Assembly (NCBI GenBank): GCA_035515795.1 | Contig: DATJAY010000003.1 | Coordinates: 1-64,000 of the forward strand | Reading direction: 5' to 3' | DNA from: Candidatus Acidiferrales bacterium | GTDB taxonomy: Bacteria; Bacteroidota; Ignavibacteria; Kryptoniales; JAKASW01 | Length of the DNA stretch: 64,000 nt | In this document: positions 1-64,000 of the stretch, piece by piece | Layout: the number at the start of each line of letters is the position of its first letter | How positions within the stretch are numbered: position 1 is the first letter of the stretch | Made by a program: the position numbers and the translations under genes | Notes under the pieces: model-generated | The model's input: only the letters and a program-made list of their open reading frames with translations | Database searches by the model: none | What the model was told of the DNA's origin: nothing

Positions 1-2677
1 CAAACTGTTTCGGGATCCCGCCAGGGTTGTCAACGGCATCTATCCCTACTCCGGTCGTGAACAGCGTTGCAGCAGAGTAGGCGCTCGTTCCTGCGGTACC
101 GGTCGCACTGATGTGCCAGTAGTATACAGTAGTAGCCGTAAGAGGAGTCGAAAGCTTCTCGGTCGTTACGGCCAACGTCGTATCGAATATGACGTTTGCG
201 CTGACGAAGCCTCCGACGCTGTCAATCGCATTACTGCTTGCTACTTGAAGATGATAGCTCGTGGCGTTGGTGGAAGCATTCCAGCTGAAGGTTGTCCTTC
301 TTGCGACTCCGGTAGTACCATTAAGAGGCGATATGAGGACAGGAGTTGTCGGGATCAAAGCGATGTTCGTATTGTAACGCGCAAAACAATATGATGGCTT
401 ATTGCCAGCGGTGCTGAAACCACCTCCGACATAGGTATCATTTCCGGTTGAAATGATTGCCTCACCCGGAGCGTTTAATCCATCACCGAGAGTAGAGAAA
501 GAACTGTCCGCAATGCTCCACTCGACTACATAATAGGCATTGTTGAGTCCGCTTGCCGTGAAGTTCCCTCCGACAAACAGATTTGTGCCGTTGATCGCAA
601 GAGTGTTCACGGAGCCGTTAACGCCAGCTCCAAGGGGAGTCCATTGGTGCGTGTTCCACTTTGCAGCGTAATTGGCAGCATTTCCGCCCGCGGTTGTGAA
701 TGCACCTCCTACAAATACTGTGTCGGCATAAGTTGCTAAAGCGTTCACTGCGTGATTGACTCCATTGGTTGGTGTTCCGAGAGCCGACCAGCTTGTTCCG
801 TTCCATGACGCTACATAGTTGGCCGAACTCCCGCCGGCAGTTGTGAATGCACCGCCGAAATAAATCTCGTTCACACCGATGCCGATCGCATTGACTTGAT
901 GGTTGACTCCCGAGCCGAGCGTTGACCAGGCATTGCTGCTCCACTTTGCGACGTAGTTGGCAGCAGACCCTCCTGCAGTGGTGAAGTTTCCTCCAACGTA
1001 TAGGTCTGTTCCAAACATTCCGAGAGCGTAAACGGAATTATTTACTCCGTCGTTCGGTGAAGTCCCGAGTGTGTTCCACTTTGAGCCGTCCCACATGGCG
1101 ATGTGGTTGGCCGGATTGCCGCCTGCATGTGTGAAAGCGCCTCCGACATAAACACTGCCTGTTGAAACGGCAATCGTATAGACCTGGTTGTCTACGCCGT
1201 TAGCGGTCCCTGTTCCGAGTGACGACCATGTATGTGTGCTGGTATTATAAACGGCAATATTGTTGGTTTGAATGGAGCCGGCTGTGGGGAATGAACCTCC
1301 AACATAAATGTTAGAGCCACTCAAAGCGAGTGCATAAACGGATCCACCCGGAGAGTTTGGTGAGCCGCCGAGAGACGACCAGTTCGTGCCATTCCAGCTT
1401 GCGATTCCTTTTGCACTAATTCCGCCAGCTGTGGAAAACTGACCGGCTATGTAGAGCTTTCCGTTGGCAACACCCATTTCAGGCCACTCTATGATACCGT
1501 TTGTCCCAACATTTGAGCCTGTGCCGAGCGCAGACCAGGTGTTGGTCGAAGTGTCAACTGCAGCGATGTTGTTGACGGTGCTTAAGCCGGCTGTGATAAA
1601 TGAACCGGCAACGTAGAGCTTGCTTCCATAAAATGTGAGGTAGTAAACGTTGCCGCTAACACCCGCTCCGACTGCACTCCATGCAGTTCCGTTCCACTTT
1701 GCGATTCCGTTTACAGTTATCCCGCCGGCAGTTGTGAATGAACCACCGATATACAATGAACTTCCTGCGAAAACGAGTGCTTCAACGGTGTTGCTGACGT
1801 CGATTTTGGATTTGCCGACATAGCTCCAGTTTGTTCCGTTCCATGACGCTATGTTATGCGCAGTGTCGCCTCCGGCATGAGTGAATGACCCGCCGGCGTA
1901 AAGGTAACCACCACTGACACCGAGCGCATAAACCACATTGTCGACGCCGGACCCGAGGGCGTGCCATGAAGAGCCGTCCCATCGGGCAATGTCACTTACA
2001 GAACCTCCGCCTGCCGTTGTGAAGCTACCGCCGACGTACAAGTTGCCGCCGAAATATGCCATGGCGCAAATTCCGCCATTCACACCGTTTGTACCTGAGC
2101 CCAGCGGATTCCAGGTGTTTGTCGATGTGTTATAGTCAACGATGTTGTTTGCGGCAATGCCGCCGGCGGATGAGAAGGTTCCACCGATATAGACATCATT
2201 GCCGTTGATAATTATGGAAGCAACCGGGCCATTTATACCTAGGTTTGCACTCGTCGTGTCGAGCGAATACCATGTGTTCGTAGTAAGGTTGTATGCGGCG
2301 ATGTTGTTTGTTACGAGGTTGCCAGCGCTGCCGAAATTACCGCCGACGTATAACACCGTATCGCCGCTATTGGCAGCAATATATCCCCATCCCCCGATAC
2401 CGGCAACGGTGAACGACTGATCCCAATTTTTGTCATTGGGGTCGGATGTCGCTTGTATGAATCGTGGTGCACCGTCTTTTTCCGTGACCATTTTGTATCC
2501 GCGGGCATCGAAGCTTCCGATTGTTGCGGCAGTCTTTAAGCTTCCATCCGGATTGAGGATGGATTTGATTGAATTAGACGTTTGTGTAAGAGCTGTGCCA
2601 AACATGAACGGAAGTGTGAGTACAACAACTTTCAACTGGTTCGAGAATGGAAACCAGCCTTTCGTAAAGTATCTCAT
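1..2677 (-). CDS. Secreted beta-propeller-like repeat protein, C-terminus outside the window
   Basis: The open frame runs from ATG at 2675-2677 off the left edge (892 complete codons). A strong AGGAG lies just upstream of the start. After a signal-like N-terminus (hydrophobic stretch ending near FGTALTQ), about 15 repeats of 45-55 residues follow, each with the pattern WNGTxWxxLGxG, then xxVxALxxxGxxLYVGGxFTTAGG. This is the repeat style of secreted propeller proteins annotated as delta-60 or kelch-like. Near the visible end a fibronectin-III-like stretch appears (SPLNGTTGV, SYHLQVASS). The last readable residues, VDNPGGIPKQF, are what normally precede a T9SS sorting domain, so one probably follows outside the window. 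The protein should be exported and either surface-bound or released. No catalytic motif is visible; adhesion or binding is the likeliest role. Confidence 0.85.
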   Translation of the reverse strand, partial: MRYFTKGWFPFSNQLKVVVLTLPFMFGTALTQTSNSIKSILNPDGSLKTAATIGSFDARGYKMVTEKDGAPRFIQATSDPNDKNWDQSFTVAGIGGWGYIAANSGDTVLYVGGNFGSAGNLVTNNIAAYNLTTNTWYSLDTTSANLGINGPVASIIINGNDVYIGGTFSSAGGIAANNIVDYNTSTNTWNPLGSGTNGVNGGICAMAYFGGNLYVGGSFTTAGGGSVSDIARWDGSSWHALGSGVDNVVYALGVSGGYLYAGGSFTHAGGDTAHNIASWNGTNWSYVGKSKIDVSNTVEALVFAGSSLYIGGSFTTAGGITVNGIAKWNGTAWSAVGAGVSGNVYYLTFYGSKLYVAGSFITAGLSTVNNIAAVDTSTNTWSALGTGSNVGTNGIIEWPEMGVANGKLYIAGQFSTAGGISAKGIASWNGTNWSSLGGSPNSPGGSVYALALSGSNIYVGGSFPTAGSIQTNNIAVYNTSTHTWSSLGTGTANGVDNQVYTIAVSTGSVYVGGAFTHAGGNPANHIAMWDGSKWNTLGTSPNDGVNNSVYALGMFGTDLYVGGNFTTAGGSAANYVAKWSSNAWSTLGSGVNHQVNAIGIGVNEIYFGGAFTTAGGSSANYVASWNGTSWSALGTPTNGVNHAVNALATYADTVFVGGAFTTAGGNAANYAAKWNTHQWTPLGAGVNGSVNTLAINGTNLFVGGNFTASGLNNAYYVVEWSIADSSFSTLGDGLNAPGEAIISTGNDTYVGGGFSTAGNKPSYCFARYNTNIALIPTTPVLISPLNGTTGVARRTTFSWNASTNATSYHLQVASSNAIDSVGGFVSANVIFDTTLAVTTEKLSTPLTATTVYYWHISATGTAGTSAYSAATLFTTGVGIDAVDNPGGIPKQF

Positions 2678-3492
2678 TGTTTCTCCTTTCCTATTTGCTT
2701 GAGAATGCATTTCTAAATGCTAAACCTCTCCAAAAAAGTCAGGCTGACCTGCCAATACCCTGCTATGCTCAGGTGTACTTTATGAGAGAGCGCGTTCCGA
2801 GAATCCGAATAAAATTCTCACTTTTCCAAGCGACCGCTAATTGCAGAAGCGCTCCGCCGCCTCTGATTTTTCTATTTTTGGAGAACTAGTCTATTTAGAA
2901 TGATTTTCCAAACTGATACTGCGGAGTGTTTCTCATCAGGTGTGCCACGGGTTCTTCAAGTCTTACTCAAAAACCGTTTTGGATTGGACAAACATCCCTG
3001 CCGATGAGCAAAAACGATTTCTGACATGGAAAACCTCCACCTGCCAGCTTCAAGTACGGTTTTCTGAAAAACAACACGGTACATCATGGTACGCTCTCCC
3101 AGCTAAACTATTAGTCAGGAATAGTCTATATCGAAAACGCGAGAATAATTCTTGGTAGGATGAAACTTACGGCTGGAATGGACGATTTGATCGCTGCTTT
3201 GCATGAACAGGCGACACAAGACGCACGCCACTGCTTCACTCACTTCTAAAGATGGTTTCCGTGGGTTTTCAAGCCCTAATGCAGACCACTTTTCCAATAC
3301 ATCCACTCCTGATATTTTACGGAAGAAAGTAACTGAACATCATTGTAATGTCAAGTTGAAATACCCATGAAGTGATCGGGGTCACCTCGCCCTGGGGTTG
3401 GTGTGTTTGAGACCGAAGAGCTTGCGTGCACGAAATCTAGTGAACTATCTCCTTTGACTAGACAACGGCGAGCACAATTAATTCAGAATTCT
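2678..3492. other. Gene-poor intergenic stretch
   Basis: No convincing gene is seen. Short open frames here (for example 2940-3158 plus and 3115-3306 minus) lack ribosome binding sites and recognisable motifs. I see no T-tailed hairpin after the gene ending at 3493. The stretch holds the upstream region of the propeller gene. Confidence 0.5.
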
Positions 3493-6400
3493 TTACTTTA
3501 TCACGACCATTTTTTTCACGAACATTTTTCCGCTCGAACTGAGCACATAAAAATATATTCCCGACGCGAACCTCCCGGCATTGAAAGTAACATCATAATA
3601 TCCCGCGTTCTGTTTCTGGCTGACCAAAGTTGCCACATCTCTTCCGAGCATGTCGTATACTTTCAAAGTAACATAGTTGGCCGCCGGCAATTGATAAGAA
3701 ATGATTGTGGTCGGATTAAACGGGTTAGGATAATTTTGACTCAGCTCGAATGACATTGGTATGCCACCATCAACTCGCTTCATATTGAGAACGATATTGT
3801 CGATTCCGCCCGCATTCAGATATCTTGCTTTGAACTCCTGTAAGTACAAGTTTGCGATTCGCCTGCTGTGTATTATGAGTTCGTTTTCGTCATTAGAGGT
3901 CTCGGCGGATGTTGACCAGTTATGTGAGCCGGTTGTTACAATCGCATCGGTGTTTGGATACTCGGCGTCGATGACGGCGTATTTATGATGAAGAAGACCG
4001 GTCACATCGCTTCCTTTAAGGTGAACATCAACGCCGTTTGTTTGAAGGAAGCTAAACTGATTCCCGCTATCCTTGTTATTATCCATCACGACTCTAACTC
4101 TATCACCTGCAGCCTTTTGCGCGACCAGCTCTTGTGCCAAGTCTGCACGAGTAAAGGTCAACATGCAAATGTCAATAGAGTGCGCAGCGGCGGCAAGAGT
4201 CTGATAAATGTGAAGAGTAGTCTGATCCGATGGGCTGAAATAGAGTTCGACCGGGGTTCCTTCGATATTGAACTTGTGTGGGGTTATGTCTTTCTTGTCG
4301 GCACCAAAGCAAGATTGAGATGCATCGGGAGTGTTGGTCGGGCTTCCCCACATTTCGTTGAACTCCATAGTGTAGGCGTTCGCCAATGCCTTATCCTGTA
4401 TCTCGATCGAGTTCTGCGCATCGTCATTGTCACCTGGATCAGTGGCGTTCCACGATCCTGTCCAAATCCAGTCATGGATAAACGACGTCGTGTCCTGAAA
4501 GTCGAATACGGCAAATTTGTTGTGCATCAAACCTTTGCCGGCATAGATCCGGTCGAAGGTATCGGTGATATGGGGGATTCCATTTGCCGTCAGGTTGCTC
4601 AAGTAAGTTCCGGTGCCTGACTCGCCCAAATTGTCGTTCTCGGTGATTAACCTTACCATTACGCCGCGCTTCTCGGCGTTAATCAACGCACCTGTTATGG
4701 CGCCGCCGACTCCGCCGCTGAGACTGTACAACGCAAGATCGATCGAATATTTTGCGGAGTCGATTCTCGCCAGGAATTTGTTGACGATGTCCACAGTCTG
4801 TGCAAACTCGCCGTCGGCGACTGAAGAGTTTGTTGAATGATTGAAATAAACATTTATAGTTCCTATCGATCCAGCCGGAGATGCGGTGCTGAAGATCGCA
4901 TCGCCCGTCGTGTTCGTGCCAGCACTATCTGTAGCTGAAACCTGATAGTGATAAACTGTCGCCGGTGATAAATAATCCAGCAAAACGGAGTGGATCGTGT
5001 CTGAAGAAGACACGGCAACGGAGTCTTTATAATCCGAGGTCGCGCCATACCTGACGACGGCCGTGGCTTTGTCCGAAGTTTTAAAATCGATAGTGACGGA
5101 ATTGGGCTTTAGATTATTTTCGGCCGGGTTTGCTGTGAAAGCGGGCCCGGGATGACCGATTATGTCCGCCTGGGTTCGGGGATCGATTTCATAATCGGAA
5201 AGATATGGTGGCCCCGGATCCGGTCCACCCACTCCTTTGTACTGCTTCAAAATTCCGATTAGGTCGAAAGTTCCGGCTGGAATAGTCCACGTTTTTGGAA
5301 TGTATCCGCCTGTCGTGCCGGTGATATCGGTGATTGTGCCGTTGGATGAGTTACACGTAACGCCGTTCACTCTAACCAGACGACCTTCATTCGGCTCAGT
5401 GGAGTCATCGGTGAATGTTTGGTTTACGTCCGCACAAGTCAAAAGGAGCGGCTCGGGCAGCGGATTGCCGTGAGAATGAATGATCCACTTTGTGGAATCG
5501 GGGTGGATTTCCGTTATACCACGATACTGGTCTATCGCTCCGGTGATCGTCGCGCTGTCGCCCACCTGGAACGGAGAATTCAAAGAATTGATGAAAACAT
5601 TTATACCAGCGGTCGCATCTTGAATAAATAAATTTATATTCGATGCGCCGACGAGGTTTGCCGTGACTATCCCCGACACAGTGACAACGACACCCTTCTG
5701 ATAAGGAGAAGCCAGAACGCCTTGAGAATCATTTGTATGAAGATCGATTATCGGTTCAACTTTCATTACGTAAACGGACGGTTGCTTCTGAATGGGTGAT
5801 GGAACGGCCGTATCGACGGCGGTCTCGACGAGAAAGATCCCGGTTAGATTCGAATCCGGAACTGTAACAGAATGAATCAGTATTTGCGCCGTGTCTATTT
5901 TTGTAACTGCTGCATTGCTGATTCTTATGGTGTCTTGAGAAACGGACAAACTTGCAGCCGAGAGGGAATTCCCGGAGAGCAAAACATCAGAACTATTCAA
6001 GGACCATGAGAAAGCCGAAGGAACCACGACAATAATCTTGCCGATAGTGTCTGATTGATCGCTGACAAGCTTAATAGAAAAATCTGAAGTTTGTCCAGCA
6101 TTCAACGCGGCGGGGGATATCTGAGCAGAGCCAATTCCGTTGCCGGCTTCGCCAACGAATGTTATCGCACCATTGACTGTCAGATCGGTTCCTGAGCCGT
6201 AAACGTACCATGTTCCGCTCGAGCTCGATGCACCATATGGAACGATTCTAAATTTGACAATGGTACCTGCCGGAAGATTCTGCAGATTCGTTATTCCCGA
6301 CAGATTGATCGGGGTAATGGTGCTCCCGCTGGAACTGTTTGACGGAAATTGACCGCTAAAATCGCCGATGCTCGTCCATGCGCCGCCATTCAACTGATAA

Positions 6401-6774
6401 TCCCATTCGGCGTTTTGTGGACCGGTGTTTGACCTCCGGTAATTCAAACCGATCTGACCCAATGACGCGGAGTACGCTGTGTTTACCGTTATGCCAAACG
6501 TGACATAGACGTTGGAGGCCAGCGCCCCCGCTGCCGTGGTATAATTCCAGCTGTTGCCGCCCCATGCATTCGATGTGGCCGTCCCTGATGTCCCGACTCC
6601 GCCGCCTCGCGTCAGTCCCGTGCTGTTGGTAATTCCTGTTGCGACAGTTGAAGCCGCCAGATTCTGAGTCCCAAAGGAACTTTGCCCGGAAACTTGCCAA
6701 CCGACCAAAGTGGTTTGTCCCCACACACTCGTCGTTACAACCAAGACAAAAATTACAGCGGACGCAAACTTCAT
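3493..6774 (-). CDS. Secreted T9SS protein with two phospholipase D-like (HKD) motifs
   Basis: The start is ATG at 6772-6774, because GGGAGG lies just upstream; an in-frame TTG 18 bases earlier lacks such support. The protein is 1093 residues: a signal peptide ending near SVWGQ; a jelly-roll-like N-terminal domain; a segment resembling secreted nuclease OB-fold regions (DVNQTFTDDSTEPNEGRLV); a fibronectin-III-like domain (about 560-640); then two PLD-type HxK motifs, LMHNKFAVFD near residue 750 and LLHHKYAVID near residue 930, each followed by a serine-rich GSxN/GSHNW segment. Two HKD motifs in one chain suggest a complete active site for phosphodiester hydrolysis (nuclease or phospholipase). 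The C-terminus carries a T9SS type-A sorting domain (QNYPNPFNPTTIISY). The lone gene is unlinked to its neighbours. Substrate is not predictable. Confidence 0.85.
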   Translation of the reverse strand: MKFASAVIFVLVVTTSVWGQTTLVGWQVSGQSSFGTQNLAASTVATGITNSTGLTRGGGVGTSGTATSNAWGGNSWNYTTAAGALASNVYVTFGITVNTAYSASLGQIGLNYRRSNTGPQNAEWDYQLNGGAWTSIGDFSGQFPSNSSSGSTITPINLSGITNLQNLPAGTIVKFRIVPYGASSSSGTWYVYGSGTDLTVNGAITFVGEAGNGIGSAQISPAALNAGQTSDFSIKLVSDQSDTIGKIIVVVPSAFSWSLNSSDVLLSGNSLSAASLSVSQDTIRISNAAVTKIDTAQILIHSVTVPDSNLTGIFLVETAVDTAVPSPIQKQPSVYVMKVEPIIDLHTNDSQGVLASPYQKGVVVTVSGIVTANLVGASNINLFIQDATAGINVFINSLNSPFQVGDSATITGAIDQYRGITEIHPDSTKWIIHSHGNPLPEPLLLTCADVNQTFTDDSTEPNEGRLVRVNGVTCNSSNGTITDITGTTGGYIPKTWTIPAGTFDLIGILKQYKGVGGPDPGPPYLSDYEIDPRTQADIIGHPGPAFTANPAENNLKPNSVTIDFKTSDKATAVVRYGATSDYKDSVAVSSSDTIHSVLLDYLSPATVYHYQVSATDSAGTNTTGDAIFSTASPAGSIGTINVYFNHSTNSSVADGEFAQTVDIVNKFLARIDSAKYSIDLALYSLSGGVGGAITGALINAEKRGVMVRLITENDNLGESGTGTYLSNLTANGIPHITDTFDRIYAGKGLMHNKFAVFDFQDTTSFIHDWIWTGSWNATDPGDNDDAQNSIEIQDKALANAYTMEFNEMWGSPTNTPDASQSCFGADKKDITPHKFNIEGTPVELYFSPSDQTTLHIYQTLAAAAHSIDICMLTFTRADLAQELVAQKAAGDRVRVVMDNNKDSGNQFSFLQTNGVDVHLKGSDVTGLLHHKYAVIDAEYPNTDAIVTTGSHNWSTSAETSNDENELIIHSRRIANLYLQEFKARYLNAGGIDNIVLNMKRVDGGIPMSFELSQNYPNPFNPTTIISYQLPAANYVTLKVYDMLGRDVATLVSQKQNAGYYDVTFNAGRFASGIYFYVLSSSGKMFVKKMVVIK

Positions 6775-6961
6775 CTTAACCTCCCGATTCAATACAATCG
6801 ATTCATGTGTAATATAACCTTACGAAATAAAAACTGCGACTTACTTAATGTTCCACTCTTTCCCTATGAGACGCCTTCGGAACCAGAAAGTAAGCCGCAG
6901 CTAAATCTTTTTCAGTCCAGGACGACTTTTTTGCACGGCAAATTCATTCGTGTACGTACGC

Positions 6962-7208
6962 CTACTTGATCAGGAGCATACGATGTATCTGCACAAATGA
7001 ATTTCCGGAATTATCAACAGCGATAAACTTATAATAATACACTCCAGAAGCCATCCCAGACATATCCACGGGTATCGCGTGCGTCCCGACGCTCATTATT
7101 CCGTTGTCCAGCGTTCTAACTTTCATGCCGAGTAAATTGTAAATCTCGACGGTGACCTTTGCATCGGACTTGAGGTCGAATCGAATCGTGGTCGCAGGAT
7201 TGAATGGG
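6962..7208 (-). pseudogene. 3' remnant of a T9SS gene split by the mobile element
   Basis: On the minus strand the frame encodes NPFNPATTIRFDLKS, then VTVEIYNLLG, SGVYYYKF and a final MLLIK, a T9SS type-A sorting domain lacking its first residues. Upstream of 7208 the sequence changes abruptly to the HTH gene on the opposite strand. The missing upstream part (ending AVYQNYP) is found at 31957-32946. Joining 6962-7208, a TT core and 31957-32946 gives 1239 bases, exactly 413 codons with the stop and no internal stop at the joint. This piece has no start of its own. Confidence 0.93.
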
Positions 7209-7227
7209 TTAGGTCGCGTTGCCAAAG
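7191..7227. other. Left attachment site of the LSR1 element
   Basis: The host half is GGATTGAATGGG just left of the core TT (7209-7210). The element half is AGGTCGCGTTGCCAAAG (7211-7227), which matches the reverse complement of the right-end arm at 31938-31954 in 13 of 17 positions. Short imperfect inverted arms around a dinucleotide core are typical of serine integrase attP sites. The core choice follows from the only two bases shared by both junctions that also restore the gene frame. Confidence 0.88.
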
Positions 7228-7652
7228 TGGGGGTCACGCTCAGGTGGCGGAAGCCCGCAAAAACCATTGAAAATCCCAAAACATGGGGCGAGTGCCTGAG
7301 AAAGAGAAGGCTGGAGCTGGGGCTCACGAGCGCAGAGGCTGCCCGCATGCTCGGGATCATGCCGAGCACCCTCTACGTCTGGGAATGCGGAAAAAAGAAG
7401 CCGCATCCCACGAGCTGTCTCAAAATCATGGATTTCCTTGGGCACATCCCGTCCTTTTACGCGAGGGAGACCCTAGGGCAGAGAATGGCTATTTACCGTC
7501 TCCTCCACGGACTCAGCAAACGAAAGTTCGCCAACCTCCTCGGAGTCGCAGCGGAGACCCTCCGCAAATGGGAACGAGGTGAATCTGAACCGGAAGCTGA
7601 GAAAATGGAAAAAGTCGAAAAGTTGTTGACTGAGACACCGAGTCTCAGATAA
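7227..7652 (+). CDS. Tandem XRE-type helix-turn-helix protein at the left end of the element
   Basis: The protein holds two helix-turn-helix units: LRKRRLELGLTSAEAARMLG with STLYVWECGKK, then KRKFANLLGVAAETLRKWERG. This two-unit layout is common in small DNA-binding proteins of mobile elements. The chosen GTG at 7227 is only the first start codon wholly inside the element past the attachment arm, and it has no clear ribosome binding site. The frame stays open leftwards through the attachment site into antisense T9SS DNA. In a circular element the frame is in phase with the recombinase gene 30467-31963, so its natural N-terminus may be the recombinase itself. In the integrated state the gene may be poorly expressed. 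Likely role: repressor or recombination-directing factor (inference). Confidence 0.75.
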   Translation: MGVTLRWRKPAKTIENPKTWGECLRKRRLELGLTSAEAARMLGIMPSTLYVWECGKKKPHPTSCLKIMDFLGHIPSFYARETLGQRMAIYRLLHGLSKRKFANLLGVAAETLRKWERGESEPEAEKMEKVEKLLTETPSLR

Positions 7653-7770
7653 CTAACGGTAGTCTCTTTGTCTAACTCAGACATTCCGACCCTATTATTC
7701 TGCGATGAAAGGATTATTTTGTCTCTCGACTTTGATTACACGAAAGTGTTATGCGCAGGCAAAGTTACCT

Positions 7771-8373
7771 TTAAGGTTGATTCTCCATCATCTGAAGAAT
7801 TGTCAGGCCTAAGCTTGCGATGTTGAAGCAATGCTCCGCTTGCTTAGTGTCAAATCCAGTTTGTCCCAAATGGAGAATTCGGTTCCTAGGCCAGAACAGC
7901 TCTCTCTGAAAAGATTGAGACAAGTCATTCATGTCAAAGCTTGGAAAATCTTTCTTGATTGCGTTAGCTATGGCAGTGTTGGCGGCGACGAATCCAGTTA
8001 TTCCAATAGGCTTCATAAGCTTCGTGACTTCATCAATTCTAGAAGCAACGTTTCGAAATCTCCGCAGCGATTCCTCAATTTCGGAATCGGTCGGAAATGG
8101 CGGAGTTGCTCGTGTCCACTTGAAGTATAGCCTGGAAAGCTCACACTCCATGGCGGTTGCTGAGAACACAATACACAGAGAATAGTCAGAATTGTGATAG
8201 AATTCGTAACGGCCTCGAGACAATAATTTGTCTCCAACTGTAAATCCCTGCAGCGTCGCGTTGAGGGCTTCCCCGCATTCGCAGGAATCGTGGATCTCGG
8301 CTTCATCAAGGCGAATGAACAGGTCTAATTCACGGCCACATTTGGGACACTGTGTCTTAATGGGAATTTTCAT
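7771..8373 (-). CDS. Zinc-ribbon plus HEPN-like protein
   Basis: The protein has 200 residues. The N-terminus has a small zinc-ribbon pattern, CPKC at 9-12 and CEC at 31-33. The C-terminal half is alpha-helical and holds RNRILH at 163-168, an R-x4-H signature of HEPN ribonuclease domains, preceded by helices such as SATAMECELSRLYFKW. HEPN proteins cleave RNA in toxin-antitoxin and abortive-infection systems; that role is inferred from the motif and the defence-rich context. No obvious antitoxin overlaps it. The start is ATG at 8373 with a weak ribosome binding site. Neighbouring genes lie on the same strand but are separated by more than 100 bases, so co-transcription is uncertain. It could also be a non-catalytic HEPN scaffold. 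Confidence 0.65.
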   Translation of the reverse strand: MKIPIKTQCPKCGRELDLFIRLDEAEIHDSCECGEALNATLQGFTVGDKLLSRGRYEFYHNSDYSLCIVFSATAMECELSRLYFKWTRATPPFPTDSEIEESLRRFRNVASRIDEVTKLMKPIGITGFVAANTAIANAIKKDFPSFDMNDLSQSFQRELFWPRNRILHLGQTGFDTKQAEHCFNIASLGLTILQMMENQP

Positions 8374-8506
8374 CGTGCGCTTTTTATTTCAATAGAATTT
8401 TTCTTGCTTGTTGTACATAGGCAGAGTTCGATACCAATAGCGTTTTGCGGAACGGCATCTTTGCCAACAACAAGCACCCTCACGCAGGCTAGTGGCCGGC
8501 TTTAGG

Positions 8507-9229
8507 TTACGGAATTCTTTTAGCAATCTGGTCCTTTGTTTTGTCAACTTCAGCTTGGAATCTGTTGATAGTGTCCTCGAACGTCTTGGTATCACCATCC
8601 AACAGACCCTTAAAGCCTAGCGCATTACCAAGATAAACGGTAGCATTTTGCGGATTGAGGGAGATCATTTGCTCCAGGTACAGGGTAAGCCGCTCAATTA
8701 TATGTCGCAATTCGAAATGACAGTAACCGACGTCTTTGATCAACTCGCTGTCAAAATGAAACTTACTTAGTTCGATCTTCTGGTTCTCAAGAAAATCGGG
8801 ATACAATCGATAGGTTGGAAGAATCACAGGCTGGTTATTCTGCGCCGCAATGACAGCAGCCGCGACTTCACCAGATAACTGTATGAATTTTGTCCTGTAG
8901 AAGGCGAGTTCATTCTGAATAGTGATGAGGGTTGTGAGATACTTTTGGCGTTCAGCTACTCTGTTCTCAATCTTCGATTCGGATATCTGGGCTTGCAACC
9001 GCGTGGTTTCCTGAAACTGCAGATAGACAGTCATAGCAACTGCCAGAAAAGCCAATCCAGTGAAAAAGGCGTTGAACGCACCGAACATATCGCCGAACGA
9101 ACCTGCATTGCTGAGGTTTCCATGGCAATCAGAAAAAGTTATGAAAACGATCATACCGTATATAGCAATCCCTGCTGTATAAAGAACGAGTGCGACAATT
9201 ATTCCTATCAAAAGATTTCTCGTTTTCAT
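8507..9229 (-). CDS. Membrane protein resembling the putative phage abortive infection (putAbiC) family
   Basis: The protein has 240 residues, with an AGGAG site before ATG 9229. There are two N-terminal transmembrane segments (LLIGIIVALVLYTAGIAIYG, and FFTGLAFLAVAMTVYL) separated by a short loop containing SFGDMFGAFNAFFTG. That loop-helix arrangement followed by LQFQET and a coiled region is the hallmark of putAbiC-like proteins. The cytosolic C-terminal part (about 85-240) is helical with no catalytic motif. Family members occur in defence islands and are suspected abortive-infection effectors; the mechanism is unknown. It sits between a HEPN gene and a DUF2726 gene on the same strand, with a long inverted repeat upstream. 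Confidence 0.6.
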   Translation of the reverse strand: MKTRNLLIGIIVALVLYTAGIAIYGMIVFITFSDCHGNLSNAGSFGDMFGAFNAFFTGLAFLAVAMTVYLQFQETTRLQAQISESKIENRVAERQKYLTTLITIQNELAFYRTKFIQLSGEVAAAVIAAQNNQPVILPTYRLYPDFLENQKIELSKFHFDSELIKDVGYCHFELRHIIERLTLYLEQMISLNPQNATVYLGNALGFKGLLDGDTKTFEDTINRFQAEVDKTKDQIAKRIP

Positions 9230-9310
9230 GAGATCTCCTGATGATTATATGTTATTTTGGGGCGATCAAAGTCACCACGAAACCTCATTCCAAGATGAAT
9301 CTTTGCTTGC

Positions 9311-9449
9311 GCATAACGTCTACCGCAAAAAAGTTCGTCACGCTTCGACGCCATAAATGTGCATAGCTCGATGAGCGCGGCGAAGCGTGATGAAGCGAAC
9401 TCCATGATATATAATAATCGAGCGTCTTTTTTGCGGTTGTTAGTTGCTG
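9311..9449 (-). repeat. Long nested inverted repeat, attC-like, after the DUF2726 gene
   Basis: CCGCAAAAAAG (9323-9333) pairs perfectly with 9426-9436, and inside it CGTCACGCTTCG (9336-9347) pairs with 9381-9392 with one mismatch. Read on the minus strand, the outer parts are ACTAAC, overlapping the TAA stop of the DUF2726 gene, and GTTATGC at the far end. These resemble the R'' (RYYYAAC) and R' (GTTRRRY) boxes of integron attC sites, each with one deviation. Size (about 135 bases) and overlap with the gene stop also fit a long attC. The spacers are unequal (5 and 2 bases) and no integron integrase is in the window, so it may be only a hairpin. Confidence 0.5.
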
Positions 9450-10375
9450 GCACGCCTTCCTTTATTGTGCGCGTTGAAAAAATCATCAATATTGGTATGC
9501 CCTCCTTTGCTCATGCTGAATCCGACAAGAGGAGAGCTATATTGTTTTTCATAGCTCTGGTACAAAGCCTCTGCTTCTTGTAGGGTAATTGGTTTGAATC
9601 TGTCGTCTTTGTATTGCGAGTATTTGATACACGCATCTCTGACCGCAAGTTCTTCCGCCAATTCATATGATGCAAGTGGCGGGAAAGAAAACGTTCGACA
9701 CCTTGCTCTCCCGATTATTACGCCACTGTCGGACAAAGTTATGTTGACAAAGCACTCGTCATAACCGCTTTGGGAAGGAATCCTCATCGAACCGCAAGCG
9801 GACGCCACATCGGACATAACCAGCTTTGTGAGTAAGTCGCGATAATGACGAAAAGGGTCGTATGGATACCACTCCGTTTTTCCTTGTGAATCGGTAGAGG
9901 TTATGATGGACGAATAGTCAAAGGGTTCATCAAAGGGAACCAAGCCAGACTCTTGAGCCTCAATGAATCCTTGATATAGGAACCATAGTTCAACTAGCCA
10001 ACCAAGGATGGTGAACTTGCCAACTTGTTGCAGTTGGTCAATTTGGATTCTCAGTAAAGGCAAGTCGAGCTTCTCACAGATTAGATTCTTCAGTTCGTCA
10101 TTATGTTGAGCCTTAGGATCGGAATCATGGTAGGGTTCATCAAATTCAATGGCAAAAGCAACAGGTTGGTCGTTGGGTTCAACCAGGAAATCGAAATGGC
10201 CCTTCAGTGCAAAACTGTACTCCTCATTTGACAATCCGCTATTGTTAATGTCGAGCGCATCGGCAATCCGAACCTTTGTATATAATCGAACATTCCGATG
10301 TCGAAGGCTTTCGTCTAAAAGCTCAAAGGATTTCTTCTCGTCATCATTTACAAGTATCCTCTTTCTTCGAATCAT
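9440..10375 (-). CDS. DUF2726-domain protein (nuclease-fold-like)
   Basis: The protein has 311 residues, with GAGG before ATG 10375. The N-terminal half matches DUF2726: an early acidic/aromatic segment, then FDFLVEPNDQPVAFAIEFDE, YHDSDPKAQHNDELKNLICE and LPLLRI. The D-x(n)-E layout with a trailing K and basic helix resembles PD-(D/E)XK or Vsr-like nucleases, so DNA cleavage is plausible but not shown. The C-terminal half (about 150-311) has no recognised domain. The stop codon lies inside the long inverted repeat. The gene sits in the defence cargo, on the same strand as the putAbiC-like gene. Confidence 0.7.
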   Translation of the reverse strand: MIRRKRILVNDDEKKSFELLDESLRHRNVRLYTKVRIADALDINNSGLSNEEYSFALKGHFDFLVEPNDQPVAFAIEFDEPYHDSDPKAQHNDELKNLICEKLDLPLLRIQIDQLQQVGKFTILGWLVELWFLYQGFIEAQESGLVPFDEPFDYSSIITSTDSQGKTEWYPYDPFRHYRDLLTKLVMSDVASACGSMRIPSQSGYDECFVNITLSDSGVIIGRARCRTFSFPPLASYELAEELAVRDACIKYSQYKDDRFKPITLQEAEALYQSYEKQYSSPLVGFSMSKGGHTNIDDFFNAHNKGRRASN

Positions 10376-10424
10376 CGGCTACATCCTCATTTGTTGGAAG
10401 GCGTGCTTGCAACTACCTAGTGGG

Positions 10425-10449
10425 AAAACACACTTAGGTGTGTTTTTTT
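10425..10449. terminator. Hairpin AAAACACAC-TTAG-GTGTGTTTT with T tract
   Basis: A nine-base-pair perfect stem with a four-base loop is followed by T residues on the plus strand, and because of the A's at its left side also on the minus strand. It lies between divergently placed genes (DUF2726 leftwards, HTH rightwards), so it probably stops stray transcription in both directions. Confidence 0.6.
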
Positions 10450-10607
10450 CCTTAATGGACGCCTCTCCTAATTCACCTCCAAATTTATTCTCCGCTTCCA
10501 TGAAGTGCAAATCCCTTAAATTCACTAACTCTACCAGGTGCATTTTTGATGGAAATAATATTTTCGCCCACCTTATCTCTTGTGACCCGGCTTGATATTC
10601 TTTGGCC

Positions 10608-10979
10608 ATGGGAAACATCCGTTCCATGAAGCACGGTGAGTGGTACTGGGTCGATAAGGTTATTATTCAGAGGTACACAAAGGAAGTAGGACGATTGCCT
10701 GCCCTGGTGTACCAGCTTCTAGCCAGTATGGCCGATCAGAACCAGACCTGCTATCCGTCCCAAGGATACATTGCTGAGATGCTCGGCTGTTCTCGGTGGT
10801 CGGTCAATAAGGCGGTGAGAAAGCTCAAAGAACGCGGGTTGATAGCCTGTGCAAAAGCTGTAGGAAAAGGGAACACGTATCGGCTCCTTCCTCCTCAGAT
10901 GTTCCCTGGTGGCACAGGGGATGTTAGATCAGAAGCAACTGACCTGTGTGAAAATGGAGGCACAAACAATAATAAGTAA
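10608..10979 (+). CDS. HTH_36-type winged-helix DNA-binding protein
   Basis: About 123 residues. The core YPSQGYIAEMLGCSRWSVNK, then VRKLKERGLI, is the classic HTH_36/replication-initiator-type winged helix, preceded by LPALVYQLLASMADQNQTC. Such proteins act as regulators or replication-linked proteins on plasmids and phages. The C-terminal 25 residues are polar and unstructured. Possible starts are TTG 10602, ATG 10608 and ATG 10626; none has a strong ribosome binding site, and 10608 is chosen as the first ATG. It is the only plus-strand gene in this part of the element and is transcribed away from the DUF2726 gene. Confidence 0.7.
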   Translation: MGNIRSMKHGEWYWVDKVIIQRYTKEVGRLPALVYQLLASMADQNQTCYPSQGYIAEMLGCSRWSVNKAVRKLKERGLIACAKAVGKGNTYRLLPPQMFPGGTGDVRSEATDLCENGGTNNNK

Positions 10980-11066
10980 CAAGATATATATAACAATACG
11001 TATTGTTTATGTTCTTAAGGTTTACAACGACTATTAGCGAGCCTTATAGGGGAATAGAGCAAGAGC

Positions 11067-11111
11067 AAAAAAAGAAGCCCGATCTTTGAAGAGGAGAGAA
11101 GACCGGGCTTC
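11067..11111 (-). terminator. Rho-independent terminator after the ParB-like gene
   Basis: On the minus strand the arm GAAGCCCGGTCTT (11111-11099) pairs with 11086-11074 with one mismatch, then a run of seven T's follows. It lies about 95 bases downstream of the stop at 11205. Confidence 0.8.
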
Positions 11112-11204
11112 GAGGGTGATTACGATTATGATAATTGATACTATTTCGTCGGAACCATTTGTGAATTGCTGTCCCTTATGCGCCGGTTCGCATTGTGCGG
11201 CAGT

Positions 11205-12047
11205 CTAAGATCTAGCAAGTGACCTCCAGAAATCTCTTGCTGCTTCTCGCAAGGAAGATTTCTTGAGTTCAGAACCAAGGTTATCCGCAACCTCTGTGAC
11301 CAGTGCTTGGAAGTCACTCTGGCGCAAGTGGCCTTCCAAGATATCCTTAATGATTTCGCAGCGAAATCTTCCACCACATTGGCGAATGTCAAAGGCTCCT
11401 TCAACAGCCTCATCAACAAGCGCATCCACTTTTGAAACATCTCCGCCGCTTCTCTTAAGAATCTCCTCCTGGACTGATTGCCGAAATCCGGACAGCTTGT
11501 TGTAAACATCGAGTGCATCATCGCTGGAGAAAGTCGACGCTAGTTTAGCCAGCACTGCAACGCCTGCAGGGCCTTCCGAGGTCGAGAGTTTCTGCTGAAG
11601 CTCATTAGGAAGGTCGAGTAGCTTAATGTATTTACGGACTGTTGATGTTGACCAAGCGGTCTCTTGGGCAACACGTTCGTATGAGTTGTATTTCTCGTAA
11701 AGCGCTTTAAGGGCAGTCGCTTTGTCTAGCGGGTTCATATCAGCACGGTGAACATTTTCGACCAGTGATATAGTCACCGCATCAGCGTCATCAATATCGT
11801 CTCGAACCAAGCAAGGAACTGGGTCAAGACCAACTTTTTGACACGCCGCTAATCGACGCTGACCAGCAATAACCTCATACTTGCCGCCAACAATTGACCT
11901 CACGGTCAGAGGAGATAGCAACCCTTGCTTCCGTATGCTGGCTGCGAGCTCGTCAATCCCTGAATCCTCTTGGCCAGCTTGTAAGTCATGGCGAGTATTC
12001 TGGGAAGATAGGAAAAGCAGATGCAATGGTATTTCTTGTAGGCGCAT
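11205..12047 (-). CDS. ParB/RepB/Spo0J-family protein
   Basis: The protein has 280 residues, with AGGGAG before ATG 12047. The N-terminal ParB domain shows YEVIAGQRRLAACQ (the GxRR box) and SLVENVHRADMNPLDKA (the ENxxR box that binds CTP in ParB). A helix-turn-helix follows (YERVAQETAWSTSTVRKYIK). It resembles ParB proteins that load onto centromere sites. No ParA-like ATPase is nearby, so it may be an orphan regulator or a nuclease-type ParB helping element maintenance. An intrinsic terminator follows. The upstream neighbour (12106-12606) is on the same strand with a 58-base gap. Confidence 0.85.
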   Translation of the reverse strand: MRLQEIPLHLLFLSSQNTRHDLQAGQEDSGIDELAASIRKQGLLSPLTVRSIVGGKYEVIAGQRRLAACQKVGLDPVPCLVRDDIDDADAVTISLVENVHRADMNPLDKATALKALYEKYNSYERVAQETAWSTSTVRKYIKLLDLPNELQQKLSTSEGPAGVAVLAKLASTFSSDDALDVYNKLSGFRQSVQEEILKRSGGDVSKVDALVDEAVEGAFDIRQCGGRFRCEIIKDILEGHLRQSDFQALVTEVADNLGSELKKSSLREAARDFWRSLARS

Positions 12048-12105
12048 AGCAACTCCCTTGAATTAGATGACGAACTGGCGCGTTAGGCCCAGTGTTTTGT
12101 TGTTA

Positions 12106-12606
12106 CTACTTAAATCGAGCAATTCTTATTTGTCGATTTTTTGCATTACACCAATAAACCACACATTTTCGTGCGAGTCTTTTTACACGATTGATATAGC
12201 CGTCAAAATCTCTCTTACTATCGAACTCGTTTTTCGGCTTCTCCTCGACAACGAAACGAATCTCAGCGAACTTCTCGACACCACGTTTCTTTTTCACGTT
12301 GCTGGTCTCAACAAAACGCTCCGTGAGACATTCGATAAAAATAATCTTCCGCTGATTAAAGATCGCAAAGTCGGGGCATGTACCAGTTCCATTCACAGTA
12401 ATTCCTCTCGGATAAATGTCCCATTTATGTTGTTTGAAATACTTCAATGCAGTTCTTCGTATCAATCGATGTAGTGGATATTTTCTCTCCATCGACCGCT
12501 GACCTTCTCGGACACTTCCCGAGCCTGTGCTCCAACTCCAATACGATAACTCATCATCAGAGAGTAGGTCAAATCCGGTTCGAATGCGAGCTTCTTTTAG
12601 AGTCAT
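12106..12606 (-). CDS. Hypothetical protein with a possible PD-(D/E)XK-like core
   Basis: 166 residues from ATG 12606; GAGGAAATCA before it supports this start over the GTG at 12618. A central segment, CPDFAIFNQRKIIFIECL, followed by SNVKKKR, has the P-D-x(n)-E pattern and strand layout of restriction-endonuclease folds, but the lysine usually two residues after the glutamate is leucine here, so activity is doubtful. The flanks are basic (RKYPLHRLIRRTALKYFKQH; VKRLARKC). No family is recognised with confidence. Position between a ParB-like and a HEPN-like gene suggests a mobile or defence role only by association. Confidence 0.5.
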   Translation of the reverse strand: MTLKEARIRTGFDLLSDDELSYWSWSTGSGSVREGQRSMERKYPLHRLIRRTALKYFKQHKWDIYPRGITVNGTGTCPDFAIFNQRKIIFIECLTERFVETSNVKKKRGVEKFAEIRFVVEEKPKNEFDSKRDFDGYINRVKRLARKCVVYWCNAKNRQIRIARFK

Positions 12607-12650
12607 TGATTTCCTCACAACCTAGTGCGGTGTACTATCCGCGATTGCGT

Positions 12651-14081
12651 TCATTTTTCCAACAACCATTTCTTTTCGTAATAGGCTGGTGAATGCGAAG
12701 AATCCTTCCAACCAAGCATAGACAACATTAGCCGTTCAAGTAGTGACCGTAAGCGCAGTTCCTCCTTTGCAAGGATGTTAACATCAATAAGATCGGAAGA
12801 GTGAAATAGAATGTCTCTCGTCTTAATAAGCGTGAACAGAGAATTAATTGGGTATAGGTCATCCCATTTTACACCATATCTTTCAAACAAGCTGTCCAGA
12901 ACAGAGCGAAGTGATGGGCGATTAAGTTCGGAAAGTTTTGCCGACATTAATTCAAATGATTGGTCATCTCCAAGTTCTCGCCTAATCACATCGCGGACTG
13001 AATGAGACAGCTTACTAAACTTCGCGGGCTTGATAATTTCGAGCAGGTTTTGTTTCATGGAAAACATGTCTTTGATCTTCTCAAGTGATAGGAAAAGAGT
13101 GGAAAAGCCCTCTTCAATGAATTCCTTTCCACAAGCTGAGATATAATACACAAGAGGCATGTGAAGGTTAATACCTGTCTGCCGCAATTTCCGAATTTCG
13201 CCAAACGCTACTTTGAGAAAATTTCTGGCGTGATCAAATGGAACAACAGAATCATAGTATTCAACATCCTCTGATGAACATTTCCTAATATTTCTGATAA
13301 ATGCCCGCATTCCGTCTTGACTATCCAGCTCGTATCTGAACCACATCACCCAATGACGCGATAAGAACGAGATCAGCAATGTCAGATCGTCCGCCACAGA
13401 ACTGGCAAGCGCGACAAAATCATCGTCGCTAAGTTCTGATGTTGGCACGGTAGCCTTGAATGATAACGCCTGAATCTTTGTTTTTAGATTGACGTGCTTT
13501 TCGGAAGGAGAAGTATCGTAGAAATACCAGGGGCGCGTTTCAATTTCAAAGGGAAACTGTTCATCTAACTCAATCTTCGTTCCATGAACATCTATCTTCT
13601 CTTCTCCGGTGAACGACACCTCGCCAGTCTCGAAAGTTGTCCAAAGAGTTCTTGGGCCCGCAAGATAGAAAACGAGGTACCGCTCTTCTTTGTCTGTGAG
13701 GGGGATTTTCTTTCTCATTGTCAAGTCGAGAAAACGAAGATCCGCAACCTTATAGGACATGTCTGTACCGAAGTATGGCTTGCTGATAATTCCACCTATG
13801 AGCGCGTTGTCTGAAGAAAATGAAAATACCGAAGATTGCGTATCTTTTGTGGACAACTTAAGTCGCGGGCCAGCCGAATGGATGACACTTTGTATTTTTT
13901 TGAATGTGTCCACATTACCCACTACTTTCGCGATGATTTCGCCTTCTTCTATTAGGGAATATTGAATAACTACCTGTAAATCAGGCGCGGATTTGTCACC
14001 TTTGAAAAGGGTGCCAACAAATTCGTGACGCTCGAAGAATGGCTTCTTGGGATAAAACTCGTCTACCTCGTCTCGTCCCAT
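12651..14081 (-). CDS. HEPN-domain protein resembling ApeA-type defence proteins
   Basis: The protein has 476 residues, with AAGGA shortly before ATG 14081. The N-terminal two thirds are beta-rich (FVGTLFKGDKSAPDL onwards), and the C-terminal part is all-helical with TRDILFHSS, where R422 and H427 form an R-x4-H HEPN motif. Large proteins with a beta-rich N-terminal domain and a C-terminal HEPN domain include the anti-phage protein ApeA; similarity is at the level of layout, and I cannot confirm the family. Likely an RNA-cleaving abortive-infection effector. It stands alone, with a 44-base gap to the next gene. Confidence 0.6.
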   Translation of the reverse strand: MGRDEVDEFYPKKPFFERHEFVGTLFKGDKSAPDLQVVIQYSLIEEGEIIAKVVGNVDTFKKIQSVIHSAGPRLKLSTKDTQSSVFSFSSDNALIGGIISKPYFGTDMSYKVADLRFLDLTMRKKIPLTDKEERYLVFYLAGPRTLWTTFETGEVSFTGEEKIDVHGTKIELDEQFPFEIETRPWYFYDTSPSEKHVNLKTKIQALSFKATVPTSELSDDDFVALASSVADDLTLLISFLSRHWVMWFRYELDSQDGMRAFIRNIRKCSSEDVEYYDSVVPFDHARNFLKVAFGEIRKLRQTGINLHMPLVYYISACGKEFIEEGFSTLFLSLEKIKDMFSMKQNLLEIIKPAKFSKLSHSVRDVIRRELGDDQSFELMSAKLSELNRPSLRSVLDSLFERYGVKWDDLYPINSLFTLIKTRDILFHSSDLIDVNILAKEELRLRSLLERLMLSMLGWKDSSHSPAYYEKKWLLEK

Positions 14082-14411
14082 CTCATATCCTTAGTTGACA
14101 GCGATTCGCTTGGCCGTAGATTTGGCAATTAATAAATCCGGCTCTTTTAAACCATCATCCCATTTCATAGGTATAATCTAATCTTATTTAATTTTCCTGA
14201 ATAATTCGAGCGATGACTTTTTGATAGAAGTCTTATCTCGGTTAATTGTGTTGACATCTTTAATTCAAGTGATACCTCGTGTCACTAGGCCCAAGTACTG
14301 AAACCGGCAGACGTACTTTTCGGAAAGTCGTTGCTCGCATTAACGATTTTCCAAAGAGGGTGGCCAAATTGGTCGTGCGGGTCCGAATACCGCCTTAGAC
14401 ACCCGCAAAAT

Positions 14412-14494
14412 GGAAAAATGGCAGAGTGGTTGATTGCAACTGCCAGCGGAGCAGCTAGCCCTTAGGGCTCGAGGGTTAGAATCCCTCTGTCTGA
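14412..14494 (+). pseudogene. Degenerate tRNA-Ser-like sequence
   Basis: The order of parts fits tRNA-Ser: a seven-base 5' arm, TG, a D arm (GCAGAGTGGTTGATTGC), an anticodon-arm-like region, a long variable arm (GCCC-TTA-GGGC) and a perfect T stem GAGGG/CCCTC. But the acceptor halves GGAAAAA and TGTCTGA do not pair, U33 is A, and the T loop reads TTAGAAT instead of TTCGAAT. It is therefore not a working tRNA, and is more likely a remnant, perhaps of an old integration site. It lies about 90 bases from the recombinase tail remnant at 14585. The rest of 14082-14584 shows no gene. Confidence 0.55.
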
Positions 14495-14584
14495 AATCTT
14501 TATAGCAACTAAATGAGAGTTTCAGAGAGCGGAATTCATTCAATGAAAAAACCTCTTTCCCGTCATTTTTTCCCTCCTTCCCGA

Positions 14585-14680
14585 TCAATCTTTTCCTTGC
14601 GATAATAATTTCACCACAGAGCTGAACAACAAAAGTTGCTCAATTGGACAAGCTCGGATGGCGTTCAGACTCCGCCGCAA
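14585..14680 (-). pseudogene. 3'-end remnant of an LSR2-type recombinase gene (copy X1)
   Basis: On the minus strand this encodes RRSLNAIRACPIEQLLLFSS, then VVKLLSQGKD and a stop, parallel to the C-terminus of the intact recombinase at 22921-24744 (RRSLNAVRTCPLSQLLPFSE, then LVRSF). The body of the gene is missing; right of GCGTTCAGACTCCGCCGCA the sequence becomes the header of the SEFIR module. A second similar remnant lies at 17754-17850. Protein-level similarity with many silent and conservative changes says these came from different recombinase genes and are not simple DNA duplications. Confidence 0.75.
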
Positions 14681-14694
14681 GTTGACTACTTAGA

Positions 14695-14728
14695 CAATAG
14701 TGCCCACCTTATAAGGTGGGCACTATTG
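14695..14728 (+). promoter_or_regulatory. Perfect 17-bp hairpin in the header of the SEFIR module
   Basis: CAATAGTGCCCACCTTA is followed directly by its exact reverse complement. The region from AAGTTGACTACTTAG (14679) to about 14745 is homologous to 17849-17920 ahead of the next module; stem positions differ by paired changes, and both copies are followed by TATA-rich sequence and ACCG. It could be a terminator for incoming transcription or a leader structure. The SEFIR gene starts 70 bases later. Confidence 0.6.
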
Positions 14729-14799
14729 TGGTATATTACCGTCAAAATAGCTGCAATATAAGTAGAGGATTTCAAGAAGAACCCATAATTTGACTGAAC

Positions 14800-16254
14800 A
14801 TGAAAGGCAGTACAACTCAACCAAAAGTATTCTTGTCTTACAGTTGGACAAGTGTGCAGCACGAACAGTGGGTTCTGGATCTCGCTGAGCGCCTCTCTGG
14901 CGACGGTGTTATTGTCATTTTGGATAAATGGGATTTAAAGGAAGGACAGGACAAACATGTCTTCATGGAACAAATGGTAAATGATAAAGGCATTAGTAAG
15001 GTCCTAGTTATTTGCGATCGGGGGTACCAGAGCAAGGCGGATGACAGAAAAGGAGGAGTCGGGACTGAAACGCAGCTAATTTCAAGAGAAGTTTATGAAA
15101 ATACTGGGCAGGAGAAATTTATCCCAGTAGTGAAAGAATACGACCAGGATGGTAAGCCATGCATCCCCCATTACATGGCAAGCCGGATTTACATTGATCT
15201 TTCTTCCGACGAAATATTTGAAGGGAACTACCAGAAACTCATCAGGAATCTTTACAACAGGCCCCTTCTGAAGAAGCCACCGATTGGAATGCCTCCGGCA
15301 TACATTACGGAGGAGCAATCCATTATATTAAAAACATCTCACAAGGTTACTGAAATCAAGAACGCTATCCTAAGCGGCCGAACGGGTGTAAATGGACTAA
15401 TTACGGATTATCTTGACGCTTTCATCGAGTCTCTAGGCGATTTCCGACTTTCGGGCGGATCGCAAACCGGGTTCGATGACAAAGTAGTTGAAAGTATTGA
15501 AAAGATGTTGCCGCTTCGGGATGATTTTATTGCATTTGCTTTCAGCGTCTTTAAGTACAAGGACGACGTTGACCTTGAAGCATTCCAGACTTTCCTTGAA
15601 AGACTCTTACCGTTCTTTTACCCTCCTGAGAATGTACAGAGCTATACACAGGTGGATTGTGACAACTATAAATTCTTCATCTATGAGTTGGTCCTGAATT
15701 TTTTCGCACTACTAATTCAACTGAAGAAATACAAGGCAATTGCCTATTTTATAAATTCGCAGTATTTCTTCCGTCTGCCGCAGTACAGCCAGCTAATAAG
15801 CGAAGGCATAGGGACGTTCAATTTGCATTGTCGTTCACTGGATGAGTTTAGAAATAATAGACTCCACTTGAATCGTGTCAGCATGACCGCGGACCTAATC
15901 AAAGCACATTCCATTAGGCAGGATATTAAATTTGAAGAGATCGTACAAGTTGATCTCATGCTGTACTACATAACGGAGTTGAACGGCAACTCTGATGGAT
16001 GGTTTCCCAGAACCTCGATATATAAACCACATCGTTCTAATGTTGATTTATTTGACAGGATGGTTTCGCTTCAGTATTTCGAAAAGATAAAAGACCTATT
16101 TGATGTGAGAAATGTTGAAGAGATGAAGAAAAAGATAGCTGATTATATAGAGAGGACTAAAAATCAATCGCGCAGATACTCTGGATTATGGGACTACAAC
16201 ATCAGCCCAATAGAGAATGTTATTGATCTCAAGAAACTGGGCACTTTGAAATGA
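14800..16254 (+). CDS. SEFIR-domain (TIR-like) protein, probable immune effector or sensor
   Basis: The protein has 484 residues. Residues 9-150 form a SEFIR domain: VFLSYSW at 10-16, then HEQWVLDLAERLSGDGV, LDKWDLKEGQD, KVLVICDRGYQSKADDR, GGVGTETQLIS and KFIPVV. SEFIR and TIR domains share a fold; bacterial members act in anti-phage immunity, some by degrading NAD. The remaining 330 residues are helical with no known domain and may sense infection. The stop overlaps the start of the next gene by four bases, so the two are co-translated. The ribosome binding site before ATG 14800 is weak. The module is bounded by recombinase-tail remnants at 14585 and 17754. Confidence 0.85.
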   Translation: MKGSTTQPKVFLSYSWTSVQHEQWVLDLAERLSGDGVIVILDKWDLKEGQDKHVFMEQMVNDKGISKVLVICDRGYQSKADDRKGGVGTETQLISREVYENTGQEKFIPVVKEYDQDGKPCIPHYMASRIYIDLSSDEIFEGNYQKLIRNLYNRPLLKKPPIGMPPAYITEEQSIILKTSHKVTEIKNAILSGRTGVNGLITDYLDAFIESLGDFRLSGGSQTGFDDKVVESIEKMLPLRDDFIAFAFSVFKYKDDVDLEAFQTFLERLLPFFYPPENVQSYTQVDCDNYKFFIYELVLNFFALLIQLKKYKAIAYFINSQYFFRLPQYSQLISEGIGTFNLHCRSLDEFRNNRLHLNRVSMTADLIKAHSIRQDIKFEEIVQVDLMLYYITELNGNSDGWFPRTSIYKPHRSNVDLFDRMVSLQYFEKIKDLFDVRNVEEMKKKIADYIERTKNQSRRYSGLWDYNISPIENVIDLKKLGTLK

Positions 16255-17084
16255 ATCGCGTATTTTGGAAAACAATTCCATATGTCTCGCTTATAGTTTC
16301 AACGGCGCTATTTCTCTGGTTTGCTGTGTTAACCTTCAAGAACGCCTTTTGGGGCAACTGGTTTTTGAGTATCTCGGCAAACTTGATCTCGGTTTTGTTG
16401 ATTTACTTTCTTTATGAAATCATAAAATCCAAATCCGAGAAGGAACTCAAGAAGGAAATTTCCGGATACGCGCGCAGCTACATAGATAGTAACATGCTTT
16501 CAATTCTGCATACATTATCTAAAATGATTTACGGCATCGAAGGAGGTAGATCTCTCGGTGAAACCATGCGGCTACCAAGGCTGGATACAGAGACTTTGAG
16601 AAACTTGCTCGAAGGCAGAAAGTTCTTGGGCTTTCAGCTTTTTAAATCATGGTCCTATACCCATGACTATTTCTCAAAGGTCATAGAGAACAATTTCGTG
16701 ATGAGTAGATTGAATGATGAACAAATTCTGATAGTTCTTAAGATTAAGAATTCCCTATATCAAATAGAAGACTTTTTTTCAAATGGGGATAACTTCAGCG
16801 TAACTGAGGAAATTGCAACAGGATACAGGGTTGTAGTGGGTGCTAGTTTGAATCCAGAGAACCGGCAGTTCCCAAATAGATTCTTACTTATGCGTGGTCT
16901 CAACAACGAAAAATATGTTGTGGAGGATTTTGGCGACTTCCGAGCGGACGACCTCGACAGATTATTGCAGACTTTCATGATGAAACGGGAGACATTAAAT
17001 CTTGCCGTTGACAGAGTATTCAATTTGTTATCCCTAATTCAGAAGTGGTTAGAATTGACGGGTAACGAGTTGCGGTTAAACTAG
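16251..17084 (+). CDS. Two-helix membrane protein, partner of the SEFIR protein
   Basis: The protein has 277 residues. Two N-terminal transmembrane helices (VSLIVSTALFLWFAVLTF and FLSISANLISVLLIYFLYEI), then a basic, helical cytosolic domain starting KSKSEKELKKEI. ATG overlaps the SEFIR stop (ATGA), showing translational coupling. No family is recognised. In many defence operons a small membrane protein acts as the killing or anchoring partner; that is the inferred role. A DUF5615 gene follows after 25 bases. Confidence 0.7.
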   Translation: MNRVFWKTIPYVSLIVSTALFLWFAVLTFKNAFWGNWFLSISANLISVLLIYFLYEIIKSKSEKELKKEISGYARSYIDSNMLSILHTLSKMIYGIEGGRSLGETMRLPRLDTETLRNLLEGRKFLGFQLFKSWSYTHDYFSKVIENNFVMSRLNDEQILIVLKIKNSLYQIEDFFSNGDNFSVTEEIATGYRVVVGASLNPENRQFPNRFLLMRGLNNEKYVVEDFGDFRADDLDRLLQTFMMKRETLNLAVDRVFNLLSLIQKWLELTGNELRLN

Positions 17085-17109
17085 ACAACCAAACAGATCA
17101 GGATATTAC

Positions 17110-17622
17110 ATGTGGAATGACATAGAAGTAGACAAGGCTACATTAGATGCGTTTGAACGAGAATTCTACCGGAAAGCGAAGTTTTATACAGACGAGAACA
17201 TTGAACAGGTCGTTGTAGAAATCATGAGGGATTTAAAATTAGATGTTGTGACTGCGAATGAAGCAGGCCTTGTTCATAGAGATGACACCGAACATATGGC
17301 TTATGCTTACAAAGAAGATCGAATTCTTCTAACCTATGACAAAGATTTCCTCAATGACCGTGAATTTCCACCTAATTGTTGCCCGGGATTAGTTGTTCTC
17401 GATATACAACCGCTTAGCAGAGATGTGCTTGTAGATGCGCTTTACCTTCTAAAAACCGTAATTGCTAAATACAGAAATGTTTGGAGGGAGTCGAAGATTA
17501 TGATTCACAAGAATTCGGAGATGACGGTATGGATGAAAGAACGCGCTAGTGGAAAGCGACTAAGGTCTCGTTATCGCTTATCAAATGGAAAGGCTCAGGA
17601 GTGGATCAAAGCAGAGGAATAA
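17110..17622 (+). CDS. DUF5615 PIN-like protein
   Basis: The protein has 170 residues, with AGGATAT before ATG 17110. The motif order KFYTDENIEQ, EIMRDLKLDVVTANEAG, DDTEHMAYAYKEDRILLTYDKDF is typical of DUF5615, whose acidic residues (DEN, DxxH, YDKDF) match the PIN-like nuclease pocket. Such genes usually pair with a small DUF433 antitoxin; none is seen, and here the gene is third in the SEFIR operon. The C-terminal extension (RASGKRLRSRYRLSNGK) is basic. It may be an RNA-cleaving toxin or a separate passenger. Confidence 0.75.
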   Translation: MWNDIEVDKATLDAFEREFYRKAKFYTDENIEQVVVEIMRDLKLDVVTANEAGLVHRDDTEHMAYAYKEDRILLTYDKDFLNDREFPPNCCPGLVVLDIQPLSRDVLVDALYLLKTVIAKYRNVWRESKIMIHKNSEMTVWMKERASGKRLRSRYRLSNGKAQEWIKAEE

Positions 17623-17753
17623 TGGCACGAGTTTCATTAACTATTCTTTGTCAGTCGTTCACCGAATGACTCCTCCTCAAACTTCTTTGCAATGTCATGC
17701 AGGATCGTTTCCTCAATAGTTGTTCCCTCAGTCATTTTCTCTTCTCTTTTCCT

Positions 17754-17850
17754 TCAATCCCCTTTCTGCAAGAATGATCTCACGAGTTCACTGAGCGGTA
17801 GAAGTTGAGTAAGTCCACAAATTCTAACAGCGTTCAAGCTCCGCAGCAAA
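17754..17850 (-). pseudogene. 3'-end remnant of an LSR2-type recombinase gene (copy X2)
   Basis: The minus strand encodes LRSLNAVRICGLTQLLPLSE, then LVRSFLQKGD and a stop, close to the intact recombinase tail at 22921-23036. DNA is nearly identical to the intact copy over AATGATCTCACGAGTTCACT. To the right of GCGTTCAAGCTCCGCAGCAAA the sequence turns into the AGTTGACCACTTAG header of the next module. The stretch 17623-17753 shows no gene. Confidence 0.78.
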
Positions 17851-17870
17851 AGTTGACCACTTAGTCCAAC

Positions 17871-17898
17871 ACACCCACCTTACAAGATGGGTGTTTTT
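17871..17898 (+). terminator. Header hairpin with T tract before the large STAND-like gene
   Basis: ACACCCACCTT pairs with AAGATGGGTGT (one G-U type pair in RNA), followed by five T's. Its position relative to AGTTGACCACTTAG and the downstream TATAGTAT...ACCG matches the header of the SEFIR module, with stem changes that keep pairing. It may end transcription of the upstream operon or act in the leader of the downstream gene. Confidence 0.65.
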
Positions 17899-17970
17899 GC
17901 TGTATAGTATGACCGAAGTAGTCAGTTCGGAGACTGTAGTTTTCTAAGTTAACATCTACATTTAAATAAT

Positions 17971-20900
17971 ATGAAGTGGATCAACACAGGAGATATTAAA
18001 AATTGGATTGCCAGCAAGCAAAGGCATTGTGAGCAGACTTTGCCAGAGCTTGTTCGTCGTCTTATTTTGGCTCATACAGCAAATGCCATCGAGGAATTTG
18101 ATTTTCCCAGCGGCGATAGTATCGCCACCGGCGGCTGGGATGGCCGTCTTAAAACGCCGGTTGTCTCGCCATTCTTCCCAAGTGGACATTCAGGCTGGGA
18201 ACTAGGTGCTGAAAAATCTGCGGGGACAAAAGCTGAATCGGACTACAGAAAACGTACAAGAGATCCTTTAGGATTTGCAGTTGCCGATACAACTTTTGTA
18301 TTTGTAACTCCGCGCTCATGGCCCGGACGCATAAGGTGGCAGAACGGCAAACGTAAAAGTGGAAAATGGAAAGATGTCTGTGTAATAAACGCGGATGGCC
18401 TTGAACAGTGGCTTGATTCCGCGCCCGCGGTTGCTTTGTGGCTTGCGCGGCAGATAGGCAAAGTAGTCTCGAATGGCATTCGTGATTTGGAGGCAGTTTG
18501 GGAAGAATGGTCTATAGGAACAAAACCGGTCATGACACCAGCTCTTGTGATAGGTGGTCGTGCAAAAGATGTTGAAGTAATTCAGAAATGGATCACTGAT
18601 AGCCCAAGAATTCTTGAGGTCCAAGGAGATCATCCTGATGAAGCTTTCGCGTTTTTATACGCATCGATCATTACTCTCCCTGAACCCGCAAAATCTCAGG
18701 CCCTTGCACGTTGTATCGTGGTTGAAAATATCAACGATTTGAGGCAGGTAACTCAAGCCTTCCAAAACTACCCATTGATCATTGCTGCACCTGGCGAATG
18801 CATCAACGCCGCTCCTCTCGCCATTGCTAAAGGTCACCACGTATTTATCCGTATGGACGCGACGGTTATTGGTATTAGGGATATTCTTCGGTTGGCTCGG
18901 CCGCGACGCGAGGTTGTAGAAAAGATTTTACATGAGAGCGGCCTATCAGATGCTGACGCCCAGCGTATTGCGAGGGACTCTGGACGTAGTATCCCAGTGC
19001 TTCGCCGACACCTATTTCAATCCAATGCTGTCAGTGCTCCAGCGTGGGCTAACGGTGTATCAGCAAGCACACTTTTACCAGTTTTATTTGCCAATGCATG
19101 GGATGAGAAAAAAGGTGGAGATCGCCAAGTAATGGAAATTCTTTCGGGCATGAGCCATGATGACTTTGTCAAAGCCCTCACTCCTTTTTTATCCATGGAT
19201 GACTCTCCGATACGCAAAGTTGGAAGTGTTTGGATGATTAAATCGCCATTAGATGCATGGTTTCTTCTCGCGCAACATTTTACGCCGGATTCTTTAAAAC
19301 TCTTCGAAAAATCTTTACTAAGCGTACTTACAAAAACAGACCCCAAATACGATTTGGAACCAGAAAAGCGTTGGGCGGCCGCCATATATGACAAATCAAA
19401 CCCGTGCTCTGAATGGCTTCGGACTGGTCTTGTTGAATCACTCGTACTCCTCGCTGTTTACGGTGATCGATCTCCACACGTCGATTCTACTCAAGCGTTT
19501 GCTGATCACGTTGTGAGAGAGGTATTTGCTGCCGCAAACAAGTGGGAGGCATGGGCTTCTATGAAAGATGCAACGCCACTGCTTTCGGAAGCCGCACCCA
19601 ATATGTTTATAGAGGTAGTTGAGCAAGTTATGACAAAAAATCCGGCAATTTTCCAAGAGCTGATGAAAGATGATCCGGGTGTATTGGGAGAATGTCGGCA
19701 TTGTGGTCTCCTCTGGGCCCTTGAAGGCATAGCATGGAGCCCGGAATATTTTGCTCGTGCTGTAAATGTTTTGGCTGAATTGGCCAGTATAGATCCGGGC
19801 GGCCGGTGGAGCAATCGAGCTATAAATAGTATCAAGGATGTTTTTTTGCCGGGTTATCCCCAAACGTACGCTACTCCAGAACAGCGACTTACTGCTTTGG
19901 ATTCGCTTATCGCCAAATTCCCAAAAAAGGTTTGGGAATTTTCACAAGTTTATTTCAGTGGCGGAAGCTTTAGTGAATCGCATCGTTTTCGTTGGCGCGA
20001 CGACGGCGGTGAACGCATAGGATTGGAGCCAGAAGATAAAGAGAGCGACCGAAAATACCTCACTGCTTTTCTACCAAAGTTAAGTGATCTTGCGGTTGCA
20101 AAAGAAAATATTATAACTTCTGCTGACGGTTTTACACGACTCCCCAGTGACATACGGGAGCGATTACTTGAGGTGCTGGGAAAAACAGATCCGGCAACTT
20201 TTTCAAAAGACGAGTGTGCAGAATTGCTTCGATGCATCAGAGATGCCTTGAACTGGACAAACAGTTATGGCGACGAAGAACGGCGTAAGCAGGTACCAAC
20301 TCTTAATCATATATTGAAAAGATTTGCGCCTACAGATGTAATTGACCGTGTGGCTTGGTTGTTGAGTACTCCATGGCCACGTTTGCCACAGGGCGAACCT
20401 GAAAAATACGATGCCAAAGACAACGTTGTAAAGACAGCGCAACAAGAAGCCGCGAGAGAGGTTTTAGATCAGGCATCATTAGATAAAATTCTTGAGTTTG
20501 CTGGCACGATTCAGTATCCCGGTGTCCTCGGTTATTCTCTTGCAAAAGCAGTGCGTGATGAAAAAGAAGATGTCGCCGTGCTAGATGCCATTTTGCCGCA
20601 CGTTGCTGATATGCAGGCCCTCATTCGTGGATATGCTGGCGGCCGGGTTGAGATTAACGGATCTAGCTGGATAGATATACAGATCGAACGAATGACGACA
20701 AAAGGTAATTATTCACCTGCAGCATGTGCGCTTCTGTATTTTGGTTTGCCAGAAGGTGAGCCTACTTGGTCAGCGGTAGCTGTCCGAGGCAAAGATGTTG
20801 AAAGTGCATACTGGGAAGAAGCGAGCGGATTTTCGCACACCAGTAGAAAGAAAGATGCCCTTATTGCCGTCGAAAAATTGCTGGAGGTCAGACGACCGGA

Positions 20901-21765
20901 AGCTGCACTTCATATTGCCGGCGACCCCCAGGTTTCTATTCCAAGCACATTACTTCAACGCTTACTTCAAGAGCTTTTGATGATGGGAGATAAGAAACTT
21001 TGGGCTGCGACAACGGAAGAATTCTACCTAGGACATGTGTTCAATCAATTGTACAAGAAGAACGAACTATCTATTGAAGAAATAGCAAAGCTAGAGTGGC
21101 CGTTCGCCGCTCTCTTTAATGAATTTAAACGCTACACGTCTTCTCCGATGGCACTTCATCGTGTTTTACAGAAAGATCCACAATTTTTCGCACAGCTTAT
21201 TACGTTCATATACAAACGGGATGACCGAGCACCGGATTCTACTCGTGATGGCATGAATAAGGAAATGTTCGAAGGGCGGGCACGCGTAACCCGTGATGTT
21301 TTAGATTCTTGGTATTTGATACCAGGACTTAAAGACAATGGTACACTTGATGAAAAAGAACTTACCGAGTGGGTTGAAACCGCTCGTAAGAAATGTGCGG
21401 AAACTGGTCATGTGACAGGTGGAGACTTGGAGATCGGGTTTATTTTGGCACACGCTCCAGCGGACAGTGATGGTACATGGCCTCATGTCGCTGTCCGCAA
21501 TCTCATAGAACGTCTGAACAATGAGACCGTTGATCGGCATATTCAAAATGAAATTTATAACAGTCGCGGTGTTGTCTCGAGAGGTCTCAATGACGGCGGC
21601 AAGCAAGAACGAGAGCTCGCTGAAAAGTTCAAGAAAATGAGCGATGCGGTTAGAACAAAATGGCCGCGGACGGCGTTAATGCTTCGCTCAATGGCGGAAT
21701 TTTACGAGCACCAGGCAAAACGTGAAGATATTGATTCAGATCTACACGATCTTCTCTGGGATTAA
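17971..21765 (+). CDS. Large nuclease-STAND-like defence protein
   Basis: The protein has 1264 residues. Residues 1-170 form a module with GGWDG (54-58), SGHSGWELGAEK (71-82), YRKRTRDPLG, TTFVFVTPRSWPG (107-119) and ADGLEQWLDSAPAVALWLA; the D...E-x(n)-K spacing resembles a PD-(D/E)XK nuclease. A second module from about 190 resembles a STAND NTPase, but the Walker A position reads LEVQGDHPDEA (215-225), lacking the GxxGxGK lysine, so nucleotide binding is doubtful. The remaining 850 residues are helical and repeat-like, probably a sensor. I place it near Avs-type or Cap4-nuclease-type large immune proteins by layout only. A HEPN gene follows 67 bases later. Confidence 0.6.
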   Translation: MKWINTGDIKNWIASKQRHCEQTLPELVRRLILAHTANAIEEFDFPSGDSIATGGWDGRLKTPVVSPFFPSGHSGWELGAEKSAGTKAESDYRKRTRDPLGFAVADTTFVFVTPRSWPGRIRWQNGKRKSGKWKDVCVINADGLEQWLDSAPAVALWLARQIGKVVSNGIRDLEAVWEEWSIGTKPVMTPALVIGGRAKDVEVIQKWITDSPRILEVQGDHPDEAFAFLYASIITLPEPAKSQALARCIVVENINDLRQVTQAFQNYPLIIAAPGECINAAPLAIAKGHHVFIRMDATVIGIRDILRLARPRREVVEKILHESGLSDADAQRIARDSGRSIPVLRRHLFQSNAVSAPAWANGVSASTLLPVLFANAWDEKKGGDRQVMEILSGMSHDDFVKALTPFLSMDDSPIRKVGSVWMIKSPLDAWFLLAQHFTPDSLKLFEKSLLSVLTKTDPKYDLEPEKRWAAAIYDKSNPCSEWLRTGLVESLVLLAVYGDRSPHVDSTQAFADHVVREVFAAANKWEAWASMKDATPLLSEAAPNMFIEVVEQVMTKNPAIFQELMKDDPGVLGECRHCGLLWALEGIAWSPEYFARAVNVLAELASIDPGGRWSNRAINSIKDVFLPGYPQTYATPEQRLTALDSLIAKFPKKVWEFSQVYFSGGSFSESHRFRWRDDGGERIGLEPEDKESDRKYLTAFLPKLSDLAVAKENIITSADGFTRLPSDIRERLLEVLGKTDPATFSKDECAELLRCIRDALNWTNSYGDEERRKQVPTLNHILKRFAPTDVIDRVAWLLSTPWPRLPQGEPEKYDAKDNVVKTAQQEAAREVLDQASLDKILEFAGTIQYPGVLGYSLAKAVRDEKEDVAVLDAILPHVADMQALIRGYAGGRVEINGSSWIDIQIERMTTKGNYSPAACALLYFGLPEGEPTWSAVAVRGKDVESAYWEEASGFSHTSRKKDALIAVEKLLEVRRPEAALHIAGDPQVSIPSTLLQRLLQELLMMGDKKLWAATTEEFYLGHVFNQLYKKNELSIEEIAKLEWPFAALFNEFKRYTSSPMALHRVLQKDPQFFAQLITFIYKRDDRAPDSTRDGMNKEMFEGRARVTRDVLDSWYLIPGLKDNGTLDEKELTEWVETARKKCAETGHVTGGDLEIGFILAHAPADSDGTWPHVAVRNLIERLNNETVDRHIQNEIYNSRGVVSRGLNDGGKQERELAEKFKKMSDAVRTKWPRTALMLRSMAEFYEHQAKREDIDSDLHDLLWD

Positions 21766-21832
21766 TTACACTCATGTACGCTTTTAGAAATCTTGCACCA
21801 CGAGGATAAAGCGATAACTAGTTCTTACGTTT

Positions 21833-22570
21833 ATGGCAGGTAATAAACAAAAACAAGTTGGTGAACAAAGTCTTGCCCATGCACATGAAGCAGGCTCGAC
21901 TTTCGTGCTCACTCAAACTGCAATCGATCCTGTATACGGGGCGGTCATGTTCCCGGTTATTGACCACACCGATTTTTATTTCAAGGCAGCAAAGCACCAC
22001 TTAGCTGAAGCTGAAAAACTTCGTGAGGAGATACTTTCTAAACCTCTTGATAAATCGAATTGTCGTCTTGTATTTGACAATCAATTGATCGAGGACTTTT
22101 TTCTTCATTCTCAGTGTGTTGTCCTATTTTCATACCTAGCGCTCGAATACTTTGCGATAGAATGCTCACGGGGTCTTGGTAAAGCACAGGAATGGAAGAA
22201 GAGAAGATTGGATCAGAAAATAAAATACCTCATTCCTCAAGAACTGGGTATTCCAAAACTGTCCCAGGAATTATGCAACGCCTTCGGAGAAATTGAGGCC
22301 AGAAGACATTTATTAAATCACCCTGAATTCAAAAACATAGTCAATGGTAGCGACACAGATTGGGATTCAGTGCATGTATCCTGGATGATAATTGGGAACT
22401 ATAAGAAGGCATGTAACAATGCAGTCAAAATATATGATTACCTTAGCAAGCCATACAAATCAGAGATAGTAAAAAGATCATCCAAACAAGTTACTCTAAA
22501 TGTCCAGCGAGGCATGAGGTTCGACAACCAAGTAAAAAAGAAATTTGAAAAACCGAATAGTACTAAGTAG
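21833..22570 (+). CDS. HEPN-like protein following the large STAND-like gene
   Basis: The protein has 245 residues. A helical core (LIEDFFLHSQCVVLFSYLAL, then EYFAIECSRGLG) is followed by EIEARRHLLNHPEF, where R158 and H163 form an R-x4-H HEPN motif with the usual preceding glutamates. The C-terminus is basic. It is on the same strand as the 1264-residue gene with a 67-base gap, so the two may form one system (sensor and RNase), though each could act alone. There is no clear ribosome binding site before ATG 21833. Confidence 0.65.
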   Translation: MAGNKQKQVGEQSLAHAHEAGSTFVLTQTAIDPVYGAVMFPVIDHTDFYFKAAKHHLAEAEKLREEILSKPLDKSNCRLVFDNQLIEDFFLHSQCVVLFSYLALEYFAIECSRGLGKAQEWKKRRLDQKIKYLIPQELGIPKLSQELCNAFGEIEARRHLLNHPEFKNIVNGSDTDWDSVHVSWMIIGNYKKACNNAVKIYDYLSKPYKSEIVKRSSKQVTLNVQRGMRFDNQVKKKFEKPNSTK

Positions 22571-22658
22571 TCAGTAAATCAACTCCGAGGAGCGTAGTAT
22601 AATAAATCCAATAGGATTAGTTTGATAAAGCCTAACGAGGCCGGTACTATCTAGTACC

Positions 22659-22913
22659 ATGGCCATCACCAAAGAGCATCTTGACGAGTTCAAGAGGCTA
22701 TACAAAGAGGACGGGATCGAGGTATCCGATGGTGCCGCATTGGAGGCTGGTTTATGGCTTCTTGAGCGTGTAAAAGCGGTATGCGTTCAGATCCCCGAGG
22801 AAATGATGGATAAATACAAGGAGATAGTAAAAGAGAACAAAATCTGGCTGGATTACCTGAAGAGAGAATTCACAAAAAGATCAGCCGGAAAAAAATCAAA
22901 AAAATTGCCGTAA
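22659..22913 (+). CDS. Small recombinase-associated protein, paralogue A
   Basis: The protein has 84 residues. The segment EHLDEFKRLYKEDGIEVSDG, then AALEAGLWLLERVKAVC is nearly the same as in the small gene at 24762-24977 on the other side of LSR2. Short proteins with this LxxFKxLYKEDGIExSDxAALE pattern are known next to serine recombinases, mostly in Patescibacteria and FCB genomes, with no known function. A perfect hairpin GGTACTA-TC-TAGTACC sits just before the ATG, between it and a distant GAGG, and could limit translation. The basic C-terminus ends KKSKKLP. Confidence 0.7.
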   Translation: MAITKEHLDEFKRLYKEDGIEVSDGAALEAGLWLLERVKAVCVQIPEEMMDKYKEIVKENKIWLDYLKREFTKRSAGKKSKKLP

Positions 22914-22920
22914 GTAGCAA

Positions 22921-24744
22921 CTATGCCCTACTTGTTTTCTGATTCTCTTTATCAGAAAATGATCTCACGAGTTCACTGAACGGAAGAAGTTGACTAAGTG
23001 GGCAGGTTCGAACAGCGTTCAGACTCCGCCGCAGCAAAGGAATTTTTGCTCGAAAAGAGTCAAAAGCCCTTTTCTCTTCTTCATAATTCTTAGGTTCGAA
23101 CTCTCCTGAAATCCAAGGAGCGATCTGGATCATGTGTGCGATCTCAGGGAGTGGATACCTGAGATTAATACTGAGTTTTTTGTCCTTCAAGGTTAGGTTC
23201 GAACCGAGAACTTCGGCAATAGCCTTTTTCTGTGCCATGGCGCCTTCACGGAACCAGAAATTTGCGTTATAGACGAATCTCAACGTATCCATGGCACCAT
23301 CAAGGGAGGCCTCCAATTTTTCTTTGGAGGCATGCTCCTCAAGTTCCTTGAGCTGTTCTTCGATCCGCGACCTCTCAGCCATCGCATCCTCTTTTGCCAT
23401 AATTGTCCAGCCTGAAGCCTCCTGGTGGATGATAAATCTGTTGGTCTCGGCTAATTCCTCCTCGAGTTTCGATATTTCCTTTCTGACATTGGAGAGGCTT
23501 CGTTGCTTCGGCACTGTGTCTTCCTCCGTCTCAGCCTTCATGTCGTCGGTTGCCCATTCCAGAAACTTCTTCTTGATACTGATTGCCTTGAGGACTTGTT
23601 TGACTTCTTCCTCAATCTCCTCGGCGTGGATCGATCTCTGCGAGCAGTGAGGGTTCTTCCGCTTCGTGCAGTGGTAATAGACGTAGTGGAGGAGTTTCTT
23701 GTTCTCCATATCAGGGATACGGGTATCACAGGAAGGACACCTGTCCCTGTTCTCTGAGGCGAACTTCTCCTTGCAGGAGCCGCAGATAACCTGCCACTTC
23801 TCCTCGGCGGTGACCTGTGCTCTGCATTCGCCGCATTGAATGAGGCCGGTATAAGGGAAGAAATGGGTATGAGATTGGTGTTTCAGAGGTCTTCCCAAAA
23901 TCATCTGAGCCTTCCGGTACTCATCTTCGGATATCATGGGACGGTGGCTGCCTTTCACGAGCTCCTTCTTCTCGGTATCGGAGTTAATCCAAAGATATGA
24001 ACCGTAATAAAATGGATCGGTTAGGATTTTGTATATGTGGGAGACGGATAACGGTTTCCCGCCTTTCTTTCTTGTCTCTCTCGTCCTTAGTCTTAACTCA
24101 TCTTTTGCAATCCTGTGTATCCGCCTCACGGAGTATTTTCCTGAAAGGAACAAGTCCCAGAGTTTCCGTACTAGAGGGAACCTCTCCTCGTCGATCACGA
24201 TGTCCCGTTCACCCTTTTCTTTGACTTTGCTGTTGAGGTACCCGATGGGAGCGACACCGGGCCTCCAGCCTCTCCGCACCTTTCCTTGAAGACCACGCTT
24301 GACATTAATGCTCTTGTTATCGTTCTCAAGTTTTGCCTGACCACAGAGGAGTGCCAGCATGAACTTGTCCATCGGGGTGTTCCAGAATATCTGCTGGTTC
24401 GTGATGATCGCCTGGAGTCTCCCCACATCCATGAGGTTCACGAGGGCAGCTGTGTCGATAGCATTCCTCGAAAGCCGATCAGCGTGCCAGCACATGATGG
24501 CGTTGGCATGACCTTTGGCGATCTGATTAATCAACTTGGTATTGAAGCCGATCCTTCCCGGCTCCTTGGCGCTTTTGGCCTCCTCCACGTCATCCAAGAT
24601 TTGGGGAGGTTCTATGCCCAGGTGTTCTCTCAGGCTCAGAATGGCTGTTGCTTGGTCAGGCAATGATGCGATCTGCCGTTCGTCTCCTTCCGTTGACTTC
24701 CGGCGATATTGGATGATGATGAGCCCCTTTATGTTTCCTTGCAT
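22921..24744 (-). CDS. Large serine recombinase LSR2
   Basis: 607 residues from ATG 24744; an in-frame TTG at 24756 is possible. The N-terminal resolvase domain carries the catalytic serine in YRRKSTEGDERQIASLPDQ (Ser17), then CWHADRLSRN and a long helix. The recombinase domain (GVAPIGYLN, DPFYYGSYLW) and a zinc ribbon (CGECRAQV ... CGSCKEKF, plus CPSCDTRI) precede a coiled coil (VRKEISKLEEELAETNRFI). The C-terminal tail, from RRSLNAVRTCPLSQLL on, is repeated as orphan remnants at 14585 and 17754. It starts 17 bases after the small gene 24762-24977, with which it probably forms an operon. It catalyses site-specific integration or excision through a serine-DNA intermediate. Confidence 0.92.
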   Translation of the reverse strand: MQGNIKGLIIIQYRRKSTEGDERQIASLPDQATAILSLREHLGIEPPQILDDVEEAKSAKEPGRIGFNTKLINQIAKGHANAIMCWHADRLSRNAIDTAALVNLMDVGRLQAIITNQQIFWNTPMDKFMLALLCGQAKLENDNKSINVKRGLQGKVRRGWRPGVAPIGYLNSKVKEKGERDIVIDEERFPLVRKLWDLFLSGKYSVRRIHRIAKDELRLRTRETRKKGGKPLSVSHIYKILTDPFYYGSYLWINSDTEKKELVKGSHRPMISEDEYRKAQMILGRPLKHQSHTHFFPYTGLIQCGECRAQVTAEEKWQVICGSCKEKFASENRDRCPSCDTRIPDMENKKLLHYVYYHCTKRKNPHCSQRSIHAEEIEEEVKQVLKAISIKKKFLEWATDDMKAETEEDTVPKQRSLSNVRKEISKLEEELAETNRFIIHQEASGWTIMAKEDAMAERSRIEEQLKELEEHASKEKLEASLDGAMDTLRFVYNANFWFREGAMAQKKAIAEVLGSNLTLKDKKLSINLRYPLPEIAHMIQIAPWISGEFEPKNYEEEKRAFDSFRAKIPLLRRSLNAVRTCPLSQLLPFSELVRSFSDKENQKTSRA

Positions 24745-24761
24745 GGAGTTGGCCAATTATT

Positions 24762-24977
24762 CTAGGCCTTTTGATTTTTGTAAAGGGCCCAGAGAGGCTC
24801 TATTTCCCTGGCTATTTCATGGTACAGAGCTTCCTTTTCAGGAGGGATAGGGACACAGACAGCTTTTACCCGTTCAATGAGCCAGAGGCCAGCTTCCAGG
24901 GCGGCAGCATCAGATATTTCGATGCCGTCCTCTCTGAATAACTGTTTGAGTTTTTCCAGCCTTTCTTGGTAGATCAT
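24762..24977 (-). CDS. Small recombinase-associated protein, paralogue B
   Basis: The protein has 71 residues, with AGGGAG before ATG 24977. It reads ERLEKLKQLFREDGIEISDA, then AALEAGLWLIERVKAVCVPI, paralogous to 22659-22913. It lies directly upstream of LSR2 on the same strand. A role as recombination-directionality factor or regulator is a guess based on position. The two paralogues flank the recombinase in opposite orientation. Confidence 0.75.
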   Translation of the reverse strand: MIYQERLEKLKQLFREDGIEISDAAALEAGLWLIERVKAVCVPIPPEKEALYHEIAREIEPLWALYKNQKA

Positions 24978-25163
24978 GGGGGGATCTCCCTAAGTGTGGG
25001 TCAGAAGGAAAGGGTTAATAAGAGGGGCAGAATTGATGAGAGCGGATATTTTGCCCACCGTTCAGGTGAACTAAGAAGCGACGGCAGTACACTATGTATC
25101 ACGAAAAACCCGTCAAGAAAAAAAAGGTAGACGATGTTTTCACCTAATGGTTCATAAAAATAA

Positions 25164-25194
25164 AAGATCGCAGAATTGTTTGATCTGCGATCTT
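25164..25194 (-). terminator. Intrinsic terminator after the zinc-finger gene
   Basis: AAGATCGCAGA and TCTGCGATCTT form an 11-bp perfect stem around a nine-base loop; on the minus strand it is followed by TTATTTTTAT. It lies 18 bases beyond the stop at 25212. Confidence 0.8.
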
Positions 25195-25211
25195 GGTGAA
25201 AAAGTTTGGGG

Positions 25212-25673
25212 TCACCACGGCATCAACCTTACCATCCACTTCGCGATTCCTTTCAGTTGAACCTTCGTCGGCTCCCTCTTACCCTCTATCATGTCCAAAG
25301 CACATAGGCCACATACGTCTCCGTCATCTGACCATATTGAACGTGGCATATGGCATACCGTACATTCAAAAAGTTCGTTCTGGTTGCATGTTTGACAGTT
25401 GAAGACACTTCTCATTTCCGAGTTTTTCCGTACCTCAACTAAGATTCCGTTGCATCGCCTGCAAAGAAAATTGCGATCAACGACAGCGAAAGTCTGAATG
25501 GATTGGTCTTCTCCGATATTTCGATGAAGGTTAGTACACTTATCACAAAGGTTACCTTCTTTCGGATACCGAGAACGGTCGATTGTTATAAAGAGGGTCT
25601 CTTTACCGCAATCTGTAATTATATGACTTCCAAACTTTGGTGGTTCGATAGTGTCAAAGATATGGATGATCAT
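25212..25673 (-). CDS. Cysteine-rich zinc-binding hypothetical protein
   Basis: The protein has 153 residues with five CxxC pairs: CDKC, CRRC, CQTC, CTVC and CGLC, the pattern of two to three treble-clef or rubredoxin-like zinc knuckles. The N-terminal 45 residues are beta-rich (MIIHIFDTIEPPKFGSHIIT). No family is recognised. Ends WMVRLMPW. An intrinsic terminator follows. It is divergent from the DUF1828 operon, 167 bases away, and could regulate it (guess). Confidence 0.6.
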   Translation of the reverse strand: MIIHIFDTIEPPKFGSHIITDCGKETLFITIDRSRYPKEGNLCDKCTNLHRNIGEDQSIQTFAVVDRNFLCRRCNGILVEVRKNSEMRSVFNCQTCNQNELFECTVCHMPRSIWSDDGDVCGLCALDMIEGKREPTKVQLKGIAKWMVRLMPW

Positions 25674-25840
25674 ATCTACCTCCGGTCTTTAAACATCTAG
25701 CTTCAAATACTATCCTACCTACCCCATTATCAAATCAATAACATTCAATAACCATGTTAAGCTCCTAAGATTAGGTTACCTCAAAAATAGTTTCTCCGTC
25801 AAACATCATTAATTGTTAAAGAAAGGCTTGGTGTTTTAAA

Positions 25841-26422
25841 ATGTGGGAGACAAATGTGAGCCGATTTTTTAGCAAATATCTAGGGGAACACCTTTCACAT
25901 AAAGTTGATTTTCATGTAAGTTTTTTACATCTTTTCATCGAGATGGATTCATATGACACTCTTATAATCCCTCCCAATGAGGCTTACAAAATCGTTCGTG
26001 TGTCCGAAAAGGAATTGATAATATCCAGAAATCCCCGCAAGCTTATCGTTACGAAAGAGAAAAAACTTTACAAAGAATACAAATTAGACTTCAAAGCTGG
26101 TAAGAGTGACGATTTGTCATCTAAGTTGAGACTTCATCTTGTTTTACCAGTCACAAAAATGGTTTTCACACTATCTTGCACCGCAGCAAAACAAGAGAGG
26201 CAGGTTGCCCAAATAAGACACGACGCCATCAGAGGCAAATGGGCGGAGTTTATTTACGACGAACATGACTATGTCTTAAATACTCCGATTTACTATGAGA
26301 TCGGAGGAAATATATCAAGAATCCTCACCTTGGTAAAAGACTGCTGGAAAATTTCGAATATTGAAAAAATTCCTTTGATTGAGAACCATACACAAGGAGG
26401 TTTATTTAATGGACCCTCGTGA
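25841..26422 (+). CDS. Hypothetical first gene of the DUF1828 operon
   Basis: The protein has 193 residues, with GAAAGG some 17 bases before ATG 25841. Mixed alpha/beta with a basic mid-section (RNPRKLIVTKEKKLYKEYKL); a HxDxxRGKWxEFIYDEHD segment near 125-145 is notable. No family is recognised. Its last 14 bases overlap the start of the DUF1828 gene in another frame, so the two are translationally coupled. The promoter probably lies in 25674-25840, an A/T-rich stretch without another gene. Confidence 0.6.
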   Translation: MWETNVSRFFSKYLGEHLSHKVDFHVSFLHLFIEMDSYDTLIIPPNEAYKIVRVSEKELIISRNPRKLIVTKEKKLYKEYKLDFKAGKSDDLSSKLRLHLVLPVTKMVFTLSCTAAKQERQVAQIRHDAIRGKWAEFIYDEHDYVLNTPIYYEIGGNISRILTLVKDCWKISNIEKIPLIENHTQGGLFNGPS

Positions 26423-27632
26423 GACAATCAGCGAGTTATCAAAAAGGATAGTAAATTTGCTTGCCGAACATATCGCTTCGGCTACAACCGCCAAGGAGAC
26501 TATGGGGAAAGGTTATGTCAAGGAAGTATCGGTTGAAACGCCCTTTATGCTGTATGACGATAGAAGATTAACATTTAGCGTAAGGATTGAAAATGAAAAA
26601 GTACTCCTTCACGACGATGGAGTGTTGGATCAATATCTATCTTCATATGGTTTGGACGTGTTTAGCAAAAACCTTCCTAGGAAATATTCGAGATGGCTTA
26701 AAAAATTACTTGAGCGGAATGAACTTAAAAAAAATGAGAACTATAAATGGTTTTGCAGTGAGTTTGATGTTGACTCCTTTGATGGTGAGAAAATATTAGG
26801 TTTCGTAGAATCCATAGCGGCCATAAGTTTCTTGGTCTTACCTAAATCGGTAGGTATGCAACCATTGTCGTGGCAGGATAGGATCGCTTACGACAATCTG
26901 CGCAAGTTGATAAAAACCAGATTGGACGACTCCGAGATAGAGGTTACGCCTCAGATTAACCTTAAGAAGATCAAATGGTCCAACCAATGGGGAATGTTAT
27001 TTGAAAAGAAAGACCAAGTCCCTGTAGCACTCCAGTTCTTAGGTGGAGACACGATCCAAAAAATAGGCGAAAACATAATGCTGACATATGGAGTTCTAAC
27101 AGCGCAACGGAATTTCCTTGGCCTAAGTCCGAGCGACTCCATTATTGTATTCAGCGGTAATAGTGACCACTATGAATGGGCTGAGCAGACGTTTACCCTG
27201 GTCACGCGAAGCGCGAGGACACAGACTAAATATCCCTTCGTGAGTATTGAAGATGTGGATAAACTTATCGGTTTATTATCGGAAAAGCTTATTCTCAGCG
27301 AACAATCTTCTTCCAAGTTGATCGTAAATAAGGAAGGCCAACTCGAAGATACTCCCGACCCTTCTTTGCTGCTGGAACTTGAATCAAATAACCTCGAACT
27401 GCAAAGGGCAGATGCTTTAAATAACAGCACTGCGTTCGGGATAGTGCACCAGCTATATGAATCGGGCGCACTGCCGTTCTCCGAAATTCAGAAACAATTT
27501 CCGGATACATTTGTAAAAGCGGTCGCTAATCTCTTTACAACAAGACTCATAACTGCGCGGGAAGATGAAATTATATTAACCCCCGAAGGGAAAGATTTTA
27601 TAAAGAGAATCCTCAACAAAATTCTGACTTGA
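26409..27632 (+). CDS. DUF1828-domain protein
   Basis: 407 residues; AAGGAGG eight bases before ATG 26409 fixes the start inside the preceding gene. The N-terminal part matches DUF1828: TPFMLYDDRRLTFSVRIENE, then KVLLHDDGVLDQYLSSYGLD. The middle has a beta-rich region (QINLKKIKWSNQWGMLFEKK; VPVALQFLGGD), and the C-terminus looks like a winged helix (LPFSEIQKQFPDTFVKAVAN, then LFTTRLITAREDEIILTPEG). DUF1828 proteins are found in toxin-antitoxin and defence settings with unknown activity. It sits between an unknown gene and a deoxyribosyltransferase/TIR-like gene. Confidence 0.75.
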   Translation: MDPRETISELSKRIVNLLAEHIASATTAKETMGKGYVKEVSVETPFMLYDDRRLTFSVRIENEKVLLHDDGVLDQYLSSYGLDVFSKNLPRKYSRWLKKLLERNELKKNENYKWFCSEFDVDSFDGEKILGFVESIAAISFLVLPKSVGMQPLSWQDRIAYDNLRKLIKTRLDDSEIEVTPQINLKKIKWSNQWGMLFEKKDQVPVALQFLGGDTIQKIGENIMLTYGVLTAQRNFLGLSPSDSIIVFSGNSDHYEWAEQTFTLVTRSARTQTKYPFVSIEDVDKLIGLLSEKLILSEQSSSKLIVNKEGQLEDTPDPSLLLELESNNLELQRADALNNSTAFGIVHQLYESGALPFSEIQKQFPDTFVKAVANLFTTRLITAREDEIILTPEGKDFIKRILNKILT

Positions 27633-27678
27633 GTATGTTCACGATTGGACTTCCAACTAAACAAATCTGGTAACCGAA

Positions 27679-28182
27679 GTGTCTTGGGATGAAGATTACA
27701 AGAAATTATGTTTGCAGATAGATGCGTGGCCATTATTAGTCTTGTCTTGGGGGCCGGGGACGGTAAGCCCGGATTTTCCAAAGAGACAGGCAATAGTCGA
27801 TAGAGTTAAGAGAGATTTGCCCAATGTAGATATTCGGATGAGTGAGGACAAAGATCTTAAAATCCTCACAGGTGGTCGTTTTCTCGATGAACAAGACGAG
27901 GAAGGAGCACAAGCTTTAATTGCGGACGCAATCATTGCTTTAGATGCATCAAGGGGTGCTGGCGAAGAAATTGCTAAGTATAGTAACTCATCCAAAATTG
28001 CGACAAAGATGTTCGTACTTACTCCTGAAAAATATGTCGGTTCAGGTAGTTTTCCAGATCTAGTTCGAAAGGGTTTAAAGTGTTATCCATACTCAGATGA
28101 TGAGTTTAACAATGACAAACTTGGGGACATTTGTGTTGAGTTCTTAAGGGCAGTGATTTTAAGAAAAATATTGAAATCGTAA
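27679..28182 (+). CDS. Nucleoside deoxyribosyltransferase/TIR-like protein
   Basis: 167 residues from GTG 27679. A Rossmann-like layout: LLVLSWGPG, then FPKRQAIVDRVKRDLPNVDI, EQDEEGAQALIADAIIALDA, SRGAGEEIAKYS and MFVLTP. The acidic residue in GAGEEIAKYS sits where the catalytic glutamate lies in nucleoside deoxyribosyltransferases and TIR NADases. A role in hydrolysing a nucleotide or NAD during defence is inferred. It is third in the operon, 46 bases after the DUF1828 gene, and followed by a strong hairpin. Confidence 0.6.
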   Translation: MSWDEDYKKLCLQIDAWPLLVLSWGPGTVSPDFPKRQAIVDRVKRDLPNVDIRMSEDKDLKILTGGRFLDEQDEEGAQALIADAIIALDASRGAGEEIAKYSNSSKIATKMFVLTPEKYVGSGSFPDLVRKGLKCYPYSDDEFNNDKLGDICVEFLRAVILRKILKS

Positions 28183-28205
28183 TCGGCGTAAACCATTCGG
28201 CAAAA

Positions 28206-28235
28206 ATAATAACCTCACCACGGTGAGGTTATTAT
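28206..28235. terminator. Bidirectional hairpin terminator
   Basis: ATAATAACCTCACC and GGTGAGGTTATTAT form a 14-bp perfect stem with a two-base loop. It lies between the converging operon (27679-28182 plus) and the gene at 28268-28951 (minus), so it can serve both. Confidence 0.8.
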
Positions 28236-28267
28236 ATCAAACGTCTTTCCACTAGTCGCTTTCAATC

Positions 28268-28951
28268 CTACATCCTTCCGATCTCGTCCAGTATTTTCTC
28301 CATTTCCTTTATGGACCAGATCATATCATTGAACTTCTTGGCTCCCAACTTGAGATTTTTTGAGTGGTAGTATCCGGTCTCGTCTCTGATCTCGGAAAAG
28401 TTGATGTATCTTTCGGCAAACCTGATTGTTTCGCACACAAGCGCATGAATCCTGAAGTTCGAGAACTGTGTCCGGCAGGAACAGGAATTATCTCCCCCAT
28501 AAACCATGCCCGGCTCATTGTCCCATGTTTCGTAACTCACAAGTTCCATGGTCTTGAGATCAAAGACAAACTCTAATGATTCGCATTTCTTGTGAGGATA
28601 GAGGAGTATTCCCTTTGCATGGGTGTCAATGTGGAACTCCGGATATTTCCCTCTCCTCAAGGCATTCCGTACTTTTCTTGCAAACGGGCTGTCGAATATC
28701 TCGAAATGGCCGTTACACTTCTTCGTGACCATCTTGAGGAAGAATTCGATCTTGTCCTCCTTCATTTCTTCTTTCGAAGGGACGTATTCATACCCATGGC
28801 CCCAGTTGGGATAGAGCTTGCCATTTAAATCTTGATCGATGAGCTTCGTTGGCCAATGGAGCACCGAAGCTCTTACAGTCATGACCTTTATTAGTGCGTC
28901 GATTGCCTCAATACTCTTGGCCTTTCCGGCATAGTGGATCGTGATTCCCAT
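28268..28951 (-). CDS. Hypothetical protein with an IHYAGxA N-terminus
   Basis: 227 residues from ATG 28951, chosen because AGGAG sits just before it; an upstream extension to 29044 is non-coding leader. It begins MGITIHYAGKAKSIEAIDAL. Two cysteines (CSCRT) and CNGHFEIFDSPFARKVRNAL are visible, but no family is recognised. Its first codons and 100 bases of leader are duplicated ahead of the AbiEii gene (30305-30420). The mix of motifs suggests a cytosolic enzyme of unknown function. It converges on the DUF1828 operon across a shared terminator. Confidence 0.6.
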   Translation of the reverse strand: MGITIHYAGKAKSIEAIDALIKVMTVRASVLHWPTKLIDQDLNGKLYPNWGHGYEYVPSKEEMKEDKIEFFLKMVTKKCNGHFEIFDSPFARKVRNALRRGKYPEFHIDTHAKGILLYPHKKCESLEFVFDLKTMELVSYETWDNEPGMVYGGDNSCSCRTQFSNFRIHALVCETIRFAERYINFSEIRDETGYYHSKNLKLGAKKFNDMIWSIKEMEKILDEIGRM

Positions 28952-28972
28952 AATCTCATCTCCTTTCTCTTT

Positions 28973-28992
28973 TGATGAACTGAGGTTCATCA
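28973..28992 (-). promoter_or_regulatory. Palindromic operator candidate, copy 1
   Basis: TGATGAAC-TGAG-GTTCATCA is a perfect 8-bp dyad about 22 bases before the start at 28951. The same element with one changed pair occurs at 30325-30344 ahead of the AbiEii gene, in otherwise duplicated leader DNA. It may be the site of a shared regulator or an mRNA hairpin. Confidence 0.5.
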
Positions 28993-29134
28993 TATCGAAA
29001 GAGAAGAGATGGCATAAGGAGGGCAAAATATACGAAAGCGGCAAATCCTGATCTGCGAATTTACTCTCGGCAGACCAGAATGACTTCAGGTGCTTTGTGT
29101 TTTATCGAAAATGAGATCGGAGTCTAAGGTGAAC

Positions 29135-29163
29135 AAAAAAACCAGCCCGTTGGTCAGGCTGGT
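29135..29163 (-). terminator. Intrinsic terminator after the AbiEii/DUF6922 pair
   Basis: ACCAGCC (29141-29147) pairs with GGCTGGT (29157-29163); on the minus strand six or seven T's follow. It lies about 60 bases past the stop at 29225. Confidence 0.8.
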
Positions 29164-29224
29164 GGAAAGCATTATTTGATTGGCAACGGTTGGAGTAATG
29201 TGTTGAGCACGTTCCATGTATCCA

Positions 29225-29524
29225 TCACCCCACTGACCTGATCGCCCTCTCCGCAATATCTTTTCTGATCCGGATACCGAAGATCATCTGCCAGTAACCG
29301 AGGACATTGGGGAACCAGCTCCCTCTCCGGGGATTCTTCACGATCTCGACGATCTCTTTGCGCGCGTACCTCCTGAAAAGCCACTGCACGTCCTCCCACT
29401 TTCCGTAGTTCAGGACCTGGGTCACGATGTACTCCTTGTCGGCCCGTAGGTCCAAGCTCTCCGGGTCATACGACCAGAAAAGCCATTCCATAGATTCGGG
29501 GATTTTAATTCCGTTCTTACGCAT
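29225..29524 (-). CDS. DUF6922-type partner of the nucleotidyltransferase toxin
   Basis: The protein has 99 residues. ESMEWLFWSYDPESLDLRAD, then VLNYGKWEDVQWLFRRYA and PNVLGYWQMIFG match the DUF6922 family that accompanies AbiEii-type nucleotidyltransferases. The start ATG overlaps the stop of the upstream gene in the eight-base string ATGCGTAA, implying translational coupling. Usual order in this family is antitoxin-like first; here it is second. Probably the antitoxin or adaptor. A terminator follows. Confidence 0.75.
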   Translation of the reverse strand: MRKNGIKIPESMEWLFWSYDPESLDLRADKEYIVTQVLNYGKWEDVQWLFRRYARKEIVEIVKNPRRGSWFPNVLGYWQMIFGIRIRKDIAERAIRSVG

Positions 29525-30305
29525 GGTTCTGGTACCGTTTCACTTCTTCAACGATGCGCTTCTTGACTTCGTTCCAGGAAACTGGTTTTAGCATCCTGAG
29601 TTTCCTCGCCTGCTTTTTCTCCGCGTCCGCGAAATAGGTGAGGCTCCGAAGCCCCACGTAGATGTTGAATTGGGGGTATTTCTTCTTGGTGAACTTAAGG
29701 ATCTGATCCAAGGAAAATTCCCGGAGGAGAAAGTACAGATCGACGAAGTCCCGCTCGGTACCACGGCCGGTCACGGCAACGATCTTCATCGCTCCGATAT
29801 CCTCCTTCGATGCAAGCTTTACGCCTTCAACTTCTCTTAACGGTTTGATGAGTTGGTATTGATACTGGAAAAAGCTCGCTGCGACCTTATCAACCGTAAC
29901 GATGAGCGTCCCCTTGTCTTTCTGTAAAAGGACGACTTCCTCAAATCTTGTCTCAAGTTTCTTAAGCAACTTATCCGGATCGAAGTCCTTCTTCGTATAG
30001 AAGTCAAAATCGAGGGATGTCCGGTGGCCGATCTGGAGCGCGAGGGCAGTGCCGCCGGCCAGGTAGAAGCCGTACCGGTTGAGGAAACCGAACTTGGGGA
30101 GGAGTTTCTTCCTTCTCACATCGAGAATTTCCACGTGCATTGTCTTCATTTTACCAAAGAATCGAGAAAATAAAAAGGCGCTCTTAACTTCCCGAGTACC
30201 GCGAAATCTCGACTGCGCATGATGTGCCTTCGCTCTTCCGACTGTAAGCTCTCCGGTTGCTTCAGAACTCTCCGCCGTCCCAGCATAGTGGATCGCAATT
30301 TCCAT
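29517..30305 (-). CDS. AbiEii/AbiGii-type nucleotidyltransferase with a grafted N-terminus
   Basis: The domain proper starts at Met53 (30149) or Met56 (30140), MHVEILDVRRKKLLPKFGFL, and shows the nucleotidyltransferase signature GGTALALQIGHRTSLDFDFY, then KEDIGAMKIVAVTGRGTERD and FVDLYFLL. Members transfer nucleotides onto tRNA or proteins and act as type IV toxins. The first 52 codons (MEIAIHYAGTAESSEAT...) belong by similarity to the gene at 28268-28951 and appear fused in frame by a duplication of its promoter and start. Whether the fusion is translated from 30305 (AGGAG present) or from 30149 is open. DUF6922 follows with an overlap. Confidence 0.8.
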   Translation of the reverse strand: MEIAIHYAGTAESSEATGELTVGRAKAHHAQSRFRGTREVKSAFLFSRFFGKMKTMHVEILDVRRKKLLPKFGFLNRYGFYLAGGTALALQIGHRTSLDFDFYTKKDFDPDKLLKKLETRFEEVVLLQKDKGTLIVTVDKVAASFFQYQYQLIKPLREVEGVKLASKEDIGAMKIVAVTGRGTERDFVDLYFLLREFSLDQILKFTKKKYPQFNIYVGLRSLTYFADAEKKQARKLRMLKPVSWNEVKKRIVEEVKRYQNHA

Positions 30306-30324
30306 AATCTCATCTCCTTTCTTT

Positions 30325-30344
30325 TGATGAACTGGAGTCCATCA
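30325..30344 (-). promoter_or_regulatory. Palindromic operator candidate, copy 2
   Basis: TGATGAAC-TGGA-GTCCATCA, one mismatch in an 8-bp dyad, sits before the AbiEii start at the same spacing as the copy at 28973-28992. The flanking leaders (AGGAGATGAGATTATG and the segment with GGCATAAG) are also alike. Confidence 0.5.
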
Positions 30345-30466
30345 TATCGAGGGAGAAACGGTGGCATAAGACGGGCAAATTTTACTAAAGGGGCAATTTC
30401 CTTTTCCTTGTATCGGTACGAATTGGTCTATATATTTTCCCGTAACTTTCTTGGGAGGGAATTAAA

Positions 30467-31963
30467 ATGAAATATGATGGATCAAACGGGCAAACCAAAG
30501 CCGTAGGCATCTGGATAAGGGTCTCGACCGAAGACCAGGTTAAAGGCGAAAGCCCGGAACATCACGAGAAGCGTGCGAAATACTATGCCGAGTCCAAAGG
30601 CTGGGACGTGAAAGAGGTGTACCACCTCGAAGCGGTATCAGGTAAGTCGGTCAAGGAACATCCAGAAGCCAAGAGGATGCTCAATGATATTAAGTCAGGT
30701 CATATCACCGGCCTTATCTTCTCCAAGCTCGCCCGCCTTGCTCGGAACACGAAGGAGCTTCTGGAGTTTGCAGAATACTTCAGGGAGTACAATGCTGATC
30801 TCATATCCCTTCAGGAATCCATCGACACATCTTCCCCATCCGGCCGCTTCTTCTATACCATGATCGCGGCCATGGCACAGTGGGAAAGGGAGGAAATAGC
30901 CGACAGGGTTGCCGCTTCAGTCCCCATACGGGCGAAGCTCGGGAAACCCTTGGGCGGAGTGGCTCCCTTGGGATACCGGTGGGTCGAAAAGAAACTCGTT
31001 GTTGATCCGAAGTTCGCCCCCGTGAGGAAACATATTTACGACCTCTTCCTCGAATACAGGCGGAAGAAGATCGTGGCGAGGAAGCTCAATGAGCAGGGGT
31101 ACCGGACGAGGAGCGGGTCGAAATTCTCGGATGCCACCGTGGGCCGCAACCTCCGGGATCCGAGCGCCAAGGGAGAGTACCTCCAGAACTACACCCATAC
31201 CTTGGGGAAAGGAAGCACGTGGGAATTCAAGCCCGAATCGGAGTGGATACATACGCCCGTCGAGCCCATCGTCTCGAAAGAGGTCTGGGAGGAATGCAAC
31301 CGTATCCTCGACGAGCAGAAAAAGAAATTGGCCCCGAAATCGAAACCGTCCTTGCACCTCTTCACCGGCTTCGTCCGTTGTTCCTGCGGGGAGAAGATGA
31401 AGGTCCTTTCCAAATGCACGAGCTATACCTGCACGAAGTGCAGGAACAGGATCAACATCAATGACCTTGAGGAGATTTTCCAGACCCAGCTCAAATCCTT
31501 CGTCTTCTCGCCTGAGGACATGCGGGAATATTTCGAGAAGACCGACGGGGCTCTGAGGGGGAAACAAGAATTGCTTGATTCGATCGAGGGGGAAGCCAAA
31601 AGGCTCAGGGAGGAAATGAACCAGATTATCAGGTTATATCTTGACCGGGAGCTGCCCAAAGACTCCGTGGCCGTCCATTACAAGCCCCTGGAAGAGCGCT
31701 TGAAGCAGATCAACGACCAGATACCTGAGCTCCAGGCGGAGATCGACTTCCTGAAGATTCAGAGGCTTTCCCAGGACGAGGTGGTCTATCAGGCCCAAAA
31801 CCTTCAGGAACACTGGCCGAACCTCACCTTTGAGGATAAACGGAAGATCGTCGAAACCATCACCGAGAAGATAACCGTAGCCGGTGATGAAATATCCATC
31901 CATTTGTGGATGCTTCCTCAATCCTCGAACTCGCCTTCTTTGGCAACACATCCTTTCGGATAA
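30467..31963 (+). CDS. Large serine recombinase LSR1, integrase of the element
   Basis: 498 residues; GGGAGGG before ATG 30467. The catalytic serine is Ser20 in GIWIRVSTEDQ, followed by GLIFSKLARLARNTKELLEF and AMAQWEREEIADRVAA. The recombinase domain holds PLGYRWVEKKLVVDP; a zinc ribbon is seen as CSCGEKM ... CTKC, then a coiled coil (LREEMNQIIRLYLDRELPKD). The last codons cross the right attachment site: after CCT the core TT and host bases give TTC GGA TAA, so the stop belongs to the target gene. In the circular form codon 497 becomes TTA and the frame continues into the HTH gene for 146 more residues. It is the best candidate for the enzyme that placed the element here. Confidence 0.93.
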   Translation: MKYDGSNGQTKAVGIWIRVSTEDQVKGESPEHHEKRAKYYAESKGWDVKEVYHLEAVSGKSVKEHPEAKRMLNDIKSGHITGLIFSKLARLARNTKELLEFAEYFREYNADLISLQESIDTSSPSGRFFYTMIAAMAQWEREEIADRVAASVPIRAKLGKPLGGVAPLGYRWVEKKLVVDPKFAPVRKHIYDLFLEYRRKKIVARKLNEQGYRTRSGSKFSDATVGRNLRDPSAKGEYLQNYTHTLGKGSTWEFKPESEWIHTPVEPIVSKEVWEECNRILDEQKKKLAPKSKPSLHLFTGFVRCSCGEKMKVLSKCTSYTCTKCRNRININDLEEIFQTQLKSFVFSPEDMREYFEKTDGALRGKQELLDSIEGEAKRLREEMNQIIRLYLDRELPKDSVAVHYKPLEERLKQINDQIPELQAEIDFLKIQRLSQDEVVYQAQNLQEHWPNLTFEDKRKIVETITEKITVAGDEISIHLWMLPQSSNSPSLATHPFG

Positions 31964-31972
31964 TTCTGGTAG
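31938..31972. other. Right attachment site of the LSR1 element
   Basis: The element half CTTTGGCAACACATCCT (31938-31954) is followed by the core TT (31955-31956) and the host half CGGATAATTCTGG, which on the minus strand encodes QNYP of the T9SS sorting domain. Pairing with the left site rebuilds attP as the two arms around TT, and attB as GGATTGAATGGG-TT-CGGATAATTCTGG. Confidence 0.88.
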
Positions 31973-32946
31973 ACAGCGTAATCCTTCGGAAGCTGCACTT
32001 GCACCTGTAAGATTTCACCAGCCTGCTGAGTCGCGCCGGATTTGCTCACGGATTCTATCTTGTAATAATATGTCTGTCCGCCGACCACTTTTGCATCGAC
32101 GAACGAATACGTGCCGCCATGCGTGGGGTTGCCCGAAGCTTTTAAGGCCGGGTTCGATAAACAACTGGAGATCAATTCGTAGGGTCCGTCTTTCACAAGC
32201 GAGCGAGAAATGTTGAATCCGACGACGTCGATCTCCGCTGCGGTGGAGATGCTCAGAGAGATTCTTCCGGCGTCGACTTTCGCAGTAATTCCTTTCATGG
32301 TGACAGGAAGGGAAGCATCGACAGTGCCAAATGCGGTGAAGTTATCAACTCTATTTGTTCCACTGCTTGCTACAGTTCCACCATTGATGCTTGCGGTTGA
32401 GTCATCAGCCAGCCTGATATAAATGGTCGATTTGTCATTCAACCCTGTAACAGTGCTTAGATCAAGCGTTCTTGTTGAGGCTGTCTTTCTGGAACTGGAA
32501 CTCCAAGTATCACCCGTGAGCAAATATGTGCTGTTTGTACCCGTTGGATCGATAAAACTTGAACCATTTGTACTGTACTGGACCTTGAAATCCCTAGGTC
32601 CTGTACTGCTTGCAGTTTGGTCCCACATTATCTGAATGCTACCGTAACCGTTGGTGCTGAACGCAAATTGGTAATAATCTCCGACAGACCAATTGTTGAC
32701 TGAAAATGAATGGGCGGAGCCATTACCAGAGGGACTGCTCCATGTTGATAAAGCAGCATGCTGACCTGTAAAGGAAGAACCAATTCTCGATACTCCTCCG
32801 TCTGCTGTTTGATTAGTTATCGCAGGTGCCGTCCCGGAACCAGATATTCCTGCTGATTCAAACGACCAGCTAGCAAGCGTGTCCTGCTGCCCCCATACAT
32901 TCGCGGTCATAAGCCCGACGATGACCAATGATGTGGCATACCTCAT
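31957..32946 (-). pseudogene. 5' part of the T9SS gene split by the mobile element
   Basis: ATG 32946 has AGGAGGAG just upstream. The frame encodes a signal peptide (SLVIVGLMTANVWGQ), a jelly-roll-like domain (TLASWSFESAG, DYYQFAFSTNGYGSIQIMWD, RDFKVQYSTNGSSF), a domain with AEIDVVGFNISRSLVKDGPY, and the beginning of a sorting domain (YAVYQNYP). Past 31957 the frame runs into recombinase antisense DNA and stops at 31918. The rest of the sorting domain is at 6962-7208. A protein made now would lack the T9SS signal and would not be secreted or anchored properly. The intact form had 412 residues. Confidence 0.93.
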
Positions 32947-33100
32947 GTTCTCCTCCTGATTTTTTGCCTGAAATTTTCCTGGAAGGTATCAATCTGCGAT
33001 GATTGCTTGTCAAGATCTTGCTGCGGTCTTTCCTCTCACCGCAAACCACCTTCGTGTGTTACGAAGGGATCCCTTCATAATACGCTCAACTGACAGTTAC

Positions 33101-33129
33101 AATATGAGAGGTGCTCGCTTCAATGTCAA
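33101..33129 (-). promoter_or_regulatory. Promoter of the split T9SS gene
   Basis: On the minus strand TTGACA (33129-33124) and CATATT (33106-33101) are 17 bases apart. A perfect palindrome GAAGGGATCCCTTC (33063-33076) follows in the leader. The rest of 32947-33263 shows no gene. Confidence 0.6.
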
Positions 33130-33263
33130 GCATGCGGAGGTGAAGTTATAGCTAAATAACTACATCCGATGTTTCAAAAATGCCGATAATTCAAGTAAAG
33201 GTTGGAATCCCGGTAACAGCTGATTGTTCTTTGCCGTCTGGAGAGTTTGTCAAAAACGGTCCG

Positions 33264-34973
33264 TCAGTATTCCACTTCGTAGGTTTGGACCGGACGGCTC
33301 ATGCCCCTCACCGCGATTGCCTCCAGCGGCTTCGTATGAATTTCTTTTGTTGTCAGCAGTCTCCATGATGATTCCGAGATAATTATTTGTCCTGGCTGAG
33401 CAATCGAGCATAGCCGTGCTCCCAGATTCATGTTGTTTCCCAACACAGTATGATCCATCCTGTCTTCGCTTCCGACATTTCCGACAATGGCCATGCCGGT
33501 ATTTATTCCGATTCCCACCTTGATTTCTTCGCGGTCTCTTGCGTCGATCTTGCCTATCTCATTCTGGATTTCGGCCGCGCAAAGGACAGCCTCGTCGGCC
33601 ATCTTTTCCCCTTCGAAGATCGCGATCAGCTCATCACCGACATATTTGTCGACGACACCGTTATACTTCGTTACAATCTTTGCCTGCAAACTGAGGTATG
33701 CGTTCAGAAGTTCAATTACGACTTCGGGTTCGACGCGTTCCGATATAGATGTAAAGCCGCGGATGTCAGAGAAAAGCACCGTAACGTTTCTCCGCTCGCC
33801 GCCGAGTTGAATCTTTCCGCCGTCCTGCTGGATCATCCTGACGGTCGAAGATGAAATAAACTTACTCATAAGAAATCGCTCCTTCAGCCCGAAGATCATC
33901 TCGTTGAAGGAGTGTGCCAGCATGCCGATTTCATCTTTGGACTTGACCTCGATCTGAAAGTCATAATTGCCTTTGAGAATCTGTTCTGTTCCGCTGACCA
34001 GCTTCCTTACCGGAGATGAGATGCCCTGGGCAATGAGGAACGCACCGACGATCGCGACGATGAGCGCGACAATCCCGACTGCGATGATGACGTTCTTGAT
34101 TGTCCGGAAGCTTGCGAGCGCGTGATCCATAGACACGGACATTACATACACCGCATTATTTCCTTCCGATGCCTGCGAATATGCGCACAAAAAATTCTCC
34201 CCGTTTAGCATCACATTTTGCTCAAATGTTTTTCCGGCATTCAACAGCGAATCGATCGATCCTCTGTTCACCAGATATGATTTCAAGAGATCGAGCTGGG
34301 CAATATCGGATAATGTAGAAGCTTCGACACGATTGCCTTGTATGAATGAAATGTCGCTTTGTGTGTCGTGCTTTAGGGACTGAGCTTCCTCCTGAGTGAT
34401 AAGATTGCCCAGCGTAAGAGTTCCTATGAGAAAATCCTGGAATATCGGGACGGTAACCGCCTGGTAAAGCTTGTCATTGATTATCCAGATCGAAATGTCG
34501 TCCGTGGAAGGATCTTTTCCGCTCAGAGCCCTGCTGACGGAAGGCTGTGAAGCAAGAGTGTCACCGAATTTTTCCGGGTGATCGAGCCGAAAAAGCACCT
34601 CTCCTTTTTCGTTTGTGAGCGTGAATAGATCGACGTGAACCAGTTTCGCGGGGCTTTCCTGCCGGTTGAGCACATAGTCTCTGATCGTCGCCGGGTCCTT
34701 CGTGGAGAGCTGCGCCTTTAAAACGGGGAGCTCCGAGATCAACTTGCAGGATTCGACAAGCCTCTGGTTGCGGAGGGAAAGAAATCTTTTGAAAGTTTGG
34801 TAAGTGTTTGCAAAATCCTGCTGGATTTTCGAGTCGGTGAGGTCGTGAACTTCGTCCCTTACTATGAGAATGACAGCGCCGCTGATCAATACAACAAGGG
34901 CCGAAGTTAGAATCAGCATACGCTTGCGAAGCGATGGAGCGAAAAGATTGCGGATTAGTTTCGTCTTGTCCAT
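33264..34973 (-). CDS. Membrane sensor class III adenylate/guanylate cyclase
   Basis: The protein has 569 residues. TM helix near 19-39, an extracytoplasmic sensor of about 250 residues (NRQESPAKLVHVDLFTLTNE suggests a Cache-like fold), a second TM (NVIIAVGIVALIVAIVGAFL), a HAMP domain (SSPVRKLVSGTEQILKGNYD) and a class III cyclase domain: VTVLFSDIRGFTSISE with metal-binding Asp, VDKYVGDELIAIF with the second Asp, GIGINTG and NMNLGARLCSIAQPGQI. It makes cAMP or cGMP in response to a periplasmic signal. It lies 15 bases after the cupredoxin-like gene, third in the operon, so the signal may relate to that pair. Confidence 0.9.
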   Translation of the reverse strand: MDKTKLIRNLFAPSLRKRMLILTSALVVLISGAVILIVRDEVHDLTDSKIQQDFANTYQTFKRFLSLRNQRLVESCKLISELPVLKAQLSTKDPATIRDYVLNRQESPAKLVHVDLFTLTNEKGEVLFRLDHPEKFGDTLASQPSVSRALSGKDPSTDDISIWIINDKLYQAVTVPIFQDFLIGTLTLGNLITQEEAQSLKHDTQSDISFIQGNRVEASTLSDIAQLDLLKSYLVNRGSIDSLLNAGKTFEQNVMLNGENFLCAYSQASEGNNAVYVMSVSMDHALASFRTIKNVIIAVGIVALIVAIVGAFLIAQGISSPVRKLVSGTEQILKGNYDFQIEVKSKDEIGMLAHSFNEMIFGLKERFLMSKFISSSTVRMIQQDGGKIQLGGERRNVTVLFSDIRGFTSISERVEPEVVIELLNAYLSLQAKIVTKYNGVVDKYVGDELIAIFEGEKMADEAVLCAAEIQNEIGKIDARDREEIKVGIGINTGMAIVGNVGSEDRMDHTVLGNNMNLGARLCSIAQPGQIIISESSWRLLTTKEIHTKPLEAIAVRGMSRPVQTYEVEY

Positions 34974-34988
34974 GGAATCTTCGGATAC

Positions 34989-35699
34989 TCATTCCAACAC
35001 AGGATGGGCCGTAGTCGTGCTCCCCGCTGTGATAGTCACGGTTTCGCTTTCAGAGTGAAGTCTTTCATGCCAGACTTTCATGGTATAAGTCCCGGGCGGA
35101 ATGTTTTCTATCTTGAAAAATCCATGAGCATCTGGTTTTGTAAAAAACGGATTGTCCAGGACAATGATGAAAGCCGACATGTAGGAATGAATATCGCAGA
35201 AAATTTCCGCTACACCGGTTTTGTCGAACCTGACGGGAACCACTACACCGGTGGGACGCCGGCCGATATTGAACCGCTTGGTTGGCGACAGAGAAAACAC
35301 GTTATGATATGTATCATCTTCATTTACGAAATCAACGAAGGTCCCCTTCAAGATCGGAAGGACGTGCGGAATGAACGTTGCATCTTTTTGATTCATGGTT
35401 TCATGCCGGGGTTCGGAATTTTCATCGGTGTGAAGTTCTTTCCCTTCCAAATAAATCACGACATTCTCATTCTCATTGATATGCTTCGGCATGTCAGACA
35501 TATTCGGCATCTGGTTTCCGTACGGTGTTCCGGGCTCCCTCCGGATGAGCTGGGTGGCGTTGTGGAGTTCGACGGTTCCTTGAAGTGTCCCGTTCCTTGG
35601 TTGAGAAAACCCGCCGGTGTGCCGTCCGTTTTCTGTACCGCCCGAAAGACCGGATGCAATCAACCACATACTTATAATAAAAAGAAATGAAATTTTCAT
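34989..35699 (-). CDS. Exported cupredoxin-like protein
   Basis: The protein has 236 residues. Signal peptide FLFIISMWLIASGLSGG. Copper-site-like residues appear in the order expected for plastocyanin-like proteins: TYHNVFSLSP (His), then EIFCDIHSYM (Cys, His, Met). A carnitine-style repeat domain, FFKIENIPPGTYTMKVWHER, resembles the carboxypeptidase regulatory-like fold found next to such cupredoxins in methylamine utilisation proteins. It probably binds copper in the periplasm and carries electrons or senses metal. Eleven bases separate it from the upstream porin-like gene and 15 from the cyclase. Confidence 0.75.
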   Translation of the reverse strand: MKISFLFIISMWLIASGLSGGTENGRHTGGFSQPRNGTLQGTVELHNATQLIRREPGTPYGNQMPNMSDMPKHINENENVVIYLEGKELHTDENSEPRHETMNQKDATFIPHVLPILKGTFVDFVNEDDTYHNVFSLSPTKRFNIGRRPTGVVVPVRFDKTGVAEIFCDIHSYMSAFIIVLDNPFFTKPDAHGFFKIENIPPGTYTMKVWHERLHSESETVTITAGSTTTAHPVLE

Positions 35700-35710
35700 C
35701 TATGAACTTC

Positions 35711-36931
35711 TCAAAAGGAAATTACAACAGCAAGACCCAAAATGTCCAGCTTCGGCCTGGGATTTACTGAAATGTCAGTCCTCTGATAATCCAGCTTGAC
35801 CAGCACGGAATGCGTCGGCTTGTATCCAACCCCCACCGCATATCTGGTTGTATTGCTGTCCCATGGTATGCTCTTGCCGTAAGTCGTCGAGTATTGATAC
35901 GGATCGGTGATGTTGCTGAACCACAGAGGATTGTAACGGAAAGCTAAGAAGAGTCCCGGATAAAACCCGGCGTCGATTCTTAAATCGAGAAGAAGTTCGC
36001 GACTGTCGAGATTCAACCAGCCTCCCTGCGGCAGCCCGTTCGCATATTGATAACTAATGTACGGCGATTTGAAACGGTTGAAAATATATTCGGCATCAAG
36101 TTCATAATACAGGTAAGAGAGTTCCGCGTCGGCACCTAATGTCGTCTGTGTATACCGGTCTAGAGAAAGGTATTGATTCGCGCTCGAGGGAGTCATGAAC
36201 GGTCCCGAGGCATATGAAATGCCGAACGTTCCCCAGATTGCCGGGTGCAGTGCCACTCTTCCTTGAATTGACGGGTTGTCATTGAAGTTGTAATCGCTCG
36301 ACGTGGAGGAGAGCGGCGCATTCGTCAGGGCGACGTCGTACTGCAGGAAGTTATCTATGAACGAACCGAACGCCTCAGCGCCGATGTAATAACCGCCCGT
36401 GTACATTGTATTCAAACGCCCGCCATATTGGGTGTTCGCTGCGGAGACTTCGCTCGAATCGAGGTAACCGGTCTGCGGAGAAACGTTCTGAGGATAAACA
36501 AAGAAAAGAGGATAGCCGATGAAAGGGTTCTCCGTCGCAAGCTGGCGCTTTGCGAACAATCCGAACGGGGTCACGATTTTTCCGACGGAGAGTGAGAGAG
36601 CATCGCCTGCAAGATTTGAAAATGTCGCGTAAGCGAGTTGGAAACTGACTCCTTTGAAGTTCGGCGAATCCTGAGGACTGTTTGCGATGCTTGTCGTAAA
36701 TGTGATATTATCATCGACATCCGCTTCTAAGAAGAGTTGAAACTCGTGCACATTGAGCTGAAGGTAGTCATTAGGAAGGGAATTCAGGTCCTCTCTGCTA
36801 TCCGCACCGCCTTTCAAAATTTGAAAATCGTAAATCCCCCACCACCTTATTTGGGCAAATGATGGCACGGAAGAGAGAAACCAAATTGCCAGCATTATAT
36901 ATTCAGATTTCAGACGCTCTAGAAATTTCAA
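35711..36931 (-). CDS. Outer-membrane porin-like beta-barrel protein
   Basis: 406 residues from TTG 36931 with GAGAG upstream (ATG 36895 is an alternative). Signal peptide ends SVPSFAQ. The mature part alternates amphipathic strands with aromatic girdles (FQLFLEADVDDNITFTTSIA, LSLSVGKIVTPFGLFAKRQL, YAVGVGYKPTHSVLVKLDYQ) and ends in a hydrophobic F, as in outer-membrane barrels of the phosphate-selective porin type. FGLFAKRQLATENPFIGYPL is characteristic of such alginate/phosphate porin-like proteins. Probably the channel of the porin-cupredoxin-cyclase operon. Confidence 0.8.
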   Translation of the reverse strand: MKFLERLKSEYIMLAIWFLSSVPSFAQIRWWGIYDFQILKGGADSREDLNSLPNDYLQLNVHEFQLFLEADVDDNITFTTSIANSPQDSPNFKGVSFQLAYATFSNLAGDALSLSVGKIVTPFGLFAKRQLATENPFIGYPLFFVYPQNVSPQTGYLDSSEVSAANTQYGGRLNTMYTGGYYIGAEAFGSFIDNFLQYDVALTNAPLSSTSSDYNFNDNPSIQGRVALHPAIWGTFGISYASGPFMTPSSANQYLSLDRYTQTTLGADAELSYLYYELDAEYIFNRFKSPYISYQYANGLPQGGWLNLDSRELLLDLRIDAGFYPGLFLAFRYNPLWFSNITDPYQYSTTYGKSIPWDSNTTRYAVGVGYKPTHSVLVKLDYQRTDISVNPRPKLDILGLAVVISF

Positions 36932-37182
36932 CGAAATTCTCTCCGGATAAAGATGTATTATAATGATTTGACAGCGAACGCGTGATGAATATAATAACCA
37001 TGGCTTCCAAGAAAGAGTTTCCGAACGAGGGCATAAAATTGAAACCCTCCGGGGATTTAAGATCTCCGAGAGAATATAACAGCCAAATGTTGCATTTGAA
37101 AATATCCGTGTTTAAACTCCGTTCAACTTGTGAAAGGGAGAGGCGATGAGCAAAGTACGAATGGCATCATTTCGATCGTAAC

Positions 37183-37425
37183 TTGCATCAATTATTCTTT
37201 CTTTCGCAATTTCATCCAGTGTGCGGAGGAATCCTTAAGCGAATGGCGGCCATCGACGGCAGAATAGCGGGCATATGGAGCCGAATGTTCAAGAAAGACA
37301 CCGTCGTCATTTCAACGAAAATGTTCAGACGAGTGAAGAAATTGGAGAAGAAGTTGATGAGAGGAGCAGCAGAGAAATACGGAACCTTCGTCGGCAAAAA
37401 AGTCATTATTGATATTGCGGGATGA
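37183..37425 (+). pseudogene. C-terminal fragment of a winged-helix (AlkZ-like) protein
   Basis: From about residue 24 the frame reads IDGRIAGIWSRMFKKDTVVI, resembling the C-terminal end of winged-helix glycosylase-like proteins (IDGRIVGTWKR). The upstream part, which would hold the main domain, is missing; no coding sequence of this kind precedes it. No ribosome binding site is present. It is best read as a decayed fragment. The flanking stretch 36932-37182 shows no gene. Confidence 0.45.
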
Positions 37426-37550
37426 GACAACGATATTGGCCAAGGACCAGATTATGACCGCTCGACCCTTACATCTGTCGACAGCTATGTGGCAGACGGG
37501 TTTGTTTTCTCACGTTCTCAATGTTCACTTTGCAGTATGAAAGAATAGCA

Positions 37551-38363
37551 ATGTCGCAGTACATACATGGAACAAGTTCTGAAGAGCAGCAGCGCCTCAC
37601 GCTCCTGAATACCATTCTCCTGAACGAAGCCTGCCTGGAAGAACTCGCACTTTCCGGGGGAGAAAGAATCCTCGACGTGGGAAGCGGATTAGGCCAGTTT
37701 TCTCGAGCGATGGCAAGAAAGGCGGGAGCTGCCGTCCTCGGTATTGAGAGGAGCCGCGAACAAATTGAGGAGGCAATACATCAGGCGAAGACGGATCGTG
37801 AGGAAAAATTGACGGAGTTTCGCGAGGGCGACGCGAGACAACTCCCTCTCCGTGAAGAAGAGTGGGGAACATTCGACTTGGCAACCGCACGATTTGTCCT
37901 CGAGCACGTTCCTGATCCGTTGAATGTGGTGAAACAGATGGTGAAAGCGGTTAGGAAAGGAGGACGTATCGTTCTCGCAGATGACGACCACGATATCCTA
38001 AGGTTATACCCGGAAGTACCGGAGTTTGCGGATCTGTGGGCGGCATATATGCAAACGTACGCTAAACTCGGGAACGATCCGATTGTCGGAAGGAGGCTCG
38101 TTTCTATCCTGCATGAGGCAGGGGCTCTCCCCGTCAGAAACACATGGATTTTTTTCGGAAGCTGCAAAGGCGAAAAGCGTTTTGATGTATACATCGACAA
38201 TCTGATCGGAGTCATTGATGGAGCTAGAGGAGAAATAGTCCGGCAGGGACTTTTCGAAGAAAGAAAATTTGATCGGATAATAACATCCTTCCAAAGTTGG
38301 CGCGAAGGGCCGGACCCATCGTTGTGGTACGCTGTTTCCTGGGCTGAAGGGACTAAACGATGA
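37551..38363 (+). CDS. SAM-dependent class I methyltransferase
   Basis: 270 residues from ATG 37551 (GAAAGA before it). Motif I is ILDVGSGLGQFSRAMA, motif II VLGIERSREQ, post-II FREGDARQLP, motif IV FDLATARFVLEHVPDP, then GGRIVLADDD. It resembles UbiE-type or small-molecule methyltransferases; substrate unknown. It is a lone gene, followed by 250 bases without a gene. Confidence 0.85.
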   Translation: MSQYIHGTSSEEQQRLTLLNTILLNEACLEELALSGGERILDVGSGLGQFSRAMARKAGAAVLGIERSREQIEEAIHQAKTDREEKLTEFREGDARQLPLREEEWGTFDLATARFVLEHVPDPLNVVKQMVKAVRKGGRIVLADDDHDILRLYPEVPEFADLWAAYMQTYAKLGNDPIVGRRLVSILHEAGALPVRNTWIFFGSCKGEKRFDVYIDNLIGVIDGARGEIVRQGLFEERKFDRIITSFQSWREGPDPSLWYAVSWAEGTKR

Positions 38364-38617
38364 ATCGGGATTGAGTATTTCCGCGCATTGCTGTCGGCAG
38401 CAGGGCATGGATAGCAGGATGTGCGCCAAAGGTTGTTTCTTTCTCTCGCGTTATTTATCATGTTTACGTCATGAGGCTTTCTCCAGCGTGCGATCTCACT
38501 AACAATCGTAGATGAGTATACATTATATAGAGAGGTAGCGGTCGTATTATGTGCTTCGTAACTCAATAGAACCGAAATGCGTCAACGATAACGAACCAAC
38601 ATTGACAAGGAGGCTGT

Positions 38618-39070
38618 ATAAAACTATACACAACTATTCTCGCACCTGCTGTCATCCTCGTATTCCTGGAGATGGGATGCGGCAAAAATAATCCGACAGA
38701 ATACGTCGATGGTTATACTGTTCATCTGACGGACAATGCCGGAACAACCTATGAGGGCGACTTTTTCCCCTTTTCTGTATGCCGCACGTGCAATTACTCA
38801 GGAGAATAAAACGTAAACTACACTGTGACAATGACGGGCGAGCCGACGATAACCGACAGTTCTGATGAGCCAACCGTCGGCATGTTATCGGTTCTCGCTT
38901 TGCAAAATGCGACATTGCAGAGCGGGATGTTTTCGCTCTTTCCAGTCGTCGAATATTCCTACGCTGGAACCGGATCTTACGACACGAGCCGTTATTGCAT
39001 GAAGGAGACGCAGGCTGTGTATATCAACGCATTGAAACTAAGCGATGGCCGTTTTGCAGTGTTGAATTGA
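38618..39070 (+). pseudogene. Decayed lipoprotein gene
   Basis: AAGGAGG is followed by ATA AAA CTA TAC where an ATG start is expected, then a lipoprotein signal (AVILVFLEMGCGKNN). An in-frame TAA at 38807-38809 follows GDFFPFSVCRTCNYSGE; the same frame continues for 86 more codons (NVNYTVTMTGEPTITDSSDE ... GRFAVLN). Both defects suggest a pseudogene, unless ATA is used as start and the stop is read through or is a sequencing error. The intact product would be an exported lipoprotein of about 150 residues. Confidence 0.65.
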
Positions 39071-39105
39071 GTCCACAACTGACAAAGGCGGAAAGGATAT
39101 CCGAC

Positions 39106-39438
39106 ATGATTCTGAAATCTAGACCACCTGTTACGGTTATGATTGTCTGTGCATTCGAATTGCTCGGACTAATTCTGTTGCCGTCTGCCCTTTCTAAAGA
39201 GACAACGAAAGCAATTGGGCTGTGGTACCAAATCTACATAGTGGCAACCGGTCTCGCCAGTGTTTCCGTGATTTGGTACCTCTGGAAAATGAAAAAAATC
39301 GGATTGTATATTTATTTTCCTTTATATGCACTACACAATGCCGTTGCTGTTGCAGTTGGGAACTGGCTCGTGTACGTTCTGATCATTCCCGTGATCGGAG
39401 CTTTGATGTTGCTTCCGCATGCGAAGACAATGACGTAG
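39106..39438 (+). CDS. Small four-helix membrane protein
   Basis: 110 residues from ATG 39106, GAAAGGA upstream. Four hydrophobic segments: VTVMIVCAFELLGLILLPSA, YQIYIVATGLASVSVIWYL, KIGLYIYFPLYALHNAVAV, WLVYVLIIPVIGALMLL. No family is recognised; size and layout fit DoxX-like or other small inner-membrane proteins. It starts 35 bases after the decayed lipoprotein gene. Confidence 0.7.
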   Translation: MILKSRPPVTVMIVCAFELLGLILLPSALSKETTKAIGLWYQIYIVATGLASVSVIWYLWKMKKIGLYIYFPLYALHNAVAVAVGNWLVYVLIIPVIGALMLLPHAKTMT

Positions 39439-39682
39439 TGCAGTAGCCGGAGCTGATATAGCAGGGATTGATACCCACCACTGAAACGGCCGCCCTGTTC
39501 CTTGTCTTTTCGCTATACTTCGTGAAATACAGAAGAGTGATGCCAATTATTTTGGCTCACTTGTACTTCGATCTGTTCTCATTGATAACCCAGGCAAAGT
39601 TCTGAAGTTGGACTGTAACCAGATGCCAAATGCAGAAAGATGAGCGGTGATGACGCAGGGCGCTGCCATGGTTCTTCCTTTC

Positions 39683-39711
39683 TTGACATTACAAAGTGGG
39701 ACAAATATATT
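39683..39711 (+). promoter_or_regulatory. Promoter of the conserved-spacer family, copy 1
   Basis: TTGACA - 17 bases - TATATT, with spacer TTACAAAGTGGGACAAA. Related promoters at 43722, 54036, 57404, 58235 and 59119 share the spacer pattern TACAAnnTGGAACA. Confidence 0.75.
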
Positions 39712-39734
39712 CAAAGCGGATTTTGGCCGTCTTC

Positions 39735-39771
39735 GGGTCAGGTGGAAAGGCGGGATCCTCTGGATGGGCGG
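39735..39771 (+). ncRNA. GC-rich leader motif, copy 1
   Basis: Core GGGTCAGGTGG, then AAAGGCGGGATCCTCTGG and GATGGGCGG. It lies between the promoter at 39683 and the lipoprotein start at 39867. Copies at 54080, 57449, 58280 and 59218 share TCAGGTGGnAnGGCGGGATCC. The outer stem here is shifted (GCCGTC with GGGCGGC). Confidence 0.6.
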
Positions 39772-39866
39772 CTTGGAATCATGAGAAAAAGTGGAGCCGA
39801 AGAGTCGCTGGGCCTGACCTCGCTCAATCTGGTTGTGCAAGACGCCTCATCGAAAAAGAAGGATGT

Positions 39867-40448
39867 ATGCGGTACAAATTACTATTGATACCCGCGCTGA
39901 TCTTCGTGGGAATACTCTTTAACAGTTGCAAGAAATCCGGAGACACGGTCACCGGCCCGTCCGACGAAAACAATTTGATCGTGAATTCTTCTTTTGAATC
40001 AAATGGTAAAGCTTCACTTCAGGGTTGGAACGTTGGCTGGTGGGAGACAGAAATGGTTCATTCGGCACACGATGCTCCTCCAGGCGGCGGAAGCTGGTCG
40101 GTAGAGATAGATAATGGTACATTCACCTCCGGGAACCAGATATGGTTTACCGTGCACCCTCATGCAGGCCATCATGTTTACAAATTCTCATTTTGGGGAA
40201 GATATGACGCGGGCAATCTGCAATTGGGGAGCTGCCAGGGAGGCGTTCTTTTGTGGCTCCATAATAATACGGACCGTTATGGCAGTTACACAAAGATTGA
40301 TACCACAATCTGGGAAATGTACACCATATTCGATACACTGGATACTTACCAAGGTGACAGTATACCGGTCGAACTCGATGGTTGCGTTGATGGACCAACC
40401 TCCGCGAAGACTTACTTTGACTTATGCAGGTTAGAGGTTTTGAACTGA
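39867..40448 (+). CDS. Lipoprotein with a carbohydrate-binding-like domain
   Basis: 193 residues from ATG 39867 with AAGGA before it. Lipobox LFNSC (FVGILFNSCKKSGD). The mature part holds IVNSSFESNGKASLQGWNVG, then HAGHHVYKFSFWGRYD and CVDGPTSAKTYFDLCRLEV, the layout of CBM4/9- or DUF642-like jelly rolls. It is anchored to a membrane and probably binds sugar. The stop overlaps the ATG of the next gene (TGATG). Confidence 0.7.
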   Translation: MRYKLLLIPALIFVGILFNSCKKSGDTVTGPSDENNLIVNSSFESNGKASLQGWNVGWWETEMVHSAHDAPPGGGSWSVEIDNGTFTSGNQIWFTVHPHAGHHVYKFSFWGRYDAGNLQLGSCQGGVLLWLHNNTDRYGSYTKIDTTIWEMYTIFDTLDTYQGDSIPVELDGCVDGPTSAKTYFDLCRLEVLN

Positions 40449-42787
40449 TGAAGACCCTGCAAACAGGAAAGGGCAATTCAATGCATAAAGCGATGACCCA
40501 AAATCTAGAAAACTTCATAGATCACCTCCGTGATTTTAGTTATGTCAGAACAGTATTTCCGCTCCGGGCAATAATATTTGTTGGACTTCTTGGTTTGCTT
40601 GGAATACTAAGTCCTCAGGAATCACAAGCGCAGGTTTTTGGGCCGCAAGAAATTAAATGGTTATGGGTGAGCTCTTTGCGGCAATGGTTTTCGAACGGCG
40701 GCTCGGAAATCGAGTGCGGCAGATTTGGGAGAAATGATCCGAACCAGCAACAGAATGACGGATTGCGCTGGCCTGCCCAGTACAAATATCAAGATCACAA
40801 CGTCGGCAAAACATTATGGATAGGGACGACGAACTTCACCGATCCCGCTAACGGCGTAACCTATCCTTTTAAAGTTGTCGACTTCGGTCATTATTTCATG
40901 TACTTGAATACAGAAATATATCCCGAAGAATTTAGACTCATAGGCCGCTTCAATCATCCGACGGTAACCGTTGACGGCACTCCCGCAAGTGATCTTGATT
41001 CGAATGATCTTGATCTGGCCGGAGGAGAAGATCAACTCGATCCCGGTCTATCCGCTGATCGAATGATTTTCAATAGAGTGAATACTCCCGTCGGGATAAC
41101 GGTATACAGAAAGGTACTCGCCTTCACTCAGCAGTACAACGACAATTATTACATCTACGAATACGTATTCAAGAATACCGGGTTCATAAATAATACCGGC
41201 GGGAAAATGGCGCCGGCTCCGACCCTTACCGGTGTGGTATTCGACTTCAGGTACCGATTCGCCGATTGCAATATGTACTATGTTCGGCAGGGGTTAGCGG
41301 GTGGCGCCGGGGAGAATTGGGGTTGGAGTACTATCAATGATGCAGTGGGGCAAGACCCGGCTCACACTCTTCCTGCACCCAATAACTTTCGCGCTGTCCT
41401 TGAGTATTATGGACCCTTTCGCCCTTACGATCATTATCCACCGAGCGACTTCATGTCGGACGATATTGGCGGCCCGGATTATCTGGATGGATCGATCATG
41501 TGGGGGACGCATTTCATTGGAGAAGTAGTTTTACACGCCGATACATCACCGCACGACACAACTGACGATCCGACTCAACCCAAAAACACCCAATTCACTT
41601 CTTCTGAAAATACAATTGACTTCAATACAACCAACTTCAACGTCCTGCCCTGGGACCCGGCAAATTCGACCACGCAATTTGACTCAAGCTTGATGCGAAT
41701 GCAGTACCAGAATATGACTCAAACCAACTCAGGACAAACGCACGCTCAACTGGTAGGTGAAGACACGAATGGCTGGCCGACAGACGTCGTTTATAATAAA
41801 TGGGAAGGAGGAGCGGAGGATGGTGGAGTTTCTTCCCAGCAAAGTTTTGGTCCTTATACGCTCGCCCCGGGTGACAGCGTCAGGATTGTAATTGCAGAAG
41901 CCGTTGCGGGAATTAACCATGGACTCAATAGAGAGATAACAAAGAATTGGTGGGTCTGGTATAACAACGGCAAACGCGATAGTGTTGATCTCGCGCTTCC
42001 TCCGGGATCTCCCTGGGATGGTGGGACGACGAAAAATGGAGATACATATAAAAACGCTTGGGTATTTACTGGAAAGGATTCGTTATTTCAAACATTCCGA
42101 AGAGCGATAGCTAACTACAACAGCGGATATAAAATCCCGCAGCCCCCCCCGCCGCCGGATAGATTTACGGTTACATCGGGGGACAATAAAATCGCTCTTG
42201 CATGGTCTGACAATGCGGATGCAAGTCCGAATTTCGATGGATACAGGTTATACAGAGCAGAAGGAAGAATGGATACTATGTTTGATCTGATTTTTTCCTG
42301 CAATGCCGCAAATGTCCTGCATAGTTTTACTGACACAACCGTAAGAGCCGGTTTGAAATATTTCTATTATGTCCAGACAAAAGACAACGGCTCGGCGAAT
42401 CCCGGTTCGGTTGCCCTCAATATTCCTGCTGGATAACCCTTGGTAAGCGGCATGTTCTACACCATGACGAATTCTCCGGCACCGCCTCCTGTGCAGTCTG
42501 CAGGCGGCGCCTCAAGCATTCCCATGGAATTTAGTTTGACGCAGAACTATCCGAACCCGTTCAATCCAACGACAGTCATCAGTTATCGCTCGCCAGTCAT
42601 GAGTAATGTCACTTTGAAAGTTTATGATGTTCTCGGAAGAGAAGTAAAAACATTGGTCAACCAACGCGAGACCGCCGGAAGTCATTCGGTAACTTTCAGT
42701 GCCGGCGATTTGCCGAGTGGAGTATACTTCTACCGCCTGCAGGCGGGGAGCTATAGTGCAACGAGGAAACTCTTGTTGTTGAAATAA
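40448..42787 (+). pseudogene. Large T9SS surface protein gene with an in-frame stop
   Basis: The frame runs from ATG 40448 (or 40481) to TAA at 42434-42436 and continues in the same frame to 42787. The first part: signal peptide (AIIFVGLLGLLGILSPQESQAQ), a long domain of unknown family and a fibronectin-III-like segment (GYRLYRAEGRMDTMFDLIFS). The part after the stop begins PLVSGMFYTMTNSPA and holds a complete sorting domain (TQNYPNPFNPTTVISYRSPV). Relatives usually read xPLVSGRFYTxT here, often with Q or E before P, so a CAA-to-TAA change is likely. Without readthrough the protein lacks its T9SS signal. Confidence 0.75.
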
Positions 42788-42857
42788 AACTGCCTCTCTT
42801 CATGTCGCGCCTTTCATCTGGTGCGATGAGGAAACAGGCGACGAAAAGGAACTCCAT

Positions 42858-43709
42858 GTGAGACTCACAGAGAAATTACATCTACTTAAGATCGATTTTG
42901 AAATAGAACTGAGTCCGGCGAAGAAACTTCCAAGGTTCGTCAACGTTCTCATTATCTTTGGAGACAGGATAACGTTGATTGACACCGGTGTCAAAGGAAG
43001 TGAAGAAAAAATTTTCGCGTACATAGAAGAGAACAATAGAAAATTTTCCGAGATCGCGGCAGTGATACTATCGCATTCGCATCCTGACCATATAGGCTCG
43101 GCTGCTAGGATCAAGGAGCTGACAGGCTGTGACGTATTAGCGCACCGGGATGAAATTAGCTGGATTGAGAATATCGAGATTCAGAACAAAGAGAGACCGG
43201 TGCCGGGTTTTTTCAACCTGGTCGATAGGTCCATTAAGGTCGACAGGTCATTGAGCGGCGGAGAAATCTTGAAAGCCGACAGCGATGTCACTCTGAGAAT
43301 AATCCATTCGCCGGGACACTCAAAGGGCTCGGTGAATATTCATTTCGACGAGGATAAGATCCTATTTACCGCCGATTCGATTCCGCTGAAGAATGACATT
43401 CCGAATTATGACGATTACTTCGCCTTGATGAGATCTCTTGAGCGGATAAGAACAAGCAGCAACTACAGTACGTTGCTCACATCATGGACACCTCCTTTGA
43501 CGAGCAGTCTTGAAATAAAGAACTTAATCGACGAGGGGGAGAGCTATATGTTGAGATTGGATGATGCCGTCAGGACAACATATACAGGAAAGGAATCAAC
43601 ACCGTTATCATTCTGTCGAACAGTGATACAGCAGCTGGGTTTGCCGCCATTCTTGGTGAGTCCGGTGGTCGATAAGGCCTTTAGAAGTCACCTGCGGATC
43701 ATTAGTTAG
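42858..43709 (+). CDS. MBL-fold metallohydrolase
   Basis: 283 residues from GTG 42858, AAAGGA before it. ITLIDTGVKGSEEKIFAYIE, SHSHPDHIGSAARI (HxHxDH zinc motif), IHSPGHSKGSVNIHFDEDKI and LFTADSIPLKND give the full metallo-beta-lactamase pattern. Cytosolic; substrate unknown (glyoxalase II-like hydrolases are one option). Confidence 0.88.
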   Translation: MRLTEKLHLLKIDFEIELSPAKKLPRFVNVLIIFGDRITLIDTGVKGSEEKIFAYIEENNRKFSEIAAVILSHSHPDHIGSAARIKELTGCDVLAHRDEISWIENIEIQNKERPVPGFFNLVDRSIKVDRSLSGGEILKADSDVTLRIIHSPGHSKGSVNIHFDEDKILFTADSIPLKNDIPNYDDYFALMRSLERIRTSSNYSTLLTSWTPPLTSSLEIKNLIDEGESYMLRLDDAVRTTYTGKESTPLSFCRTVIQQLGLPPFLVSPVVDKAFRSHLRIIS

Positions 43710-43721
43710 TGACCGGCATTC

Positions 43722-43750
43722 TTGAAATTACAACATGGAACAGATATATT
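43722..43750 (+). promoter_or_regulatory. Promoter of the conserved-spacer family, copy 2
   Basis: TTGAAA - 17 bases - TATATT, spacer TTACAACATGGAACAGA. It precedes the GH144-like gene by 220 bases. The long leader contains GGCGGGCTCAGGT but not the full leader motif. Confidence 0.7.
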
Positions 43751-43967
43751 TTTCGTGTGAGATAGATCAGGATTTGCACGAAGTGGAATAATCGTCGTAT
43801 CCATCTCAAGACCTAAAGGAAAGGGGATTCCCAGGAACGGTGGGAATTATCAATGAAGGATAACTGGAAAATCGGCGGGCTCAGGTAAAACTCGAACGCG
43901 GCACAATTGCCTTAGTTAAAAAACCAGCTTATCGCAGTATCCATGTTGTTAAAACAGGAGAGCTGAA

Positions 43968-46172
43968 ATGAGACGTCCATCAAGCTCAATTTATTCACAG
44001 ATGATCTTCAGGAGTTGCCTATTAACGATTGTTGGTCTCCAATGTCTGACGGTCCCCCGCACCCTTGCACAATCGATTCATTATCCGCAGAGAAGTTATA
44101 TCCTGGATGATTTTGACAACGACACAACAACAAACGTCAATGATTTTTTTGGCACAAGGGGAGTGTGGTATGATAGTGCTGCTCTCATTGATGCGAGTTA
44201 TATCTCCGCAGGTGGCAGAAACTATTCGCTGAGACTTACATATGACGTAAGCGATCCGTCAGCGCAATGCGGGTGGTGGGAAAAGTTTACATATCTCTAT
44301 AGCGATCCGGACAATCCCGTATTTGACATAAGCGATTTCGATGAGTTCAGATTTTCTGTCAGAGGAGACAGCTCGTACGCGGCAAGGTTTTACATCGAGT
44401 TTGTCCAGGGGAATTTCCAGAAACAGAAACGCATTGAAGTTGATGGAATTACGGCGAGCTTCCAGGAAAAAGTAATCCCGTTAAAAGACTCCTTGGCGGG
44501 ATTTGATCTCACGCAGATAAGGCATGTCGCTGTCGTCTTGGATAGTTCTCTTACTAAAAAGAGAGGGGATCTTTATTTCGATAATTTTTACTTTGTCAAT
44601 AAACATGAAGGTTATTCGAACGACAGCACTTTCCTTGATTTGATCAGTAAAAAGGCGTTCAGATATTTTGTCGAACAGGTTGATCCGGTCACCGGCCTTG
44701 TTCGCGACCGCGCCGGCAACTTTGACTTGACGAGCATCGCGGCAGTCGGTTTTCAATTAACTGCACTGGGTATCGGCGCCGAAAGAGGCTGGATCACGCG
44801 AGACTCTGCGGCTTCCGATGCGAAAAAAATCTTGAATACCCTCAGCGCCCGTCAGGATTCAAGTGCAAATGGAAGCAACGGGTTCAAAGGATTCTATTAT
44901 CATATGATGGGAATAGGCACGGGCTTGAGAGATGGAACAAGCGAGCTTTCGTCGATCGATGCTTCTCTCTTTTTCGCCGGCGTCATGTTTGCGAGAGAGT
45001 ATTTCAACGGATCTGCTTCCGGTGAAATTCAGATAAGGGCATTGGCCGATACCATCATCGATAGAGTAAACTGGCGCTGGATGCTGGATGCGCTGAAGAA
45101 TCAATTCTACATGGCATGGACTCCTGCCGATGGCTTCAGCTATTCTCACTGGGATTATTATACCGACGAAGCAATTCTCGTTTCATTTCTGGCAATCGGA
45201 TCGGGGAAAGTTGATCCGAGTGTCTTCTATGCATGGCAAAGGGTTCCGGCTGCATACGGAGATTACACTTTTCGGCAGAGCTGGTGGGGATCACTCTTCA
45301 CATATCTGTTCGCTCATTGTTGGATCGATTTTAAAAAATGCGGTTACGACCAGTGCCAGGATTCGGTGAACTGGTGGGATAATTCCGTACAGGCGGTCAA
45401 AGCAGACCGGCAGTTCTGCATCGATAGTTCGGCGAGTTATTCGACTTACAGCGACAGCAGCTGGGGATTGACGGCCTGCTTCGGACCCGGGGGATATAAC
45501 GGTGGCATGTCAAAGAGTTACGGGGCTTTTCCGTTGGCTGATCCGCCGGCCAACCACGATGGGACTATTGCACCATACGGCGCCGGTGGCAGCATAGTAT
45601 TTTTCGATCCGGAAAATAATGAATCTATACATGCGTTGAAGAACTATTACAACAATTATCCTCGATTATGGGGAATCTATGGTTTCAAGGACGCTTTCAA
45701 TTTGGGAAGAACCGCCGACTCGACTGACGATTGGTATGCGAACGACTATGTGGGACTCGATGTCGGGACATTATTATTAATGATCGAGAACTACAGAACC
45801 GGTCTGGTGTGGAATTATTTTTCAAAGAACAAGCAGGTTGCGGCGGCGATAAAAGCGATTTTTAACAAGGACATAGCGGCTGTTAAGAAAAATGCCGGCG
45901 ATATTCCGCTGAGCAATTCGCTTCATCACAACTTCCCCAATCCATTCAATCCTTCGACGGTCATTAGCTATCGGCTTTCTGCAGTCAGCGATGTTACGCT
46001 GAAAGTCTACGATGTGCTCGGACGAGAAGTAAAAACTCTGGTCGACGAACACCAGACCGCGGGGAATTATTCTGTTACACTTAATGCAGCAAATCTTCCC
46101 AGCGGCGTATACTTCTACCGCTTGCAGGCTGGAAGCTATATTGCAACGAAGAAACTTTTGCTTTTGAAATAG
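43968..46172 (+). CDS. Secreted GH144-like (glycoamylase-domain) T9SS protein
   Basis: 734 residues; AGGAGAG before ATG 43968. Signal peptide, then a CBM11-like jelly roll (SYILDDFDNDTTTNVNDFFG; FDEFRFSVRGDSSYAARFYI). The central region (about 215-620) matches the glycoamylase/GH144 family: KKAFRYFVEQVDPVTGLVRD, TSIAAVGFQLTALGIGAERG, GFYYHMM, SSIDASLFFAGV, WWGSLFTYLFAH, SWGLTACFGP and YGAGGSIVFF. GH144 enzymes cleave beta-1,2-glucans; exact activity is inferred. The C-terminus is a T9SS sorting domain (HNFPNPFNPSTVISYRLS). Confidence 0.85.
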   Translation: MRRPSSSIYSQMIFRSCLLTIVGLQCLTVPRTLAQSIHYPQRSYILDDFDNDTTTNVNDFFGTRGVWYDSAALIDASYISAGGRNYSLRLTYDVSDPSAQCGWWEKFTYLYSDPDNPVFDISDFDEFRFSVRGDSSYAARFYIEFVQGNFQKQKRIEVDGITASFQEKVIPLKDSLAGFDLTQIRHVAVVLDSSLTKKRGDLYFDNFYFVNKHEGYSNDSTFLDLISKKAFRYFVEQVDPVTGLVRDRAGNFDLTSIAAVGFQLTALGIGAERGWITRDSAASDAKKILNTLSARQDSSANGSNGFKGFYYHMMGIGTGLRDGTSELSSIDASLFFAGVMFAREYFNGSASGEIQIRALADTIIDRVNWRWMLDALKNQFYMAWTPADGFSYSHWDYYTDEAILVSFLAIGSGKVDPSVFYAWQRVPAAYGDYTFRQSWWGSLFTYLFAHCWIDFKKCGYDQCQDSVNWWDNSVQAVKADRQFCIDSSASYSTYSDSSWGLTACFGPGGYNGGMSKSYGAFPLADPPANHDGTIAPYGAGGSIVFFDPENNESIHALKNYYNNYPRLWGIYGFKDAFNLGRTADSTDDWYANDYVGLDVGTLLLMIENYRTGLVWNYFSKNKQVAAAIKAIFNKDIAAVKKNAGDIPLSNSLHHNFPNPFNPSTVISYRLSAVSDVTLKVYDVLGREVKTLVDEHQTAGNYSVTLNAANLPSGVYFYRLQAGSYIATKKLLLLK

Positions 46173-46180
46173 GGAAACGA

Positions 46181-46280
46181 ACTCACTCCTGTTCCCCCTC
46201 TTTACATTGTAGAGAGGGGGTCGGGCCTGTCCCGCAATGCTCCTGTGCGGTAGGTGAGCACGTTCTTTCTCCTTTTCTTG
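46181..46280. repeat. Intergenic repeat unit, copy 1
   Basis: A CCCCCTCT / AGAGGGGG hairpin (46194-46220) followed by CGGGCCTGTCCCGCAATG, then CTCCTGTGCGGTAGG and TGAGCACG. The same order occurs at 53942-54020 and both copies run directly into a conserved-spacer promoter. Confidence 0.65.
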
Positions 46281-46307
46281 GCGATTCAAGATGGACAGAA
46301 ATTTATT
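46278..46307 (+). promoter_or_regulatory. Promoter of the conserved-spacer family, divergent copy
   Basis: TTGGCG - 18 bases - TTTATT, spacer ATTCAAGATGGACAGAAA. Weaker match than the others. The GH12 gene starts 58 bases later. Confidence 0.45.
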
Positions 46308-46364
46308 TTCGTTAAGATGTTGGTGTTGATGGGATAGGGTATTAAATTTTTTCGGGAGTACAAA

Positions 46365-47414
46365 ATGGTGAATAGAACATATGTTTTCGTTTTTATGCTT
46401 GTTACTTTTCCGTCTGAAACCATTTTTGGTCAGATGATTCAGCTTACTGACCAGTGGGGAACAGTCGATGTCAAAAGCGGAGAGTATCGAGTGTATAATA
46501 ATGTTTGGGGTGCATCAACGCCGCAGACATTAACGGTCGACACGGGTTCAACATATTTTACAATTAATTCGACAGGACATAATTTGCCGAGCAACGGTGC
46601 CCCGGCCTCCTATCCATTCATTCTCAAGGGGAGCCACTTTGGCGGTACGCCGACTCCAATGAATGATCCCTTCCCTATTGTGGTTTCAAAAATACAAAAT
46701 TGTTCGACGACCTGGAATATAAGCGGCACAACTGCACCTGGAGTCTGGGATTGCGCGTATGACATTTGGTTTGTTCAAAATGGGAACAACAAACTTGAGA
46801 TGATGATATGGATCAACTATCAGGGTCCTCAGCCGGCAGGCGGACAGGTGACAACCGCAACCATAAATGGTATTTCCTGGCAAGTCTGGTGGAATAATTC
46901 GAGCACCCTTTCGTACAGGATAGTCACCAAGCGGGACAGTTGTAATCTTGACATAAGAAATTTTATGAACGATGCGGTGACTCGCGGCTATCTGGATACC
47001 GCGTGGAGTCTTGGCGCTGTCGAAGCGGGATTTGAAATCTGGCAGAACGGCGCCGGTCTGACATCGGATTCATTCTCGGTTGATACGGAGACAGTGACGG
47101 AGGTGGATGGTCCGGTTGACATCCGGCCAAGCGGTTTCCGGCTGGAGCAGAATTATCCGAACCCTTTCAACCCATCAACGGTGATTAATTATCAATTGGC
47201 AATGAACAGCCAAGTTACTCTGAAGGTTTACGATGTTCTTGGAAGAGAAGTAGAGACTTTATTGAGCGAGCCACAAACTGTAGGAAGTCATTCGGTAACT
47301 TTCAACGCGACCAACTTGCCGAGCGGAGTGTACTTTTACAGATTGCAGGTTGTAGATCCCGTTCGCGGGACCGGAAGCTACACTGCGACGAAGAGACTAT
47401 TGCTATTGAAATAG
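46365..47414 (+). CDS. Secreted GH12 endoglucanase-like T9SS protein
   Basis: 349 residues; GGGAG before ATG 46365. Signal peptide ends TIFGQ. GH12 landmarks: YRVYNNVWGA (near 41-50), KLEMMIWINY with the nucleophile Glu145, and GFEIWQNGAGL with the acid/base Glu224. The length of the catalytic part (about 220 residues) is normal. It is expected to cleave beta-1,4-glucans (cellulose, xyloglucan) outside the cell. The C-terminal T9SS domain begins EQNYPNPFNPSTVINYQL. Confidence 0.88.
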   Translation: MVNRTYVFVFMLVTFPSETIFGQMIQLTDQWGTVDVKSGEYRVYNNVWGASTPQTLTVDTGSTYFTINSTGHNLPSNGAPASYPFILKGSHFGGTPTPMNDPFPIVVSKIQNCSTTWNISGTTAPGVWDCAYDIWFVQNGNNKLEMMIWINYQGPQPAGGQVTTATINGISWQVWWNNSSTLSYRIVTKRDSCNLDIRNFMNDAVTRGYLDTAWSLGAVEAGFEIWQNGAGLTSDSFSVDTETVTEVDGPVDIRPSGFRLEQNYPNPFNPSTVINYQLAMNSQVTLKVYDVLGREVETLLSEPQTVGSHSVTFNATNLPSGVYFYRLQVVDPVRGTGSYTATKRLLLLK

Positions 47415-47525
47415 ACTGCTGAAACCCATTCCGGCTCGCTTTCGGAGTTATCTGGAAAAGCGAGTCGGAGATAATCGAAAAGAAAAATCTCGCGGATGGC
47501 AAATCCGCCAAGGGAGGCAAACATC

Positions 47526-50264
47526 ATGAAAGTTCGAAAATTCTTACTGCCAATTGCTTGCTTAATCATAGTGTCAGGTTTTACGCAAGCGAAAACAAAC
47601 CGTCGCGACAAAGTTTCCAAAGTCGTCTCAAACCAGTGGGTAATTCCAAAGACAGAAATTGCACCAAGTCTCGATGGTATGGTAGATCCGGTGTGGAATG
47701 CCATCGACAACCAGCCTCTTGAATACTTCAATTGCAGTGCCGAGCCCGTAACCAAGTGGTCGGACTTTTCTGGATGGTGCAAGCTGATGTGGGATAACAA
47801 CAATCTTTACGGCTTGTTCTATGTCATGGATGACGTCGTCGATACGACGTCAGGTGTTGACTGGCAGATGGATGGCGTGGATGTCTACATTGATCCGGGA
47901 AACACTCACACTTCCGGGAGCATCCTCACCGGACTACAGCGACAATTTTCTTTCAGACTCCCACAGAAAATTGACTCGGTTGAGGCGGTCTACGGTCATG
48001 GCCTCCAGTACAGATGGTTCCTGGATGCAGCTTCGATAAGCGGTGGCGGTCCGATGGGGTACTATGTGGAGTTCCAGTTTCCATTGGACAGCCTCGGCAT
48101 AGTGCCATGCGCAGGCCAGAAGTTCAGTCTCGAACTCCAGGAAGACGACAATGATGGGACTCCGTCAGGGCGAATTCATATTTCGAAGTGGGCAAACGCA
48201 ACTGGCCTGGATAATGATTGGCAGCAGACCCTGCACTGGGGCAATGCCGTTCTTGGAGATACCACCACGGGGGCCGATGTCGACAACACTTATTCGTACG
48301 TTTTCATGAAGACTCCTGCACCTCCTGCACTTACCGCGCGCACAGTGACGGACGGCTACCCAAGCGATCCCGCTTGGAGCTGCGCCAACCAGCTTACCAT
48401 GGTCAATCCCGGCCAGGGTGCCTCATGGCCTTCTGGTCCGCAGGATCAAGATTGGCGCTTTTATGGATTGTACGATAATAACAACATCTATGGGTTCTTC
48501 ATAGTTTATGACGCTACCGTAGATAGCACGAGCTTCATCGATTGGCAGATGGACGGCGTGGATGTCTATTTTGATCCGGGAAACATTCACTCTTCCGGGA
48601 GCACGCTCACTGGACTACAGCGCCAATTTTCGTTCAGACTCCCACAGAAAGTCGACTCGGTTGAGAACGTAATTGGCAAGGGTTGCCAGTATAAATGGAG
48701 GGTTTTGCCTAATACGGGGAACGATTCTGTGTTCAGCTCTTGCAGAGGCTACGCCGTGCAGTTCCAGTTTTCTCTGGACAGCCTTGGGATATCGCCCGGT
48801 CAGGGAACGCGATTCAGTTTTGAGTTGCAGACTGATGACAATGACGGAGATGGGCGCAGCCACGTAACCAAATGGTGGAATACTTCGCTGATGGATGACG
48901 ATTGGCAGAATACTTCTCACTGGGGCAATGCAAAACTAGGTCCCTCTTTCATAATTATTACACCGAATGCTCCTTCCGCGCCGACCCTCGCGAATCCTGT
49001 GAACGGTTCGACTGGCGTTATCAATCATCCGACACTCTCCTGGAATGCGAGCACGGGAGCAGAAACCTATGGGATTCAGGTTTCGACGGACCCGACATTT
49101 GTAACAACAAACTATGACACCGCTGAAGTACCGGCGACTGGTTTGACGGTGAACAGATTACTTTATGAAACGAAATACTACTGGAGAGTCAACGCCAGCA
49201 ACTATGGGGGCACAAGCGGCTGGTCAAGCATATGGAATTTCACAACATGCGCACCGCCCCCTTATGCACCCGCTTTGATTTCTGTCAAAGATGTACCATT
49301 CGATCAAGGCGGCAAGGTTCAGCTTATCTGGCACGCTTCACTGCTCGACACGAATGTTAACGCCATGCCATACTACTGCATATGGCGTGCAATTCCGCAA
49401 TCGGCAACCCGGGGCGTCATGTTGAAAAATTCAGTCGACAAGTTGGGCGTCCCAGGCAAAGCCAGAAAAATGAGGGTAACAAACACCGGCGCAGGATCGC
49501 TTGCGTGGGAGTGGCTCGCGGATCAGCCTGCGCACAAGGACAGCCTGTACTCGTATGCTGCATCGACGCTGAACGATTCGATGCAAGGGAATGAAGGTAT
49601 AGAATACTTCATGGTCTCGGCTCAGACGGCTGATCCGAACGTTTTCTATGATTCGAATATTCAAACCGGCTATTCGGTCGACAACATTCCGCCGCTACCA
49701 CCACAGAGTGTAGTTGCTTCGATCGTGTCGGGGAAAGTGGTGCTGCGCTGGTCTGCGAACACTGAGCCCGATCTTAAGGATTACCTCGTGTATCGAAGCG
49801 ACAGCACGATCCCCGATTCCGACAAGATGCCTCCCTACGACACGGCATCGGGTACGGTGTACACCGACATGCATCCGTTGGCTGGCCAGACGGCATATTA
49901 CGTCCTACGAGCCGAGGACATCCATGGAAACCTCAGCAGTGTCAGTAATCAGGTCTCCGCGGTAGCGACTGGTGTTGAGAATCAGCACTCAGGAATTCCG
50001 ACCGAATACAGCCTTGGACAGAACTATCCGAACCCGTTTAATCCGACAACGGTCATCAGTTATCAGCTGCCGGTTGTTAGCAATGTCACGCTGAGAGTTT
50101 ACGATGTGCTCGGAAGAGAAGTCGAGACGCTGGTGAACGAACGCCAGACGGCAGGAAATTATTCGGTGACCATCGACGCTAGAGACCTCCCGAGCGGACT
50201 TTATTTCTATCGCCTTCAGGCGGGAAGCTACACTGCAACGAAGAAGCTCTTGCTTTTGAAATGA
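47526..50264 (+). CDS. Secreted T9SS protein with two CBM9-like domains
   Basis: 912 residues from ATG 47526 with GGGAGG before it. Two tandem repeats of about 220 residues carry APSLDGMVDPVWNAID or TDGYPSDPAWSCANQ, then MDGVDVYIDPGN and SGSTLTGLQRQFSFRLPQK, the CBM9-like fold seen in xylanases and outer-membrane proteins. The repeats share long identical runs (GLQRQFSFRLPQK). A fibronectin-III region (PSAPTLANPVNGSTGVINHP) and a second one follow, then the sorting domain (GQNYPNPFNPTTVISYQLPV). No catalytic domain is seen; it probably binds polysaccharide at the cell surface. Confidence 0.85.
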   Translation: MKVRKFLLPIACLIIVSGFTQAKTNRRDKVSKVVSNQWVIPKTEIAPSLDGMVDPVWNAIDNQPLEYFNCSAEPVTKWSDFSGWCKLMWDNNNLYGLFYVMDDVVDTTSGVDWQMDGVDVYIDPGNTHTSGSILTGLQRQFSFRLPQKIDSVEAVYGHGLQYRWFLDAASISGGGPMGYYVEFQFPLDSLGIVPCAGQKFSLELQEDDNDGTPSGRIHISKWANATGLDNDWQQTLHWGNAVLGDTTTGADVDNTYSYVFMKTPAPPALTARTVTDGYPSDPAWSCANQLTMVNPGQGASWPSGPQDQDWRFYGLYDNNNIYGFFIVYDATVDSTSFIDWQMDGVDVYFDPGNIHSSGSTLTGLQRQFSFRLPQKVDSVENVIGKGCQYKWRVLPNTGNDSVFSSCRGYAVQFQFSLDSLGISPGQGTRFSFELQTDDNDGDGRSHVTKWWNTSLMDDDWQNTSHWGNAKLGPSFIIITPNAPSAPTLANPVNGSTGVINHPTLSWNASTGAETYGIQVSTDPTFVTTNYDTAEVPATGLTVNRLLYETKYYWRVNASNYGGTSGWSSIWNFTTCAPPPYAPALISVKDVPFDQGGKVQLIWHASLLDTNVNAMPYYCIWRAIPQSATRGVMLKNSVDKLGVPGKARKMRVTNTGAGSLAWEWLADQPAHKDSLYSYAASTLNDSMQGNEGIEYFMVSAQTADPNVFYDSNIQTGYSVDNIPPLPPQSVVASIVSGKVVLRWSANTEPDLKDYLVYRSDSTIPDSDKMPPYDTASGTVYTDMHPLAGQTAYYVLRAEDIHGNLSSVSNQVSAVATGVENQHSGIPTEYSLGQNYPNPFNPTTVISYQLPVVSNVTLRVYDVLGREVETLVNERQTAGNYSVTIDARDLPSGLYFYRLQAGSYTATKKLLLLK

Positions 50265-50430
50265 ACGAATAGCCGTGTGCATGATCTAAGCTGATTCGCC
50301 GGTTGACCGTGCGATCAACTCAGCTCATGGACATTCACATTTTTCCGACAACGAACCGTGAGAGAGAATACCCTCTGCGGTAGTTGGTAATGGCTCAGTT
50401 TCAATTTCTTCAGGAGTTGAAGGAGTTATT

Positions 50431-50507
50431 TAGCCGCAAAGGAGACGCTAAGTCCGCAGAAAAAAGCATCAATTCCCTCTGCGCCTCTTTAGCGCTCTTT
50501 GCGGTTA
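50431..50507. repeat. Long imperfect palindrome
   Basis: TAGCCGCAAAGGAGACGCTA, then AGTCCGCAGA pairs with TCTGCGCCTCTTTAGCGC, then TCTTTGCGGTTA over about 28 positions with a few mismatches. Dispersed repeats of this CGCAAAG...CTTTGCG type are common in FCB genomes. The rest of 50265-50729 holds no gene except the leader of the next one. Confidence 0.6.
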
Positions 50508-50729
50508 CGTCCCCAATGAGCCGCTACCCGGTACTTGCATTTCATGTGAATTAGAAATAACTTTAATAGTCAGTTGGGGGGCGTCCATAAAAAAAGTGGA
50601 TCAATTCCTGCCGGCGGCAGGGTGCCTCATATAATCTTTCATGCAAAGAGAGCGCAACAAATAGCGCATGTCAGGGTTCGGCTTTTAATCGCGACCGCCA
50701 ATCGCAATTCTAAAAAGGAGATTTATATC

Positions 50730-52529
50730 ATGTCTAGAAAATATTTCATCGCTTTAATATTGGCTGTTGGCATCGGCTTTACGCTGACAACTGCAAACGC
50801 CCAGGAATTCCCCGTAGCAGTGGGAGGCGATTCGACATTTGCTCAGGGCGGGGCTTTTGACGGTACCCACTATTTGTGGGGGCTGGTCTCAAATCATAAT
50901 GATCTTTCCGCTCAGTTCGTCGGCACCGGCGTGAGTCTGTACGGACCAAGGTTCTCATTGGGAGCGACAGGTACCGGCTTGTCGATCGCGTTCGATGGAA
51001 CGAATTATCTCGCAGTGTGGACAGACCCCTTCCCGTTCTTTGCCAGCGGCGACACGAATGGCATTGGTGACCTTCACGGACAATTCATAAACACATCCGG
51101 AAGTCTGGTGGGAACACCATTCACGATTGTCACCGGCGTCAACATAAAATTCGGTCAGGGTCGCGGAGAACTTATTTTTACAGGTACGGATTACCTTTTA
51201 ATGTATGAGAAGGGCGGCAATCATCAGGATCATCTATACGGACAACTAATAGACAAATCGGGCGGTCTTGTAGGAAGCCCGATCCAGATTAGCAGCGGCT
51301 ATGCGCGGGAGATGGCGACCGGCTTTGATGGTACGAACTATCTGACGGCATGGTGCGAAGGGTCCGAGGTTCACGAGTATATCTATGGCCAGTTTGTCAG
51401 CAAACAAGGCGCGCTTGTCGGCTCTAACTTTTTGATTGACGGCAGCCCCAACGCGAGCGACAATCCCGTGTCTGTGGCCTTTGACGGTTCAAGATATCTT
51501 GTAGCGTTTCACGATGAAGCTGTGTACGGTGCGAGCTCGAGCATCTGGAATCTCTACGGCCGCTTCGTTTCCACTTCGGGCACAGTCGCACCGAATGAGA
51601 TAACGATCTGCGATTCGAGCAAGAGTCCGTTTGTCCCTATGCTTGCGTTTGACGGCACAAACTACCTCGCAACGTGGATAGAAAATGCCGGACTTATGCG
51701 AGTAATGGGAAGGTTCTTCTGTACGACCGGTGTGCCGGTCGATACCGCATTCGTGGTGTTCGATACATTGGGTGGTAAAATGGCGATGGGTGGTGTATCC
51801 GACTTCGCAAACGGGCATTATAGGCTGGGTGCTACACTGCTGAGTCCGAATCTTTCCGGCGGCGACGTGTATGGAAAACTTATTGTGCCGTTAACAGTTG
51901 GAGGAAATTCCTTGCTCGGGACATGGACGAAAACAAACGGACCGGCGGATGTGCTGACGTATTATTTCAACAGCGGTTCAGTCGTTACCATGACGATGGA
52001 TTTCGATACCATGATGACCTCCGACTATTCGGTCGATTCGTCCGTCACCCCTCACCACATATCATGGTACGCCGGTAATGGAAAGTTAGGAGACCTCGGG
52101 ATATGGCAGATGAATGGGGATACGCTGCTGGTGAAAGCGACCGGCGGCGATACGACAACGTTTCCGACGTCTTTCGGCACTGAGACCAAATATCCCTCTG
52201 TAGCCACCAGCTATGCAAAAGTTAAACAAACGACCGGTGTCAAAGGAAATCAAAACACTGCGGCAAAAGGATTTGCTCTACTGCAGAATTACCCTAATCC
52301 TTTTAACCCGTCGACAGTCATCGGCTATCAACTCTCCACGGTCAGCAATGTCACGCTGAAGATTTACGATGTTCTTGGAAGAGAAGTGAAGATATTAGTT
52401 GACGAGCGCCAGCCTGCCGGTACTCATTCTGCCACTTTTAATGCGGCCAGCTTACCGAGCGGAGTGTACTTTTACAGGCTACAAGCAGGAAGTTTCAGTG
52501 AGACAAAGAAACTTTTGCTATTGAAATAA
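50730..52529 (+). CDS. Secreted repeat protein with T9SS sorting domain
   Basis: 599 residues from ATG 50730, AAAAGGAG before it. Signal peptide ALILAVGIGFTLTTANAQ. The mature region has about six repeats of the form FDGTNYLAxW...GQFxxxxGxLVGxxFxI, as in secreted beta-propeller-like surface proteins. A different domain, LLGTWTKTNGPADVLTYYFN, resembles a lipocalin-like or DUF-type barrel near 440-500. The sorting domain starts LQNYPNPFNPSTVIGYQL. Function: cell-surface binding (inferred). Confidence 0.8.
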   Translation: MSRKYFIALILAVGIGFTLTTANAQEFPVAVGGDSTFAQGGAFDGTHYLWGLVSNHNDLSAQFVGTGVSLYGPRFSLGATGTGLSIAFDGTNYLAVWTDPFPFFASGDTNGIGDLHGQFINTSGSLVGTPFTIVTGVNIKFGQGRGELIFTGTDYLLMYEKGGNHQDHLYGQLIDKSGGLVGSPIQISSGYAREMATGFDGTNYLTAWCEGSEVHEYIYGQFVSKQGALVGSNFLIDGSPNASDNPVSVAFDGSRYLVAFHDEAVYGASSSIWNLYGRFVSTSGTVAPNEITICDSSKSPFVPMLAFDGTNYLATWIENAGLMRVMGRFFCTTGVPVDTAFVVFDTLGGKMAMGGVSDFANGHYRLGATLLSPNLSGGDVYGKLIVPLTVGGNSLLGTWTKTNGPADVLTYYFNSGSVVTMTMDFDTMMTSDYSVDSSVTPHHISWYAGNGKLGDLGIWQMNGDTLLVKATGGDTTTFPTSFGTETKYPSVATSYAKVKQTTGVKGNQNTAAKGFALLQNYPNPFNPSTVIGYQLSTVSNVTLKIYDVLGREVKILVDERQPAGTHSATFNAASLPSGVYFYRLQAGSFSETKKLLLLK

Positions 52530-52576
52530 CAGCGGCTCAGACTAGAATCAAATGTGATTGAGAAAGGACAAACATC

Positions 52577-53935
52577 ATGTTCAAGAACATACTTAGCTGT
52601 TTAATAATGTCATTCGCTTTCTTAGCGATGACGGCATCCGTTGAAGCGCAATCGTGGGATTATCAGACAAATCCTACGATAGGTACGGCAGATACGCTGG
52701 GTGGGGGCAAAATTCAATTCGTAAGCTCCACCGAAGGCTGGATCTCTCTCAGCGAGGGCAAATTGCTTCACACAACAAACGCCGGAACAAATTGGTCCGT
52801 GGTGACGCCCTTTCCTTCAGACACTGTGTGGAGTTTTTCTGACCCATCAATCACTATGAGTTGGGTCAGTCAAACACATGGCTGGAAAATCAACGCGATA
52901 GGAGCGGGTTTCGGTGATGCCCATGGCGCTGTAATTCACAAAACCACGGATGGAGGCAGCACCTGGGAAAAGAAAATAATATCGACAGACTCGGGCGAAG
53001 TCGGATTACAAATCCAATTTGTCGATGACAATAATGGTTGGGCTCTTATCTATAACCTTTCCAACGGAAGCGGAAGTTTGCAGAAGAGTACTGACGGTGG
53101 AGACAATTGGACCTCGATTGCTTCCGACTCTGTCGGCATTTTTTATTTTGTAGATGCAAATAACGGTTGGACGGTCGCCGGCTCCCAGGATTCATCCATG
53201 CTAATTTGTCACACTACGAACGGAGGAGTCAATTGGGTCAGCCAATATACAGACAGATCGCCGGGGACACTTAATGCCATACAGTTTACCGATTTAGATA
53301 ATGGCTGGGTGGTTGGTGATAGCGGTAAAATTCTGAAAACAACCGACGGCGGTGCAAACTGGACTCCTATTACAAATACAGGAATTAACCCTCTATCATA
53401 CAGTAAGTGCCTTTTCTTTTTGAATGCGGATACCGGCTGGATTGGGACAAACGATGGCATCCCCGAACACGGTCCTGACAGGGTAATCCTGCACACTACC
53501 GATGGCGGTTCAAGCTGGACTACGAGCTTTAGGGATAAGAATAATAACAGCGCCATCTTTAGTGTTTTCTTCCTGGATGCGAACAATGGATGGTTTACCG
53601 GCGACTACGGCCTCATTGGCCATACGACCAATGGTGGAACGGGAGTAGGAAACGATGGAATCAAAATCCCCGATGCCTACTCATTGGATCAGAATTATCC
53701 TAATCCCTTCAACCCTTCCACAGTCATCAGCTATCAGCTCTCCACGGTCAGCAATGTCACGCTCAAGGTTTACGATGTTCTTGGAAGAGAAGTTGAGACG
53801 TTGATCAATCAACGTCAGGCCGCGGGAAGTCATTCGGTTACTTTCAATGCAGCCAATTTGCCAAGTGGAGTGTACTTCTACAGACTCCAGGCAGGAAGTT
53901 ACAACTTAACGAAAAAACTTTTGCTGTTAAAGTAA
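52577..53935 (+). CDS. Secreted YCF48/BNR-like propeller with T9SS domain
   Basis: 452 residues; GAAAGGAC before ATG 52577. Signal peptide ends ASVEAQS. Repeats with HTTNAGTNWSVV, KTTDGGSTWEKK, KSTDGGDNWTSI, KTTDGGANWTPI and HTTDGGSSWTT are Asp-box-like turns typical of YCF48/sortilin-type propellers. The sorting domain begins DQNYPNPFNPSTVISYQLST. Probably an exported surface or extracellular protein. Paralogue of 54335-55585. Confidence 0.85.
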   Translation: MFKNILSCLIMSFAFLAMTASVEAQSWDYQTNPTIGTADTLGGGKIQFVSSTEGWISLSEGKLLHTTNAGTNWSVVTPFPSDTVWSFSDPSITMSWVSQTHGWKINAIGAGFGDAHGAVIHKTTDGGSTWEKKIISTDSGEVGLQIQFVDDNNGWALIYNLSNGSGSLQKSTDGGDNWTSIASDSVGIFYFVDANNGWTVAGSQDSSMLICHTTNGGVNWVSQYTDRSPGTLNAIQFTDLDNGWVVGDSGKILKTTDGGANWTPITNTGINPLSYSKCLFFLNADTGWIGTNDGIPEHGPDRVILHTTDGGSSWTTSFRDKNNNSAIFSVFFLDANNGWFTGDYGLIGHTTNGGTGVGNDGIKIPDAYSLDQNYPNPFNPSTVISYQLSTVSNVTLKVYDVLGREVETLINQRQAAGSHSVTFNAANLPSGVYFYRLQAGSYNLTKKLLLLK

Positions 53936-53941
53936 TAAACT

Positions 53942-54020
53942 CACCCCCAACCCCCTCTCTATTCATAGAGAGGGGGGCCGGGCCTGTCCCGCAATGTTCC
54001 TATGCGGCAAGGTGAGTACG
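53942..54020. repeat. Intergenic repeat unit, copy 2
   Basis: An 11-bp hairpin CCCCCTCTCTA / TAGAGAGGGGG with ATTCA-like loop, then CGGGCCTGTCCCGCAATG, TTCCTATGCGGCAAGG and TGAGTACG. It matches 46181-46280. The hairpin could end transcription of the upstream gene. Confidence 0.65.
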
Positions 54021-54035
54021 TTTTTCCCCCTTTTC

Positions 54036-54064
54036 TTGACAATACAAAATGGAACATCTATATT
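54036..54064 (+). promoter_or_regulatory. Promoter of the conserved-spacer family, copy 3
   Basis: TTGACA - 17 bases - TATATT, spacer ATACAAAATGGAACATC. Confidence 0.78.
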
Positions 54065-54079
54065 CATAATGGTTTTTGA

Positions 54080-54123
54080 CCGCCCAGGGTCAGGTGGCAT
54101 GGCGGGATCCTCCGGATGGGCGG
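54080..54123 (+). ncRNA. GC-rich leader motif, copy 2
   Basis: CCGCCC at the left pairs with GGGCGG at the right. Between them lie TCAGGTGGCATGGCGGGATC and a small ATCC-TCC-GGAT hairpin. The downstream gene starts 212 bases later at 54335. The short open frames through this motif are not conserved and are unlikely to be genes. Confidence 0.65.
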
Positions 54124-54334
54124 AAAGCATCGAAAAGGTACAATTAAAAGCTCAGGAGGGCTTTCAAAATAAGTTGAATATTCTAGATTCACGCAGCACA
54201 CAAGGGAGAGATCCACGTCCTCAATCTATCTGGCAGGTTATCTTGGACCATGCGCTTGGGGAGACCCGAAGAAGCCGCCTGGCATCATTCGAATAGTTGG
54301 TTGCAATCGCACTTTACAGGGAAAGGAAAATGTT

Positions 54335-55585
54335 ATGAAGAAACATCTACTAACAATGGCATGTTTGATGTCCCTCTCTTGTCTTGCAAGCGCCCAAACA
54401 TCATGGACACAGCAGGTAAGCAACACCGATAGTACTCTTTGGGATGTATGTTTTGCAAATGATGCTGTCGGCTATGCATGCGGAAATTACGGGATCATAT
54501 TGAAAACAACGAACGGCGGGAAGTCCTGGGTTTCTCAAAACTCTGGAACGACGAGCCAGTTGGGCAGCATCCATTTTCTCGATGCCGAGAACGGATACAT
54601 AAGCGGTTTCCTTGATAGTTCCGTCGTGTTGAAAACAACCAATGGCGGGAACACCTGGAATATCGTTCTCAATATCCCCAATAAGCATGCTGGAGGTCTA
54701 TGGTTTGTTAATCCCGATACCGGCATAGTTGGATTGGGGACAACTGCATATACGAACAGCAAGATTTTAAAGACACGAAATGGCGGAACGACATGGGACA
54801 CCGTCTATTCAACCGGCTGGATTAGTTATTTCTATTTTCCAGACTCGAAAGATGGGTACGCGACTGGCAGCCTCGGCACAATTCTCAGGACCTCAAACGG
54901 CGGCGATACTTGGGATTCCGTCAATGTCGGAGGAAGTCCCTGGATGTCAGGAGTGTATTTCTCGGACAAATCGAACGGTTTTGTCGGTGGCGGCAATTAC
55001 CAAAGCGGGTCAGGAGAATTATTCAAAACTACCGACGGCGGAAATACGTGGCAGGGTATTTTGACAAGCGGAGCGATAGCAAAAATCTTCTTCATGGACA
55101 CGAGTACAGGATATGCAATTAACGCCGACTTTAGTGGAGCGGGAACGCTTTTGATGACTACGGACGGCGGAGGTCATTGGAATCCCGAAAGCACTCCGAG
55201 AAACGGGATAAGAGGAATATTTTTAACGCATGATGGAACGGGATATGCGGTAGGCGACAGCGGGTTGATTCTCTCCACTTTAGGACCGACGAAGGTTGAT
55301 GACAGAGGAAACATCGCGCCCGCACAATTTACTCTTGAACAAAATTATCCTAACCCTTTCAACCCGTCGACGGTCATTAGTTATCAGCTTTCAGTAGTCA
55401 GCAATGTTACGCTGAAAGTTTACGATGTTCTTGGAAGAGAAGTTGAGACATTGATCAATCAACGCCAGGCTGCAGGAAGTTATTCGGTAACTTTCAATGC
55501 GGCCGGCTTGCCGAGCGGAGTGTACTTCTACAGACTGCAAACCGGGACTTACACTGCGACGAAGAAACTCATGCTCCTAAAATAG
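54335..55585 (+). CDS. Secreted YCF48/BNR-like propeller with T9SS domain
   Basis: 416 residues; AAAGGAAAA before ATG 54335. Signal peptide ends LASAQTS. Asp-box-like repeats: KTTNGGKSWVSQ, KTTNGGNTWNIV, KTRNGGTTWDTV, RTSNGGDTWDSV, KTTDGGNTWQGI and MTTDGGGHWNP. The sorting domain (EQNYPNPFNPSTVISYQLSV) is nearly identical to those of its neighbours. Same architecture as 52577-53935. Confidence 0.86.
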   Translation: MKKHLLTMACLMSLSCLASAQTSWTQQVSNTDSTLWDVCFANDAVGYACGNYGIILKTTNGGKSWVSQNSGTTSQLGSIHFLDAENGYISGFLDSSVVLKTTNGGNTWNIVLNIPNKHAGGLWFVNPDTGIVGLGTTAYTNSKILKTRNGGTTWDTVYSTGWISYFYFPDSKDGYATGSLGTILRTSNGGDTWDSVNVGGSPWMSGVYFSDKSNGFVGGGNYQSGSGELFKTTDGGNTWQGILTSGAIAKIFFMDTSTGYAINADFSGAGTLLMTTDGGGHWNPESTPRNGIRGIFLTHDGTGYAVGDSGLILSTLGPTKVDDRGNIAPAQFTLEQNYPNPFNPSTVISYQLSVVSNVTLKVYDVLGREVETLINQRQAAGSYSVTFNAAGLPSGVYFYRLQTGTYTATKKLMLLK

Positions 55586-55797
55586 CAGGCTGCTTATCAC
55601 CCGTGATCCATCATCTCTGCAGGCAGGCCGTTGCATAGCCGATTAGTATTGCGTCATTTAGGCAAAATTGATATAATGGATTCCGGCTGCAGTCCAATGA
55701 ACCGGTTCGGAGACCGCCGGTAATTTCCTGCGGCGCCGGTTCTTAGGAATGAATCGATGAACCATGAAGCCGATCATTCGGAAGGATAACCACGGAG

Positions 55798-57057
55798 ATG
55801 AGTAGCGAGGATCAACAAAAATTCATACAGGATCTCGTCCTGCTCCAACGGGTGGCACAAATGATCAATTCCAATTTGGATATCGATTCCCTTCTGGAAG
55901 AAATCGTCAACGACGTGTCGCAGACGTTTGGCTGCTCGCGGCTCGCGGTCTTGTTGAAGGATAATCTGGCAAATGAGCTTATCGTCGGAGCTGACTGTGG
56001 CGGAGATTTTAACCGGCACATCAAAGGGGAACGCATAAAAATTGGGGAGTATGGAATGACGGGACATGTCGGTGCCACCGGTGAAACTTACTATGCTCCC
56101 GATGTCTCCGTGGATCCGTATTACGAAGTGAGCGACAGCCAAACGCGTTCGGAAGTCGATATCCCGCTGCGATCACACGGTCAACTCATCGGAGTATTGA
56201 ACGCTCAACATAAAGAACTCAACGGGTTTTCCTCCAACCGCATCCAGGTTCTCGAGGCCCTGGCAGGTCACATCGCAACGGCCATAGAAAACGCGAAGCT
56301 GTTTCAGAGAGAACGCAAAGAAAAAGAAAGGATGTCGAAGGAGCTGGTCGAGGCACGAAACATACAGCGAGGACTGTTTCCGGACAAGCCGCCGGACATT
56401 ACGGGATTCAAGATCGACGGCAAGTGTCTTCCATGTCTGGAAGTGGGGGGCGACTGGTATGACTACATCACGCTTCCGGACGGTCGACTCGGGATTGTCC
56501 TCGCGGATGTCTCGGGCAAAGGATTGGGCGCAGCCATGCTGATGTCATCGACCCGCACAGTCCTGCGATTGGTTGCAGAAGAAGGGCATTCTCCCGCGAA
56601 GGTGTTGAACCGTGTAAATCATTTATTACTGAAAGACTTCCCGACTGCCAGGTTTGTCACAATGATATATGGGATCCTCGACCCGAAGGACGCGAGCATC
56701 GTTTTCGCAAGCGCAGGGCATTGCTATCCACTTCTTTCCGATTCGAGCGGGACGCGCTTCTTAAAGACGGACACGGGAATGCCCCTCGGGATCCAGGAAT
56801 CCGACTTCTCCGAGCAGACGATCGGGATAGGGGCACACAGCCGCCTTGTCCTGTACTCCGACGGCATTACCGAGGCGATGAACTTGTCATCCGAACAATA
56901 TGGAGAGGCACGTCTCGTAAATCATATCGCGGATCGATCATCCTCGATCGACAGCCTTTTAAATGATGTCCAAATATTCAATGGCAGCTCTCCGGCTTCT
57001 GACGATACGACAGTCGTAATGATAGAATCCAGCAGGGATAACGCGGACATATTCTAA
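55798..57057 (+). CDS. GAF-domain SpoIIE-type serine phosphatase
   Basis: 419 residues from ATG 55798, GGAG close before it. A GAF domain (about 10-165: RVAQMINSNLDIDSLLEEIV, then GMTGHVGATGETYYAPDVS) and a short coiled coil (RERKEKERMSKELVEARNIQ) lead to a PP2C/SpoIIE domain: GGDWYDY, ADVSGKGLGAAMLM, SAGHCYPLL, YSDGITEAMN and SDDTTVVM, with the metal-binding Asp residues present. It likely dephosphorylates an anti-anti-sigma (STAS) protein in a partner-switch pathway. No such partner is nearby. Confidence 0.9.
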   Translation: MSSEDQQKFIQDLVLLQRVAQMINSNLDIDSLLEEIVNDVSQTFGCSRLAVLLKDNLANELIVGADCGGDFNRHIKGERIKIGEYGMTGHVGATGETYYAPDVSVDPYYEVSDSQTRSEVDIPLRSHGQLIGVLNAQHKELNGFSSNRIQVLEALAGHIATAIENAKLFQRERKEKERMSKELVEARNIQRGLFPDKPPDITGFKIDGKCLPCLEVGGDWYDYITLPDGRLGIVLADVSGKGLGAAMLMSSTRTVLRLVAEEGHSPAKVLNRVNHLLLKDFPTARFVTMIYGILDPKDASIVFASAGHCYPLLSDSSGTRFLKTDTGMPLGIQESDFSEQTIGIGAHSRLVLYSDGITEAMNLSSEQYGEARLVNHIADRSSSIDSLLNDVQIFNGSSPASDDTTVVMIESSRDNADIF

Positions 57058-57227
57058 GGTTCCACGCTTTACACCGCGGCCAATCATTGACAAAATATTA
57101 TTTGTCGGTCGTGAGCCGCTGCCCATAACACGCCACTCACGATCTGCCTGCTATGACCTGTTCACTTTTCGCCCGTCACTGTTAGCGGTACTTGTTCAGT
57201 TTGACCATAGGCTATATAAAAAGCGAA

Positions 57228-57361
57228 CCGCCATCGCGAGGATCCGCCGAAGGCGGAGACGTGGCGATCTCATCTCGCCGTGCTGTCGATCCTGCGTTAT
57301 TTTCGATTGCAGGAAAATGAGATTGCTTCGTGGCGCGAGGTGCGCCACTCGCAATGACAGT
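57228..57361. repeat. Dispersed palindromic repeat (CATTGCGAG type)
   Basis: The ends CCATCGCGAG and CTCGCAATGACAG are inverted copies. Inside are GATCCGCCGAAGGCGGAGAC and ATGAGATTGCTTCGTGGCGC. This resembles the interspersed CGTCATTGCGAGGAGCGAAG repeats common in many bacterial genomes. The remaining part of 57058-57645 contains only the promoter and leader listed below. Confidence 0.6.
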
Positions 57362-57403
57362 CCGGTTTGATCGTCTAATTCAAACTGAGACACTACCGGT
57401 TTG

Positions 57404-57432
57404 TTGACTTTGCATAATGGAACGACTAAATT
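57404..57432 (+). promoter_or_regulatory. Promoter of the conserved-spacer family, copy 4
   Basis: TTGACT - 17 bases - TAAATT, spacer TTGCATAATGGAACGAC. Confidence 0.7.
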
Positions 57433-57448
57433 TTTCTCAGCTGTCAGA

Positions 57449-57492
57449 CCGCCCACGGTCAGGTGGCAAGGCGGGATCCTCCGGATGGGCGG
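57449..57492 (+). ncRNA. GC-rich leader motif, copy 3
   Basis: CCGCCC / GGGCGG outer stem around TCAGGTGGCAAGGCGGGATC and ATCC-TCC-GGAT, nearly identical to 54080-54123. The methyltransferase starts 154 bases later. Confidence 0.65.
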
Positions 57493-57645
57493 AAACCATC
57501 GAAAGCATAATCGAGAAGTCAAAGAGAGTGAAGCAGAAAACAGACTCACAGACTCACAGAATCCGTGCTGCCTATGCACGAAGTTGCGGAACTGCATTGT
57601 CCGAAACATCACAAGCAATAATTAGATTTTACCTTTAGAGGAAAC

Positions 57646-58221
57646 ATGGAACATGAGAGAAACCGGGTTTGTCCAGTTGAGCTCGCCAACTCACTCGACA
57701 GCAGAATTAGAAGGTGGCTGCAGGATCCGCAGGATATATTAAGTCCGTTTGTCAGGGAAGGAATGAAGGTTCTTGATTTAGGTTGTGGACCGGGATTTTT
57801 CTCGATTGAGATGGCAAAGATGGTCGGCAAGAGTGGAAAAGTAATCTCAGCCGATTTGCAGGAAGGAATGCTGCAGAAGCTCCGCAGCAAAATCAAAGGG
57901 ACTGAACTGGAAGAAAGGATCACACTCGTGAAATGTGACAGGGATAGGATCAATGTACCGGAGAGAGTCGATTTTATCCTGGCTTTCTTCATGGTCCATG
58001 AAGTGCCCGACAAGGATTCTCTCTTCAAGCAATTGAAAAATATCTTGAATGATGACGGCGAATTTCTGCTCGTGGAGCCGAAATTGTTTCACGTATCCCG
58101 AAAGGAATTTGAATCGACGACCAAGCTTGCCGAAAGCAATGGGCTCAAAGTGTACCAGGGTCCCAAAGTACGATTTAGTTGGTCGGCCGTACTGAAGAAT
58201 CTCCGACAGGCAGGAAGCTAA
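57646..58221 (+). CDS. SAM-dependent class I methyltransferase
   Basis: 191 residues; AGAGGAAAC before ATG 57646. Motif I VLDLGCGPGFFSIEMAK, then VISADLQEGMLQKL, LVKCDRDRINVPERVDFILA, FFMVHEVPDKDSLFKQLKN and GEFLLVEP. Typical small methyltransferase of the Methyltransf_25/31 type; substrate unknown. Transcribed from the conserved-spacer promoter at 57404. Confidence 0.85.
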   Translation: MEHERNRVCPVELANSLDSRIRRWLQDPQDILSPFVREGMKVLDLGCGPGFFSIEMAKMVGKSGKVISADLQEGMLQKLRSKIKGTELEERITLVKCDRDRINVPERVDFILAFFMVHEVPDKDSLFKQLKNILNDDGEFLLVEPKLFHVSRKEFESTTKLAESNGLKVYQGPKVRFSWSAVLKNLRQAGS

Positions 58222-58234
58222 CGGCTCCTCTTTC

Positions 58235-58263
58235 TTGATACTACAAACTGGAACATCTATATT
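58235..58263 (+). promoter_or_regulatory. Promoter of the conserved-spacer family, copy 5
   Basis: TTGATA - 17 bases - TATATT, spacer CTACAAACTGGAACATC. Confidence 0.75.
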
Positions 58264-58279
58264 CACAATAGATAGTTAA

Positions 58280-58323
58280 CCGCCCCCGCTCAGGTGGAAT
58301 GGCGGGATCCTTCGGAAAGGCGG
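58280..58323 (+). ncRNA. GC-rich leader motif, copy 4
   Basis: CCGCC / GGCGG outer stem around TCAGGTGGAATGGCGGGATC, then a TCC-TTC-GGA hairpin. It is more diverged than the 54080 and 57449 copies, with pairing kept in the outer stem. The outer-membrane protein gene starts only 28 bases later. Confidence 0.6.
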
Positions 58324-58351
58324 AAAAGAGGAGAAGGAAAGGATAATTGAA

Positions 58352-59107
58352 ATGTCAGAGGGAATGAAGAGAATAGGCTTAGAGAATTCGAGTTCCCTGA
58401 TACGAAACGGTAAGCGCCGTCTTGGCAGGGAAAAGCGAGCCGCCGGAGTCGTCTCTTTAGCCGTGATCCTGATGATCCTTTTACCGGCTGCAGCATTCTC
58501 TCAGGGACAATTTCTCAATAAAGGGGAAAGCGGCTTCGGAGTTGACGCTGCGTACACTTCTAACAAAGATGCGTCAGGCTTCGGTGGATCCATGGTGTAT
58601 TCTATCAAAGGCATCATCGATATTGAAGCGTCCTTTTCTCAGGTTTCCCTCAATCAACAACCGTATAAGGTCAGCGGTTTCGCGGTTTCTCCGCATATAA
58701 CAGCGTACATGAAAACCCATTCGTCCGCGAACCGTCTGTTTGGTTCGATCTCCATGGCGTATGAGACAGACTGGTATTCTTCGGATGGATCGGGCTTTTA
58801 TCCGATGCCGGTCTCCGGCTCGAATTACTCTTTTGGTTTTTCTGTTTCTGCCGACCTTTATTCCCGCGCGGCCGTTTACTGCCAGCCATCCCTTGGCGTA
58901 GTCTATTTTTTTGGCAAGAGCGAAACGGCAGGTTACTTTTCCCGGGAGACGATTGGCACGCAGGGGATAGTTTTTTCGGGAGGAATTTCGGTCGTGTTCA
59001 AAACTTCCCGCATGAACTCCTTTGCGATCGGGCCGGCCGTCGCCGTCTATAAAGCTCTAACGAGCTTCTCTATCTCTGCAGCTTTTGTTTTTGGAGACTA
59101 TCGATGA
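58352..59107 (+). CDS. Outer-membrane beta-barrel-like protein
   Basis: 251 residues; AAAGGA before ATG 58352. A basic N-terminus and signal peptide VVSLAVILMILLPAAAFSQ; then alternating strands (GFGVDAAYTSNKDASGFGGS, IIDIEASFSQVSLNQQPYKV, YSFGFSVSADLYSRAAVYCQ) and an end AAFVFGDYR. It fits an outer-membrane barrel of about 8-10 strands. No family is recognised. It precedes the restriction-modification operon but has its own promoter. Confidence 0.7.
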   Translation: MSEGMKRIGLENSSSLIRNGKRRLGREKRAAGVVSLAVILMILLPAAAFSQGQFLNKGESGFGVDAAYTSNKDASGFGGSMVYSIKGIIDIEASFSQVSLNQQPYKVSGFAVSPHITAYMKTHSSANRLFGSISMAYETDWYSSDGSGFYPMPVSGSNYSFGFSVSADLYSRAAVYCQPSLGVVYFFGKSETAGYFSRETIGTQGIVFSGGISVVFKTSRMNSFAIGPAVAVYKALTSFSISAAFVFGDYR

Positions 59108-59118
59108 TTCATGTTTTC

Positions 59119-59147
59119 TTGACAATACAAGATGGAACAGATATATT
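59119..59147 (+). promoter_or_regulatory. Promoter of the conserved-spacer family, copy 6
   Basis: TTGACA - 17 bases - TATATT, spacer ATACAAGATGGAACAGA. It would drive the restriction-modification operon. Confidence 0.75.
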
Positions 59148-59217
59148 TACCACGTGAGGTAAGTCAGGGCGAGCAACCCTCCAGTGAATTGTTTCAGGAA
59201 TTATCTCACATGATAAT

Positions 59218-59264
59218 CCGCCCACGGGTCAGGTGGCATGGCGGGATCCTCAGGATAAGAGGGA
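59218..59264 (+). ncRNA. GC-rich leader motif, copy 5
   Basis: CCGCCC, then TCAGGTGGCATGGCGGGATC and CTCAGGATAAGAGGG. The 3' arm of the outer stem is changed, so pairing is weak here. The DNA methyltransferase starts about 78 bases later. Confidence 0.55.
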
Positions 59265-59342
59265 GACATCAAATAAAAGCATAACTGAAAAGTCAAAGGG
59301 ACTAGCAATTCAAACGGAATTCGGTTATATTTTAAACAGAAT

Positions 59343-60653
59343 ATGGCAACACACCACAAAATCATAATCGGCGACTCACGGAAGATGACGGAACTTCCCG
59401 ATGAGTCTGTCCATCTAGTCATCACTTCGCCACCATACTGGCAGCTCAAAGATTATGGAAGTGAAAATCAGATAGGATTCCATGACTCTTACGAAGCGTA
59501 CATTAACAATCTAAATCTTGTTTGGAGCGAATGTTTCCGAGTTCTACAACAAGGCTGTCGTCTTTGTATTAACATTGGTGACCAGTTTGCCCGCTCCGTG
59601 TATTACGGACGGTATAAGATTATTCCCATAAGGACAGAAATAATTAAGTTCTGTGAGATGTTAGGGATGGACTACATGGGAGCTGTAATCTGGCAAAAGG
59701 TCACCACAACCAACACCACTGGCGGCGCTACTATAATGGGCTCATTTCCCTATCCTCGAAACGGAATACTCAAGATTGACTATGAGTTTATTCTAATTTT
59801 TAAAAAGCTTGGTGACCCGCCAAAGGTGAGCAAAGAGATCAAAGAGCTTTCCAAGCTCACAACAGAGGAATGGAACACCTACTTTGCAGGACATTGGAAT
59901 TTTGCCGGTGAGAAGCAGGAGAATCATCTCGCGATGTTCCCCGAAGAGCTCCCGCGACGATTGATTCGGATGTTTTCTTTTGTTGGCGATACGGTTCTCG
60001 ATCCATTTCTTGGGAGCGGAACAACTTCACTCGCGGCGAAGAATCTTAGCAGAAATTCTGTTGGTTATGAGATTAACCCAAAGTTCATTTCTATCATCAA
60101 AAACAAGCTGAAAGTCTCCGAGCGTGACATATTTGGAGATGCCACGTTTGAATTCATCAATCAACAGTCATCAATCGATGATTATTCCGCATCAATAGAA
60201 TCGTTGCCATATAAATTTCTTGATCCACATGGGCTTGATAAGAAGATCGATCCTCGGAAACTGAAGTTCGGTTCGAAGATCGAAGATGGAGATGGCAAAG
60301 AAAGAATGGAGCTTCATGCCGTCAAGGAAGTTCAGAACTCCGAAATAGTTATCCTCGACAATGGGTTGTCAATCAGGCTGCTAGGAATCGTTGAAGATCC
60401 AACGCGCCGGGAAGAAGCCCTTGCCTTCCTTCGAAACAAGACCAGAGGGCAAAGAGTGTTTCTAAAATTTGACGATGAGAAATACGATGAAAAGGGAAAT
60501 TTGCTCGTATACTTGTTTCTGAAAAACAAAACCTTTATTAATGCACATCTTCTCAAAGCTGGACTCGTGAACGTTGATCAATCTAGATGGTTCAAATACA
60601 AGAAAAGATTCGAGGCATTCCATGAAGCTTCAAGAGCAAAAGCTCGTCAATGA
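59343..60653 (+). CDS. DNA methyltransferase (MjaI-type, N4-cytosine-like) fused to an SNase-like domain
   Basis: 436 residues. Motif IV TSPPYW (28-33) at the N-terminus and motif I DPFLGSGTTSLAAKN (about 220) further on give the beta-class order; TSPPYW is typical of N4-cytosine methyltransferases. The last 110 residues (IRLLGIVEDPTRREEALAFL, then VFLKFDDEKYDEKGNLLVYL and LLKAGLVNVD) resemble a staphylococcal-nuclease-like OB fold. The SNase catalytic arginines are not all evident, so it may only bind DNA. It overlaps the DUF262 gene by 32 bases. It should protect host DNA from the MjaI-type nuclease at 62352, presumably at CTAG. Confidence 0.85.
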   Translation: MATHHKIIIGDSRKMTELPDESVHLVITSPPYWQLKDYGSENQIGFHDSYEAYINNLNLVWSECFRVLQQGCRLCINIGDQFARSVYYGRYKIIPIRTEIIKFCEMLGMDYMGAVIWQKVTTTNTTGGATIMGSFPYPRNGILKIDYEFILIFKKLGDPPKVSKEIKELSKLTTEEWNTYFAGHWNFAGEKQENHLAMFPEELPRRLIRMFSFVGDTVLDPFLGSGTTSLAAKNLSRNSVGYEINPKFISIIKNKLKVSERDIFGDATFEFINQQSSIDDYSASIESLPYKFLDPHGLDKKIDPRKLKFGSKIEDGDGKERMELHAVKEVQNSEIVILDNGLSIRLLGIVEDPTRREEALAFLRNKTRGQRVFLKFDDEKYDEKGNLLVYLFLKNKTFINAHLLKAGLVNVDQSRWFKYKKRFEAFHEASRAKARQ

Positions 60654-61704
60654 AGTAAACGATAAGAAGAAAGAGTTTCTCGCAGACAGTTATCCCATGT
60701 CGATTGGCGAGATTATGAACATGTACAAAGATGGAGAACTGATTATCAATCCAGACTTTCAAAGGTTCTTCAGGTGGAGCGTCACTCAACAGACTAAGTT
60801 CATCGAGTCGATCTTATTGGGCATACCTATTCCTCCTATTTTCGTGTATCAAAACGAGAAGGGGAAATGGGAACTCGTTGATGGCCTACAGCGAGTTTCG
60901 ACAATCCTCAATTTTGCTGGTATACTAAAAGACGAAGATAAGTCGAGAAGAACTAGATCTTCTACGAAACTAGAACAGACAGAAATGATTCCAAGTTTGA
61001 AAGGAATTACTTGGAAGAAGTTGCCTGTTGAACCCCTTCAGTTGGAATTCAAGAGAACAAAATTGAAGATAGAAATAATTAAGTCGGGTTCTCACAAGGA
61101 CGCTAAGTTCGAGGTTTTTCAACGACTCAACACGGGAGGTTCACTACTTTCGGCCCAAGAATTTCGGAATTGTCTTCTGGTAATGCTCGATAAATCCTTC
61201 TTGGATTGGTTAGAAACCTTGTCCCAGGATGATAATTTTCAAACATGCATTGATCTTTCGGATAAACTGATTGAGGAAAGATACGACATGGAGTTAGTTT
61301 TGCGTTTTTTTGTATTTCCCAAATACGAATTCAGTTACGCAGAAGTGAGCGATTTTCTAACCGAGTCAATGAAAAAAATTGTCGCTGATAGAGCATTTGA
61401 CAGAAACAGCGAGGCGGCAAGATTCAGAAGCACTTTTGCTTTATTAAAGGAACTGGATGGTGATACCATTTTCAAGAAGAACCATAGGGGAAAATTCTTG
61501 GAGTCATACTTTGAGGCTATAGCTATTGGGGTGGGGCAAAACATTGATAGATATATTCATCCAGATTGCAAAAGCATCTTGAAGAACAAAATCGATGAAA
61601 TAGAAACCGTTCCTGTATTTGCGGAAGGAAAGGGCTCCGGAACAAATACTAAACTTAGAGTGCCAAGGATCGTTCCTTTTGGCATTAGCTATTTTAACAT
61701 ATGA
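60622..61704 (+). CDS. DUF262 (GmrSD-N/ParB-like) protein inside the RM operon
   Basis: 360 residues from ATG 60622, with GAGG nine bases before; an upstream extension to 60574 is less likely. DUF262 landmarks: DFQRFFRWSVTQQTKFIESI, LLGIPIPPIFVYQNEKGKWE, LVDGLQRVSTILNF and FQRLNTGGSLLSAQEFRNC. The DGxQR motif is the NTP-hydrolysing or nuclease centre in GmrSD-like enzymes that cut modified DNA. The C-terminal DUF1524 nuclease of GmrSD is absent. Its start lies within the methyltransferase gene and its stop overlaps the HEPN gene start, so the four genes form one operon. Confidence 0.85.
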   Translation: MKLQEQKLVNEVNDKKKEFLADSYPMSIGEIMNMYKDGELIINPDFQRFFRWSVTQQTKFIESILLGIPIPPIFVYQNEKGKWELVDGLQRVSTILNFAGILKDEDKSRRTRSSTKLEQTEMIPSLKGITWKKLPVEPLQLEFKRTKLKIEIIKSGSHKDAKFEVFQRLNTGGSLLSAQEFRNCLLVMLDKSFLDWLETLSQDDNFQTCIDLSDKLIEERYDMELVLRFFVFPKYEFSYAEVSDFLTESMKKIVADRAFDRNSEAARFRSTFALLKELDGDTIFKKNHRGKFLESYFEAIAIGVGQNIDRYIHPDCKSILKNKIDEIETVPVFAEGKGSGTNTKLRVPRIVPFGISYFNI

Positions 61705-62348
61705 GCAAGAAGAATAGGACGCTGAATGAACTGAACGATAATCTGCAGGAAGAATATGCTTGGCGGATTAAAGAGCTTCATGACTTCAAGAGCGTCGTGG
61801 ATGCTTCCAGGAATGACAACACCAGAAACGCGTTGATTCGATCGGGAGTTGCATTACTTTATGCTCATTGGGAAGGTTTTGTGAAAAATGCTGCCCAAAA
61901 TTATTACACCTTTGTTTCGTTCAAAAGGTTGAAGCACAACGAACTCAAGGAGAATTTCATCGCAGTTTGTTTAAGGAAAAGTATACATGAACTTCTTGAA
62001 ACCAACAAGGTTGTCATGCAAACGAAAAGCGTAAAGTTTATCTTGAATGAATTGGGAAACCAAGCTCATTTTCCTTCACGCATCCCAATCGAGTCATTCA
62101 ATTTGACATACGAAGTCTTGTGTGAATACTGTACATTGCTAGGATTAGAGACGGAAAATTATGAATTGAAAAAATATTTTATAGATAAGAAACTCGTCGA
62201 GAATAGACACAAAATCGCTCATGGTAAATATTTTAACGTCGATTATTCTACTTTCAATGATATATATGAGACAACAATAGAACTCCTAGACGCAGTCAAG
62301 ATTGACATTGTAAATGCAGCTGCCCTAGAAAAGTACCGAAAGGTTTGA
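61701..62348 (+). CDS. MAE_28990/MAE_18760-like HEPN nuclease
   Basis: 215 residues; the ATG overlaps the stop of the DUF262 gene. SGVALLYAHWEGFVKNAAQN is typical of MAE-type HEPN proteins, and ENRHKIAHGKY gives the R169-x4-H174 catalytic pair. MAE HEPN genes commonly sit directly next to DUF262 genes; the pair may act as a toxin module or as a second line of defence if restriction fails. Cytosolic RNase (inferred). Confidence 0.85.
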   Translation: MSKKNRTLNELNDNLQEEYAWRIKELHDFKSVVDASRNDNTRNALIRSGVALLYAHWEGFVKNAAQNYYTFVSFKRLKHNELKENFIAVCLRKSIHELLETNKVVMQTKSVKFILNELGNQAHFPSRIPIESFNLTYEVLCEYCTLLGLETENYELKKYFIDKKLVENRHKIAHGKYFNVDYSTFNDIYETTIELLDAVKIDIVNAAALEKYRKV

Positions 62349-62351
62349 TAA

Positions 62352-62981
62352 GTGGCGAAGGAATGGGTTCTCAACAGCGCTACTAATCGTTTCCAACTCA
62401 ACTTCAAAAGAAATGTGGGGGCGGTCTCCGAAGCGATACGAAAGTGTGCGCCTAAAAATCTTGACGAGTGGAGAGAGTATTATTTCAAAAATATCCGAAC
62501 CAAAGAGCAAATAGAAGAGCTTGGCAGAAAACTCTATGTCAAGGTGACTGAAGTAATAGCTTCCGAAGTCGAGCAGGTAACCGAGGAAGACTGCATACAA
62601 TATCTCTTTCAACTGGTGATCGACCGGACGTACGATGGGTATACTACCGAGATTCGTACCGTGTATGGCCAATTAGAGAAAGAATTGGGAGTCAAGATTG
62701 AGCCTGCCCCAGACAAATGGGACAGGCTTTACAATGTCGATTTCTTCATCAAAGTTAGAGACAAGTACATTGGCCTCCAGATCAAACCTGCCAGCGGTGT
62801 TTCTCATATCCCGGAAATATTCAAAGAACGACACCAGCAGGCAGAAACCCACAAGAAGTTTACAGATGAGTATGGCGGTAAAGTTTTCTACGTTGTTTCA
62901 GTAAAAGAAGGCGGAACCAAAGTCATTGCGAACAAAGAAGTAATCGATGAGATTCGGGATGAAATAAAATGCTTGAGCTAA
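62352..62981 (+). CDS. MjaI-family restriction endonuclease
   Basis: 209 residues from GTG 62352. EWVLNSATNRFQLNFKRNVG, TEEDCIQYLFQLVIDRTYDG, EIRTVYGQLEKELGV and DKWDRLYNVDFFIKVRDKYI followed by GLQIKPAS match the MjaI family over its full length. Catalytic residues of the PD-(D/E)XK type: D130 and QIK at 143-145. MjaI cuts CTAG; the same specificity is likely but not proven. Last gene of the four-gene operon. Confidence 0.9.
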   Translation: MAKEWVLNSATNRFQLNFKRNVGAVSEAIRKCAPKNLDEWREYYFKNIRTKEQIEELGRKLYVKVTEVIASEVEQVTEEDCIQYLFQLVIDRTYDGYTTEIRTVYGQLEKELGVKIEPAPDKWDRLYNVDFFIKVRDKYIGLQIKPASGVSHIPEIFKERHQQAETHKKFTDEYGGKVFYVVSVKEGGTKVIANKEVIDEIRDEIKCLS

Positions 62982-63058
62982 TAAACGGACTTTTCTTCCC
63001 AGCCTCTGCTTCAATCCATAACTCCATCCACAACCTTCCGTATTTTCCCCTCTCCCTC

Positions 63059-63087
63059 TTGACATTCCTTTTATAGACCACTATATT
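63059..63087 (+). promoter_or_regulatory. Promoter before the terminal gene
   Basis: TTGACA - 17 bases - TATATT without the conserved TGGAACA spacer. A perfect hairpin TGCTCCATG / CATGGAGCA follows at 63096-63118. The stretch 63119-63420 has no clear gene; it ends in a small TGGCGC-CTT-GCGCCA hairpin near 63378. Confidence 0.55.
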
Positions 63088-63420
63088 TTCTAAGGTGCTC
63101 CATGATGTCCATGGAGCATAGGAAGGTGGTTCTAATATTAGGAAGGCTATGCGGAAGAAAACGCACTTACATACCCACTGTTTAATCCTATTCAAACGAT
63201 CGTTCTTTGATATTAAAATAACCATCAACGGGGGCAATAGATCGCGTCCCGAAACCTCCCGCCATGCAGGATACGCTTTTATTCCCCTTAATTCACGAGG
63301 CATCCACCGATTAAACGGGCATTTCGGTGCAGCCTTAGATTCATTCAACCTAAAAACAAGGAGGCCATAATGGCACACCTGGCGCCTTGCGCCATCCCGC
63401 ATTTCTTATACCATACATAA

Positions 63421-64000
63421 TTGAGCGGGACAACAAGTCAGGGACTGGCACAGGAACAGGGGGCACTTTCTGTTCTTGCCACTTCCAACCTCCAGAGCCT
63501 GGAGAAGCGCGGAGTCACTTCCGATTTCCTCGCGAAGTACAAGACGCTCGCCGGCAGCATGGAGACAACAGTAGCCGCTTCGGGCGGCAAAAGATCCGAG
63601 AAGATGCAGCTCTCGGCAAGCGAGCTCAACGCGAAGGACCAGCTCCTCGCAGACATCCGCCGCATACAGGGCGGCGCAAAGCGCGTCTTCGAGCAGGGCA
63701 AACCCCAGCTGAAGGAGTTCTTCGTCGGCGAATATTTCAACCATTCGACCGGGCTCCTTCTCAAGTGGTCGTCCGGCATCGAAAAGGCGTGGGACAAGTA
63801 CAAGAACAGCCTGCTATCGCAAGGCAACCTTGTCCAGGACGACCTCGATAGCATGGTCGCAAATGCCGCAGCGCTTCAGAGCGTCGACTCGACTCAGGAA
63901 AATGCGAAACACGTCGATGCACCGGAGGCAACTGCCGCCGCGTTGAAAGCGATGGCCGACGTCGAAGCCGCCGCAAACTTCATCTACGGCGCTGCAGAAG
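63421..64000 (+). CDS. GC-rich gene of unknown function, runs off the window
   Basis: In frame from TTG 63421 right after a TAA stop (63418-63420) to the edge (193 codons). It has QEQGALSVLATSNLQSLEKR, then GVTSDFLAKYKTLAGSMETT, RRIQGGAKRVFEQG and STGLLLKWSSGIEKAWDKYK. Helical, Ala/Lys/Glu rich, without signal peptide; similar proteins are known in FCB genomes without function. There is no ribosome binding site before TTG 63421, so the true start may be missing upstream or lie at ATG 63559. GC is clearly higher than in the preceding AT-rich intergenic DNA, so the 5' end may have been lost. Confidence 0.6.
   Translation, partial: MSGTTSQGLAQEQGALSVLATSNLQSLEKRGVTSDFLAKYKTLAGSMETTVAASGGKRSEKMQLSASELNAKDQLLADIRRIQGGAKRVFEQGKPQLKEFFVGEYFNHSTGLLLKWSSGIEKAWDKYKNSLLSQGNLVQDDLDSMVANAAALQSVDSTQENAKHVDAPEATAAALKAMADVEAAANFIYGAAE

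Follow-up and report, generated by a model that had tools for sequence, protein, structure and literature searches.

What becomes of a recombinase gene when the site at which its own element recombines lies inside the reading frame? This question is raised by an integrated element in the window (the whole 64,000-nucleotide stretch analysed, from contig DATJAY010000003.1), where the gene for a large serine recombinase, LSR1, crosses one element end and a tandem helix-turn-helix (HTH) reading frame without an obvious start begins at the other. The earlier note had proposed that in the circular form these are a single gene, read through attP, and that integration cuts an HTH tail off the enzyme. 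The features on which the argument depends are the following.

7211..31956, no strand: integrated element of 24,746 bp, counting a single copy of the core; its excision in silico restores a 426-codon target ORF.
6962..7210, minus strand: 3' part of the target gene, with the rest of the T9SS sorting domain (ORF and joined ORF).
7209..7210, no strand: core TT in attL, from comparison of the ends.
7211..7223, plus strand: attP half-site AGGTCGCGTTGCC, part of attL and first codons of the tail, placed by symmetry with the opposite half-site.
7211..7652, plus strand: reading frame of the tandem-HTH tail, continuous with that of LSR1 in the circle (Pfam HTH_3, two stretches).
22921..24756, minus strand: LSR2, a second serine recombinase (611 aa, Pfam) inside the element, with 24% identity to LSR1.
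30467..31963, plus strand: LSR1, large serine recombinase, 498 aa when integrated (ORF; Pfam Resolvase and Recombinase).
31942..31954, plus strand: attP half-site GGCAACACATCCT at the 3' end of LSR1 and part of attR, symmetric with 7211-7223 around the core TT.
31955..31956, no strand: core TT in attR, the first two bases of codon 497, from comparison of the ends.
31957..32946, minus strand: 5' part of the target gene, coding for a T9SS-sorted protein (ORF and joined ORF).

The element is inserted in the gene for a T9SS-sorted protein. When 7211-31956 is deleted and one TT is kept, the 426-codon ORF is regained with its sorting domain (YQNYPNPFNPATT) intact, and the element ends can therefore be taken as exact. 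At the left end ...ATGGGTT is followed by AGGTCGCGTTGCC, and at the right end GGCAACACATCCT is followed by TT and then by CGGATAA. The rebuilt attP, GGCAACACATCCT-TT-AGGTCGCGTTGCC, is short and symmetric (GGCAAC/GTTGCC plus CCT/AGG in the arms), in line with a serine integrase, and its 2-bp core is held in common with attB, as the restored empty sites in the T9SS gene and in comM indicate. LSR2, a distant relative of LSR1, plays no part in the present insertion. The 92-nt 3' end of its gene (22942-23033) is repeated at 14588-14679 and 17757-17848 with 61-79% identity, possibly as remnants of LSR2-type insertions. At 14800-16254 and 29517-30305 the element carries cargo of a defence-like kind, namely genes for a bSEFIR protein (358 bits with PADLOC) and for an AbiEii-like protein.

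LSR1 is preceded by a Shine-Dalgarno-like GGGAGGG (30453-30459) and has an N-terminal Resolvase domain followed by a Recombinase domain, both over the Pfam cut-off (PF00239, 109 bits; PF07508, 64 bits), while the zinc ribbon PF13408 scores 18.2 bits, under its cut-off of 25.3. Immediately ahead of the core, LSR1 reads TTG GCA ACA CAT CCT. Codon 497 (31955-31957) spans the core and is completed to TTC by the target DNA, which also supplies the following GGA TAA. When the element ends are rejoined, the same frame reads TTA GGT CGC GTT GCC... in place of TTC GGA TAA and continues free of stops through the tandem XRE-type HTH tail to its end, giving a protein of 643 residues. The core-spanning codon, the target-derived stop and the 643-residue fusion that the earlier note had described are thus borne out by the rejoined ends and the restored target ORF. 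Its statement that the HTH gene has no good start of its own also holds: no ATG is found between core and HTH in the tail of the window, and the sole in-frame candidate is a GTG lacking a Shine-Dalgarno sequence at the usual distance.

The same arrangement recurs in this genome. A second recombinase copy, 75% identical to LSR1, terminates at GGTAACGTATCCTTT within another T9SS gene, and on a separate contig the counterpart half, AGGTCGTGTTACC, lies in a T9SS gene and leads into an HTH tail. Put together, both halves produce a symmetric attP and an in-frame recombinase-HTH fusion, from which we infer that they belong to a single element interrupted by a contig gap. There is also a third recombinase (65% identity), which pairs in frame with upstream tails on its own contig. 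At G000:C3:110000-127000 (L022, L023) several HTH tails form a cluster in which two face each other across the symmetric site GGCAACGCAACCATGTAGTTGCGTGGC; this looks like the product of repeated insertions that left their tails behind.

The fusion is also seen uninterrupted in natural genes. Among 80 recombinase relatives taken from genome contigs and examined for a tail, three have it intact, L055 (688 codons, stop to stop), L079 (739) and L105 (648), and a further intact fusion of 647 codons is present on G503:C11. There are accordingly recombinase-HTH genes in four other genomes, with ORFs of 647-739 codons and attP within the frame. L080 retains the first HTH only, and in L063 and L058 the arrangement is interrupted by a stop or a frameshift. 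The arms of attP are found at the join between recombinase and HTH in all seven, with a palindrome beyond that of shuffled sequence in L055, L063, L079 and L105 and none beyond it in L058, L080 and G503. L105 (Moraniibacteriota, intact) and L104 (Desulforudis, split in comM) share 87% identity over 503 residues, with tails that are 58% identical; judged from their sequences, they are one element type in two states. The contigs with intact fusions showed no terminal overlap when tested for circularity and are linear. A different serine recombinase lies near the intact fusion on G496:C14 (L160-L162), G520:C17 (L163-L166) and G503:C11 (L159), and these three elements may have been integrated through the second recombinase, leaving the fusion whole, rather than being free circles.

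The split counterpart is more common, and relatives of this build are distributed over many bacterial phyla; among the carriers are the cultured strains Euryhalocaulis caribicus JL2009 (L108) and Caulobacter ginsengisoli DSM 18695 (L100). Most of the recombinases terminate at the half-site GGCAACNNAACNT-CA, after which comes comM antisense DNA. For about 20 other elements, most of which sit in comM, both ends (that with the recombinase and that with the HTH) are present on one contig, with the expected geometry and matching phase, and when the flanks were joined at the inferred core a comM frame of 437-536 codons was open again in 10/10 elements tested. The cores were placed by arm phase and flank joining, since symmetry alone gave wrong cores in some pairs (e.g., G494). 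Where both ends are on one contig but apart, the tail is upstream on the same strand, as the logic of a circle requires, on about 20 contigs including that of the window; the expected geometry is absent or only partial in three (G479:C23, G545:C6 and G546:C28). Tails also follow recombinases at the level of genomes. They are held by 39/50 and 22/28 of the recombinase-bearing genomes in two sets, and, among 149 genomes related to that of the window, by seven of the eight with a recombinase vs. nine of the 141 without (Fisher p ~3e-7). Tail-less recombinase genes are still open in most relatives, and orphan tails are numerous. With these split relatives, in which the tail is replaced, and with natural homologs that carry a C-terminal tandem HTH, both of which the earlier note had suggested looking for, its proposal that integration cuts the tail off a fusion encoded by the circle is strongly supported.

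Other insertion products were seen in the same group. Insertions in comM in the sense direction (core TG on the recombinase strand) were found for L202 (reverse strand) and L091, in G531, and for L168 in G003. They produce chimeras of 519 and 520 codons, the frame of the N-terminal part of ComM continuing into the HTH tail; in G531 a further frame, of 665 codons, leads from the recombinase into the C-terminal part of ComM. Near 2460-2600 of L084 the recombinase terminates in a tRNA-like gene (GGGATTCGAACCC...) and not in comM, and the target may, to go by this junction, change within the recombinase group.

If attP is translated, its phase has to agree on both sides. The arm within the recombinase is found in one of two phases, with the matching phase in the opposite arm of the tail; class A reads ATxPxGRVAxL and class B reads QRNxxxALPFC. 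For a second batch of pairs the phase of the tail was predicted from the recombinase before the tail was inspected, and the tail agreed in nine of nine same-contig elements, with one disagreeing extra copy. Altogether, the phases of recombinase and HTH agree across about 20 other elements against a chance expectation of 1 in 3, and for this reason the agreement in the window element is more than chance. These pairs come from related elements and are partly non-independent; the changes of class are the stronger evidence. Along the recombinase tree the phase class changes eight times, at least six of them forced by well-supported branches, and, for those changes with a known partner tail, the phase of the tail follows: on the T9SS branch (own LSR1, LSR2), for G484, for the main alphaproteobacterial group and at the L116/G555 reversal. 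Matched shifts on both sides of attP would be hard to explain unless it were translated, and the sequences thus indicate that it almost certainly is. The linker from arm to HTH is under protein-level constraint in four of five groups, while the short linker of L008 and L009, the pair belonging to the window, shows no such constraint. Distances between tails correlate with those between recombinases (Mantel r 0.61, p 0.0001). The relatives were also checked for the arrangement that would contradict a fusion, in which the HTH gene starts by itself and is not in phase with the recombinase, and none was found; the lone out-of-phase tail on a recombinase-bearing contig (G528, 50878-51282) is an extra copy, apparently frameshifted between arm and HTH.

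A structural model of the L105 fusion indicates what is lost. It contains a complete large serine recombinase, with long paired helices at 346-441, two HTH domains (ca. 522-573 and 584-635) and one long stretch of low confidence, ca. 481-513, that includes the core. Its best fold matches are complexes of full-length serine integrases, none of which extends over the HTH tail. Because the recombinase in the model is complete ahead of the core-bearing stretch, only the tail would be lost on integration, and the truncated enzyme is predicted to keep every known domain of the family. The profile of the tail matches the P22 C2, SinR and 434 repressors, i.e., HTH of XRE type, and this fold suggests a regulatory role. 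Several positions in the recognition helix of the first HTH are more variable than the tail average despite the common att sites, which is mild evidence that the tail may read element-specific DNA rather than att sites. By inspection, the tail C-termini (...ETPSLR, ...RFLKT, ...QEEET, ...LLSTLV) have no common ssrA-like end.

Could the HTH simply be a separate gene that starts beside attP by chance, the common frame being accidental or merely inherited? Own starts are conceivable for class B tails, which have a TTG in their attP arm, and where, as in some, an ATG crosses the core, but a usable start is lacking in several tails of class A, uninterrupted fusions exist and the phase shifts match across attP on several branches, so that we regard this explanation as very improbable. 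A harder question is what the tail does. The earlier note had suggested control of direction, and the tail might indeed act on recombination itself, the long form favoring attP x attB or blocking another reaction, while excision would fall to the short form, perhaps assisted by a directionality factor. The tail is lost exactly as the required reaction shifts from integration to excision, artificial C-terminal fusions of directionality factors alter the direction of serine integrases (PMC5737554), and an Mx8 integrase with a changed C-terminus has altered specificity (PMC6070905). Against this, the short form is predicted to retain all domains of the family, the known directionality-factor fusions favor attL x attR, the opposite of what the enzyme of the circle needs, and the tail resembles XRE repressors and not any known directionality factor. 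We consider such a role rather unlikely, though it is the chief rival to the reading favored below; others fit the tail as well or better.

It could also be that the tail is required for all recombination and its loss locks the element in, as in the archaeal suicidal integrases, excision then needing an intact copy or a second recombinase. The second serine recombinase in some elements and the many orphan tails that persist, as though elements decayed in place, would agree with this, but here, in contrast to suicidal integrases, catalytic and DNA-binding parts stay together, and tail-less recombinase genes remain open in most relatives. This we hold to be improbable. The reading that we favor, although we would still give it slightly less than an even chance, is that the tail is a DNA-binding domain of the circular state, either an autorepressor or binder of element-specific operators or a tether that keeps the recombinase on the DNA of the element; its action would cease once the element is integrated.

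Sites inside integrase genes have precedents of other types. The Int protein of Myxococcus phage Mx8 is a tyrosine recombinase. The phage attP lies within int, whose 3' end is replaced on integration, leaving an active enzyme of changed specificity (PMC6070905); the likeness to LSR1, for which the altered C-terminus is seen from anatomy only, is evident, but LSR1 is of the serine type and no separate tandem-HTH domain has been reported as removed in Mx8. Archaeal suicidal (SSV-type) integrases, described in a review as exclusive to archaea (PMC8371274), also have the site inside the gene, but they are tyrosine recombinases split by integration into Int(N) and Int(C), whereas the serine-type LSR1 stays whole and loses its tail only. 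In the mycobacteriophage BPs, attP inside the repressor gene makes the viral protein longer than that of the prophage (PMC4557955), so that, as here, one gene gives a long and a short form; the gene there is a repressor and the tail a degradation tag, while here they are a recombinase and an HTH without an ssrA-like end. Phage large serine integrases of the LI/A118, Bxb1 and phiC31 type share the full fold, the short symmetric attP and the 2-bp core, but no structural match has an HTH tail as part of the recombinase. The artificial fusions likewise add a C-terminal domain to a serine integrase, but they are engineered, with a directionality factor that is not an XRE-type HTH and is kept on integration (PMC5737554). 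Islander permits integrases that reach across attP, citing Mx8 and SSV (PMC4383910). In the open-access literature searched, where absence is not proof, we found no report of a serine recombinase with attP in its own gene; the situation is known for tyrosine types.

Sequence collections were searched as well. A single-sequence scan of viral contigs gave no relative and an alignment scan gave two, neither shown to carry a tail; pattern scans of the same contigs for an intact attP found none. The phage and plasmid collections contained, among the matches listed, only distant large serine recombinases (ca. 22-27% identity) and no fusion of the LSR1 group, with one weak HTH match in each. The rejoined T9SS attP was not found in 149 genomes, and no circular form of the element or its close relatives was seen.

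Taken together, we think it quite probable that the LSR1 group carries attP within the recombinase gene, that recombinase and HTH are encoded as one protein in the circle and that integration removes the tail. The group would comprise widespread large serine recombinases with attP in codons of the flexible linker between recombinase and tandem-HTH tail. In the circle there would be one gene, read from the recombinase start; on recombination with attB the tail codons would give way to a short run of target codons ending in a stop, leaving in the integrated element a tail-less, domain-complete recombinase and, stranded at the other end, a tail without a good start codon. Both a long and a short recombinase would thus presumably be made. 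The tail is joined to the start in the circular state only, sense-oriented insertions excepted, and the system would then be a switch set by integration, as the BPs repressor is, with the recombinase itself as the protein that changes.

Besides the many att pairs that the conserved comM site supplies, these results advise caution, since recombinase genes taken from integrated elements may miss a natural C-terminal domain. They also offer an origin for start-less tandem-HTH genes: it is rather likely that a group of large serine recombinases in many phyla switches itself by integration from a tailed to a tail-less form, and that the start-less orphan genes are tails shed at attL. The separation of integration from excision by serine integrases is usually ascribed to a separate directionality factor. 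A recombinase whose form is set by the integration state would be a different layer of control over the two reactions.
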